Positions 1-64,000 of a stretch of DNA of 64,000 bases are shown here, piece by piece. The number at the start of each line of letters is the position of its first letter. Position 1 is the first letter of the stretch. A program made the position numbers and the translations under genes. The DNA lies in NCBI GenBank assembly GCA_964019135.1, contig OZ025257.1:29123260-29187259 (forward strand). Reading direction: 5' to 3'. A model generated the notes under the pieces. It had not been told where the DNA came from and searched no databases. It saw only the letters and a list, made by a program, of their open reading frames with translations. The DNA comes from Arenicola marina (lineage: Eukaryota; Annelida; Polychaeta; Arenicolidae).

Positions 1-3000
1 CAACTACCAGGTCATCCACTTGGTACACTAAGGGGAGTCCTGGATCAACTACCAGGTCAGCCACGTGGTACACTAAGGCGAGTCCTGGATCAACTACCGG
101 GTCAGCCACGTGGTACACTAAGGGGGGTCCTGGATCAACTACCGGGTCAGCCATGTGGTACGCTAAGGGGGGTCCTGGATCAACAACCGGGTCAGCCACG
201 TGGTATACTAAGGGGAGTCCTGGATCAACTACCGGGTCTGCCACGTGGTATACTAAGGGGAGTCCTGGATCAACTACCAGGTCAGCCACGTGGTACACTA
301 AGGGGAGTCCTGGATCAACTACCGCGTCAGCCATGTGGTACACTAAGGGGGGTCCTGGATCAACTACCGGGTCTGCCACGTGGTATACTAAGGGGAGTCC
401 TGGATCAACTACCGGGTCATCCACTTGGTACACTAAGGGGAGTCCTGGATCAACTACCAGATCAGCCACGTGGTACACTAAGGGGGGTCCTGGATCAACT
501 ACCGGGTCAGCCATGTGGTACACTAAGGGGAGTCCTGGATCAACTACCGGGTCAGCCATGTGGTACGCTAAGGGGAGTCCTGGATCAACTACCGGGTCAG
601 CCACTTGGTACACTAAGGGGAATCCTGGATCAACTACCAGATCAGCCACGTGGTACACTAAGGGGGGTCCTGGATCAACTACCGGGTCAGCCATGTGGTA
701 CGCTAAGGGAGGTCCTGCATCAACAACCGGGTCAGCCACGTGGTATACTAAGGGGAGTCCTGGATCAACTACTGGGTCAGCCACGTGGTACACTAAGGGG
801 AGTCCTGGATCAACTATCGGGTCAGCCACGTGGTACACTAAGGGGAGTCCTGGATCATCTACCGGGTCATCCACTTGGTATACTAAGGGGAGTCCTGGAT
901 CAACTACCGGGTGAACCACGTGGTACACTAAGGGGAGTCCTGGATCAACTACCGGGTGAGCCACGTGGTACACTAAGGGGAGTCCTGGATCAACTACCGG
1001 GTGAACCACGTGGTACACTAAGGGGAGTCCTGGATCAACTACCGGGTGAGCCACGTGGTACACTAAGGGGAGTCCTGGTTCAACTACCGGTCATCCACTT
1101 GGTACACTAAGGGGAGTCCTGGATCAACTACCAGGTCATCCACTTGGTACACTAAGGGGAGTCCTGGATCAACTACCAGGTCAGCCACGTGGTACACTAA
1201 GGGGAGTCCTGGATCAACTACCGGGTCAGCCACGTGGTACACTAAGGGGGGTCCTGGATCAACTACCGGGTCAGCCATGTGGTACGCTAAGGGGAGTCCT
1301 GGATCAACAACCGGGTCAGCCACGTGGTATACTAAGGGGAGTCCTGGATCAACTACCGGGTCTGCCACGTGGTATACTAAGGGGAGTCCTGGATCAACTA
1401 CCAGGTCAGCCACGTGGTACACTAAGGGGGGTCCTGGATCAACTACCGGGTCTGCCATGTGGTATACTAAGGGGAGTCCTGGATCAACTACCGGGTCAGC
1501 CATGTGGTACACTAAGGGGGGTCCTGGATCAACTACCGGGTCTGCCACGTGGTATACTAAGGGGAGTCCTGGATCAACTACCGGGTCTGCCACGTGGTAC
1601 ACTAAGGGGGGTCCTGGATCAACTACCGGGTCAGCCATGTGGTATACTAAGGGGGGTCCTGGATCAACTACCAGATCAGCCACGTGGTACACTAAGGGGG
1701 GTCCTGGATCAACTACCGGGTCAGCCATGTGGTACACTAAGGGGAGTCCTGGATCAACTACCGGGTCAGCCATGTGGTACGCTAAGGGGAGTCCTGGATC
1801 AACTACCGGGTCAGCCACTTGGTACACTAAGGGGAATCCTGGATCAACTACCAGATCAGCCACGTGGTACACTAAGGGGGGTCCTGGATCAACTACCGGG
1901 TCAGCCATGTGGTACGCTAAGGGAGGTCCTGGATCAACAACCGGGTCAGCCACGTGGTATACTAAGGGGAGTCCTGGATCAACTACTGGGTCAGCCACGT
2001 GGTACACTAAGGGGAGTCCTGGATCAACTATCGGGTCAGCCACGTGGTGCACTAAGGGGAGTCCTGGATCATCTACCGGGTCATCCACTTGGTATACTAA
2101 GGGGAGTCCTGGATCAACTACCGGGTGAACCACGTGGTACACTAAGGGGAGTCCTGGATCAACTACCGGGTGAGCCACGTGGTACACTAAGGGGAGTCCT
2201 GGATCAACTACCGGGTGAACCACGTGGTACACTAAGGGGAGTCCTGGATCAACTACCGGGTGAGCCACGTGGTACACTAAGGGGAGTCCTGGATCAACTA
2301 CCGGTCATCCACTTGGTACACTAAGGGGAGTCCTGGATCAACTACCAGGTCATCCACTTGGTACACTAAGGGGAGTCCTGGATCAACTACCAGGTCAGCC
2401 ACGTGGTACACTAAGGGGAGTCCTGGATCAACTACCGGGTCAGCCACGTGGTACACTAAGGGGGGTCCTGGATCAACTACCGGGTCAGCCATGTGGTACG
2501 CTAAGGGGGGTCCTGGATCAACAACCGGGTCAGCCACGTGGTATACTAAGGGGAGTCCTGGATCAACTACCGGGTCTGCCACGTGGTATGCTAAGGGGAG
2601 TCCTGGATCAACTACCAGGTCAGCCACGTGGTACACTAAGGGGGGTCCTGGATCAACTACCGGGTCTGCCATGTGGTATACTAAGGGGAGTCCTGGATCA
2701 ACTACCGGGTCAGCCATGTGGTACACTAAGGGGGGTCCTGGATCAACTACCGGGTCTGCCACGTGGTATACTAAGGGGAGTCCTGGATCAACTACCGGGT
2801 CTGCCACGTGGTACACTAAGGGGGGTCCTGGATCAACTACCGGGTCAGCCATGTGGTATACTAAGGGGGGTCCTGGATCAACTACCGGGTCAGCCATGTG
2901 ATATACTAAGGGGAGTCCTGGATCAACTACCAGGTCAGCCACGTGGTACACTAAGGGGGGTCCTGAATCAACTACCGGGTCTGCCACGTGGTATACTAAG

Positions 3001-3707
3001 GGGAGTCCTGGATCAACTACCGGGTCTGCCACGTGGTATACTAAGGGGAGTCCTGGATCAACTACCGGGTCTGCCACGTGGTATACTAAGGGGAGTCCTG
3101 GATCAACTACCGGGTCTGCCACGTGGTATACTAAGGGAAGTCCTGGATCAACTACCGGGTCAGCCATGTGGTACGCTAAGGGGGGTCCTGGATCAACAAC
3201 CGGGTCAGCCACGTGGTATACTAAGGAGAGTCCTGGATCAACTACCGGGTCAGCCATGTGGTACGCTAAGGGGGGTCCTGGATCAACTACCGGGTCAGCC
3301 ATGTGGTACGCTAAGGGGGGTCCTGGATCAACTACCGGGTCTGCCATGTGTTACACTAAGGGGAGTTCTGGATCAACTACCGGGTCAGCCACGTGGTACA
3401 CTAAGGGGAGTCCTGGATCAACTACCGGGTCAGCCATGTGGTACGCTAAGGGGGGTCCTGGATCAACTACCGGGTCAGCCATGTGGTACACTAAGGGGAG
3501 TCCTGGATCAACTACCGGGTCAGCCATGTGGTACGCTAAGGGGAGTCCTGCATCAACTACCGGGTCAGCCATGTGGTACACTAAGGGGAGTCCTGGATCA
3601 ACTACCGGGTCAGCCACGTGGTACACTAAGGGGAGTCCTGGATCAACAACCGGGTCAGCCATGTGGTACACTAAGGGGAGTCCTGGATCAACTACCGGGT
3701 CTGCCTA
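1..3707. repeat. 45-bp minisatellite with ~27-unit higher-order period (PHKB intron)
   Basis: About 82 tandem copies of a 45-bp unit, core GGTACACTAAGGGGAGTCCT then GGATCAACTACCGGGTCAGC. The array starts before the window and ends at GGGTCTGCCTAG, about 100 bp before the first PHKB exon. A distinctive 1-bp-shorter unit (CTACCGGTCATCC) occurs at about 1081 and 2295, 1214 bp apart (27 units minus one base). This marks a higher-order duplication. Because 45 is a multiple of three, several frames on both strands stay open for hundreds of codons (WYTKGSPGSTTGSAT on +); I treat those as artefacts. Confidence 0.97.
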
Positions 3708-3807
3708 GTCAGCTCCTTCGGGAGTCGCCATATATGAATAAAGTGATTAACTGGGATTGTAATTGATGATATTAAAGTTGCATATGCATTATTTTTTTTC
3801 GCAACAG

Positions 3808-3992
3808 GAACTGCAGACGAAGTCGACATATGACATCTGCCAATACCTGCAGACTGCCGACAACCAATACGCGCAGGCGCAATGCCTGCAAGTGCTGCTC
3901 AACAGGGAGGGTCTCTACCACCGGGTCAACGGCGGAACTGTGGAGGACAGACTGCTGAGCCTCGGGCGTAAGGCGGGCACCTTACAGCAATG
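3808..3992 (+). CDS. PHKB: PHKB exon (first in window)
   Basis: The acceptor follows a T-rich tract ending in AACAG. The exon starts in phase 0 with [14 protein letters not shown] and ends in TG, with GTGAGT as donor, so the last codon (Trp) is split after two bases. It corresponds to the KPTHEIL...AGSQKLW region of human PHKB. Its last ~23 bases and donor are the founding copy of the 32-bp minisatellite that follows. Confidence 0.9.
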
Positions 3993-6900
3993 GTGAGTGG
4001 TAAGGCGGGCACCTTACAGCAATGGTGAGGCGGACACCTTACAGCACTGGTGAGTGTTAAGGCGGGCACCTTACAGCAATGGTGAGTGGTGAGGCGGGCA
4101 CCTTACAGCAATGGTGAGTGGTAAGGCGGACACCTTACCACACTGGTGAGTGGTAAGGCGGGCACCTTACAGCAATGGTGAGTGGTAAGGCGGACACCTT
4201 ACCACACTGGTGAGTGGTAAGGCGGGCACCTTACAGCACTGGTGAGTGGTAAGGCGGGCACCTTACAGCAATGGTGAGTGGTAAGGCGGGCACCTTACAG
4301 CAATGGTGAGTGGTAAGGCGGACACCTTACAGCACTGGTGAGTGGTAAGGCGGGCACCTTACAGCACTGGTGAGTGGTAAGGCGGGCACCTTACAGCAAT
4401 GGTGAGTGGTAAAGCGGACACCTTACAGCACTGGTGAGTGGTAAGGCGGGCACCTTACAGCAATGGTGAGTGGTGAGGCGGGCACCTTACAGCAATGGTG
4501 AGTGGTAAGGCGGGCACCTTACAGCAATGGTGAGTGGTAAGGCGGACACCTTACCACACTGGTGAGTGGTAAGGCGGGCACCTTACAGCACTGGTGAGTG
4601 GTAAGGCGGGCACCTTACAGCACTGGTGAGTGGTAAGGCGGGCACCTTACAGCAATGGTGAGTGGTGAGGCGGGCACCTTACAGCAATGGTGAGTGGTAA
4701 GGCGGGCACCTTACAGCAATGGTGAGGCGGACACCTTACAGCACTGGTGAGTGTTAAGGCGGGCACCTCACAGCAATGGTGAGTGGTGAGGCGGGCACCT
4801 TACAGCAATGGTGAGTGGTAAGGCGGACACCTTACCACACTGGTGAGTGGTAAGGCGGGCAACTTACAGCACTGGTGAGTGGTAAGGCGGGCACCTTACA
4901 GCACTGGTGAGTGGTAAGGCGGACACCTTACAGCACTGGTGAGTGGTAAGACGAGCGCATGGATGGGAACAGGAGACATAGGATCTGTTACAGACACTGA
5001 CCTTTTACTTCCAGGGCGGTGGTACGGTTCTGCGCGAGTCTGCTGAACAAAGTGGTGGACAGTCTGGCTCCTTCCATCACCGCAGTGCTTGTCCGAGGAA
5101 AACAGGTACCTGTGTAATGTTATAGCTGTGTTGGTAGTGTACTAAGTTATAGCTGTATTGGTAGTGTACTAAGTTATAGCTGTATTGGTGGTGTACTGAG
5201 TTATAGCAGTATTGGTAGTGTATTAAGTTATAGCTGTATTCGTAGTGTACTGAGTTATAGCAGTATTGGTAGTGTATTAAGTTATAGCTGTATTGGTAGT
5301 GTACTAAGTTATAGCTGTATTGGTAGTGTACTAAGTTATAGCTATATTGGTGATGTACTAAGTTATAAGTGTATTGGTTGTGTACTGAGTTATAGCTGTA
5401 TTGGTAGTGTACTGAGTTATAGCTGTATTGGTAGTGTACTGAGTTATAGCTGTGTTGGTAGTGTACTGAGTTATAGCTGTATTGGTAGTGTACTGAGTTA
5501 TAGCTGTATTCGTAGTGTACTGAGTTATAGCAGTATTGGTAGTGTACTGAGTTATAGCTGTATTCGTAGTGTACTGAGTTATAGCAGTATTGGTAGTGTA
5601 TTAAGTTATAGCTGTATTGGTAGTGTACTAAGTTATAGCTGTATTGGTAGTGTACTAAGTTATAGCTATATTGGTGGTGTACTAAGTTATAAGTGTATTG
5701 GTTGTGTACTGAGTTATAGCTGTATTGGTAGTGTACTGAGTTATAGCTGTATTGGTAGTGTACTGAGTTATAGCTGTATTGGTAGTGTACTGAGTTATAG
5801 CTGTATTGGTAGTGTACTGAGTTATAGCTGTATTGGTAGTGTACTGAGTTATAGCTGTATTGGTAGTGTACTGAGTTATAGCTGTATTGGTAGTGTACTG
5901 AGTTATAGCTGTATCGGTAGTGTACTAAGTTATAGCTATATTGGTGGTGTACTAAGTTATAAGTGTATTGGTTGTGTACTGAGTTATAGCTGTATTGGTA
6001 GTGTACTGAGTTATAGCTGTATTGGTAGTGTACTAAGTTATAGCTATATTGGTGGTGTACTAAGTTATAAGTGTATTGGTTGTGTACTGAGTTATAGCTG
6101 TATTGGTAGTGTACTGAGTTATAGCTGTATTGGTAGTGTACTGAGTTATAGCTGTATTGGTAGTGTACTGAGTTATAGCTGTATTGGTAGTGTACTGAGT
6201 TATAGCTGTATTGGTAGTGTACTGAGTTATAGCTGTATTGGTAGTGTACTGAGTTATAGCTGTATTGGTAGTGTACTGAGTTATAGCTGTATTGGTGGTG
6301 TACTGAGTTATAGCTGTATTGGTAGTGTACTGAGTTATAGCTGTATTGGTAGTGTACTGAGTTATAGCTGTATTGGTAGTGTACTGAGTTATAGCTGTAT
6401 TGGTAGTGTACTGAGTTATAGCTGTATTGGTAGTGTACTGAGTTATAGCTGTATTGGTAGTGTACTGAGTTATAGCTGTATTGGTAGTGTACTGAGTTAT
6501 AGCTGTATTGGTAGTGTACTGAGTTATAGCTGTATTGGTAGTGTACTGAGTTATAGCTGTATTGGTAGTGTACTGAGTTATAGCTGTATTGGTAGTGTAC
6601 TGAGTTATAGCTGTATTGGTAGTGTACTGAGTTATAGCTGTATTGGTAGTGTACTGAGTTATAGCTGTATAGGTAGTGTACTGAGTTATAGCTGTATTGG
6701 TAGTGTACTGAGTTATAGCTGTATTGATAGTGTACTGAGTTATAGCTGTATTGGTAGTGTACTGAGTTATAGCTGTATTGGTAGTGTATTAAGTTATAGC
6801 TGTATTGGTAGTGTACTAAGTTATAGCTGTATTGGTAGTGTACTAAGTTATAGCTGTATTGGTAGTGTACTACGTTATAGCTGTATTGGTGGTGTACTAA

Positions 6901-9900
6901 GTTATAGCTGTATTGGTAGTGTACTGAGTTATAGCTGTATTGGTAGTGTACTGAGTTATAGCTGTATTGGTAGTGTACTGAGTTATAGCTGTATTGGTAG
7001 TGCATTAAGTTATAGCTGTATTGGTAGTGTACTGAGTTATAGCTGTATTGGTAGTGTACTAAGTTATAAGTGTATTGGTAGTGTACTGACTTAAAGCTGT
7101 ATTGGTAGTGTACTGAGTTATAGCTGTATTGGTAGTGTACTAAGTTATAAGTGTATTGGTAGTGTACTGAGTTATAGCTGTATTGGTAGTGTACTGAGTT
7201 ATAGCTGTATTGGTAGTGTACTGAGTTATAGCTGTGTTGGTAGTGTACTGAGTTATAGCTGTATTGGTAGTGTACTGAGTTATAGCTGTATTGGTAGTGT
7301 ACTAAGTTATAGCTGTATTGGTAGTGTACTGCGTTATAGCTGTATTGATAGTGTACTGAGTTATAGCTGTATTGGTAGTGTACTGAGTTATAGCTGTATT
7401 GGTAGTGTACTGAGTTATAGCTGTATTGATAGTGTACTGAGTTATAGCTGTATTGGTAGTGTACTGAGTTATAGCTGTATTGGTAGTGTATTAAGTTATA
7501 GCTGTATTGGTAGTGTACTAAGTTATAGCTGTATTGGTAGTGTACTAAGTTATAGCTGTATTGGTAGTGTACTACGTTATAGCTGTATTGGTGGTGTACT
7601 AAGTTATAGCTGTATTGGTAGTGTACTGAGTTATAGCTGTATTGGTAGTGTACTGAGTTATAGCTGTATTGGTAGTGTACTAAGTTATAGCTGTATTGGT
7701 AGTGTACTGAGTTATAGCTGTATTGGTAGTGTACTAAGTTATAGCTGTATTGGTAGTGTACTACGTTATAGCTGTATTGGTGGTGTACTAAGTTATAGCT
7801 GTATTGGTAGTGTACTGAGTTATAGCTGTATTGGTAGTGTACTGAGTTATAGCTGTATTGGTAGTGTACTAAGTTATAGCTGTATTGGTTGTGTACTGAG
7901 TTATAGCTGTATTGGTAGTGTACTGAGTTATAGCTGTATTGGTAGTGTACTGAGTTATAGCTGTATTGGTAGTGCATTAAGTTATAGCTGTATTGGTAGT
8001 GTACTGAGTTATAGCTGTATTGGTAGTGTACTAAGTTATAAGTGTATTGGTAGTGTACTGACTTAAAGCTGTATTGGTAGTGTACTGAGTTATAGCTGTA
8101 TTGGTAGTGTACTAAGTTATAAGTGTATTGGTAGTGTACTGAGTTATAGCTGTATTGGTAGTGTACTGAGTTATAGCTGTATTGGTAGTGTACTGAGTTA
8201 TAGCTGTGTTGGTAGTGTACTGAGTTATAGCTGTATTGGTAGTGTACTGAGTTATAGCTGTATTGGTAGTGTACTGAGTTATAGATGTATTGGTAGTGTA
8301 CTGTGTTATAGCTGTATTGGTAGTGTACTGAGTTATAGCTGTATTGGTAGTGTACTGAGTTATAGCTGTAGTGGTAGTTTACTAAGTTATAGCTGTATTG
8401 GTAGTGTACTGAGTTATAGCTGTATTGGTAGTGTACTAAATTATAAGTATATTGGTACTGTACTAAGTTATAGCTGTATTGGTAGTGTATTATGTTATAG
8501 CTGTATTGGTAGTGTACTAAGTTATAGCTGTATTGGTAGTGTACTAAGTTATAAGTGTATTGGTAGTGTACTGAGTTATAGCTGTATTGGTAGTGCACTA
8601 AGTTATAGCTGTATTGGTAGTGTACTGAATTATAGCTGTATTGGTAGTGTACTAAGTTATAGCTGTATTGGTAGTGTACTGAGTTATAACTGTATTGGTA
8701 GTGCATTAAGTTATAGCTGTATTGGTAGTGTACTGAGTTATAGCTGTATTGGTAGTGTACTAAGTTATAAGTGTATTGGTAGTGTACTGAGTTATAGCTG
8801 TGTTGGTAGTGCACTAAGTTATAGCTGTATTGGTAGTGTACTGAATTATAGCTGTATTGGTAGTGTACTGAGTTATAGCAGTATTGGTAGTGTACTGAGT
8901 TATAGCTGTATTGGTAGTGTACTGAGTTATAGCTGTATTGGTAGTGTACTGAGTTATAGCTGTATTGGTAGTGTACTGAGTTATAGCTGTATTGGTAGTG
9001 TACTGAGTTATAGCTGTATTGGTAGTGTACTGAGTTATAGCTGTATTGGTAGTGTACTGAGTTATAGCTGTATTGGTAGTGTATTAAGTTATAGCTGTAT
9101 TGGTAGTGTACTAAGCTATAGCTATATTGGTGGTGTACTAAGTTATAAGTGTATTGGTAGTGTACTGAGTTATAGCTGTATTGGTAGTGTACTGAGTTAT
9201 AGCTGTATTGGTGGTGTACTGAGTTATAGCTGTATTGGTAGTGTACAAAGTTATAACTGTATTGGTAGTGTACTAAGTTATAGCTATATTGGTGGTGTAC
9301 TAAGTTATAAGTGTATTGGTAGTGTACTGCGTTATAGCTGTAGTGGTAGTTTACTAAGTTATAGCTGTATTGGGAGTGTACTGAGTTATAGCTATATTGG
9401 TAGTGTACTAAGTTATAGCTGTATTGGTAGTGTACTAAGTTAATACTGTATTGGTAGTGTATTAAGTACACCACCAATACAGCTATAACTTAGTACACTA
9501 ACAATATAGCTATAACTTAGTACACTACCAATACAGCTATAACTCAGTACACTACTAATGCAGCTATAACTCAGTACACTACCAATACAGCTATAACTTA
9601 GTACACTACCAATACAGCTATAACTTAGTACACTACCAATACAGCTATAACTTAGTACACTAACAATATAGCTATAACTTAGTACACTACCAATACAGCT
9701 ATAACTCAGTACACTACTAATGCAGCTATAACTCAGTACACTACCAATACAGCTATAACTTAGTACACTACCAATACAGTTATAACTCAGTACACTACTA
9801 GTATAGCTAGTAAGCTATATTGGTAGTGTATTAAGTTATAGCTGTATTGGTAGTGTACTAAGTTATAGCTGTATTGATAGTGTACTAAGTTATAGCTGTA

Positions 9901-12900
9901 TTGGTAGTGTACTAAGGTATGGCTGTATTGGTAGTGTACTAAGTTAAAGCTATATTGGTGGTGTACTAAGTTATAAGTGTATTGTTAGTGTACTAAATTA
10001 TAGTTATATTGGTAGTGTATTAAGTTATAGCTGTATTGGTAGTGTACTAAGTTATAGCTGTATTGGTAGTGCATTAAGTTATAACTGTCTGTAGTAAATT
10101 ATAATTCTGTATTTGGTGTCTGTACGCTAAGTTATAACTGTATATTGTGTGTGTTACAGCTGTCTGTATTGGGTGTAATGTATTAAGGTACCGGTTTCTA
10201 CAGTATCTGTATTATCTCCACCTCCTTAAGTGCGGGTGGCTATATTGTGTCCGTGCTAAGCCTGTCGTGCCCTGCCCCAGGTGACGGTGGGTGTATTCGG
10301 GCGAGAGGAGGAGGTAATAGACAAGCCGAGCGCCCCGCAGGACATCAAGAACATTCTGTACAGCCGCTGCTTCCCCTACGACATCATCCAGGCCGTGCTC
10401 CAGCAGGAGCTACTCATCAACATCGGCAAGTTCATCAGCACCGACCCCGAGCTCTTCGCAGGCATCCTCAAGATCAGGATCGGGTGAGTCGCGGCGTGCG
10501 AGGGCCCCGTGGCCTAGTATTTACGGCTCTTGTCGAGTGTGGTCTGCTAGGTCACCCCGTGGCCTAGTATTTACGGCTCTTGTCCAGTGTGGTCTGCTAG
10601 GTCACCCCGTGGCCTAGTATTTACGGCTCTTGTCCAGTGTGGTCTGCTAGGTCACCCCGTGGCCTAGTATTTACGGCTCTTGTCGAGTGTGGTCTGCTAG
10701 GTCACCCCGTGGCCTAGTATTTACGGCTCTTGTCCAGTGTGGTCTGCTAGGTCACCCCGTGGCCTAGTATTTACGGCTCTTGTCCAGTGTGGTCTGCTAG
10801 GTCACCCCGTGGCCTAGTATTTACGGCTCTTGTCGAGTGTGGTCTGCTAGGTCACACCATGGCCTAGTATTTACGGCTCTTGCCCAGTGTGGTCTGCTAG
10901 GTCACACCATGGCTTAGTATTTACGGCTCTTGTCCAGTGTGGTCTGCTAGGTCACCCCGTGGCCTAGTATTTATGGTTCTTGTCGAGTGTGGTCTGCTAG
11001 GTCACCCCGTGGCCTAGTATTTACGGCTCTTGTCGAGTGTGGTCTGCTAGGTCACACCATGGCCTAGTATTTACGGCTCTTGCCCAGTGTGGTCTGCTAG
11101 GTCACACCATGGCCTAGTATTTACGGCTCTTGCCCAGTGTGGTCTGCTAGATCACCCCGTGGCCTAGTATTTATGGCTCTTGTCCAGTATGGTCTGCTAG
11201 GTCACCCCGTGGCCTAGTATTTATGGCTCTTGTCGAGTGTGGTCTGCTAGGTCACCCCGTGGCCTAGTATTTACGGCTCTTGTCGAGTGTGGTCTGCTAG
11301 GTCACCCCGTGGCCTAGTATTTATGGCTCTTGTCGAGTGTGGTCAGCTAGGTCACCCCGTGGCCTAGTGTTTATGGCTCTTGTCGAGTGTGGTCTGCTAG
11401 GTCACCCCGTGGCCTAGTATTTACGGCTCTTCGCCAGTGTGGTCTGCTAGGTCACCCTGTGGCCTACTTTTTACGGCTCTTGTCGAGTGTGGTCTGCTAG
11501 GGCCCCCCGTTGCCTAGTATTTACTGCTCTTGTCGAGTGTGGTCAGCTAGGTCACCCCGTGGCCTAGTATTTACGGCTCTTGTCGAGTGTAGTCTGCTAG
11601 GTCACCCCGTGGCCTAGTATTTACGGCTCTTGTCGAGTGTGGTCTGCTAGGTCACCCTGTGGCCTACTTTTTACGGCTCTTGTCGAGTGTGGTCTGCTAG
11701 GGCCCCCCGTGGCTTAGTATTTACGGTTCTTGTCGAGTGTAGTCTGCTAGGTCACCTCGTGGTCTAGTATTTACTGCTCTTGTCGAGTGTGGTCAGCTAG
11801 GTCACCCCATGGCCTAGTATTTACGGCTTTTGTCGAGTGTGGTCTGCTAGGTTACCCCGTGGCCTAGTTTTTATGGCTCTTGTCGAGTGTGGTCTGCTAA
11901 GTCATCCCATGGCTTAGTATTTACGGCTTTTGTCGAGTGTGGTCTGCTAGGTCACCCCGTGGCCTAGTATTTACGGCTTTTGTCGAGTGTGGTCTGCTAG
12001 GTCACCCCGTGGCCTAGTATTTACGGCTCTTGTCGAGTGTGGTCTGCGAGGTCATCCCGTGGCCTAGTATTTACGGCTCTTGTGGAGTGTGGTCTGCTAG
12101 GTCACACCATGGCCTAGTATTTACGGCTCTTGTCGAGTGTGGTCTGCTAGGTCACTCCGTGGCCTAGTATTTACGGCTCTTGTCGAGTGTGGTCTGCGAG
12201 GTCACCCCGTGGCCTAGTATTTACGGCCCTTGTGATCTGCTGAGGTGAGGTCATCGGTATATACATGACTTCAAATTCCCCCTGTTATAATATCAATTGT
12301 TAAGGTCAATGGTCCTCGTGTAAATGAGTGATTCAACCCATTGATGATGTGTCCAGGTGGTTGATTCAAGCCATGAAGCTCGAGTGGAACTACACACACA
12401 AGGAGGAAGTCAGTTTGAACTCCCTGTCGCCGAGTGCCATTAAGAAGCTCCTGCTGCAGGTGCTGACCAAGCCGGCACCAGACCAGGACTACAGGTCAGT
12501 GACCCCCGCCACGCCAGGACTACAGGTCAGTGACCCCCGCCACGCCAGGACTACAGGTCAGTGACCCCCGCCACGCCAGGACTACAGGTCAGTGACCCCC
12601 GCCACGCCAGGACTACAGGTCAGTGACCCCCGCCACGCCAGGATTACAGGTCAGTGACCCCCGCCACGCCAGGACTACAGGTCAGTGACCCCCGCCACGC
12701 CAGGACTACAGGTCAGTGACCCCCGCTGCGCCAGGACTACTGGTCAGTGACCCCCGCCACGCCAGGACTACAGGTCAGTGACCCCCGCCACGCCAGGACT
12801 ACAGGTCAGTAACCCCCGCCACGCCAGGACTACAGGTCAGTGACCCCCGCCACGCCAGGACTACAGGTCAGTGACCCCCGCCAGGCCAGGACTACAGGTC

Positions 12901-15900
12901 AGTGACCCCCGCCACGCCAGGACTACAGGTCAGTGACCCCCGCCACGCCAGGACTACAGGTCAGTGACCCCCGCCACGCCAGGACTACAGGTCAGTGACC
13001 CCCGCCACGCCAGGACTACAGGTCAGTGACCCCCGCCACGCCAGGACTACAGGTCTGTGACCCCCGCCACGCCAGGACTACAGGTCAGTGACCCCCCCAG
13101 GCCAGGACTACAGATCAGTGACCCCCCCAGGCCAGGACTACAGGTCAGTGACCCCCGCCAGGCCAGGACTACAGGTCAGTGACCCCCGCCACGCCAGGAC
13201 TACAGGTCAGTGACCCCAGTGACTATTTAGTGACCCATAGTGAGGTTTGGACCTTCAGTGGTGCAATGGACTTAGACCCGCCATATCTACACTGTTGCCA
13301 TCTGCACTAATTAACCCTGGCAAAGCCTGTACAATTATTTATTTTACATTAGAAAGATACTTGTATATTATGGGTTGATTCTGATTAACTGGTTAGGCAC
13401 ATATAAAGGCTGAATATCGGTTTTCAGATCTGTTGTGTGGAATCGCCAGTTGGACGGAGCTCTGAATCGCGTGCCAAGCGACTTCTACGACAAGGTTTGG
13501 CAGATTCTAGAGCGCACGCCGTCCGGCCTGAAGGTGGCCGGCTACTTACTGCCGCAGGTCAGTCACCAGTTATCATGGTTGTATCTGAGCTTAGGATCAT
13601 TTAATTTTACCAGTTACATGACCTGCCAACAGGTGGAACATTTCGTTTTAATGCATTTCTTGACCAAGCAAGGGTCCATCTCAGTTCGAGGATTGCATTC
13701 GTCGGTCTGTCGGCTTGGTGTGCTAATGGTGAACATCGTAGCATAATTAGGTGTCAACGTTTTTAACCGTCAATGACGTCATATTGTAAAAAAAAACATA
13801 ATGCCCGCAGCGCCTACGGTTGTCAGTTATCACTGCCCTCAGCGCCTGCTGTTGTCAGTGGTCACTGCCCTCAGCGCCTGCTGTTGTCAGTGGTCACTGC
13901 CCTCAGTGCCTGCTGTTGTCAGTGGTCACTGCCCTCAGCGCCTGCTATTGTCAGTGGTCGCTGCCCTCAGCGCCTACGGTTGTCAGTGATCACTGTCCTC
14001 AAGGCCTGCTGTTGCCAGTGGTCACTGCCCTCAGTGCCTACGGTTGTCAGTGATCACTGCCCTCAGCGCCTACGGTTGTCAGTGGTCGTTGCCCTCAGCG
14101 CCTACGATTGTCAGTGATCACTGTCCTCAGGGCCTGCTGTTGTCAGTGGTCGCTGCCCTCAGCGCCAACGGTTGTCAGTGATCACTGCCCTCAGCACCTG
14201 CGGTTGTCAGTGGTCGCTGCCCTCAGCGCCAACGGTTGTCAGTGATCACTGTCCTCAGCGCCTGCGGTTGTCAGTGGTCGCTGCCCTCAGCGCCAACGGT
14301 TGTCAGTGGTGGTTGCCCTCAGCGCCTACGGTTGTCAGTGATCACTGCCCTCAGCGCCTGCGGTTGTCAGTGGTCGCTGCCCTCAGCGCCAACGGTTATC
14401 AGTGATCACTGTCCACAGCGCCTGCGGTTGTCAGTGGTCGCTGCCCTCAGCGCCTACGGTTGTCAGTGGTCGCTGCCCTCAGCGCCAACGGTTGTCAGTG
14501 ATCACTGTCCTCAGCGCCTGCGGTTGTCAGTGGTCGCTGCCCTCAGCGCCTACGGTTGTCAGTGATCACTGCCCTCAGCGCCTGCGGTTGTCAGTGGTCG
14601 CTGCCCTCAGCGCCAACGGTTGGCAGTGATCACTGTCCTCAGGGCCTGCGGTTGTCAATGGTCGCTGCCCTCGGCGCCTACGGTTGTCAGTGGGCACAGC
14701 CTTCAGCGCCTACGGTTGTCAGTGATCACTGCCCTCAGCGCCTGCGGTTGTCAGTGGTCGCTGCCCTCAGCGCCAACGGTTGTCAGTGATCACTGTCCTC
14801 AGCGCCTGCGGTTGTCAGTGGTCGCTGCCCTCAGCGCCTACGGTTGTCAGTGGTCGCTGCCCTCAGCGCCAACGGTTGTCAGTGATCACTGTCCTCAGCG
14901 CCTGCGGTTGTCAGTGGTCGCTGCCCTCAGCGCCTACGGTTGTCAGTGATCACTGCCCTCAGGGCCTGCGGTTGTCAGTGGTCGCTGCCCTCAGCGCCAA
15001 CGGTTGTCAGTGATCACTGTCCTCAGGGCCTGCGGTTGTCAGTGGTCGCTGCCCTCAGCGCCAACGGTTGTCAGTGATCACTGTCCTCAGCGCCTGCGGT
15101 TGTCAGTGGTCGCTGCCCTCAGCGCCAACGGTTGTCAGTGATCACTGTCCTCAGCGCCTGCGGTTGTCAGTGATCACTGTCCTCAGCGCCTACGGTTGTC
15201 AGTGGTCGCTGCCCTCAGCGCCTACGGTTGTCAGTGATCACTGCCCTCAGCGCCTACGGTTGTCAGTGGTCGCTGCCCTCAGCGCCTACGGTTGTCAGTG
15301 GTCGTTGCCCTCAGCGCCTACGGTTGTCAGTGATCACTGCCCTCAGCGCCTACGGTTGTCAGTGGTCGCTGCCCTCAGCGCCTACGTTTGTCAGTGATCA
15401 CTGCCCTCAGCGCCTACGGTTGTCAGTGATCACTGTCCTCAGGGCCTACTGTTGTCAGTGATCACTGCCCTCAGCGCCTACGGTTGTCAGTGATCACTGT
15501 CCTCAGGGCCTGCGGTTGTCAGTGATCACTGTCCTCAGCGCCTACGGTTGTCAGTGGTCGCTGCCCTCAGCGCCTACGGTTGTCAGTGATCACTGCCCTC
15601 AGCGCCTACGGTTGTCAGTGGTCGCTGCCCTCAGCGCCTACGGTTGTCAGTGATCACTGCCCTCAGCGCCTACGGTTGTCAGTGGTCGTTGCCCTCAGCG
15701 CCTACGGTTGTCAGTGATCACTGCCCTCAGCGCCTACGGTTGTCAGTGGTCGTTGCCCTCAGCGCCTACGGTTGTCAGTGATCACTGCCCTCAGCGCCTA
15801 CGGTTGTCAGTGGTCGCTGCCCTCAGCGCCTACGTTTGTCAGTGATCACTGCCCTCAGCGCCTACGGTTGTCAGTGATCACTGTCCTCAGGGCCTACTGT

Positions 15901-17906
15901 TGTCAGTGATCACTGCCCTCAGCGCCTACGGTTGTCAGTGATCACTGTCCTCAGGGCCTGCGGTTGTCAGTGATCACTGTCCTCAGCGCCTACGGTTGTC
16001 AGTGGTCGCTGCCCTCAGCGCCTACGGTTGTCAGTGATCACTGCCCTCAGCGCCTACGGTTGTCAGTGGTCGCTGCCCTCAGCGCCTACGGTTGTCAGTG
16101 ATCACTGCCCTCAGCGCCTACGGTTGTCAGTGGTCGTTGCCCTCAGCGCCTACGGTTGTCAGTGATCACTGCCCTCAGCGCCTGCGGTTGTCAGTGGTCG
16201 TTGCCCTCAGCGCCTGCGGTTGTCAGTGGTCGTTGCCCTCAGCGCCTGCGGTTGTCAGTGGTCGTTGCCCTCAGCGCCTACGGTTGTCAGTGGTCGTTGC
16301 CCTCAGCGCCTGCGGTTGTCAGTGGTCGTTGCCCTCAGCGCCTGCGGTTGTCAGTGGTCGTTGCCCTCAGCGCCTGCGGTTGTCAGTGGTCGTTGCCCTC
16401 AGCGCCTGCGGTTGTCAGTGGTCGTTGCCCTCAGCGCCTACGGTTGTCAGTGATCACTGCCCTCAGCGCCTGCGGTTGTCAGTGATCACTGCCCTCAGCG
16501 CCTGCGGTTGTCAGTGGTCGTTGCCCTCAGCGCCTGCGGTTGTCAGTGGTCGTTGCCCTCAGCGCCTACGGCATTTAGTGCCTACGATGAGTATTTAATT
16601 CTTACGATGCCGTTATGACGGAATTGAATATGAAAAAAACTTGTTTGGCAACATCCTCTAGATTTTCGTCATCTTCACACGTCCCGACCATGCCTTCTTG
16701 TTTCACATATCGTCCATCCACTGAACGGCCTTGATTGTTCTCTGTCTCAGCAACCCACGCTCTCCGACATGACCCAGTACGAGCTCAACTTCTCACTGCT
16801 CGTCGAACAAATGCTGAGCAAGATTGTGGATCCGGCATACCGGCAGATCATTGTGGAGGTAGGCCGTGGGTCGCTCTGTGTCCTCGCTGGTCTGTCGTAT
16901 CAGTGTATTATTCAGTGAAGCGACGAGTTTCAAATGTAGCGGCGATGCGAGGGTAAATTATGAAATTAGTAGTCATGATAGACCCATGTGTGGGTGATTT
17001 GAAGGCCCATGTTTGTCAGACCCGCCGTGATAGACCCATGGGTGGGCGACTTGAAGGCCCATGTTTGTCAGACCCGCCATGATAGACCCATGTGTGGGCG
17101 ACTTGAAGCCCCGTGTTTGTCAGACCCGCCATGATAGACCCATGTGTGGGTGACTTGAAGGCCCATGTTTTTCAGACCCGCCATGATAGACCCATGTGTG
17201 GGCGACTAGAAGCCCCGTGTTTGTCAGACCCGCCATGATAGACCCATGTGTGGGTGACTTGAAGGCTCATGTTTGTCAGTCCCGCCATGATAGACCCATG
17301 TGTGGGCGACTTGAAGGCCCGTGTTTGTCAGACCCGCCATGATAGACTTATGTTGATCAGATCAAGTCTTGTGGATATCCATATGATGTGGAACCTTTAC
17401 TCGGTTGCAGAGCTTCATGATAGTGTCGACCATACTGGACAGGAATCCGGAGTTATCTTTCAAGAAGCCGGTCGACATGGATAAGGTCAGTATATAATGT
17501 GTTATAATGATAAATTATTGCACACATTGGAGTATGTTTGCACTTCTGTCCATACAATGCTCTGATATGAGAAACCTCAATACCCCAAGTTAACCATTGA
17601 TTCGAATCATTCATGGCCTCATTTAGTGAACGTCAGTATTGTGTGTTGGGCATTGCTTCACTATTATAATAGCTCACGTATTACTCCTGTTGCTTGCCGC
17701 AGCTGGTCCACAGTGCCTTCGAGTCCTTCCAGCGGGACCAGAGTCGGCTGGAGGAGAAGGAGAAGAAGGACGACATGCTGGAGTTCTACAACACGCGGCC
17801 CAACATCCAGCACGGCACGACCAGCTACCTGGCCAGGGCGCTGCTGGACAACCTGCTGGACGGCGAGGTCAAGCTCGTCGACGAGCTGTCCTGTTGCCTC
17901 AGCTAA
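3808..17906 (+). CDS. PHKB: Phosphorylase b kinase regulatory subunit beta, C-terminal third (8 exons)
   Basis: PHKB is a regulatory subunit of the phosphorylase kinase holoenzyme (alpha, beta, gamma, delta)4, which activates glycogen phosphorylase in the cytosol. Eight exons (3808-3992, 5015-5105, 10281-10483, 12357-12494, 13428-13557, 16751-16858, 17411-17485, 17703-17906) sum to 1134 nt: 377 codons plus stop, with all phases matching. The product resembles remembered vertebrate PHKB through the end, for example [68 protein letters not shown] and [18 protein letters not shown] rather than PHKA is favoured by the QPTLSDM block and the short end. The rest of the gene (about 700 residues in the family) lies upstream of the window. 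Six of the seven internal introns, and the one upstream, are largely minisatellite. The C-terminus CCLS fits a CaaX prenylation box. The reading is from family memory, not a search. Confidence 0.93.
3970..4955. repeat. 32-bp minisatellite copying the exon end and 5' splice site
   Basis: About 30 copies of a 32-bp unit: GGTGAGTGGTAAGGCGGGCA plus CCTTACAGCAAT. The founding copy is the end of the 3808-3992 exon with its donor (GCACCTTACAGCAATG|GTGAGT). Each complete unit therefore repeats that exon tail and a good 5' splice site. Some copies lack the GTGAGTGGTAAG piece. The array occupies nearly the whole 1-kb intron. Confidence 0.97.
5015..5105 (+). CDS. PHKB: PHKB exon
   Basis: The acceptor is TTTTACTTCCAG. 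The first base completes the split Trp codon, giving W-A-V-V-R-F-C-A-S. The exon ends in phase 0 with VLVRGKQ before donor GTACCT. It matches the human AVRYGAAF...FLVHGKQ segment. No start or stop of its own; 91 nt. Confidence 0.9.
5113..10095. repeat. 27-bp minisatellite array with an internal inverted block
   Basis: About 180 copies of a 27-bp unit (GTTATAGCTGTATTGGTAGT plus GTACTGA) fill the 5.2-kb intron, starting ~8 bp after the donor at 5106. From about 9468 to 9810 the units run in the opposite orientation, then revert. The reverse strand stays open for 1466 codons (YSYNSVHYQ repeats) only because 27 is divisible by three. Degenerate copies and short unique DNA fill 10096-10280 up to the acceptor. 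Confidence 0.96.
10281..10483 (+). CDS. PHKB: PHKB exon
   Basis: Acceptor CTGCCCCAG; the exon begins [13 protein letters not shown] and ends in the conserved [12 protein letters not shown], with the Gly codon split after GG before donor GTGAGT. The 203 nt and its phase agree with both neighbours. This is one of the most conserved PHKA/PHKB stretches in the window. Confidence 0.94.
10496..12235. repeat. 50-bp minisatellite (PHKB intron)
   Basis: About 35 copies of a 50-bp unit (GGCCTAGTATTTACGGCTCT, TGTCGAGTGTGGTCTGCTAG, GTCACCCCGT). It begins about 12 bp after the exon donor at 10484 and ends about 120 bp before the next exon. Copies differ by scattered substitutions (TGTCGAG versus TGTCCAG or TGCCCAG; CCCCGT versus CACCAT), and the variants recur in runs, suggesting multi-unit duplications. 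Confidence 0.97.
12357..12494 (+). CDS. PHKB: PHKB exon
   Basis: Acceptor TGTGTCCAG; the first G completes the Gly codon and gives [11 protein letters not shown], like human GWIIHAMEYEL. It continues [14 protein letters not shown] (human LSPSEVKQLLLDIL). It ends in CTACAG before donor GTCAGT. That border is reiterated as a 31-bp tandem repeat directly downstream. Confidence 0.92.
12481..13215. repeat. 31-bp minisatellite copying the exon end and 5' splice site
   Basis: About 23 copies of a 31-bp unit (CCAGGACTACAGGTCAGTGA plus CCCCCGCCACG). The first copy is the 3' end of the 12357-12494 exon (CCAGGACTACAG) and its donor GTCAGTGA. The exon tail and donor are thus reiterated throughout the first 720 bp of the intron. 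Variants include GCCAGG and CCCCCCAGG near the end. Confidence 0.97.
13428..13557 (+). CDS. PHKB: PHKB exon
   Basis: Acceptor ATCGGTTTTCAG. The exon completes a split Arg codon and reads [14 protein letters not shown], then [15 protein letters not shown] and GYLLPQ, matching human RRQIDGSLNRTP...KHLPQ. It ends in phase 0 at donor GTCAGT. Confidence 0.93.
13802..16570. repeat. 32-bp minisatellite with discrete unit types (PHKB intron)
   Basis: About 86 copies of a 32-bp unit: CCTACGGTTGTCAGTGGTCG plus CTGCCCTCAGCG. Units differ mainly at the first triplet region (CCTACGG, CCTGCGG, CCAACGG, CCTGCTG) and at the middle (GATCACT versus GGTCGCT or GGTCGTT), so the array reads as a string of a few unit types. 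Longer stretches of the string repeat, for example around 15300-15560 and 15730-16010. Confidence 0.96.
16751..16858 (+). CDS. PHKB: PHKB exon
   Basis: Acceptor CTGTCTCAG; 36 codons in phase 0. The exon begins [19 protein letters not shown] and ends AYRQIIVE before donor GTAGGC. The block is almost the same as human [23 protein letters not shown] and is the best single identifier of the gene. Confidence 0.95.
16974..17345. repeat. 52-bp minisatellite (PHKB intron)
   Basis: About seven copies of a 52-bp unit (CATGATAGACCCATGTGTGG, GCGACTTGAAGGCCCATGTT, TGTCAGACCCGC) in the intron between the 16751-16858 and 17411-17485 exons. Copies differ at a few positions. Confidence 0.95.
17411..17485 (+). 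CDS. PHKB: PHKB exon
   Basis: Acceptor TCGGTTGCAG; 25 codons in phase 0: [15 protein letters not shown] and then KKPVDMDK before donor GTCAGT. It corresponds to human LLMVVSIVLERNPELEF...VDLDR. Confidence 0.92.
17703..17906 (+). CDS. PHKB: PHKB terminal coding exon with stop
   Basis: Acceptor GCTTGCCGCAG; 67 codons plus TAA. It reads [51 protein letters not shown] and ends SCCLS. It matches the human PHKB tail, which ends in CLIS. The final CCLS is a CaaX motif; rabbit muscle PHKB is known to carry a farnesylated C-terminal cysteine, so prenylation is a reasonable inference. The last ~33 nt are the first copy of a 46-bp repeat that runs into the 3' UTR. Confidence 0.95.
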   Translation: MVHSAFESFQRDQSRLEEKEKKDDMLEFYNTRPNIQHGTTSYLARALLDNLLDGEVKLVDELSCCLS

Positions 17907-18310
17907 CGGGTGCGGTCTGCTCGTCGATGAGCTGTCCTGTTGCCTCAGCTAACGGGTGCGGTCTGCTGGTCGACGAGCTGTCCTGTTGCCTCAGCTAACG
18001 GGTGCGGTCTGCTGGTCGATGAGCTGTCCTGTTGCCTCAGCTAACGGGTGCGGTCTGCCGGTCGATGAGCTGTCCTGTTGCCTCAGCTAACGGGTGCGGT
18101 CTGCTGGTCCATGAGCTGTCTTGTTGCCTCAGCTAACGGGTGCGGTCTGCTGGTCGATGAGCTGTCCTGTTGCCTCAGCTAACGGGTGCGGTCTGCCGGT
18201 CGATGAGCTGTCCTGTTGCCTCAGCTAACGGGTGCGGTCTGCTGGTCCATGAGCTGTCCTGTTGCCTCAGCTAACGGGTGCGGTCTGCTGGTCGATGAGC
18301 TGTCCTGTTG
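17874..18310. repeat. 46-bp repeat built on the PHKB stop codon (3' UTR)
   Basis: About nine copies of a 46-bp unit (CTCGTCGACGAGCTGTCCTG, TTGCCTCAGCTAACGGGTGC, GGTCTG). The first copy carries the PHKB C-terminal codons and TAA stop; later copies lie in the 3' UTR. Minor changes are GTCGATG versus GTCGACG and GTCCATG. Since 46 is not a multiple of three, later copies do not extend the reading frame. Confidence 0.96.
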
Positions 18311-20900
18311 CCTCCGTTAATGATTGTCAGGGTGCGGAACGGAGAGGGAAGGGCGTAATGGATCAGTATAGGATAAATGTTATTCTTCGAAGTGAACGAC
18401 TGTCACTTAGATCAAGTGGTAATTACTAAGTAGTACGTGAGCTATACTGAAACAGTTCCCCCGGGGAACATGGCTGGTGTCCAACCTAACCCTGCCCGTT
18501 GGGGTGATAGGACTATGTATGGGTTAAAGTGTCCTTGGAACCAACCAATATCTCGCGCTGCACTGACATACAGCGTGAAGGCTGCAGTGAACAGCGCACG
18601 CTGCATTGCAAGACCTCCGACCGCCCGGAGGACACGCTCAAGGACATCCGCCAGTCGTACCGTTTATGAATACAAAGTTTTGATTTTCCTTCCCTTGTAA
18701 ATGTTAAATACGGTCAGATTAACAATCCGCGTTCATTTGCTCTAGCGATTTGTATTATAATGTGTGAGCCATGTTTTGTTATCACGATGTCTATGACTCT
18801 GTGAAAGGGGAGGCAGACCTCGTTAATGTATATAGTGCGGTTTATAGTGCCGTGTGTATTGCTGACCGGGGAGGGGGGGGGGCAGTAGTTGGCCTCGTCG
18901 ACGCGGCGTCACCACATCACAGCGGACGCCATCCAGCGGGTGGTAGTGTGGAAGGGGTGGAGGTAAGCGGTCCCCCCCTCAATCCCCGTGCGCCACAAGA
19001 TCGTGAAGTCCTCCGCCCCCCCCCCCTCCCGCCCCGGCGTTTGAGAAATCATGGATCTGCCCAAAGATAGTGCTATAGACGTCGTATCAAGTGGACGATG
19101 CTAAGAGTTTGCTGACCTGCAGTATTATTATGTGTCGTGTTCATTTGCCTTTTGTTTGGAATGTTTATCCCGTGTGACAAAGTATTGATCTTGATTTTAT
19201 AGTTGTCAGCGATTCGCTCAAATGTTGAAGTTACTGGTTGGTCTGTGTTTTCATATGAGCTGTTTGTAGCATAGAACTAATTTTAAAGTGAATTTCTACC
19301 CGACTATTCAGTTACATTTTGCGCTTACGTGCCTCAATAAAGTAGATACCTTGCTGAGGGGCCGCCTTGGTTCGAATGTGACATATCCATGTCTTTATGC
19401 AGAGGTTATACCCGTCCTTTCCCCGTCTCGTGCTACACGCAGTCATCAAAGTTGATCAGATCATTATAACCATAAGCCCTTGACGAATAAACATGTTGTC
19501 TAAGTTGAAGTTGTGATGCAGAACGATCATTGCTGGAGTATCGTGTCACTGTGGATAACAACCGGGTGACTACTGGGATCTCACTCCGTGCTCCAACTCC
19601 TCCCAAACCGGTCTGCAATGGTTTCATATTCATCCCAAACCGGTCGCCATGTTTCCTACTGGCCGTAGCGACTGCTATTCGGCTGCGCCATGGTGGGTGT
19701 ACGAATCAACGCTTGTGCGCAGGTGGGGGGAGTCCACATGTAGCAACTGAATACGCCAGGGATCACGCGGGTAGTGATGATATTTGGTTGATAGTCACTA
19801 CATGTGAATGATGTGAATCAGCACGACATGTACATCTGGCAGCCATCTTGGCAATTAAACACAAACCCGCGGTAACAGTTTAAGTTACTCATACAGCAAT
19901 AGTGTAACTTTTTAACACATTTATTATATGCAATAGTTAACTTTGTTTGGCAAAAATGGTGCGTCCCATTTGGGAATGTATTTTTTTTGTGGTAGATCAT
20001 CAAAATTCGAGCATCGCAGTTTTTTGCCCTTTAACATGTAAGATACCCATTTCCAACTATATTTTGAGTTAACATTCTTACAGTCAGACATTGTGTCCAT
20101 ATTTTTCCAAGATACATGTATCTACAAAATCATAATATATGTGGAGAGGTGCTGTACGTATGAGCAGCTTTAAGTAACTCCGGTGCGTGTTGACGCTTTA
20201 ATAGAGGGACTTCCGGTTACTACGACGATGACGTTACGTGTGACCTTTTGGTCAAAGCTTTGTCTCGTCAAATGTGTCCTCAATTGTCACACGTCTAATT
20301 TTTAACTTGTTAACCGAGCGATCTAGATCCGTAATCATAGCAAAGAGTTAACTAATAGTGTCGTATATATCTGATTTGTTTAGAAACAAGTACGGATAAT
20401 AATGTTAATAGCGCACACGGCTTGAACGGCTGGTCTGAATAACACTTGTGTTGTCAATTACATGGACATCATTGGCAAAACAGACAAGTGAAACTGTACC
20501 GTTTTCTTATGGTTTGTATGTTTGACACATTGACTGCCAAATACGTCATGCTTAGCTATGATCGGACCCTGGTCAGCACCTTAAAGGCACGACTGAAAGG
20601 ATTGCGGCGGGACTGTCCTATAGTAGATTACTATTATGTGATAGACTGTGTGCTGAATTAAGTTAGTTTGGTACGCCAAGCAGTCACTTGATGCATTAAA
20701 ACCAACGATGGGATTCTTGCCTTGGCTATTGTTGTTTGTTTTATTGTTCTTGGAGGTCCATATGCTAGAGTGGTCTGGTGGACTGTTTCACTCTGGTATT
20801 GCTTGCATCTCCGCAGTCCTATTCCCCGCATATAAGAAACAATCACTTATCGTGGCTTAAGGTTAAATGTAAGTCAATAATGATTCCCCAACGCGTACCC
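18311..20900. other. PHKB 3' UTR / intergenic, no gene recognised
   Basis: I see no coding homology here. It holds short chance open frames, a G/C-rich stretch at 18870-19045 and two AATAAA motifs. The start of a short dispersed motif (GTGAGCTATACTGAAACAGT, ~18437) recurs near 25528 and 26623. Confidence 0.6.
19336..19341 (+). promoter_or_regulatory. Possible PHKB polyadenylation signal AATAAA
   Basis: AATAAA about 1.4 kb past the PHKB stop; a second AATAAA lies at 19486-19491. Either could end the PHKB transcript. No transcript evidence is available here, so this is only a sequence-level candidate. Confidence 0.35.
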
Positions 20901-20908
20901 CACTGCCC

Positions 20909-21499
20909 TATAAAGGGGAAAGTTGGGCAAAATGGGGACGCTAAGCTGTTTAGGTAACTGGGATCCGTAAAACAGTGGCAAGAGTTACCACACTGTGTTA
21001 AAACATTAAACATTGTCATTTGACGTAATAAGCAGACTGGCATGTCTTACCAATGACAAGTTACAAAATTGGAATAAGAACAAAATCAAGCCTTCATTGC
21101 CCCGTTTTACCCCATATATGGGGTCAGATTTGGGCAACATGGGGCCATTGTTTAACGTGAAGCTATTCAAATAGAAGTTAATGGCCGGTCGTCGTTTGGT
21201 TCGCTTAGTGAATAAAACATGTTTCCCATGTTCTTGGGACTTCAAGATCAAGTTGCAAGCATGTTTTGTCATATAGCATCAAGACGAGCTGAGAAATTAG
21301 ATCAAAACTGAGAAAAACTAAAAATCTTGGTTCATACTCGCATGTTGTGTCCTACCGACTCCCCGCTTCGTGTTGCGCGTGCCAAATGACGTAAGCTACT
21401 GGTATAAAAGTATTGCGCCAGGCCAGGCCACGTAACTATGGAGATGTCACCCCACCCCGTTATGCCCCACGTCCCCATTGTGCCCCACTTTCCCCTACC
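20909..21499. mobile_element. Inverted-repeat DNA element (non-autonomous), degenerate
   Basis: The left end reads AGGGGAAAGTTGGGCAAAAT then GGGGAC. The right end is its approximate inverse (GTCCCCATTGTGCCCCACTT then TCCCCT). Flanking bases are TA-rich on both sides, compatible with a TA target. An internal related motif (GCCCCGTTTTACCCC and GGGCAACATGGGGCC, ~21098-21147) suggests nested or repeated ends. No transposase frame is seen. Confidence 0.55.
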
Positions 21500-21687
21500 A
21501 GGCGCAGCCCGCACATTAATTATATAGACTTCTAAGAGAATGTCTTATACAAAAAAATATCCAATAGCAGCTTGGATGTCTGAAATGATTTATATGTGTC
21601 ACTAATGTCCGGTTCAAAACGTACAATAACAAACGGTTTGTGACACACCAGAACCATTTGAGCTAGGCTTATACGCGTGTGCTACCT

Positions 21688-21795
21688 GGGCCCGTAAGCT
21701 CGAACGGCGGGGACAAAATATTACGCCCCGCCCCATGCTGAAGTCTTCTTCTGAAGCGAAATATTTGGCCCTTGGCGTTTCGAACTTACGGGCCC
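21688..21795. mobile_element. Short foldback/MITE-like element (108 bp)
   Basis: It begins GGGCCCGTAAGCTCGAAC and ends GTTTCGAACTTACGGGCCC. The arms pair with one or two mismatches and AT-rich AAATATT pairing continues inside. The size and full foldback shape fit a miniature inverted-repeat element. Target duplication not resolved. Confidence 0.6.
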
Positions 21796-22360
21796 TGATC
21801 CCAGCTCTGACTTATGCCCAAACAGTAGGCGGCGTAATACTCCGAGTGACTCTCATAGCTTCCAGGTTCAATTAGCGTAAGAGTGAGAACCTTGTAGAGA
21901 CGCATAGCCCGGTGTTTCCATACAGTTTCTCATTTTCCCTTTTCAATGGCTGTAAACACTTGGACGAAGAGCACAGTACTCTACACAAGCTATCTCCCAA
22001 TGAACATAATTGCAGATCTATGGAAAGAAGTACAGGTACGTGTATCTACAAATAACGTTTAGATATTTTTAAATTATTTGTAGAAATCTATAAATGATTT
22101 GGAGATATCCATCCGCACACATTTTTTCTTTTTTTAAATTCCGCGTGCCATACTTTTTCTACTTTGATGAATACGTTTTTAGAGATGTCCTGGACTAAAA
22201 GCCGTAACTGGCATGTTGAAACTTATTTGTTGCAAAATTATTTTAAAACTACAAAAGAACGTAGCACCAACACTTTACACCACACCACAGCGTTATTAAA
22301 CTTCAGACGTCAAGATACTTATTCCTGAGTGTTTACTCGTTTTGAATCTCCATAATTTGT
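21796..22360. other. Intergenic, nothing recognised
   Basis: AT-rich unique sequence without a supported gene or repeat. Confidence 0.5.
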
Positions 22361-22371
22361 CAAAATGCTGC

Positions 22372-23550
22372 CCTCCCTACGACTCGAAACCTAAGCCGCG
22401 GCCATTCCGCTACCCTCCCTACGACTCGAAACCTAAGCCGCGGGCCACCCCGCTACCCACCCTACGACGCGAAACCTCGGCCGCGGCCATCCCGCTACCC
22501 TCCCTACGAAGCGAAACCTCGGCCGCGGCCATCCCGCTACCCTCCCTACGAAGCGAAACCTCGGCCGCGGCGCTACCCATCCTACGACTCGAAACCCCGG
22601 CTGCGGCCACCCCGCTACCCTCCCTGCGACGCGAAACCCCGGCCGCGGCCACCCCGCTACCCTCCCTCCGACGCAAAACCTCGGCCGCGGCCATCCCGCT
22701 ACCCTCCCTCCGACGCAAAACCTCGGCCGCGGCCACCCCGCTACCCACCCTACGACGCGAAACCTCGGCCGCGGCCACCCCGCTACCCTCCCTACGACGC
22801 GAAACCTCGGCCGCGTCCATCCTGCTACCCTCCGTACGACGCGAAACCACTGCCGCTGCCACCCCGCTACCCTCCCTACGAAGCGAAACCTCGGCCGCGG
22901 CCACCCCGCTACCCATCCTACGATGCGAAACCCCGGCCGCGGCCACCCCGCTACCCACCCTACGACGCGAAACCATGGCCGCGGCCACCCCGCTACCCTC
23001 CCTACGACGCAAAACCATGGCCGCGGCCACCCCGCTACCCATCCTACGACGCGAAACCCCGGCCGCTGCCACCCCGCGACCCTCCCTACAACGCGAAACC
23101 CCGGCCGCGGCCATCCCGCTAGCCTTCCTCCGACGCAAAACCATGGCCGCGGCCACCCCGCTACCCATCCTACGACGCGAAACCCCGGCCGCTGCCACCC
23201 CGCGACCCTCCCTACAACGCGAAACCCCGGCCGCGGCCATCCCGCTACCCTCCCTACGACGCGATACCCCGGCCGCTGCCATCTCGCTACCCTCCCTACG
23301 ACGCGAAACCCCGGCCGCTGCCATCTCGCTACCCTCCCTACGACGTGAAACCCCGGCGGCTGCCATCCCGCTACCCACCCTACAACGCAAAACCTCGGCC
23401 GCGGCCACCCCGCTACCCTCCCTACGATGCGAAACCCCGGCCGCGTCCATCCCGCTACCTTCCCTACGACTCGAAACCACTGCCGCTGCCACCCCGCTAC
23501 GCTCCCTACGACGCGAAACCCCGGCCGCGGCCACCCCGCTACCCCCGCCT
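22372..23550. repeat. 42-bp GC-rich minisatellite, open in several frames
   Basis: About 28 copies of a 42-bp unit (CCCTACGACGCGAAACCCCG, GCCGCGGCCACCCCGCTACC, CT). Three frames are open because 42 is a multiple of three: RETPAAATPLPSLR and YPPYDAKPRPRPPR on +, and an Ala/Arg/Ser-rich frame on -. The Tyr/Pro/Lys frame superficially resembles adhesive-protein repeats, but it shifts phase near 22440. No start context, signal peptide or splice context supports a gene. I call it a repeat. Confidence 0.9.
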
Positions 23551-24553
23551 GAGAGAGCGGACATTTGTGATGAAAAAGATCATAGAGCGGGTTTGCCGGG
23601 AAAAAAAATTAAACGAGCAGGTGTCTGCATGGCACTGCGACATAAAGCGGTTCAACTGAAAATAATACCCCTTCCGCGCTGATTTTGGCGGTACAACGCC
23701 CCAACCTAGCGGATTTTGTTCTTTACCACGAAGGCCCAGTGTGTCACCCAAGGAACACAATGGAACGAATACAGCGGCAAAAATGAGTGCATTATGACTT
23801 TGCTGTCTTTTGCCAATAACTGGCACCTTGTTTTTTGTCACCTCGTGTTTTGACTGGGACATTTTCAGCTCTACTAACATTCTGAAAAGATCAATATTCG
23901 AGAAGCTATTCAATATTTTTACTAGAATATCTCTATGGACAGTTGTGACATGCAAGATTAGTAGATATAACTTGATTTGTTTGAGATACTGCCTGTCTAA
24001 ATGTGATGGGTCACTGGTGATTTGCAGGTTGTTAGCTGCAAAACCATTCAATCAATGCAGCTTCCATGTGCATAAAGCGCTCTAAACACCAACAGTGCTT
24101 ACAATATCCAACTTTGTAAGCTCTTTGCTCCTAGCAGAGTCCACATGCGCTCCATCAGTACTCGCACTCCATCAATACTCGCACCCCATCAATACTCGCA
24201 TATATGCCCAAGCCCCTTGTCAGTAAGTAAAAGAGCATATGGAAGGATTTTTTTATTGTTTTCTGAGGCGGCAGAGGGAAGGGAGTGGGCGGCCTATACT
24301 GGATCCACCACAGAGAGCGAGCAATGAGAACTTGAGTTGAACCCTCAGGGGGAGTGCCAAGTCGAAGGGCGAGTCGCTCATGCTCATCCGCCGGTGACAA
24401 AAACTATGGCAAGCCGAAAATCTATATAATACATATATTACCAATTCTTTACAATACTATTACCGGGGAAAAATTATATAAGAACATATTACACTAATTC
24501 TCAAACTACTCCCATTTGCTTGTTAATTATAATATAAATGCAAAAGATATTTA
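23551..24553. other. Intergenic, nothing recognised
   Basis: Unique sequence with chance open frames only. A minor local duplication (CATCAGTACTCGCACTCC / CATCAATACTCGCACCCC) sits near 24155-24200. Confidence 0.5.
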
Positions 24554-25093
24554 AGGTCGAGAGCCAGTGGCGCCTGGCGGAATTTTTTTCTCTGCATTTT
24601 CAGGTTCCAATGGCAACCAATATCAATCTATGTAACAGTAAATAGTAGTTCCTCCGCCGAATTTGCATGTCTGTGATATATTACAAGCAAATAGACAAAA
24701 TATTCAGTGATTGAATATACGCGCCGAAAGGCAAAATTGTGATAATTCCGTATTCTGAGCCTATTTTATAGCTATTTTGGTTACAATCGAGCCTATAGAA
24801 CAAAAGTTAGTTCATTATCTTATCTTTTTTTGTCATTTTTGTATTCACCATGACAGTAGTCTTCAGCAGGCAGTTTTTTGGGGAAGTCTGTCGACCGTTA
24901 TTTTCAGGGGACTTTAAAATATTGAGAGAAAATAACACACTTAAAGCATTTTCCCATTGACCGCCATGTTAAAGCCAATTTGACAAAAATGCCCAGAACT
25001 TCTCTTTAGTAAAGTAACATAATTTGTATTACATTTAAATAGATCCATGCACGATATTTATTAAGAAAAAAAAACCCTACCCGCTCTCGACCT
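24554..25093. mobile_element. Possible inverted-repeat element (AGGTCGAGAGC ends)
   Basis: AGGTCGAGAGC at 24554 is matched by its inverse GCTCTCGACCT ending at 25093, enclosing ~540 bp of AT-rich DNA. The arms are only 11 bp and no target duplication is clear, so chance cannot be excluded. Confidence 0.3.
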
Positions 25094-25304
25094 GAAAATG
25101 TTGGATTTCAGTTTGCAACTTGCATGATCAACGTGTACACAAAAACATAACATTTCAGACTGCAGTTGGAAACGGAATAACCAATATTGATATAATTATA
25201 GCATATGTAACATGTCCGGGTCATGCAAACAACTGGAAGATAAACATAGATTTTAGTTTAAGGACTAATTGTAATTGACTGGGGACTGAGGTCTATCTCC
25301 CATG

Positions 25305-25510
25305 TTGGTTGGTTGGTGTACATTCAGGACGCTTTAACCACTTTTGGTCATATCGCGTCAATGGGAGAAGAAAGGGAGAGTGGAGCCATGTCCCCAGGGC
25401 AGCCCCTACTCTTTGCGAAGAAAGACATGGCACGTTTTTCCTGCGACCACACAGATATGAACCTAGCAGGGCCCGACCCACCGATTTACGTGCCGCTCTT
25501 CCCTGCTATT
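25305..25510 (-). mobile_element. tRNA-derived SINE, copy 1 (decayed)
   Basis: It shares most of its length with the 59486-59705 copy: GGTTGGTTGG tail, then TCAGGACG(C)TTTAACCAC, TCAATGGGAGAAG, CCCTACTCTTTGCGAAGAAA and CCTGCGACCACACAGA. The element reads on the - strand, with the GGTTGGTTGG side as its simple-repeat 3' tail. Its B-box region is more eroded than in copy 2. Confidence 0.7.
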
Positions 25511-26340
25511 GCTCATAACATGATACGTAAGTTATACTGAAACAATGGTTCGCCCAAACACGGACTGACGCAGTGCACATAGTAAACACGTTACTGTGGA
25601 GGCATTGTGGCACTTCGACACAATGGATATAAAGACTCCAACCAACACACGTGCAAGTTTCAGTGAGCCACAACTGGACAACTACTCGTGACCAGTCGCT
25701 TTTGCGGCCGACTCCGGTGCACCTTAAACTAATTCTTGCCAGCCTTGCCCATGGCTTGTTTAGCACAGTGTGTGTCCTGCGTAAAGGCTGTGGGCAATCA
25801 ACCATTGATACGCCTTTTGGCGCCTGGGTCAGAGTTGGTGAGCTAACCCCTGCAACACTGGGGTGAGTTAATCCAAGCATCCAGAGGACCGCGTGTCACG
25901 CTGCACGACGGTAAACATATTCCATGCTGGGATTATGTAGTAAATGTATAGCGCAAAAATCTGAGCTGTTCACATTCCGAGACAGACTTGATGAACACAG
26001 CCAGTAAGACCCGGATGTTGGTAAGCTGCACCTGCACTTTGGCGGCAAGATTCAAACTTCACAAGTTCATCAGAGGAGGCGGACATACATTGAAGTGAGA
26101 CGAAACCACGACTGAGGTCAGTACAAACGTACAGCTATTGTTATGTATGCTTGTATGTATGGTCCGCACTGTTTTTCAAATGCATTTATATGATAATAAA
26201 GTAAAATTTGCAAAATGTAATTACGAAATTTGTATCGTGACGTGAACGAATAGAACAATATCGCGAGTCAGCTTGGTGTTAGGCCAGGAGGGCGGGGGGG
26301 TGGGGGGTATTTAATACATTGCTGGGTTTCGGGGGTTCCG
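25511..26340. other. Intergenic, nothing recognised
   Basis: Unique sequence, with a poly-G-rich run near 26292. No coding homology seen. It begins with the dispersed motif TACGTAAGTTATACTGAAAC (~25526). Confidence 0.5.
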
Positions 26341-26345
26341 GTAAG

Positions 26346-26446
26346 GAGAATGCCCATGTAACAGTACATTCTTGAAAAAGAATGTACGAGGCGCAAGCCG
26401 AGTACATATCCTTTCAAGAATTAACTGTTACACGGGTATTCTCTGA
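26346..26446. mobile_element. Foldback element (~100 bp)
   Basis: GAGAATGCCCATGTAACAGT at the left pairs with ACTGTTACACGGGTATTCTC at the right. Inside, TTCTTGAAAA and CTTTCAAGAA also pair. The whole region could fold into one long hairpin, the pattern of a miniature inverted-repeat element. Confidence 0.6.
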
Positions 26447-26930
26447 CTTAAAGTACGGTCGCTGAGCCTCACGTGGTCCATGAAGCGTGAATAAGAGTTC
26501 TTTTAAGATGTACAGTGCATCTCTCGCTTCCGAAACCAATAAAATAGCTGACTGAAGTCGGTTCATATTCTATCTGAGAACCCACGAAATGTATTGTTGT
26601 AGCAATGGTAAACTTGAGTCATACGTGAGCTAAGCTGAAACAGTGGTTCGCCCTGACATGAAAGAACGTCGGACGCTGCAGCCACAAGTCAGTTGGACCC
26701 AACGGAGATGCTTACGACTTATGGGTCCCTCGGGGCTAGGCTTGCCATAGTTTCTGTCTGCCGGACCTACAGCTCACGATGGCATGCGAATGACTCTCTC
26801 TTCGTCACGGCATGTTGTGTGAATGAGCATATGGGAGTGGCAGGGGAATGATTATAAAATGCGCATTTTCTCCATTGCTGTCAGAAGGAACGTGATAGCC
26901 GTGGTGGCAACTATCTGACAGCTTGACGCG
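26447..26930. other. Intergenic, nothing recognised
   Basis: Unique sequence. Contains the third instance of the ACTGAAACAGT-type dispersed motif (~26623, GAGCTAAGCTGAAACAGTGG). Confidence 0.5.
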
Positions 26931-26934
26931 TTGA

Positions 26935-27310
26935 TGTGCGCCGACTTGTTGCCGGGTTGGTGATGTGCGCTGGCCTGTTGCCGGGTTGGTGATGTGCGCT
27001 GGCCTGTTGCCGGGTTGGTGATGTGCGCTGGCCTGTTGCCGGGTTGGTGATGTGTGCTGGCTTGTTGCCGGGTTGGTGATGTGCGCTGGCTTGTTGCCGG
27101 GTTGGTGATGTGCGCTGGCCTGTTGCCGGGTTGGTGATGTGCGCTGGCCTGTTGCCGGGTTGGTGATGTGCGCTGGCCTGTTGCCGGGTTGGTGATGTGC
27201 GCTGGCCTGTTGCCGGGTTGGTGATGTGTGCTGGCTTGTTGCCGCGTTGGTGATGTGCGCTGGCTTGTTGACGGATCGGTGATGGACGCTGGCTTGTCGC
27301 GGGGTCGGTG
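26935..27310. repeat. 29-bp minisatellite
   Basis: About 13 copies of a 29-bp unit (GGGTTGGTGATGTGCGCTGG plus CCTGTTGCC), with edge copies more diverged (GCGTTGATGTGCGCCGACTT; GGATCGGTGATGGACGCTGG). The - strand open frame over it cycles through three phases of the unit (87 bp) and is an artefact. Confidence 0.95.
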
Positions 27311-27339
27311 ATGTACCATAATGTTGTAAATATAGCTTG

Positions 27340-27700
27340 TTATTTTACCATTGCAGAGGCTAGCGGCCCAAGACGACCATAACCTGGGACATTGCGGCGG
27401 TGGCCCTACATGGTATCCTTTTGCCATATTGACGTAAAGAGAGCTCGTAAACAATTTTGAATAAGATAGGACTTGGCAGTAAGATTTGTTGTAATCTCAA
27501 ATATATGGTATGATCTATTAGACCTAATATTCTAATATTCGTATAGTTATTTTACAATGAGCAACTAGCGGTCAAAGACGACCATGACCTGGGACATTGC
27601 GGCTGTGGCAGATCCTACATGGTATCCTTTTGCTATATTGACGTAAATAGTGCTCGCAATCATTTTAAATAAGATTTATGACTTCTGCAAATTTTGATAT
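27340..27700. repeat. Two diverged edge copies of the 27.8-45.2 kb module
   Basis: Two related ~205-bp segments carry GCTAGCGG(C/T)C..., GACGACCAT, CTGGGACATTGCGGC and ATATTGACGTAAA, clearly homologous to the module core that repeats from 27840 but more diverged. They sit at the outer edge of the satellite, as expected for older marginal copies. Confidence 0.85.
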
Positions 27701-27839
27701 AAATTTCGCCTAGGCTTAGTTTTGGCGGGAAAGAACTCGACATGCTTTAATGGTATGATCCCCATAACGATCGAGACGGTGAAGGAATGTCTCTGTAAAG
27801 ACTGGTGGAATGTGAACTAATCTTTGAATTGTGCTTTCA

Positions 27840-29680
27840 TTATTACAGATGATAGCGGCCAACATGGACCAGGAACGGGAACATTGCGGCGGTGGTAGGC
27901 CTTACAGGAGATCCTTTTAATATAAAGTAGTAAATAGAGCTCGTAAACCATTTTTCAATGAGATTCATCATGACAGTAAGAATATCATGCTGTACTCAGA
28001 TATACGGTATGAAGTAATGGATCACGCTGTAGTGTATTGTATATATGTTACGGAGTAATGAATCCTAGCTGCTATAGTTTACGAGCTTATAATCTTAATG
28101 GTATGATCCCCATAACGATCGAGACAGTGAAGGAATGTCTCTGTAAAGACTGGTGGAATGTGAACTAATCTTCGAATTCGGCTTTCATTATTACAGATGA
28201 TAGCGGCCAAATGCGACCAGGACCTGGAACATTGCGGCGGTGGTAGGCCTTACAGGGGATCCTTTTAATATAAAGTCATAAATAGAGCTCGTAAACCATT
28301 TTTAGGAGCTTATAATCTTAATGGTATGATCCCCATAATGATCGAGACGGTGAAGGAATATCTCGGTAAAGACCGGTGGAATGTGAACTAATCTTCGAAT
28401 TGTGCTTTCATTATTACAGATGATAGCGGCCAAAGGCGACCAGGACCTGGAACATTGCGGCGGTGGTAGGCCTTACAGGGGATCCTTTTAATATAAAGTC
28501 GTAAATAGAGCTCGTAAACCATTTTTATTCGAATTGTGCTTTCATTATTACAGATGATAGCGGCCAAAGGCGACCAGGGCCTGGAATATTGCGGCGGTGG
28601 TAGGCCTTACAGGGGATCCTTTTAATATAAAGTCGTAAATAGAGCTCGTAAACCATTTTTATTCGAATTGTGCTTTCATTATTACAGATGATGGTGGCCA
28701 AAGGCGACCAGGACCTGGAACATTGCGGCGGTGGTAGGCCTTACAGTGGGTCCTTTTAATGTAAATTCGTAAATAGAGCTCGTAAACCATTTTTCAATGA
28801 GATTCATCATGACAGTAAGAATATCATGCTGTAGTATATTGTGTATATGACACTGAGTAATGAATCCGGCTATGGTTTACGAGCTTATAATCTTAATGGT
28901 ATGATCCCCATAATGATCGAGACGGTGAAGGAATGTCTCTGTAAAGACTGGTGGAATGTGAACTAATCTTCGAATTGTGCTTTCATTATTACAGATGATA
29001 GCGGCCAAAGGCGACCAGGGCCTGGAAAATTGCAGCGGTGGTAGGCCTTACAGGGGATCCTTTTAATATAAAGTCATAAATAGAGCTCGTAAACCATTTT
29101 TAGGAGCTTATAATCTTAATGGTATGATCCCCATAATGATCGAGACGGTGAAGGAATGTCTCTGTAAAGACTGGTGGAATGTGAACTAATCTTCGAATTG
29201 TGGTCTCATTAGTACAGATAGTAGCGACCAAAGGCGACCAGAACCTGGAACATTGCGGCGGTGGTAGGCCTTACGGTAACAGGGAATTCTTTTAGTCGTA
29301 AATAGTGCTCGTAAACCATTTTTCAATGAGACTGATCATGACAGTAAGAATATCATGCTGTACTCTCAGATATACGGTATGAAGTAATGGATCATGCTGT
29401 AGTGTATTGTATATATGTTACGGAGTAATGAATCCTAGCTGCTATAGTTTACGAGCTTATAATCTTAATGGTATGATCCCCATAACGATCGAGACGGTGA
29501 AGGAATGTCTCGGTAAAGACTGGTGGAATGTGAACTAATCTTCGAATTGTGCTTTCATTATTACAGATGATAGCGGCCAAAGGCAACCAGGGCCTGGAAC
29601 ATTGCGGCGGTGGTAGGCCTTACAGGGGATCCTTTTAATATAAAGTAGGAAATAGAGCTCGTAAACCATTGTAAACCAGT
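27840..29680. repeat. Module block I (8 modules, 131-350 bp)
   Basis: Module cores (start of GATGATAGCGG or a variant) lie near 27849, 28197, 28420, 28551, 28688, 28995, 29217 and 29565. A full module reads: TATGATCCCCATAACGATCG, GTGAAGGAATGTCTC, GTGGAATGTGAACTAATCTT, CTTTCATTATTACAG, then a 23-codon open frame ending GGGRPYRGSF, then GTCGTAAATAGAGCTCGTAA. The 28551 and 28688 units are short (~131-137 bp). Confidence 0.95.
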
Positions 29681-30769
29681 AAGAATATCATGCTGTACGC
29701 TCAGTTATACGGATGCTGCAGTGTATGGTATATATGGAAGAAAGGGATCAATCATGGTGTGAGGTTACGATATTATATTCTTAATGCTATCATCCCCATA
29801 TCGAAGCAGAGAAAACCTATTATGGTAAAAGACCAGACGAGTGTCGTCTCATCTTGATATTATTCCGTTTAGTATTGCTGGTGCTGACGACCGGTAACTA
29901 CGAGCTGCCGGAGCTGGACGCACTAAAAGGGAGAGTATCGTTCCACTGAAATATCATACCTAGTCTTCGAACATCATTTTTACATATGAGATCGGGTGTG
30001 AAAGTAATATATCGTGCTGTGGTCTTATATTTATTAAGTAGATTTTAATTGGACATCACTAAGTCGGAATCATTGTATATTAACAGTATAAGCTTCGTGT
30101 TGGCAATTTCCGGTAAAGTTCTGAACCGAATAACATAAGGTTTCCTTAATATTGTGGGCAGGTTTAGAGCAGACGTATGTCGGTGTCTCGTTTTCTCTCA
30201 TCGCCGTTCCATAAGCTAAGTTACTGCGTTCTGCGTACCCTTGTCTCTTAACCTTAGCCCATAATCCATCACCCCCTTACCCATAATTCGAACCCATAAC
30301 CCATAACCAACACATAATCCCAGCCCCTAATCCATAACTCCAACCCCTAATCCAAAACCTCTTACCTTAGCCATAACCTAGCGTGTGGAACGGCGATGTG
30401 GTATACGTAACCTCCTAAAACACGCCCACAGTCATAAGACTTGTGGAAACTGTTATTATCGCTTCTATGGCTATTCCGGACACATCAAAATATCATTTTA
30501 GTTAACTATATACTGTAATGCTTTGCTGCATTAACCGGGCAATAGAAATATTGAGTATTGCTTAGAAATGATTTTTTTAATGAAAATGTTTCACGTTCTT
30601 TTAATACGCAGATACCTACAGCAGATGAAAGATCTTTCGGCATAGCATTTCCATGCTGGACCTCCTCGTATTCTGGACGTACGCCACTAATGGTACAACT
30701 CGCTGCCTCCTGTCGCTTTCGTGTAAGCAAAAAATCGAAATAAACTAAATTTCAACATTACGTGTTATG
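29681..30769. repeat. Higher-order linker copy 1 (~1.1 kb)
   Basis: This segment recurs, at very high identity, at about 33425-34513 and 39085-40196, and more diverged at 45190-46380. It opens with a diverged module piece (CAGTTATACGGATGCTG), continues through CGGTAACTACGAGCTGCCGG, has a telomere-like CCCATAACCCATAACCAACA stretch near 30295, and ends TAAACTAAATTTCAAC. Short open frames inside (74 codons on -, 61 on +) recur with the DNA but match nothing I know. Confidence 0.92.
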
Positions 30770-32017
30770 GGTCCTGAGCCCCCCGCAACCACCCTTCTCC
30801 TTCATGCACCCACAACCACCCTCCTCCCTCATGCACCCCCTCCCCGCAACCACCCTCCTCCCTCATGCACCCCCTTCCCACAACCACCACCCTCCCTCAT
30901 GCACCCCATCCCCACAACCACCCTCCTCCCTCATGCACCCCATCCCCGCAACCACCCTCCTCCCTCATGCACCCCATCCCCGCAACCACCCTCCTCCCTC
31001 ATGCACCCCCTTCCCACAACCACCCTCCTCCCTCATGCACCCCCTTCCCACAACCACCACCCTCCCTCATGCACCCTCTCCCCACAACCACCCTCCTCCC
31101 TCATGCACCCTCTCCCCACAACCACCCACTCCCCACAAGCACCACCTCCTTCACTTACCCCCAAACCACCCTCATTCTTCATACACCCCCTCCCGACAGC
31201 CACCCTTCTCCTTCATGTACCCCCTCCCCATCAGCCACCCTCCTTCATTCCCCCACTATCAACCACCACCCACCATGTACCCCTTCTCTCCCAAACCACC
31301 CTCCTCCTTCATACACCCCCTCCCGACAGCCGCCCTCCTTCATACACCCCCTCCCGACAGCCGCCCTCCTTCATGCACCCCCTCCCGACAGCCGCCCTCC
31401 TTCATGCACCCCCTCCCCACAACCACCACCCTCCTTCATGTACCCCCTCCCCATCAACCACCCTCCTTCATTCCCCCCCTATCAACCACCCCCCTCCTTC
31501 ATGCACCCCCTCCCCACAATCACCCTCCTTGCACCCACTCCGCCCAAACCACCTTCCTTGGTGTAACCCCTCCCCCCCCCCCCCCCAAGCCACCCTCCTT
31601 CGTGTACCCCCTCCCTTCAACCACCCTCCTCCTTCATGTACCCCTCCCCCCAAACCACCCTCCTCCATGTACCCCCTCCCCACCACCACCTTCCTTCATG
31701 TAACCCCTTCCGCAAGCCACCATCATCCTTCATGTACCGCCTACCCTCAAACCACACTCCATGGACACCTCCCCTCAACCACCCCCCTCGTTCATGCACC
31801 CCCTCCCTACAACCACCCTCCTCCTTCATGCCCCCCCATCAACCACCCTTCATGTACCCCCTCCCCACAACCACCCTCCTCCATGCACCCCCTCCCTACA
31901 ATCACTATCCTTCCAGGCACCCCCTCCCCAAAACCACCCTCCTCGTTCATGCACCCCCGCCCTACAACCACCCTCCTCCGTCAGGCACCCTCTTCCTACA
32001 ACCACCCTCCTCCGCCA
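30770..32017. repeat. C-rich minisatellite 1 (~35-bp unit)
   Basis: Irregular ~35-bp units (CAACCACCCTCCTCCCTCAT then GCACCCCCTCCCCA). The - strand is G-rich and holds many GGG/GGGG tracts, so it could form G-quadruplexes. Proline/histidine-rich open frames on + and Gly-rich frames on - are low-complexity products. It ends in a sharp junction (CTCCTCCGCCATG then TCGTAAATAGAGCTCG) back into the module. Confidence 0.95.
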
Positions 32018-33424
32018 TGTCGTAAATAGAGCTCGTAAACCATTTTTTACGATTTTATAATCTTAATGGTATGATCCCCATAACGATCGAGACGGTGAAG
32101 GAATGTCTCGGTAAAGACTGGTGGAATGTGAACTAATCTTCTAATTGTGCTTTCATTATTACAGATGATAGCGGCCAAAGGCGACCAGGGCCTGGAACAT
32201 TGCGGCGGTGGTAGGCCTTACAGGGGATCCTTTTAATAAAAAGTCGTAAATAGAGCTCGTAAACCATTTTTCAATGAGACTCATCATGATAGTAAGAATA
32301 TCATGCTGTACTTAGATATACGGTATGAAGTAATGGATCATGCTGTAGTGTATTGCATATATGTTATGGAGTAATGAATCCTAGCTGCTATAGTTTAGGA
32401 GCTTATAATCTTAATGGTATGATCTCATAACGATGGAGACAGTGAAGGGAGGTCTCGTTTAAAGATTGGTGCAATGTGAACTAATCTTCGAATTGTGCTT
32501 TCATTATTACAGATGGCAGCTGCCAAAGACGACCAGGACCGGGAACATTGCGGCGGTGGTAGGCCTTACAGGGGATCCTTTCAATATCAGGTCGTAAATA
32601 GAGCTCATAAACCATTTTTTAGGATCTTATAATATTAATGGTATGATCCCTATAAAGATCGAGACGGTGAAGGAATGTCTCGGTAAAGACTGGTGGTATG
32701 TGAACTAATCTTCGAATTCGGCTTTCATTATTACAGATGATAGCGGCCAAAGGCGACCAGGGCCTGGAACATTGCGGCGGTGGTAGGCCTTACAGGGGAT
32801 CCTTTTAATATAAGGTAGGAAATAGGGCTCGTAAACCATTTTTTACGATCTTATAATCTTAATGGTATGATCCCCATAACGATCGAGACGGTGAAGGAAT
32901 GTCTCTGTAAAGACTGGTGGTATGTGAACTAATCTTTGAATTGTGGTCTCATTAGTACAGATAGTAGCGACCAAAGGCGACCAGAACCTGGAACATTGCG
33001 GCGTTGGTAGGCCTTACGGTAACAGGGAATCCTTTTAAAATAAAGTCGTAAATAGAGCTCGTAAACCATTTTTCAATGAGACTGATCATGACAGTAAGAA
33101 TATCATGCTGTACTCTCAGATATACGGTATGAAGTAATGGATCATGCTGTAGTGTGTTGTATATATGTTACGGAGTAATGAATCCTAGCTGCTATAGTTT
33201 ACGAGCTTATAATCTTAATGGTATGATCCCCATAACGATCGAGACGGTGAAGGAATGTCTCGGTAAAGACTGGTGGAATGTGAACTAATCTTCGAATTGT
33301 GCTTTCATTATTACAGATGATAGCGGCCAAAGGCAACCAGGGCCTGGAACATTGCGGCGGTGGTAGGCTTTACAGGGGATCCTTTTAATATAAAGTAGGA
33401 AATAGAGCTCGTAAACCATTGTAA
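32018..33424. repeat. Module block II (5 modules)
   Basis: Module cores lie near 32163, 32512, 32737, 32958 and 33316. The last two (the ATAGTAGCGACCAAAGG type, then the GGCAACCAGGG type) are in the same order as the last two of blocks I, III and IV. That order defines the higher-order repeat. Confidence 0.95.
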
Positions 33425-34513
33425 ACCAGTAAGAATATCATGCTGTACGCTCAGTTATACGGATGCTGTAGTGTATGGTATATATGGAAGAAAGGGATCA
33501 ATCATGGTGTGAGGTTACGATATTATATTCTTATGCTATCATCCCCATATCGAAGCTGAGAAAACCTATTATGGTAAAAGACCAGACGAGTGTCGTCTCA
33601 TCTTTATATTATTCCGTTTAGTATTGCTGGTGCTAACGACCGGTAACTACGAGCTGCCGGAGCTGGACGCACTAAAAGGGGAGTATTATATCGTTCCACT
33701 GAAATATCGTACCTAATCTTCGAACATCATTTTTAAATATGAGATCGGGTGTGAAAGTGATATATCGTGCTGTGGTCTCATATCTATCAAGTATTAATTG
33801 GATATCACTCATGCGGATTCATTGTATGTTAACAGTATAAGCTTCGTGTTGGCAGTTGCCGGTAAAGTTCTGAACCGAATAACAAAGTTTCCTTAATATT
33901 GTGGGCAAGTTTAGAGCAGACGTATGTCGGTGTCTCGTTTTCTCTCATCGCCGTTCCATAAGCTAAGTTACTGCGTTCTGCGTACCCTTGTCTCTTAACC
34001 TTAACCCATAATCCATCACCCCCTTACCCATAATTCGAACCCATAACCCATAACCAACACATAACCCCAGCCCCTAGTCCATAACTCCAACCCGTAATCC
34101 AAAGCCTCGTTAGCCATAACCTAGCGTGTGGAACGGCGATGTGGTATGCGTAACACCCTAAAACACGCCCACAGTCATAAGACTTGTGGAAACTGTTATT
34201 ATCGCTTCTATTGCTATTCCGGACACTATCAAAATATCATTTTAGTTAACTATATACTGTAATGCTTTGCTGCATTAACTGGGCAATAGAAATATTGAGT
34301 ATTGCTTCGAAATGATTTTTTTAATGAAAATGTTTCACGTTCTTTTAATACGCAGATACCTACAGCAGATGAAAGATCTTTCGGCATAGCATTTCCATGC
34401 TGGACCTCCTCGTATTCTGGACGTACGCCACTAATGGTACAACTCGCTGCCTCCTGTCGTTTTCGTGTAAGCAAAAAATCGAAATAAACTAAATTTCAAC
34501 CTTACGTGTTATG
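33425..34513. repeat. Higher-order linker copy 2
   Basis: Nearly the same as 29681-30769 apart from small indels and substitutions. It contains the same telomere-like CCCATAA stretch (~34012-34090) and the same recurring short open frames at 34250-34487. Confidence 0.93.
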
Positions 34514-35957
34514 GGTCCTAAGCCCCCCGCAACCACCCTTCTCCTTCATGCACCCACAACCACCCTCCTCCCTCATGCACTCCCTCCCCGCAACCACCCT
34601 CCTCCCTCATGCACCCCCTTCCCACAACCACCCCCCTCCCTCATGCACCCTCTCCCCACAACCACCCTCCTCCCTCATGCACCCCCTTCCCACAACCACC
34701 CCCCTCCCTCATGCACCCCCTCCCCACAATCACCCTCCATGCACCCACTCCGCCCAAACCACCTTCCTTAGTGTAACCCCTCCCCCCCCCCCCAAAGCCA
34801 CCCTCCTTGGTGTAACCCTCCTCCCCCCCCCCCAAGCCACCCTCCTTCGTGTACCCCCTCCCTTCAACCACCCTCCTCCTTCATGTACCCCTCCCCCCAA
34901 ACCACCCTCCTCCATGTACCCCCTCCCCACCACCACCTTCCTTCATGTACCCCCTTCCGCAAGCCACCATCATCCTTCATGTACCGCCTACCCTCAAACC
35001 ACTCCATGTACACCCCCCCTCAACCACCCCCCTCGTTCATGCACCCCCTCCCTACAACCACCCTCCTCCTTCATGCCCCCCCCCCCCATCAACCACCTTT
35101 CTTCATGTACCCCCTCCCCTCAACCGCCCTCCTCCTTCATGCACCCCCTCCCCACAACCACCCTCCCCTCATGCACCCTCTCCCCACAACCACCCTCTCC
35201 CCACAAACACTCTCCTCCTTCATGCACCCCCTTCCCACAACCACCACCCTCCCTCATGCACCCTCTCCCCACAACCACCCTCCTCCCTCATGCACCCTCT
35301 CCCCACAACCACCCCCTCCCCACAAGCACCACACTCCTTCACTTACCCCCAAACCACCCTCATCCTTCATACACCCCCTCCCGACAGCCACCCTCCTCCT
35401 TCATGTACCCCCTCCCCATCAGCCACCCTCCTTCATTCCCCCCCTATCAACCACCACCCACCATGTACCCCTTCTCTCCCAAACCACCCTCCTCCTTCAT
35501 ACACCCCCTCCCGACAGCCGCCCTCCTTCATGCACCCCCTCCCCACAACCACCCTCCTTCATTCCCCCCCTATCAACCACCCCCCTCCATGCACCCCCTC
35601 CCCACAATCACCCTACATGCACCCACTCCGCCCAAACCACCTTCCTTGGTTTAACCCCTCCCCCCCCCCCCCAAAGCCACCCTCCTTGGTGTAACCCTCC
35701 TCCCCCCCCCCCAAGCCATCCTTCTTCATGTACCCCCTCCCCTCAACCGCCCTCCTCCTTCATGCACCCCCTCCCCACAACCACCCTCCATGTACCCCCT
35801 CCCCACAACCACCCTCCTCCATGCACCCCCTCCCTACAATCACTATCCTTCCAGGCACCCCCTCCCCAAAACCACCCTCCTCGTTCATGCACCCCCGCCC
35901 TACAACCACCCTCCTCCGTCAGGCACCCTCTTCCTACAACCACCCTCCTCCGCCATG
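34514..35957. repeat. C-rich minisatellite 2
   Basis: Same ~35-bp C-rich unit family and the same CCGCCATG|TCGTAAATAG exit junction as copy 1. Contains several poly-C runs of 9-10 bases (for example near 34783 and 35085) with variable length between copies. Confidence 0.95.
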
Positions 35958-38900
35958 TCGTAAATAGAGCTCGCAAACCATTTTTAAATGAGATTCCTCA
36001 TGACAGTAAGAATATCATGCTGTACTCTCAGATATACGGTATGAAGTAATGGATCATGCTGTAGTGTATTGTATATATGTTACGGAGTAATGAATCCTAG
36101 CTTCTATAGTTTACGAGCTTATAATCTTAATGGTATGATCCCCATAACGATCGAGACAGTGAAGGGATGTCTCGTTTAAAGATGTGTGGAATGTGAACTA
36201 ATCTTCGAATTGTGCTTTCATTATTACAGATGATAGCGGCCAACATGGACCAGGAACGGGAACATTGCGGCGGTGGTAGGCCTTACAGGGGATCCTTTTA
36301 ATATAAAGTCGTAAATAGAGCTCGTAAACCACTTTTTACAATCTTATAATCTTAATGGTATGATCCCCATAACGATCGAGACGGTGAAGGAATGTCTCGG
36401 TAAAGACTGGTGGAATGTGAACTAATCTTCGAATTGGGCTTTCATTATTACAGATGATAGCGGCCAAAGGCGACCAGGGCCTGGAATATTGCGGCGGTGG
36501 TAGGCCTTACAGAGGATCCTTAAAATATAAAGTCGTAAATAGAGCTCGTAAACCATTTTTTACGATCTTATAATCTATCCCCATAACGATCGAGACGGTG
36601 AAGGAATGTCTCTGTAAAGACTGGTGGAATGTGAACTAATCTTTGAATTGTGCTTTCATTATTACAGATGATAGCGGCCAACATGGACCAGGAACGGGAA
36701 CATTGCGGCGGTGATAGGCCTTACAGGGGATCCTTTTAATATAAAGTCGTAAATAGAGCTCGTAAACCATTTTTCAATGACTCATCATGACGGTAAGAAT
36801 ATCATGCTGTACTCTCAGATATACGGTATGAAGTAATGGATCATGCTGTAGTGTATTGTATATATGTTACGGAGTAATGAATCCTAGCTGCTATAGTTTA
36901 CGAGCTTATAATCTTAATGGTATGATCCCCATAACGATCGAGACAGTGAAGGGATGTCTCGTTTAAAGATGTGTGGAATGTGAACTAATCTTCGAATTGT
37001 GCTTTCATTATTACAGATGGCAGCTGCCAAAGACGACCAGGACCTAGAACAATGCGGCGGTGGTAACCCTTACAGGGGATCCTTTTAATATAAAGTCGTA
37101 AATAGAGCTCGTAAACCATTTTTTACGATCTTATAATCTTAATGGTATGATCCCCATAACGATCGAGACGGTGAAGGAATGTCTCGGTAAAGACTGGTGG
37201 AATGTGAACTAATCTTCGAATTGTGCTTTCATTATTACAGATGATAGCGGCCAAAGGCGACCAGGACCGGGAACATTGCGGCGGTGGTAGGCCTTACAGG
37301 GGATCCTCCTAATATAAAGTCGTAAATAGAGCTCGTAAACCATTTTTCAATGAGATTCATCATGACAGTAAGAATATCATGCTGTACTCTCGGATATACA
37401 GTATGAAGTAATGGATCATGCTGTAGTGTATTGTATATATGTTACGGAGTAATGAATCCTAGCTGTTATAGTTTACGAGCTTATAATCTTAATGGTATGA
37501 TCCCCATAATGATCGAGACGGTGAAGGAATGTCTCTGTAAAGACTGGTGGAATGTGAACTAATCTTTGAATTGTGCTTTCATTATTACAGATGATAGCGG
37601 CCAAAGGCGACCAGGGCCTAGAACATTGCGTCGGTGGTAGGCCTTACATGGGATCCTTTTAATATAACGTCGTAAATAGAGCTCGTAAACCATTTTTCAA
37701 TGAGATTCATCATGACAGTAAGAATATCATGCTGTACTCTCGGATATACAGTATGAAGTAATGGATCATGCTGTAGTGTATTGTATATATGTTACGGAGT
37801 AATGAATCCTAGCTGTTATAGTTTACGAGCTTATAATCTTAATGGTATGATCCCATAACGATGGAGACAGTGAAGGGAGGTCTCGTTTAAAGATTGGTGC
37901 AATGTGAACCAATTTTCGAATTGTGCTTTCATTATTACAGATGGCAGCTGCCAAAGACGACCAGGACCGGGAACAATGCGGCGGTGGTAGGCCTTACAGG
38001 GGATCCTTTTAATATAAAGTAGTAAATAGAGCTCGAAAACCATTTTTTACGATCTTATAATCTTAATGGTATGATCCCCATAACGATCGAGACGGTGAAG
38101 GAATGTCTCGGTAAAGACTGGTGGAATGTGAACTAATCTTCGAACTGTGCTTTCATTATTACAGATGATAGCGGCCAAAGGCGACCAGGGCCTGGAACAT
38201 TGCGGCGGTGGTAGGCCTTACAGGGGATCCTTTTAATATAAAGTAGGAAATAGGGCTCGTAAACCATTTTTTACGATCTTATAATCTTAATGGTATGATC
38301 CCCATAACGATCGAGACGGTGAAGGAATGTCTCGGTAAAGACTGGTGGTATGTGAACTAATCTTCGAATTGTGCTTTCATTATTACAGATGATAGCGGCC
38401 AAAGGCGACCAGGCCCTGGAACATTGCAGCGGTGGTAGGCCTTACAGGGGATCCTTTTAATATAAAGTCGTAAATAGAGCTCGTAAACCATTTTTAGGAG
38501 CTTATAATCTTAATGGTATGATCCCCATAATGATCGAGACGGTGAAGGAATGTCTCTGTAAAGACTGGTGGAATGTGAACTAATCTTCGAATCGTGGTCT
38601 CATTAGTACAGATAGTAGCGACCAAAGGCGACCAGAACCTGGAACATTGCGGCGGTGGTAGGCCTTACGGTAACAGGGAATCCTTTTAAAATAAAGTCGT
38701 AAATAGAGCTCGTAAACCATTTTTCAATGAGATTCATCATGACAGTAAGAATATCATGCTGTACTCTCAGATATACGGTATGAAGTAATGGATCATGCTG
38801 TAGTGTATTGTATTTATGTTACGGAGTAATGAATCCTAGCTGCTATAGTTTACGAGCTTATAATCTTAATGGTATGATCCCCATAACGATCGAGACGGTG

Positions 38901-39084
38901 AAGGAATGTCTCGGTAAAGACTGGTGGAATGTGAACTAATCTTCGAATTGTGCTTTCATTATTACAGATGATAGCGGCCAAAGGCAACCAGGGCCTGGAA
39001 CATTGCGGCGGTGGTAGGCCTTACAGGGGATCCTTTTAATAAAGAGTAGGAAATAGAGCTCGTAAACCATTTTTCAATGAGATT
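35958..39084. repeat. Module block III (11 modules)
   Basis: Module cores lie near 36230, 36454, 36668, 37016, 37239, 37588, 37939, 38163, 38386, 38609 and 38966. Spacing alternates between ~223 bp (short) and ~350 bp (long, with an extra CAATGAGATTCATCATGACA...TTTACGAGCTTATAATC segment). Core types include MIAAKGDQGLEHC, MIAANMDQEREHC and MAAAKDDQDREQC in the small open frame. Confidence 0.95.
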
Positions 39085-40196
39085 CCTCATGACAGTAAGA
39101 ATATCATGCTGTACGCTCAGTTATACGGATGCTGTAGTGTATGGTATATATGGAAGAAAGGGATCAATCATAGTGTGAGGTTACGATATTATATTCTTAA
39201 TGCTATCATCCCCATATCGAAGCTGAGAAAACCTATTATGGTAAAAGACCAGACGAGTGTCGTCTCATCTTTATATTATTCCGTTTAGTATTGCTGGTGC
39301 TAACGACCGGTAACTACGAGCTGCCGGAGGTGGACGCACTAAGAGGGGAGTATTATATCGTTCCACTGAAATATCGTACCTAGTCTTCGAACATCATTTT
39401 TAAATATGAGATCGGGTGTGAAAGTGATATATCGTGCTGTGGTCTCATATCTATCAAGTATTAATTGGATATCACTCATGCGGATTCATTGTATGTTAAC
39501 AGTATAAGCTTCGTGTTGGCAGTTGCCGGTAAAGTTCTGAACCGAATAACATAAAGTTTCCTTAATATTGTGGGCAAGTTTAGAGCAGACGTATGTCGGT
39601 GTCTCGTTTTCTCTCATCGCCGTTCCATAAGCTAAGTTACTGCGTTCTGCGTACCCTTGTCTCTTAACCTTAACCCATAATCCATCACCCCCTTACCCAT
39701 AATTCGAACCCATAACCCATAACCAACACATAATCCCAGCCCCTAATCCATAACTCCAACCCATAATCCAAAACCTCTTACCTTAGCCATAACCTAGCGT
39801 GTGGAACGGCGATGTGGTATGCGTAACACCCTAAAACACGCCCACAGTCATAAGACTTGTGGAAACTGCTGGTTATTTGTTATTATCGCTTCTATGGCTA
39901 TTCCGGACACATCAAAATATCATTTTAGTTAATTATATACTGTAATGCTTTGCTGCATTAACCGGGCAATAGAAATATTGAGTATTGCTTCGAAATGTTT
40001 TTTTTAATGAAAATGTTTCACGTTCTTTTAATACGCAGATACCTACAGCAGATGAAAGATCTTTCGGCATAGCGTTTCCATGCTGGACCTCCTCGTATTC
40101 TGGACGTACGCCACTAATGGTACAACTCGCTGCCTCCTGTCGCTTTCGTGTAAGCAAAAAATCGAAATAAACTAAATTTCAACCTTACGTGTTATG
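39085..40196. repeat. Higher-order linker copy 3
   Basis: Close copy of the 29681 and 33425 linkers, with a small insertion (GCTGGTTATTTG) near 39870 that copy 4 shares. The telomere-like stretch lies at 39670-39785. Confidence 0.93.
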
Positions 40197-41737
40197 GGTC
40201 GTAAGCCCCCCGCAACCACCCTCCTCCTACATGCACCCACAAACACTCTCCTCCTTCATGCACCCCCTTCCCACAACCACCACCCTCCCTCATGCACCCT
40301 CTCCCCACAACCACCCTCCTCCCTCATGCACCCTCTCCCCACAAACACTCTCCTCCTTCATGCACCCCCTTCCCACAACCACCACCCTCCCTCATGCACC
40401 CTCTCCCCACAACCACCCTCCTCCCTCATGCACCCCCTCCCCGCAACCACCCTCCTCCCTCATGCACCCCCTCCCCGCAACCACCCTCCTCCCTCATGCA
40501 CCCTCTCCCCACAACCACCCTCCTCCCTCATGCACCCTCTCCCCACAACCACCCTCTCCCCACAAACACTCTCCTCCTTCATGCACCCCCTTCCCACAAC
40601 CACCACCCTCCCTCCTGCACCCTCTCCCCACAACCACCCTCCTCCCTCATGCACCCCCTTCCCAAAACCACCACCCTCCCTCATGCACCCTCTCCCCACA
40701 ACCACCCTCCTCCCTCATGCACCCTCTCCCCACAACCACCCTCTCCCCACAACCACCCTCCTCCCTCATGCACCCTCTCCCCACAACCACCCTCCTCCCT
40801 CATGCACCCTCTCCCCACAACCACCCTCTCCCCACAAACACTCTCCTCCTTCATGCACCCCCTCCCCACAATCACCCTCCATGCACCCACTCCGCCCAAA
40901 CCACCTTCCTTGGTGTAACCCTCCCCCCCCCCCAAGCCACCCTCCTCCTTCGTGTACCCCTCCCCTCAACCACCCTCCTCCTTCATGTACCCCCTCCCCA
41001 CCACCGCCTTCCTTGATGTACCCCCTTTCCCAAGCCACCATCATCCTTCATGTACCGCCTACCCTCAAACCACCCTACATGTACACCTCCCTCAACCACC
41101 CCCCTCGTTCATGCACCCCCTCCCCACAACCACCCCCCTCGTTCATGCACCCCCTCCCCACAACCACCCTCCTCGTTCATGCCCCCCCCATCAACCACCC
41201 TTCTTTATGCACCCCCTCCCCTCAACCGCCCTCCTCCTTCATGCACCCCCTCCCCACAACCACCCTCCATGTACCCTCTCCCATCAACCACCCTCCGCCT
41301 TCATGCACCCCCTCCCTACAACCACCCTCCTCATTCATGTACCCCTCCCCCCCCCCCCAAACCATTCCTCCTTCATGCACCTGCCTCCCCACAACCCCCA
41401 CCCTCCTTCATGTACCCCCTCCCCACAACCACCTTCCTCCATGCACCCCCTCCCTACAATCACTATCCTTCCAGGCACCCCCTCCCTACAATCACTATCC
41501 TTCCAGGCACCCCCTCCCCACAACCCCCACCCTCCTCCATGTACCCCCTCCCCACAACCACCCACCTCCATGTACCCTCTCCCCACAACCACCCTCCTCC
41601 ATGCACCCCCTCCCTACAATCACTATCCTTCCAGGCACCCCCTCCCCAAAACCACCCTCCTCGTTCATGCACCCCCGCCCTACAACCACCCTCCTCCGTC
41701 AGGCACCCTCTTCCTACAACCACCCTCCTCCGCCATG
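40197..41737. repeat. C-rich minisatellite 3
   Basis: Same C-rich unit family and exit junction as copies 1 and 2. Internal multi-unit duplications are visible (CACAAACACTCTCCTCCTTC recurs at ~40229, 40340, 40561 and 40832). Confidence 0.95.
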
Positions 41738-44700
41738 TCGTAAATAGAGCTCGCAAACCATTTTCAATAAGACTCCTCATGACAGTAAGAATATCATGCT
41801 GTACTCTCAGATATACGGTATGAAGTAATGGATCATGCTGTAGTGTATTGTATATATGATACGGAGTAATGAATCCTAGCTGCTATAGTTTACGAGCTTA
41901 TAATCTTAATGGTATGATCCCCATAACGATCGAGACAGTGAAGGGATGTCTCGTTTAAAGATGTGTGGAATGTGAATTAATCTTCGAATTGTGCTTTCAT
42001 TATTACAGATGATAGCGGCCAAAGGCGACCAGGCCCTGGAACAATGCGGCGGTGGTAGGCCTTACAGGAGATCCTTTTAATATAAAGTAGGAAATAGAGC
42101 TCGTAAACCATTTTTCAATGAGATTCATCATGACAGTAAGAATATCATGCTGTATTCTCAGATATACGGTATGAAGTAATGGATCATACTGTAGTGTATT
42201 GTATATACGTTACGGAGTAATGAATCCTAGCTGCTATAGTTTACGAGCTTATATTCGTAATGGCATGATCCCCATAACGATAGAGACGGTGAAGGAATGT
42301 CTCTGTAAAGACTGGTGGAATGTGAACTAATCTTCGAATTGTGCTTTCATTATGACAGATGATAGCGGCCAAAAACGACCAGGACCTGGAACATTGCAGC
42401 GGTGGTATGCCTTACAGGAGATCCTTTTAATATCAAGTCGTAAATAGAGCTCGTAAACCATTTTTATGAGATTCATCATGACAGTAAGAATATCATGCTG
42501 TACTCAGATATACGGTATGAAGTAATGGATCATGCTGTAGTGTATTGTATATATGTTACGGAGTAATGAATCCTAGCTGCTATAGTTTACGCGCTTATAA
42601 TCTAAATGGTATGATCCCATAACGATCGAGACGGTGAAGGAATGCCTCGTTTAAAGATTGGTGAAATGTGAACTAATCTTCGAATTGGGCTTTCATTATT
42701 ACAGATGATAGCGGCCAAAGGCGACCAGGGCCTGGAATATTGCGGCGGTGGTAGGCCTTACAGGGGATCCTTTTAATATAACGTCGTAAATAGAGCTCGT
42801 AAACCATTTTTTACGATCTTATAATCTTACGGGTATGATCCCCATAACGATCGAGACGGTGAAGGAATGTCTCGGTAAAGACTGGTGGAATGTGAACTAA
42901 TCTTCGAATTGTGCTTTCATTATTACAGATGATAGCGGCCAAAAATTACAGATGGTAGCGACCAAAATTGACCAGGACCGGGAACATTGCAGCGGTGGTA
43001 GGCCTTAGAGGGGATCCGTTGAATATAAAGTTGTAAATAGTGCTCGTAAACCATTTTTTAGGAGCTTATAATCTTAATGGTATGATCCCCATAACGATCG
43101 AGACAGTGAAGGGATGTCTCGTTTAAAGATGTGTGGAATGTGAACTAATCTTCGAATTGTGCTTTCATTATTACAGATGGCAGCTGCCAAAGACGACCAG
43201 GACCTAGAACAATGCGGCGGTGGTAGGCCTTACAGGGGATCCTTTTAATATCAAGTCGTAAATAGAGCTCGTAAACCATTTTTTACGATCTTATAATCTT
43301 AATGGTATGATCCCCATAACGATCGAGACGGCGAAGGAATGTCTCGGTAAAGACTGGTGGAATGTGAACTAATCTTCGAATTGTGCTTTCATTATTACAG
43401 ATGATAGCGGCCAAAAATTACAGATGGTAGCGACCAAAATTGACCAGGACCGGGAACATTGCAGCGGTGGTAGGCCTTAGAGGGGATCCGTTGAATATAA
43501 AGTTGTAAATAGTGCTCGTAAACCATTTTTTAGGAGCTTATAATCTTAATGGTATGATCCCCATAACGATCGAGACGGTGAAGGAATGTCTCGGTAAAGA
43601 CTAGTGGAATGTGAACTAATCTTCGAATTGTGCTTTCATTATTACAGATGATAGCGGCCAAAAATTACAGATGGTAGCGACCAAAATTGACCAGGACCGG
43701 GAACATTGCAGCGGTGGTAGGCCTTAGAGGGGATCCGTTGAATATAAAGTTGTAAATAGTGCTCGTAAACCATTTTTTAGGAGCTTATAATCTTAATGGT
43801 ATGATCCCCATAACGATCGAGACGGTGAAGGAATGTCTCGGTAAAGACTAGTGGAATGTGAACTAATCTTCGAATTGTGCTTTCATTATTACAGATGATA
43901 GCGGCCAAAAATTACAGATGGTAGCGACCAAAATTGACCAGGACCGGGAACATTGCAGCGGTGGTAGGCCTTAGAGGGGATCCGTTGAATATAAAGTTGT
44001 AAATAGTGCTCGTAAACCATTTTTTAGGAGCTTATAATCTTAATGGTATGATCCCCATAACGATCGAGACGGTGAAGGAATGTCTCGGTAAAGACTGGTG
44101 GAATGTGAACTAATCTTCGAATTGTGCTTTCATTATTACAGATGATAGCGGCCAACATGGACCAGGAACGGGAACATTGCGGCGGTGGTAGGCCTTACAG
44201 GGGATCCTTAAAATATAAAGTCGTAAATAGAGCTCGTAAACCATTTTTCAATGAGATTCATCATGACAGTAAGAATATCATGCTGTACTTACGGATATAC
44301 AGTATGAAGTAATGGATCATGCTGTAGTGTATTGTATATATGTTACGGAGTAATGAATCCTAGCTGTTATAGTATACGAGCTTATAATCTTCATGGTATG
44401 ATCCCATAACGATCGAGACAGTGAAGGGATGTCTCGTTTAAAGATTGGTGCAATGGGAACCAATTTTCGAATTGCGCTTTCATTATTACAGATGGCAGCT
44501 GCCAAAGACGACCAGGACCGGGAACAATGCGGCGGTGGTAGGCCTTACAGGGGATCCTTTTAATATAAAGTAGTAAATAGAGCTCGTAAACCATTTTTTA
44601 CGATTTTATAATCTTAATGGTATGATCCCCATAATGATCGAGACGGTGAAGGAATGTCTCGGTAAAGACTGGTGGAATGTGAACTAATCTTCGAATTGTG

Positions 44701-45189
44701 GTCTCATTAGTACAGATAGTGGCGACCAAAGGCGACCAGAACCTGGAACATTGCGGCGGCGGTAGGCCTTACGGTAACAGGGAATCCTTTTAAAATAAAG
44801 TCATAGATAGGGCTCGTAAACCATTTTTCAATGAGACTGATCATGACAGTAAGAATATCATGCTGTACTCAGATATACGGTATGAAGTAATGGATCATGC
44901 TGTAGTGTATTGTATATATGTTACGGAGTAATGAATCCTAGCTGCTATAGTTTACGAGCTTATAATCTTAATGGTATGATCCCCATAACGATAGAGACGG
45001 TGAAGGAATGTCTCGGTAAAGACTGGTGGAATGTGAACTAATCTTCGAATTGTGCTTTCATTATTACAGATGATAGCGGCCAAAGGCAACCAGGGCCTGG
45101 AACATTGCGGCGGTGGTAGGCCTTACAGGGGATCCTTTTAATATAAAGTAGGAAATAGAGCGCGTAAACCATTTTTCAATGAGATTCCT
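41738..45189. repeat. Module block IV (12 modules)
   Basis: Module cores lie near 42007, 42358, 42706, 42927, 43176, 43400, 43648, 43894, 44141, 44490, 44713 and 45068. From 43400 to 44141 units of ~247 bp are almost the same as each other. They carry a doubled core (GATGATAGCGGCCAAAAATT then ACAGATGGTAGCGACC), evidence of very recent tandem expansion. Confidence 0.95.
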
Positions 45190-46394
45190 CATGACAGTAA
45201 GAATATCATGCTGTACGCTCAGTTATACGGATGCTGTAGTGTATGGTATATATGGAAGAAAGGGATCAATCATGGTGTGAGGTTACGATATTATATTCTT
45301 AATGCTATCATCCCCATATCGAAGCTGAGAAAACCTATTATGGTAAAAGACCAGACGAGTGTCGTCTCATCTTTATATTATTCCGTTTAGTATTGCTGGT
45401 GCTAACGACCGGTAACTACGAGCTGCCGGAGCTGGACGCACTAAAAGGGGAGTATTATATCGTTCCACTGAAATATCGTACCTAGTCTTCGAACATCATT
45501 TTTAAATATGAGATCGGGTGTGAAAGTGATATATCGTGCTGTGGTCTCATATCTATCAAGTATTAATTGGATATCACTCATGCGGATTCATTGTATGTTA
45601 ACAGTATAAGCTTCGTGTTGGCAGTTGCCGGTAAAGTTCTGAACCGAATAACATAAAGTTTCCTTAATATTGTGGGCAAGTTTAGAGCAGACGTATGTCG
45701 GTGTCTCGTTTTCTCTCATCGCCGTTCCATAAGCTAAGTTACTGCGTTCTGCGTACCCTTGTCTCTTAACCTTAACCCATAATCCATCACCCCCTTACCC
45801 ATAATTCGAACACATAACCCATAACCAACACATAACCCCAGCCCCTAATCCATAACTCCAACCCGTAATCCAAAGCCTCGTTAGCCATAACCTAGCGTGT
45901 GGAACGGCGATGTGGTATACGTAACACCCTAAAACACGCCCCACAGTCATAAGACGTGTGGAAACTGCTGGTTATTTGTTATTATCGCTTCTATGGCTAT
46001 TCCGGACACATCAAAATATCATTTTAGTTAATTATATACTGGAAAGCTTTGCTGCATTAACCCGGCAATAGAAATATTGAGTATTGCTTCGAAATTAAAG
46101 GAAAACGTTTCACGTTCTTTTAATACACAGATAACTACAGCAGATCAAAGGTCTTTCGGCATAGCATTTCCGGGCTGGACCTCCCCGTATGCTGGACGTA
46201 CACCACTAATGATACAACTCGCTGCCTCCTGTCAACGGGTTCTGTGAATCAGCAGCTGCAGCCTCTGTGGTGACTGCTCAAATACAAGTCAGACCTATTA
46301 CAATGCCGCAACGTATTTATGCGGGGAACAATCGCGTTTGTGACTGCAAAGAATCGAAATAAACAAAATGTCAACAGTACGATGTGTTATTTGG
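45190..46394. repeat. Higher-order linker copy 4 (diverged)
   Basis: Matches the other linkers to about 46030, then diverges (ATTTCCGGGCTGGACCTCCC instead of CATTTCCATGCTGGACCTCC) and carries extra sequence near 46235-46340. It is the outer, older copy at the right side of the satellite. Confidence 0.88.
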
Positions 46395-49300
46395 TCATAC
46401 GCCGCCCACAACCACCCTCCTTCATACACCACCTCCCTACAACCACCCTCCTCTATGCACCCCCTCCCCACAACCACCCTCCTCCTTCATGCACCCCCTC
46501 CCTACAACCACCCTCCTCCTTTATGTACCCCTCCCCACAACCACCCTCCTCCTTTATGTACCACTCCCCACAACCACCCTCCTCCTTCATGCACCCCCTC
46601 CCCACAACCACCCTCCTCCTTTATGTACCCCTCCCCACAACCACCCTCCTCCTTTATGTACCCCTCCCCACAACCACCCTCCTTCATGCACCACCTCCCT
46701 ACAACCACCCTCCTCCTTTATGTACCCCTCCCCACAAGCACCACCCTCCTTCATGTACCCCCTCCCTACAACCACCCTCCTCCTTTATGTACCCCTCCCT
46801 ACAACCACCCTCCTCCTTCATGCACCCCTCGCCACAACAACCATTCTCCTTCACGTACCCCCTCCCCTGAACCACCCTCCTCCGTCAGGCAGCCCCTCCT
46901 CACTACCACCCTCTTCCTTCTCTCCAAGCCACCCTTCTCCTTCATGCATCCCCTTCCCCCCCAACCACCCTCTGCCTTCATGTACCCACTCCCCCCAAGC
47001 CACCTTCCTTCTTCATGCACCCCCTCCCCACAACCACCCTCCTCCTTCATGCACCCCCTCCCTACAACCACCCTTCTCCATCATGCACCCCCTCCCCACA
47101 ACCACCCTCCTCCAGGCACCCCCTCCCCACAACCACCCTCCTCCTTCATGAACCCCCTCCCCACAACCACCCTCCTCCTTCATGCACCCCCTCCCTACAA
47201 CCACCCTTCTCCATCATGCACCCCCTCCCCACAACCACCCTCCTCCAGGCACCCCCTCCCCACAACCACCCTCCTCCTTTATGAACCCCCTCCCCCCAAA
47301 CCACCCCCCTCCTTCATGCACCCCTCCCCACAACCACCCTCCTCCAGGCACCTCCTCCCCACAACCACCCTCCTCCTTCATGAACCCCCTCCCCCCAAAC
47401 CACCCCCCTCCTTCATGCACCCCTCCCCACAACCACCCTCCTCCAGGCACCTCCTCCCCACAACCACCCTCCTCCTTCATGAACCCCCTCCCCCCAAACC
47501 ACCCCCCTCCTTCATGCACCCCTCCCCACAACCACCCTCCTCCAGGCACCTCCTCCCCACAACCACCCCCCTCCTTCATGCACCTTTCCCCACAACCACC
47601 CTCCTCCAGGCACCTCCTCCCCACAACCACCCTCCTCCTTCATGAACCCCCTCCCCCCAAACCACCCCCCTCCTTCATGCACCCCTCCCCACAACCACCC
47701 TCCTCCAGGCACCTCCTCCCCACAACCACCCCCCTCCTTCATGCACCCCTCCCCACAACCACCCTCCTCCAGGCACCTCCTCCCCACAACCACCCTCCTC
47801 CTTCATGAACCCCCTCCCCCCAAACCACCCTCCTCCTTCATGCACCCCTCCCCACAACCACCCTCCTCCAGGCACCGCCTCCCCACAACCACCCTCCTCA
47901 TTCATGTACCCACTCCCCCCCTCAACCACCCTCCTCCTGCAAGCCCCCCTTCCCAATAACCATCCTCCTCCTTCAGGCACCCCTCTCCACATCCACCTTC
48001 CTCCTTCATGCACCCCCTCCCTACAACAACCCTCCTCCTTCATGTACCCCTCCCCCCAAGCCACCCTCCTTCGTCATGCACCCCCTTACCACAACCACCT
48101 TCCTTCATGCACCCGCTGCCTACAACCAACCTGCTCCGTCAGGCACCCTCTTCCTATAACCACCCTCCTTCTTCATGTACCCCCTCTCCCCAAGCCACCC
48201 TCCTCTTTCATGCACCCTCTCCCCTCCCAACCACCCTCCTCCTTCATGTACCCCCTCCCCCCAAACCACCCTCCTCCTTCATCCACCCCTCCCCACAACC
48301 ACCCTCCTCCATGCACCCCTCCTTACAACCACCCTCCTCCGTCAGGCACCCCCTCCCCACAACCACCTCCATCAGCCATACACCCTCTCCCCACAACCAC
48401 CTCCCTCTGCCATACGCCCCCTCCCCACAACCATCTCCCTCTACCATACGCCCCCTCCCCACAACCATCTCCCTCTACCATACGGCCCCTCCCCACAACC
48501 ATCTCCATCTGCCATACGCCCCCTCCCCACAACCATCTCCCTCTACCATACGCCCCCTCCCCACAACCTCCTCCATCTGTTATGCGTCTCCTCCCCACAA
48601 CCAACTCCCTCTGCCATACGCCCCCTCCCCACAACCACCCCCCACTGCCAAACGCCCCCTCTCCTACCCACAAGCACTTCCCTCTGCCATACACCCTCTC
48701 CCCTCCCCACAACCACCTCCCTCTGTCATACACCCCCTCCCCAAAACCACCTTTCTCTGCCATACAGCCCCTCCCATCCCCACAACCACCTTCCTCTCTC
48801 AAGCACCCCTTCCTCTCCCCACATCCACCTCCCTCTGACATACACCCCCTCCCCTCCCCGCAAACACCTAACTCTGACATATACCCCCTTCCCTCCCCAC
48901 AAATACCTCCCTCTGCCATACGCCACTTCCCCTACCCACAACCACCTCCATCTGTCACCCCTCCCCTCCCCTCCCCCCAACCACCTCCCTCTGCTATACG
49001 CCCCCTCCCCACAACCACCTCCCTCTGCCATACACCCCTCCCCACAACCACCCCCCACTGCCAAACGCCCCCTCTCCTACCCACAAGCACTTCCCTCTGC
49101 CATACACCCTCTCCCCTCCCCACAACCACCTCCCTCTGTCATACACCCCCTCCCCAAAACCACCTTTCTCTGCCATACAGCCCCTCCCATCCCCACAACC
49201 ACCTTCCTCTCTCAAGCACCCCTTCCTCTCCCCACATCCACCTCCCTCTGACATACACCCCCTTCCCTCCCCACAAATACCTCCCTCTGCCATACGCCAC

Positions 49301-51330
49301 TTCCCCTACCCACAACCACCTCCATCTGTCACCCCCCCCCCTCCCCTCCCCCCAACCACCTCCCTCTGCTATACGCCCCCTCCCCACAACCACCTTCCTC
49401 TGCCATACGCCCCCTCCCCACAACCATCTCCCTCTACCATACGGCCCCTCCCCACAACCACCTCCCTCTGTCATACACCCTCTCCCCTCCCCACAAACAA
49501 TTCCCTCTGCTTACACCGCCTCCCCTACCCACAACCACCTCCCCATGTCATACACCCGCTCCCCAAAACCACCTTTCTCTGCCATACGCCCCCTCCCCAC
49601 AACCACCTCCCTCTGCCATACACCCCTCCCCACAACCACCTCCCTCTGTCATACACCCCCTCCCCACAACCACCTCCCTCTGCCATACACCCTCTCCCCT
49701 CCCCACAACCACCTCCCTCTGCTTACACCGCCTCCCCTACCCACAACCACCTCCCCATGTCATACACCCGCTCCCCAAAACCACCTTTCTCTGCCATACG
49801 CCCCCTCCCCACAACCACCTCCCTCTGCCATACACCCCTCCCCACAACCACCTCCCTCTGTCATACACCCCCTCCCCACAACCACCTCCCTCTGCCATAC
49901 ACCCTCTCCCCTCCCCACAACCACCTCCCTCTGCTTACACCGCCTCCCCTACCCACAACCACCTCCCCATGTCATACACCCCTCCCCACAACCACCTCCC
50001 TCTGTCATACACCCCCTCCCCACAACCACCCCCCTCTGCCATACACCCCTCCCCACAACCACCTCCCTCTGCCATACACCCTCTCCCCTCCCCACAACCA
50101 CCTCCCTCTGTCATACACCCCCTCCCCTCCCCACAAACAATTCCCTCTGCTTACACCGCCTCCCCTACCCACAACCACCTCCCTATGTCATACACCCCCT
50201 CCCCACAACCACCTCCCTCTGTCATACACCCCCTCCCCACAACCACCTCCCTCTGCCATACACCCCTCCCCACAACCACCTCCCTCTGCCATACACCCTC
50301 TCCCCTCCCCACAACCACCTCTCTCTGTCATACACCCCCTCCCCTCCCCACAAACAATTCCCTCTGCTTACACCGCCTCCCCTACCCACAACCACCTCCC
50401 CATGTCATACACCCGCTCCCCAAAACCACCTTTCTCTGTCATACACCCCCTCCCCACAAGCACATCCCTCGAACATACAGCCCCTCCCATCCCCACAACC
50501 ACCTTCCTCTCTCAAGCACCCCTTCCTCTCCGTCATGCACCCCCAACCGCCATCCTCCAGCACGCACCCCCTCCCCACAAGCACCCTGCTCCTTCATCGA
50601 TCCCCTCCCCACAACCACCCACCTCCTTCATGCACCCCCTCCCCACAACCACCCTCCTCCTTCAAGCACCCCTCGCCACAACAACCATTCTCCTTCACGT
50701 ACCCCCTCCCCTGAACCACCCTCCTCCGTCAGGCAGCCCCTCCTCACTACCACCCTCTTCCTTCATGTACCCCCTCTCTCCAAGCCTCCCTTCTCCTTCA
50801 TGCATCCCCTTCCCCCCCAACCACCCTCCTACTTCATGTAACCCTCCGCCACATCCACCATCCTCCTTCATGCACCCCCTCCCTACAACCACCTCCTCCG
50901 TGAGGCACCCCAAAACCCACAACCACCCTCTGCCTTCATGTACCCATGAAGGCAGATGTGTCCACCTTCCTCTGACATACACCCCCTCCCCTCCCCGCAA
51001 ACACCTAACTCTGACATATACCCCCTTCCCTCCCCACAAATACCTCCCTCTGCCATACGCCACTTCCCCTACCCACAACCACCTCCATCTGTCACCCCTC
51101 CCCTCCCCTCCCCCCAACCACCTCCCTCTGCCATACGCCCCCTCCCCACAACCACCTCCCTCTGCCATACACCCCTCCTCACAACCACCTCCCTCTGCCA
51201 TACACCCCTCCCCACAACCACCTCCCTCTGCCATACACCCCTCCCCAAAACCACCTCCCTCTGCCATACGCCCCCTCCCCACCACCACCGCCCTCTGCCA
51301 TACGCCCCCTCCCCACAACCACATCCAGCG
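46395..51330. repeat. C-rich minisatellite 4 (4.9 kb, two unit families)
   Basis: The left part (to ~48350) uses the CCACCCTCCTCCTTCATGCA family. The right part uses a 34-bp family (ACCACCTCCCTCTGCCATAC plus CCCTCCCCACA). Between ~50500 and 50940 the first family returns, then the second resumes. A perfect small palindrome sits at 50930-50955. Long Pro-rich frames (up to 969 codons) arise from base composition and lack any gene signals. Confidence 0.95.
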
Positions 51331-51986
51331 TGAAATATTCCCTGGGGGAACTCTCTTAGAACCCAGATCAAAGGTTTCAAGTAAGTAATGACTCCAAACA
51401 CCAAGATTGAGCAAGGTTGACTTCAGCAGGACATGATTAATATGTTAGGATCTATGTCAAACGTCAAGGGTGACGGAGGGAATATTGTCTCTGTGAAACG
51501 TTCGTCGGCCACCTTGCCCGCCGCAGCCGTGATGGTGTATGGCAGAGGGGCAGAGGTGATCTTTGCCACTAGTAAGGATTAGTGTCTCTAGGTTATGCCA
51601 CTGCACAACAGAAACCAATCAGCTCCAGCTTTTGAATGTGTTTGTGTGGTATCTTGGTCTTGTAGTCCAGCACATATTGTCGCCAGCCGTATGAAGTAAT
51701 GGGATAACAATGGTGTATGTGATAACAATGGTGTATGTGATAACAATGGTGTATGTGATAACAATGGTGTATGTGATAACAGTATACACTACTGCATCGG
51801 ATATAAATATGAAAAATAAAGTCTGCATTTACGAATGCAGTTTAAAGTTACATGTGGAGCTGACCGTTTCAACGGCTGTACCAAAATAAACATAAACAGG
51901 AAATGTTACCTTTGACCACAAAGCAGTGTCAACGGCCACCGCCAAAGAAAAAGTGGCGCTCCGGACGCTTCTATTGTCTCATATAA
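51331..51986. other. Intergenic, with an 18-bp mini-repeat
   Basis: Unique sequence except about 4.5 copies of an 18-bp unit (GATAACAATGGTGTATGT) at 51702-51782. No gene recognised. Confidence 0.6.
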
Positions 51987-52441
51987 GGGTGAGTTCGGGT
52001 ATGCGAGCGGAGTAGTCGGACTCCGCGGAGCGCATAAGCGAACGCGGAGATTGTGGTCCGATAGGGCGGTCACGTGGTACATTTTACTCCCAGACCAGAC
52101 CTCGTGATCCTCCCAGAGGAGGATCACGAGGATTTCCAACATTGCGTCTAGGCCGCACAATACATTTAATATATACATAGTAGTATTGCGACCTGCAAAA
52201 AATCTGTAAATAATATTATAACAGCGAGAATAAGATAATGAACACAATACGTATCCGTTGATTTATTTTATGGCGCTATTTAACAATCTTCAAAATTTGT
52301 CCAGTCCAGCAAGTGCAACATTCACGCCGACCGCGGATTTTGCGTTCGGCTAATATTGATCCGCCTATTAGCGGAAAGAGTGAGTCCGCATGCTCCGAAT
52401 ATCCGCGCCGATTACTCCGATCGCATATCCGAACTCACCCT
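51987..52441. mobile_element. Inverted-repeat MITE (~455 bp)
   Basis: The left end AGGGTGAGTTCGGGTATGCG and the right end CGCATATCCGAACTCACCCT are near-perfect inverses, and pairing continues (CGGAGTAGTCGG / CCGATTACTCCG). No transposase frame is present. A 14-bp perfect stem with a 4-bp loop lies inside at 52100-52131. A clean target duplication was not identified. Confidence 0.7.
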
Positions 52442-52599
52442 AATTTAGCGCTTGGGCCCCCTGTCGGCGGCACCGGTAAACGACTTGTGTACACACGTTT
52501 ATGACGTTTCAAATCAGCACAAGTTTTCATTTTTGTGGCGGACAATTATATATAATTACAAAAATATATAATTACTAATATCCCATAGAGTACTTACAG

Positions 52600-53150
52600 A
52601 TTTACTATTTAGTAGTTTAATGATATCCCTTTCCACAATAACATTCCTATCCAAAATGTATTTCAACATACTTTTTTCGCAAATCATCATATAAATTACA
52701 TTTAAACAGAAAATGTTCCTCAGTTTCTATTTCTCCTGAGTTACACAATTGACAGTTTCTATGTTCACGCAATATCTTTATCCAACGTCCGGTTTCTATT
52801 CTTAGTCTATGGCTGCCACATCGAAATCTTGCCATAGCTATTCGCTGGTTAATATTAGATATTTAACTAAGGTACTCTGAGTTTTCTATTGCTTAAATAT
52901 TCTTAACTTAGGGGAGTTATTAACATCGCTATGCCAGTGTCGATGTCTCTGCTTGAACATAAACAAAAATATATTCTTATCCGCTACTCCTTGTTGACAC
53001 CATATATCCCCAAATCCATACATTGATAAAGTATGTTTTACTTCGGTCACCCAGTTTCGTCTACCCGCCACATCCAATTCTAGTAACATATCACAACATT
53101 TTCGAGGTAATCTATCCTGTGGCATGCTGCACAATTTTAACAAACAAAAG
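52600..53150 (-). mobile_element. LINE (non-LTR retrotransposon) 3' fragment, C-terminal end of the reverse-transcriptase ORF
   Basis: Two adjoining - strand frames read MPQDRLPRKCCDMLLELDVA, GRRNWVTEVK, YGFGDIWCQQGV, FKQRHRHWHSD and then INQRIAMARFRCGSHRL, IETGRW, CQLCNSGEIETEEHFLFKCN, YDDLRKKY. This is the C-terminal tail common to many invertebrate non-LTR retrotransposon polyproteins. The CQLC...EEHFLFKC pattern is its zinc-knuckle-like end. The two parts lie in different frames around 52860-52890, so the copy is broken, and the 5' part (endonuclease and RT core) is missing: a typical 5'-truncated dead copy. Confidence 0.8.
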
Positions 53151-53176
53151 CAGTGTCAGTAAATAGACCTACATAT

Positions 53177-53273
53177 AGAGCGGGGGGGGGGGGGAGAGTC
53201 CGCACTGCCTACTAATAAACAAGGGTTTATTAGTAGGCGGTGCGGACCGTCCCCCTCCCCCCGCCCCGCTCTC
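53177..53273. repeat. Long hairpin (foldback) with G-run/C-run arms
   Basis: AGAGCGGGG...GTCCGCACTGCCTACTAATA is mirrored by TATTAGTAGGCGGTGCGGAC...CCCCGCTCT, with only a few bases between the arms. It may be a tiny foldback transposon or an inversion scar just past the LINE fragment. Confidence 0.75.
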
Positions 53274-53716
53274 TGTGCTGCGTCAGTCGATTTATTGTGA
53301 CTGTGGTAAAGAGTCAAAAAGAGTGTCATATAGGGCGTATGCCATGTGGGCCCGTCCATTTCGCCAGTGGCTCATATCCGCGTAAAAAACATCTGAACAT
53401 ATTTTCGTTGTCAGGGCCGCGAAGGAATTGTTTCACAGTAATTTTCGATATTTTGCCTAACATGTTGAACAAATATCTTAATTAACTTATCGCTTATCAC
53501 GTGCGTGGACAACGTACGTGTCGTTGGCGTGTACTTCTATTAGAGAAATATACTAAAACAACGACTGATGATTGTCTCAAAGAAACCCCAGCAGATGGCA
53601 GCACTTCGATCTTCGAAAAAAAGGGGGATGGGGGAGGGTCTACAAGTGCATTATCTTCATTTTGCGTAGAAAAATGTGAATCTTCCTCAATGACGGTCAT
53701 TCAAAAGTGTTCGCCT

Positions 53717-54771
53717 TTAAGGTAAGCCACCCATAATAGCAAGGTAAAAGAACTCTGTATTTGTGATTATTTTATGAAAGTATACCCAATTACACACCTT
53801 CTGGTGATTTTTTAGGATACTTTACCGTCCCGTTAAAAAATATTCTCCATTTTCCAAGTATAGCCCCATTTCACAAAATGACCAAAACTTGACACCTACC
53901 ACGAATATGTAATTTTGCTACAATTCAGCTCAATATTAAGTCATTATCATCAGTAATAGCTCTTTGGAACGCTTAAACCTAGTGCAATACAAGAATGATA
54001 TTCAACAATGTAAATAGTAGACCCAAAAATAACAGAATGGCAATAATAATGCGCAGTTATGCACTAAAAGGACCGTTTTTGCCAAAATTCGAAATCACCA
54101 CCTTCACAAAATTGGCTACAATTTCATCAACAATGAAAATCCTGACACCAAACCACGTTTAAAAACTTCTAAAAACATAGTTCTTGTAATAAAAATAAAG
54201 AAATATATAGGTAGCCGTGCAAATTTCCCGAGAAACACGTCCTGAAACTTGAAAATGTTATTTCAGAAATATTTTTGGAGCAGCTTATTTCACATCAATT
54301 ATCAGTAATTTACGCCTTGTGCTCACATTTTAATAAATTTGGCTATATATAATGGTCTCCGATATAATTATGATCTACACGAATGTTTTCTGAACTATTT
54401 ACACGTTTTCTCCATGTTTTTTTCTTGAATATTCGGAATTTATCACGAAGAGCCTTTCTCGGGGAAATACCCTGTGAATGACGTCACGAATTGGGGATTC
54501 CCTGTGAATGACGTAACGAGTTAGGAATTCCCCTTTCACTGACACCGCCGATGTTTGTCGATGTTTACCGAGGTCTTCTCTAAATCGCCGAAGCTTATTA
54601 TACGATGTTCTATTTATTTTACCTATGTCACCACTTCTTTGCTGTGTTTTATTCGTGCTTTGTTCTATTAAGACTGCTTAAAATATCAGGGCTACAGCCC
54701 GCCGATGTTTACCGATGTTTACCGAGGTCTGCTCAAAATCGCCGAGGCTCATTATGGGTGGCTTACCTTAA
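53717..54771. mobile_element. Non-autonomous DNA transposon with TTAA target duplication (~1.05 kb)
   Basis: The sequence reads TTAA-GGTAAGCCACCCATAAT at the left and ATTATGGGTGGCTTACC-TTAA at the right: perfect 17-bp terminal inverted repeats flanked by TTAA on both sides. TTAA targets are typical of piggyBac-type elements. The interior is AT-rich and holds no long open frame. It contains two related ~60-bp pieces near the right end (GATGTTTACCGAGGTCTTCT and GATGTTTACCGAGGTCTGCT) and a short direct repeat (CCCTGTGAATGACGT, twice, ~54470-54520). Confidence 0.8.
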
Positions 54772-54838
54772 CAGTCCTTAACATCCCCTTACTTGAGGGG
54801 TGGGGGGCCTTGCTTGAAGGGGAGCGGGTTGACAATAA

Positions 54839-56830
54839 GGGAGACCGGGGCTTGTAAAAAAATTCGCGTTTTCATAAATAACTCCAAAGCTACTGGCGAT
54901 ATGAAGTTAGTACAACACAACAAGTAAATTTAATTTTTCTTCTTGAGATTACACGCGAGTTATATTTAGATATTGAAACAAAAGTTCATGAAAATCGACT
55001 TTTTTTCCCAGTGCTGGGGCATGTAGTAACAGAGGTTGGGGTAAATAGTAACAACATTAACCTCCATTGGCAAGCGGTTAAATTCAATATAAAAAGTAAA
55101 CAACGTTGCACAAATGCATGCATTGAACCGAATTGTGTACGAAACAGTTGTGGAATACTTAATTTATGACTAATGAAACTGTTATATGTAGAGAAACTGA
55201 CTTTATCAAGAAAGGAATAACTTTTATTAATGATTTTATTAACGAACAAGGGGAGTTGCTGGGCTGGAATGAATTTTGCGGATTTCTTCCGGCTGAGCCA
55301 TTATATTCCCATGCAATAGACATATAAAGTTGTCAAGAGAAGGAATAAAGCTCAAATCAGTTGTTTGTCAATTTACTAATTAAATAAAGCAGTTGAAGCG
55401 TGTGTGCAACGAAACTTTAAACATAAGTTAAATCACTGATATACCATCGAAATGATCAGCGTAAATGGTCTGATATTCTAGGTGTAAAAGTAGAACGGGA
55501 CACATGGAAGACATTGCATAAATTACCCAGGATAAATTACCAGTGAACGCCACTACGGACGAGAGACAAGATGAGAACTTTTCAAGCTTATGATTTTACG
55601 CAGGACATACGTAACGAATAACTACTTATACATGAGTTAAATAGTTAACTCTGATATGTTTGGCTTTTGCGGTAAATATTTTACTATTATCAACCAGTGA
55701 AGTCATTATGGTCAGAATTTATAGCTTTGTTTAGAAATGTCACTGAACAAGACATTGGCGCATTCATTTCGGCGCAGACTGTGATGATAGGTGTGACAAC
55801 CTCGGCCTTTATCGTCTGTTTAACCATATAATAACCAATGGCAAAAAACATATACATGGGCTCAAGTTACCCCTTGCTGTGCGCGTCGATTCTGGCTCGA
55901 TCTAGTCACCCAGCATAGTTTTATCGTTAAGGACCGTCGACCCGAACAAATATACCCACAACTAGCAATTGAAACTGTATAATTGATAATTCGCACCAAA
56001 ACCAGTCCCGCAACGACACATGAATAGTGCCATTTGAAACTATGTGGATGTGGCCAATAGTCTGCTTCCGATCGTCGTGAGCCCAAAAGTCCCTTCCCCG
56101 ACCTTTCCTCTGCCTTTGGATATCTGGAGAGTGTAACGTGACAATTAAATTTACTACTTCGCAGCAACTGAACGAATAGGCCTACTCTGTCCCTTGCTGA
56201 GAACTGTGTCATCATTAAGTTGCCTCGTGATTTCTCCTTTCGCTCTTCCTCTTGCACGTCCTCACCATTGTGCATAAAAAATAGAGTACAAAGTAATAAC
56301 AAGACCAAAGGTAAGTTACAGAACCCTGGCGGGGTTTGAGAACGAAGAAACTCAATGAAAAGTATATGCAAGATTGTGTTAGGGCAGGTTGTAACAGTGT
56401 TACAATATACCCCGAACACTTGTGTAACAACTTGCCCCCACCTAGCCGTCGTAGAAAACACGAATAAACTGGAGTGTTAGGTAAAAGTGAGACATGTGAT
56501 GTTTGACCTAGTGTAACTGTCATTATGTCACCTTGTCAACGACTGCATAATAGGTTGGGCTATGTGGACCGTCCATAATAAGTTGGGCTATGTGGACCGT
56601 CTATGCAACAAAATAAATGTCATGGGAGCATAATATATTACTTACGTCTGGCCAATTCGAATTATGGCCGCAAGTTGTTCTAGTTTGCAGTTTCGATACT
56701 GTCGTTTGCCTTAAAAATGGCGCTAGTCGGGCTGTTCCCGGCTGCAGAAAATCAGCGCCCAGTACCGAATTGACATCAAAATATTCGCAGTGTTTCAACT
56801 TATCCCTGTTACTTTTAGCCCCGGTCTCCC
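54839..56830. mobile_element. Probable inverted-repeat element (~2 kb), decayed
   Basis: GGGAGACCGGGGCT at 54839 has a perfect inverse, AGCCCCGGTCTCCC, ending at 56830. Related sub-terminal motifs (GGGGCATGTAGTAACA ~55017; GGGCAGGTTGTAACA ~56382; TGTAACAACTTGCCCC ~56422) look like degenerate end repeats. A 199-codon - strand open frame (55862-56461) lies inside, but it resembles no family I know and starts within these repeats. Confidence 0.5.
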
Positions 56831-57960
56831 CTACTTTCGAGGAGGTCAATCTGTAGTTGTATTTTGATATAGTAACGACTTTAGTATACTCAATTGTATT
56901 GTATATGTATCAATATATTAGAGTATAAAAGATTTTCGACCATTTATCGAAAGCTAACATGGTTATGTAACCAGTTTTCTCGGTTAATAGTATCGTTGTA
57001 CAACTGCATCATTGGGTGTTCTCAGAACATTCAAGTGGAGGTTCCGATTTTCACACTTTTTCCTAACAGTTTGTTTCCAGATGAACATAAAACGCGATCA
57101 CAGAAAAATCTACTTTATTTTTGACTCCGCACTGGTTCTTGCATAGTCGGCAGTCAGTTGTACCAGTTAAATAATTTGGGATTTTATTCACAGTAAAACG
57201 TATACAAACAGATATAGTGGAAATTGTAGCCTATATATTGTCTGCAAAAGCCTATAAAAACCTATACTGTACATTTATTTTCACAATGTTGATGGGACTG
57301 ACGTTTTCTTGGCGTGATTATGTCCAGTAGTTTTTTACTTTTCTCAATCCTCGGGAATTGAGTGCCATATCTTTTTGAACCAGACGTGCCCCCCCCCCCC
57401 CCCCCCACACAACCACTTTCTTTATTCAAAATACAGTTTCCAGTAAAAATGCCGTTAAAAACATTCACTTGGTAATTTTAACCTTTGCAATATGTGATGG
57501 ATATATCCTGAATTATATTGCATTCTGTTATCATAGCATAACGACTGTATCACTCTTACCGGAGTTATGCTCCAACGTTGAAACTATATCCATGACTTAA
57601 ATCTTGGTACAATTATATTCGCAACAAGAGCCCCCCTCATATTTGTCGCAAACCCGGGAATAGAAATGCCGAACAAGCTGTTGTAAGCCTGGTCCCCCTC
57701 CACCAACAGGATACCCAGAGCCCTGTACAGATACAGGTCAAATATCACAGCCTTTATCACAAAGATATCCCGGCTGTAGTTTTATAAGGAAGCGAAGGCC
57801 CCATCCCGGCTTCTGTGACCACTGGCAATTATCTGACAGAAGCAGACGTATTGCGGGAGGTAGGTTTTGTGAACGTTCTTCATATACGTTCTTCATACTC
57901 AGCTTATTGATATTTTTTCTTGCTTTGCACAACTGGCGCAACAAGTTTGGTTATCATTGA
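56831..57960. other. Intergenic downstream of the GST gene
   Basis: Unique sequence with no gene recognised. A poly-C run lies near 57389-57406. TTTATT motifs near 57268 and 57421 would read AATAAA on the - strand and could serve the GST transcript, but are distant. Confidence 0.5.
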
Positions 57961-57969
57961 AACCAAGGC

Positions 57970-58266
57970 CTGTGTGACGTCACAGCTGGGGTGGGGGGGG
58001 GGGATCTGTATGACGTCACAGCTTGATGGTGGGTCTGTGTGACGTTACGGCTTGGTGGCAAGTCTGTGTGATATCACAACTTGATGGTGGGTATGTGTGA
58101 CATCACGGCTTGATGGTGGGTCTGTGTGACATTACAACTTGGCGGCGGGTCAATCTCACGTCACAACTTGGCGGCGGGTCAGTGTGACGTCACAACTTGC
58201 AGGTGGGCGGCGGGTCTGTGTGACGTCACAACTTGCAGGTGGGCGGCGGGTCTGTGTGACGTCACA
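57970..58266. repeat. CRE-like tandem repeat starting on the GST stop codon
   Basis: About ten units of 28-37 bp, each with a TGACGTCA-like core (perfect or near: TGACGTTA, TGATATCA, TGACATCA) followed by CAACTTG or CAGCTTG and G-rich DNA. On the - strand the first unit is AAGCTG-TGACGTCAC, so the TGA stop of the GST gene lies in the core. Later units lie in the 3' UTR. Whether any CRE core is functional is unknown. Confidence 0.9.
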
Positions 58267-58551
58267 GCTTGGCGGCTTCTCCGACGCTGTATCCTATGTC
58301 ATATTCCGGATTCCGTTGGAATAGTGACGTCATAAACTGCATGTGCCACTCAGTAGGCAGCATGGTCTCCCTGACGGCGGGTAGACTCTCCATGCGGTGG
58401 ACCCAGGCCGTGAGGCGGGGGAAGGTGGCGGCCGGCAGGGGGTCGTAGGTCGTGTTGGCCTGCTCAGACATCAAGCGGCTCAGCTCGCGGATCGCCGGCA
58501 TCCGTTCAAACCACGGATACACGTGGACATCCAGCATTCCCAGTCGAGATC
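58262..58551 (-). CDS. GSTO1: GST omega terminal exon
   Basis: The acceptor (- strand) is TTGTTTCAG. The exon completes the Gly codon and reads SRLGMLDVHVYPWFERMPAI, FPRLTAWVHRMESLPAV and WHMQFMTSLFQRNPEYD, ending EAAKL and TGA. LDVHVYPWFER is the omega C-domain signature. The stop codon sits inside the first unit of the CRE-like repeat. Confidence 0.92.
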
Positions 58552-61500
58552 CTGAAACAAATCCCAAATGTTACGTTACGACATCTGGATTATTTCCATA
58601 TAAATATGTATATATATATATATGGCTACAGCTCTCTAACCTATCTAGGCTTAGTGGCGTGGATACCTTGTACACAGTGTGTACCATGCCGCGTCATTCA
58701 CCACGTCATAAGCGGCCTAATGTCCATTCACCACGTCATAAGCGGCCTAATGTCCATTCACCACGTCATAAGCGGCCTAATGTCCATTCACCACGTCATA
58801 AGCGGCCTAATGTTCATTCACCACGTCATAAGCGGCCTAATGTCCATTCACCACGTCATAAGCGGCCTAATGTCCAGCGGCCATTTTCATAATCGCCACT
58901 TAAGCTACGCCACTAGACTTAGCGCTAAGTGGAATATTTGTCGAGCGATTATCGGGTTCAAAATACATAAGTAGTCACCCAAGAAGTGGATTTACTGAAG
59001 GAAAGTGCTAAAATTAAATCAAAGAGAACTTCTTAATGATGAGCACCACCACAACGAGCTGGTGAGGCTAAAACCCAAATGCCTTTTTCGTGCGTAGCTT
59101 ACGAGGGGAGTAGGAATACGGCCCCAGGTTTGCTGTGAGAAGTTCTCACTTTGTCCACAGCGTTGTCACTACCAGCCTAACAGCTCTCCTACATATTACG
59201 CCCGGACCTTTAGAAGCGACACTGGCGTCGTCCTGGCTGTCTAGTCTAGTCCCTACGGAACCCTCGCCTTGCTTACCCCCGAAAAACTGCTGCTCGCCGA
59301 GGGCGTGCTCCAACAGGGTGAGTCCGGCCTGGAAGGCCGCTCGAGCCGCCACGTGCTTGCTGGGGTCTGGTCGCATCACGCGGTAGATGGCCTTGGTCAC
59401 CTGGCAACGACACCAAAGTTACTCATACAGCAATACTTTCCCTGACATACTATTTTAAATGTCTTGCATGGAAATGTTGTATTTAGGTTGGTTGGTTGGA
59501 TATTCAGGACGCCTTAACCACTCGTGGTCATATATCGCGTCAATGGGAGAAGGAAGGGAGAGTGGAGTCATGTCCCCGGGGGTAACCCCCTACTCTTTGC
59601 GAAGAAAGATATGGGATCTTTATCCTGCGACCACACAGACATGGCCACAGCAGGGCTCGAACCACCGACCCACGTGCCGTTAGGCTCTCAGGTGACCAGA
59701 GCACTTGTATTTAGATTATTGTTGTGTAGGAACAAACAGATTCTATGGAATACATAACAGGACATGTTGTGACGTGCTCCTCGTCATCAAAATGTAGATA
59801 TCGCCGCCGGGTGGTGCCTTTTACACATGATAACTTATATATTTCGCACAGTACAATGTGTCTAGAACGTAGCTCAGCTTACTGTTACCGTGACCCTTAC
59901 TGTTACATTAACCCTTACTGTTACCTTAACCCTTACTGTTACCTTAACCCTTACTGTTACCTTGACCCTTACTGTTACCTTGACCCTTACTGTTACCTTG
60001 ACCCTTACTGTTACCTTGACCCTTACTGTTACCTTGACCCTTACTGTTACCGTGACCCTTACTGTTACCTTCACCCTTAATGTTACCTTAACCCTTACTG
60101 TTACCTTAATCCTTAATGTTACCTTGACCCTTAATGTTACCGTGACCCTTACTGTTCCCTTAACTCTTACTGTTACCTTAACCCTTACTGTTACCTTGAC
60201 CCTTACTGTTACCTTAACCCTTACTGTTACCTTAACTCTTACTGTTACCTTAACCCTTACTGTTACCTTAACCCTTACTGTTACCTTGACCCTTACTGTT
60301 ACCTTGACCCTTACTGTTACCTTAACCCTTACTGTTACCTTAACCCTTACTGTTACCTTAACCCTTACTGTTACCTTAACCCTTACTGTTACCTTGACCC
60401 TTACTGTTACCCTAACCCTTACTGTTACCTTGACCCTTACTGTTACCTTGACCCTTACTGTTACCTTGACCCTTACTGTTACCGTGACCCTTACTGTTAC
60501 CTTAACCCTTACTGTTACCGTGACCCTTACTGTTACCTTGACCCTTACTGTTACCTTGACCCTTACTGTTACCTTGACCCTTAATGTTACCGTGACCCTT
60601 ACTGTTCCCTTAACTCTTACTGTTACCGTGACCCTTACTGTTACCTTAACCCTTACTGTTACCATGTTGTGACGTGCTCCTCGTCATCAAAATGTAGATA
60701 TCGCCGCCGGGTGGTGCCTTTTACACATGATAACTTATATATTTCGCACAGTACAATGTGTCTAGAACGTAGCTCAGCTTACTGTTACCGTGACCCTTAC
60801 TGTTACCTTAACCCTTACTGTTACCTTGACCCCTACTGTTACCTTAACCCTTACTGTTACCTTGACCCTTACTGTTACCGTGACCCTTACTGTTACCTTA
60901 ACCCTTACTGTTACCTTAACCCTTACTGTTACCTTGACCCTCACTGTTACCGTGACCCTTACTGTTACCTTAACCCTTACTGTTACCTTAACCCTTACTG
61001 TTACCTTAACCGTTACTGTTACCTTAACCCTTACTGTTACCTTGACCCTTACTGTTACCGTGACCCTTAATGTTACCTTAACCCTTACTGTTACCTTGAC
61101 CCTTACTGTTACCTTGACCCTTACTGTTACCTTAACCCTTACTGTTACCTTAACCCTTACTGTTACCTTGACCCTTACTGTTACCTTGACCCTTACTGTT
61201 ACCTTGACCCTTACTGTTACCTTGACCCTTACTGTTACCGTGACCCTTACTGTTACCTTAACCCTTACTGTTACCTTAACCCTTACTGTTACCTTAACCC
61301 TTACTGTTACCTTGACCCTTACTGTTACCTTGACCCTTACTGTTACCTTAACCCTTACTGTTACCTTAACCCTTACTGTTACCTGAACCCTTACTGTTAC
61401 CTTAACCCTTACTGTTACCTTAACCCTTACTGTTACCTTAACCCTTACTGTTACCTTGACCCTTACTGTTACCGTGACCCTTACTGTTACCTTGACCCTT

Positions 61501-63090
61501 ACTGTTACCTTAACCCTTACTGTTACCTTAACCCTTACTGTTACCTGAACCCTTACTGTTACCTTAACCCTTACTGTTACCTTAATCCTTAATGTTACCT
61601 TGACCCTTAATGTTACCTTGACCCTTAATGTTACCGTGACCCTTACTGTTCCCTTAACTCTTACTGTTACCGTGACCCTTACTGTTACCGTGACCCTTAC
61701 TGTTACCTTGAGCCTTAATGTTACCTTGACACACGAACTGCTACCGTGACAGTAAAGCTTAATTAAGATAGGGGGAGGGATGGGTAGTCACGTTTAATTC
61801 AACGTTCCGTCTGTTACACGCGCCAGGGCAGAGATGGGCTAACAGGAGAAAGGGGGAAGGGATATGCGCCAACGGTCTACTTGTAGACCAATCATTATAA
61901 GAGGTGCGACAGGAAAATGCGACAGGACATTGCGCACCAGTCACCTCTGCGGAGGCGGGGCTCAGCAACGGATTCAGCCCCGCCGCCAGCGTCACTCGCT
62001 AGCTGATGAAAGGAGAACGTCACCACATAGACCCTCAAGGGAGATCAGGGCGCAAGCAGCTTATGGTACACTGACCAAAGCGTGTCTCCTCCACTAGGGG
62101 CATTACCAGTTTATTGAACCCCGGCATAAATAGATTGCGCATTTGCGCGGGGTATGTCAAATACAGTAGATCTGATGTATTCTCTCCCCCCAAGCCACTG
62201 TCTGTCGACAAGTAATGCCGGCTTCCGGGGCAGGCAGTATGAATTACGTGGCCTGTTGCCAACGCCCAACATGTAGTGGGGGCGGGGGGGGGGGTGGGGG
62301 GTGGCGGCTAATATCCCATTCCCAGTTCACGCAGAATTATTTTCGTCATTCCTCGTTCACGGAGAAATGAAAAGCCCATTCCCGAGGAACGAAAATACCC
62401 CTTGCCGCCCCCCCCCCCCAAACATGTAATACCTCGCCGCAGTATCCTCTATCGTCGTCAGACCTACTAATTGATATTTCAACTGAACATGGCCTGTATG
62501 GATTGAATTGAATGTTGAATTGCACATCAATTCAGTTCGATACAAATATTGTATACATAAGTTTGCAATGTGGCCACGGGATAATTGGTCCATTATTCTG
62601 TGTGCGTTTTTGATGATGACGCTTTTTTGATCAATGGAGGTGCTGTATAGTGTAGTGATCTATAACTTAATGCTAATCGGGCTACATAAAATATCTACAA
62701 AAATCTTTTCAGTTCATAGTCTGTAACTTGATGATAATTTGGCTAAATAACAGATTACAAAAAAAAGGTTAGTTCGCTGACCCAGTGTGCCGTTTAGAGG
62801 CAGCACTTAACATTTAATTAATTAATACCATACCGCGTGATTGGTTACAAATGCGATGTTGAGGTACCTTGCCGTCAAAATGATGCATCAGGATCTCATC
62901 ATTGGCCTTCTGGAACGGACACTGAGCTTGAAGTCGCTTGTCTGGATACAGCTGGTCTAGGAAGTCATCGCAGATTCTGGACTCGTACACGACCTGGTCC
63001 TTGTACTCGAGGACGGGGACCAAGCCGAAGGGATTTCGCTCCAGAAACCACTCCGGTTTGTAGCGTAAGTTCACATTCACCGTCTCATGG
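58262..63090 (-). CDS. GSTO1: Omega-class glutathione S-transferase, C-terminal 211 residues (3 exons)
   Basis: Omega GSTs are cytosolic thioltransferase/dehydroascorbate reductase-type enzymes with a catalytic cysteine in an N-terminal thioredoxin fold and a helical C-terminal domain. Three - strand exons (63090-62868, 59400-59277, 58551-58262) give 636 in-frame nt after one base that completes a split codon. Exon 1 reads [39 protein letters not shown], matching human GSTO1 [28 protein letters not shown]. Exon 2 ends EQQFFGG. Exon 3 gives GMLDVHVYPWFERM (human MIDYLIWPWFERL). The exon(s) with the start and the catalytic CPF/CPY cysteine were not found up to 64000 and should lie beyond. Paralogue number within the omega class is uncertain. 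Confidence 0.9.
58690..58878. repeat. 30-bp tandem repeat in a GST intron
   Basis: Six to seven near-perfect copies of a 30-bp unit (TTCACCACGTCATAAGCGGC plus CTAATGTCCA). The intron (58552-59276) is otherwise unique, with a short AT microsatellite near 58605-58622. Very low divergence suggests recent expansion. Confidence 0.95.
59277..59400 (-). CDS. GSTO1: GST omega exon (linker and start of helical domain)
   Basis: The acceptor (- strand) is TTGCCAG. The exon runs VTKAIYRVMRPD, FQAGLTLLEHALGEQQFFGG and ends in phase 1 at donor GTAAGC. The FFGG matches the human GSTO FFGG just before the SISMIDY helix. Confidence 0.9.
59486..59705 (-). mobile_element. tRNA-derived SINE, copy 2
   Basis: On the - strand it begins GTGCTCTGGTCACCTGAGAG and contains GTGGTTCGAGCCCTGC, a good RNA polymerase III B-box. 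The body is shared with 25305-25510 and the element ends in a CCAACCAACC tail. It lies in the second GST intron. The A-box is degenerate. Confidence 0.75.
59875..61735. repeat. 18-bp minisatellite with a 120-bp single-copy island duplicated at 900 bp
   Basis: About 97 copies of an 18-bp unit (ACCCTTACTGTTACCTTA; variants TTGACC, GTGACC). It is interrupted at 60663-60783 by a sequence the same as 59763-59883 that precedes the array, exactly 900 bp apart (50 units). Both strands stay open for over 260 codons (LTVTLT and VRVKVT) purely from the 18-bp period. It lies in a GST intron. Confidence 0.97.
61736..62268. other. GST intron, nothing recognised
   Basis: Unique intronic sequence with only short chance open frames. 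Confidence 0.5.
62269..62427. repeat. Foldback element with G-run/C-run arms (GST intron)
   Basis: ACATGTAGTGGGGGCGGGGG at the left mirrors CCCCCCCCCCAAACATGT at the right. Within, TTTTCGTCATTCCTCGTTC pairs partly with GAGGAACGAAAA. It resembles the 53177-53273 hairpin in having homopolymer G/C arms. Confidence 0.6.
62428..62867. other. GST intron, nothing recognised
   Basis: AT-rich unique sequence. A weak local duplication exists (CTATAACTTAATGCTAATCG / CTGTAACTTGATGATAATTT, ~62660 and 62721). Confidence 0.5.
62868..63090 (-). CDS. GSTO1: GST omega exon (thioredoxin-fold part)
   Basis: The - strand acceptor is CATACGCAG. The first C completes a split codon, then [34 protein letters not shown] and DEILMHHFDGK follow in phase 0 before donor GTACCT. 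The VPVL-E and ES pair is the glutathione-binding (cis-Pro and Glu-Ser) region of the GST N-domain. Confidence 0.93.
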
Positions 63091-64000
63091 CTGCGTATGT
63101 GGAAGGAAAGGTGGGGAGGGGGAGTGAATCGTGTCATGCAGAATTATTACATATATCATATATAAATACAGACCATATACTAAGAAAATGTAACGATTTC
63201 ATAGAAGAGTTAGATTACATTAACAAACTCGACGTTGAACTATGCTTACGTGTAACATACATGAACCGTGTGGTTGTCGTAATATCCTGGAGCAATGGTT
63301 CACAGATTGCTCTCCCTCTCTAGCTATCACCGATCTAATTCGTGCCTATTTGTCTCCATATATTTGCAGGCAGGCATGTGCATGTACATATGAACGAGAT
63401 GGCCAGTGCTACACTGACGGGAAACGACGGCAACGGCCGCCTGAGCCATTACTTAGATTATTGTCGACATTTTCGCGTTTTTTGCAAGCGGTCCCAACTC
63501 CCTAGCGCCGATATGGAGCGAGTGGCGGCCATTCCAACTCGAGGAGTCGTCAGTCGTTTTCCCCGTTGATTCATCACTAGCGGCCGAGCAGGGGAAGGTG
63601 CCCCTCTTTCGAGCGCTCTAACGTCCTAATCATGCATGACGCAAGGACGTTTATCTGATTTTTGACGATTTGTTTGGAAATGGCAAGAATCTGTATGTTT
63701 ATCATTAAGCTAATTGTTTCGTTGCCATGGAACGGAAACCGGGCGTACGCTCGTCGTGTTTGTTTTGTAACTTGCTTTGATAGTACCTCACCGCAGGTAA
63801 TTCCCCTTGATAGTTTCCTGACCTATTAGAACCTTATACATACACATACATAGGTTGATGCTAAATGGGCCCAAAAGCGAATAACATGACAGAGGTCATT
63901 TAGTGCGATTTTTCTGAAGCATATAACCTCACTTTGCACCAAAATGAGTATGACGCGTCAACATACTCGAACGATGTTTCAGAAGGGACCCCATCTTGAA
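63091..64000. other. Upstream GST intron or flank, nothing recognised
   Basis: No N-terminal GST exon (catalytic C-P-F/Y motif) is seen on the - strand. The GC-richer patch at 63420-63620 (GAGTGGCGGCCATTCCAACT) has no recognised identity. Confidence 0.5.

Follow-up and report, generated by a model that had tools for sequence, protein, structure and literature searches.

Minisatellite-like duplications of exon/intron borders are known as mirages from the Adh3, globin and PGBD5 genes of amphioxus (PMC3087553, PMC3902484; both seen as excerpts). The excerpted text gives unit sizes of 10-72 bp in Adh3 and of 150-160 bp in globins (PMC3087553), and the Adh3 data together with globin RT-PCR suggest there that mirages leave regular splicing undisturbed (PMC3087553; echoed in PMC3902484). 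The same excerpts discuss intron gain through tandem duplications carrying AG/GT proto-splice sites (PMC3087553). In an earthworm metallothionein gene, intronic minisatellites have been described, and the available part of that report mentions no copied splice sites (PMC12783039). No annelid mirage was apparent in the literature searched on mirages and splice-site minisatellites, the coverage of which is partial.

Here, we analyzed a stretch of 64,000 nucleotides from the annelid Arenicola marina (the window), in which a 32-bp tandem array lies across the 3' end of exon 16 (E16) of PHKB, the gene for phosphorylase kinase beta. Both the splice site and the end of the coding exon are part of its units, which are of minisatellite size, and the gene continues, as judged at the level of the protein, with the exon-attached copy. 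Judged against the excerpted amphioxus reports, the likeness extends to tandem units over an exon edge and its splice signal, to the existence of donor and acceptor types and to a conserved gene that continues across the array. Unlike the mirages of these excerpts, the range of which is cephalochordate, the present arrays have an annelid host, taxon being no part of the definition. They also differ in scale: the four donor arrays of PHKB hold 24 to about 120 units, compared with 2 to 7 in the excerpted amphioxus globin and PGBD5 arrays, introns consist of decoys by up to 98%, and a single gene has six copied edges, one of them a stop-codon edge. As in intron gain by tandem duplication, the PHKB arrays would start from a duplication with a splice signal; unlike there, the copies sit within an intron.

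The genome carrying the window comprises 867 Mb. It contains four matches above the curated cut-off to the annelid erythrocruorin linker domain Eryth_link_C, for which 14 prokaryotic control genomes gave none. On the mitochondrial contig (15,942 bp), cox1 was identified by profile, and 12 protein genes were recognized by eye on one strand from reading frames and tRNAs, in what we take to be the annelid ground order; atp8 was not seen by eye on this contig. Two reverse-strand tRNA predictions (Ile and Val) duplicate forward ones and were taken as spurious. Gene order and linker-domain matches both mark the host as an annelid and led us to reject amphioxus, the host considered initially. In several small contigs of the assembly G000 (e.g. 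C390, C504, C465, C443, C330, C652 and C536), matches to kinesins and kinases contain TAG/TAA in frame but no TGA, as under a ciliate code; these contigs look like ciliate contaminants or symbionts.

E16 occupies positions 3808..3992 of the window on the forward strand, as do the other PHKB exons and arrays of the window given below, and ends in the donor ATG|GTGAGT. The array spans 3968..4952 and contains 31 donors including the authentic one. TRF, run on the window, reported 3968-4950 with a 32-bp unit, 31.2 copies and 90% matches, and register analysis found 31 donor-bearing units with spacings of 32 (n=28) or 25 bases (n=2), which bears out the initial annotation of an exon 3' end and 5' splice site copied about 30 times in a 32-bp repeat. 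Exon and repeat unit share common sequence in register from 3968; the unit extends 25 bases back into the exon, and the true exon end sits inside unit 1. Donors read CTG|GTGAGT in 15 units, ATG|GTGAGT in 14, the first of which is the authentic site, and ATG|GTGAGG in 2, and most units hold a second donor-like site, either GTG|GTAAGG (21) or GTG|GTGAGG (4). Three exact 15-mers recur (CACCTTACAGCAATG, 15 times; CACCTTACAGCACTG, 10 times; CACCTTACCACACTG, 4 times), and a 29-nt donor-region pattern with up to 3 mismatches matched 29 times in the window compared with a mean of 0 in 100 shuffles. The shortened unit with GTGAGGCGGACACC, which gives the 25-base spacing, occurs twice at a distance of about 700 bases. 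This pair suggests that duplication of a block of units was one growth step of the array.

Joined to the next exon, 3808-3992 reads ...AGTLQQW/AVVRF... and matches 8jfk_B, phosphorylase kinase beta, with an E-value of 2.4e-10. The match came from the spliced exon pair searched against PDB; a single exon searched against PDB and two spliced exons scanned against Pfam gave no match. When the 15 exons E9-E23 were joined in silico, the resulting C-terminal 715 aa ran parallel to 8jfk_B, in the same order, up to the C-terminus (E 9.8e-226), and collinearity holds across the E16-E17 junction when donor 1 is used. The coordinates and exon border proposed initially are correct. The array is followed by E17 (5015..5105), E18 (10281..10483), E19 (12357..12494, donor CAG|GTCAGT), E20 (13428..13557), E21 (16751..16858), E22 (17411..17485) and the last exon E23 (17703..17906), which ends in ...VDELSCCLS and a stop codon. 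Overall, 22 PHKB exons spread over 65 kb were located, and the expected exons E4 and E8 were not found in this search. One exon is present in two versions, at C10:29089233-29089392 (SVGMAKAALEAINGMNVF...) and 29093587-29093746 (SIGMAKAALESVNGANLF...), C10 being the contig that carries the window; both are in frame with E5 and E7 and represent candidate mutually exclusive exons. Intron 1 (C10:29078075-29083065) holds long frames of 253, 983 and 274 residues that appear non-LTR retrotransposon-like by eye.

Going beyond the initial annotation, we found that six exon edges of PHKB are copied, that of E16 among them: the donors of E14, E15, E16 and E19, the acceptor of E10 and the stop-codon end of E23. 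In a copy test that searched each exon-end 24-mer up to 1.5 kb downstream, 4 of 21 donors were copied (E14, 3 copies; E15, 32; E16, 30; E19, 23), as was the E23 end including the stop codon (8 copies). By the same kind of test, one of 21 acceptors was copied, that of E10, with 6 copies in this test and 13 when the upstream TTTCAG|GA copies were listed, and none of the 22 exon middles. Over the whole arrays, the copies beyond the authentic donor number 109 for E15, 30 for E16, 23 for E19 and 119 for E14, the last count resting on the consensus of the array, since a strict register caught 13 of about 120 units. The 45-bp donor mirage of E15 (C10:29122034-29126964, of which 1..3705 lie in the window) starts upstream of the window, 21 bases ahead of the last E15 base (C10:29122055), and its unit joins the codons for ESWINY to a donor that mostly reads CGG|GTCAGC or CAG|GTCAGC. 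The 31-bp donor mirage of E19 (12483..13217) has 24 units with the authentic one, and the 46-bp array at E23 (17873..18314; 9.6 units by TRF) repeats the end of the coding sequence together with the stop codon. Arrays account for 98, 98, 94 and 78% of introns 14, 15, 16 and 19, respectively; at intron 15, this means that 5.0 kb consist almost entirely of copies of its own donor unit.

Further arrays in PHKB are devoid of exon sequence. Those in intron 17 (27 bp, 5119..10088) begin 14 bases past the last E17 base, the 50-bp array in intron 18 (10505..12233) begins 22 bases past the last E18 base, and an array at E12 begins 11 bases past its last base. We considered the intron 17 and 18 arrays as decayed mirages and rejected this, since the copy test gave no copies and exon sequence is not visible in the units. 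The arrays in introns 12, 17 and 18 nevertheless tend to start beside donors, which could be due to constraint on the acceptor side or to a duplication hotspot at donors.

Copied donors recur in other genes. Among myosin heads, 6 of 45 donors were positive by script and 5 were kept (acceptors 1/45, middles 0/45); at one myosin exon (L032), up to 24 more copies of DPIGGHINNYLLEK plus donor lie within 1.5 kb. For PHKA, 2 of 9 donors scored and 1 was kept (acceptors 0/9, middles 0/9), and for TCP1, a set picked by place with its sequence unseen beforehand, 3 of 20 scored and 2 were kept (acceptors 1/20, middles 0/20). Together with PHKB (4/21), 15 of 95 donor ends were thus positive before rows were dropped. 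Three were removed: myosin L027, where the array starts at the donor and leaves the exon uncopied; TCP1 L058, where the likeness is weak; and PHKA 4867458, where the copied windows fall beyond the matched exon. The TCP1 acceptor (L074) is marginal, with few exon bases only, and an extra acceptor mirage (L049) that was seen by eye was left uncounted, its exon being absent from the match list. Pooled over the four gene sets, copies were found at 12 of 95 donors (95% interval 7 to 21%), 3 of 95 acceptors and 0 of 96 middles (Fisher test: donors vs middles, p 0.00016; donors vs acceptors, p 0.028; acceptors vs middles, p 0.12). This donor rate is a rough guide, since the sets were chosen for conservation rather than randomly and the rules differ slightly: 45 of 77 myosin matches entered, namely those with enough flank on both sides; 20 of 49 TCP1 matches entered (the first 21 rows minus one long single-frame match) with a flank of 450 bases; and PHKA windows extended up to 40 bases past the ends of the tblastn matches, which is less strict than the rule for myosin and TCP1. 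The 8 of 74 donors outside PHKB give a fairer estimate, because PHKB prompted the count.

We then compared the copies as potential donors. The U1 snRNA genes of this genome have the canonical 5' end ATACTTACCTG, which makes U1 duplex energies an apt measure of the decoys; 41 U1 snRNA genes of identical score form a tandem cluster at G000:C12:556678-593202, mostly 616 bp apart. The authentic E16 donor pairs with U1 at -10.3 kcal/mol, which is equalled or exceeded by 28 of the 30 decoys. This agrees with the initial view of the copies as near-equal donors from which one must be selected. At E19 and E14, 20 of 23 and 109 of 119 decoys likewise pair at least as well as the authentic site, compared with 24 of 109 at E15, where the A at -2 is lost in most copies.

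The outcome of using a later copy was expected to be a frequent frame shift, the unit length not being a multiple of three. This is not the main effect: all 30 later E16 donors lead to the same TGA at 3994-3996, directly past the exon, where the intron-split codon TGG is followed by TGA (3991..3996) whenever donor 1 is not used. Only donor 1 therefore yields the PHKB protein, and use of several donors would mean truncated messages and not proteins of varying frame. Later copies likewise run into a stop in 109 of 109 cases at E15 and in 12 of 12 at E14 (those in the stricter register); at E19, 21 reach a stop and 2 shift the frame. PHKA provides a contrast, as its second donor copy, read from sequence and translation, would add 16 residues in frame without a stop.

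We propose, with a probability of roughly 80%, that the E16 array is a mirage minisatellite that arose by tandem duplication over the exon border, grew, and has been tolerated through the exon-attached donor. A short tandem duplication would have straddled the 3' border of E16 and then expanded via unequal exchange or slippage; the one assembly showed neither an intermediate of this duplication nor a second allele. Unit 1 would remain under coding constraint as exon end and donor, with the other 30 units as intronic decoys. Continuity of the protein requires donor 1, which the PHKB message would accordingly use, and mis-spliced message would decay through the common early stop. Splicing presumably keeps choosing the true donor among near-identical decoys. 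Copies past the exon-attached donor would then be spliced out, which would render them nearly neutral and free to grow, and copied stop codons would be tolerated because the first stop wins. The lower frequency of acceptor copies would also be explained by tolerance through use of the exon-attached donor; alternatively, branch point and polypyrimidine tract may need more intact intron. Most likely, the mirages found here are neutral by-products of tandem duplication.

The strong U1 pairing of the E16 decoys and their shared stop would also fit a model in which many copies are used, making the array a poison-donor switch or a source of noise that lowers PHKB output via stop-containing messages. 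Under equal competition, however, the 119, 109, 30 and 23 copies in introns 14, 15, 16 and 19 would leave almost no intact message, and the conservation of the PHKB coding sequence up to the C-terminus speaks against routine use of decoys, so that we regard this model as unlikely. RNA structure might instead mask the decoys, with GTAAGG/CCTTAC inverted repeats forming hairpins that leave the first donor alone open. A single E16 unit indeed folds into a 6-bp hairpin at -7.2 kcal/mol, but the authentic donor was not more open than the copies, of which 16 of 30 at E16, 22 of 23 at E19 and 17 of 32 tested at E15 were as open or more so. Moreover, the first 320 nt of the E16 array are of ordinary stability (z -1.71; 7 of 100 shuffles were equally stable). 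We consider masking of this kind very improbable.

Hardly more credit, and if anything slightly less, is due to the idea that the arrays are kept since dense U1 sites guard introns against premature cleavage and polyadenylation or aid elongation. Besides the canonical U1, it draws on retention of the GT in 118 of 119 (E14), 101 of 107 (E15), 31 of 31 (E16) and 23 of 24 (E19) units in register, that is, about as well as the average unit position or better; the GT columns of E14 and E16 are somewhat above average, which could hint at selection to keep GT. The nine donor columns together exceed the rest of the unit at E19 (0.986 vs 0.962), yet fall below it at E14 (0.900 vs 0.938), E15 (0.914 vs 0.957) and E16 (0.939 vs 0.958), and the arrays of introns 17 and 18, which lack copied donors, are as large as the E16 array or larger. 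What the well-kept GT does imply is that decoys are not visibly removed. Finally, tandem arrays are difficult to assemble, but the units differ among themselves, and the same behaviour is seen for unrelated units at unrelated exons, which makes an assembly artefact the least probable account, with a chance close to nil.

The rule by which the spliceosome picks one of several identical donors has long been sought, mostly in studies with few artificial copies. In vitro, the intron-proximal copy of duplicated donors is reportedly preferred. Such a preference, which counts against our proposal, would lead one to expect that late decoys are used heavily and that PHKB fails; this conflict is itself an interesting test. 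If our sample holds, about one in eight exon ends of an annelid genome would carry its own donor in tandem, with up to about 119 extra copies, decoys predicted to match the true site in strength and the gene still working; we advance tentatively, as an idea that may well fail, a strict position rule by which the exon-attached copy, the most upstream one, prevails, contrary to simple intron-proximal competition. If true, this would turn the genome into a natural donor-competition experiment at very many exons, and since the natural arrays offer 3 to about 120 competing donors of graded divergence, routine long-read RNA from a single species could reveal the rule. Mirages extend beyond amphioxus, and as far as the partly accessible literature goes, the additions to those known are a second phylum, larger copy numbers, several copied edges within a single gene and a stop-codon edge. 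The arrays also suggest that mirage exons will cause difficulties for gene annotation and for the mapping of junctions with short reads.

Other repeats neighbour PHKB in the window. At 22300-23682, a 460-codon open frame is built from units of 42 bp, whose 14 residues are, judged by eye, rich in proline; it may be either the exon of a repetitive protein or a non-coding array. Between 28000 and 51400, repeats of a 224-bp family alternate with C-rich 34-bp arrays in the manner of a large satellite region. A scan of the whole window against Rfam gave no match at the gathering threshold. Elsewhere in the genome, one chromosome (G000:C3) has dozens of kinase-like reading frames at many places; they resemble one another and appear to be uninterrupted.
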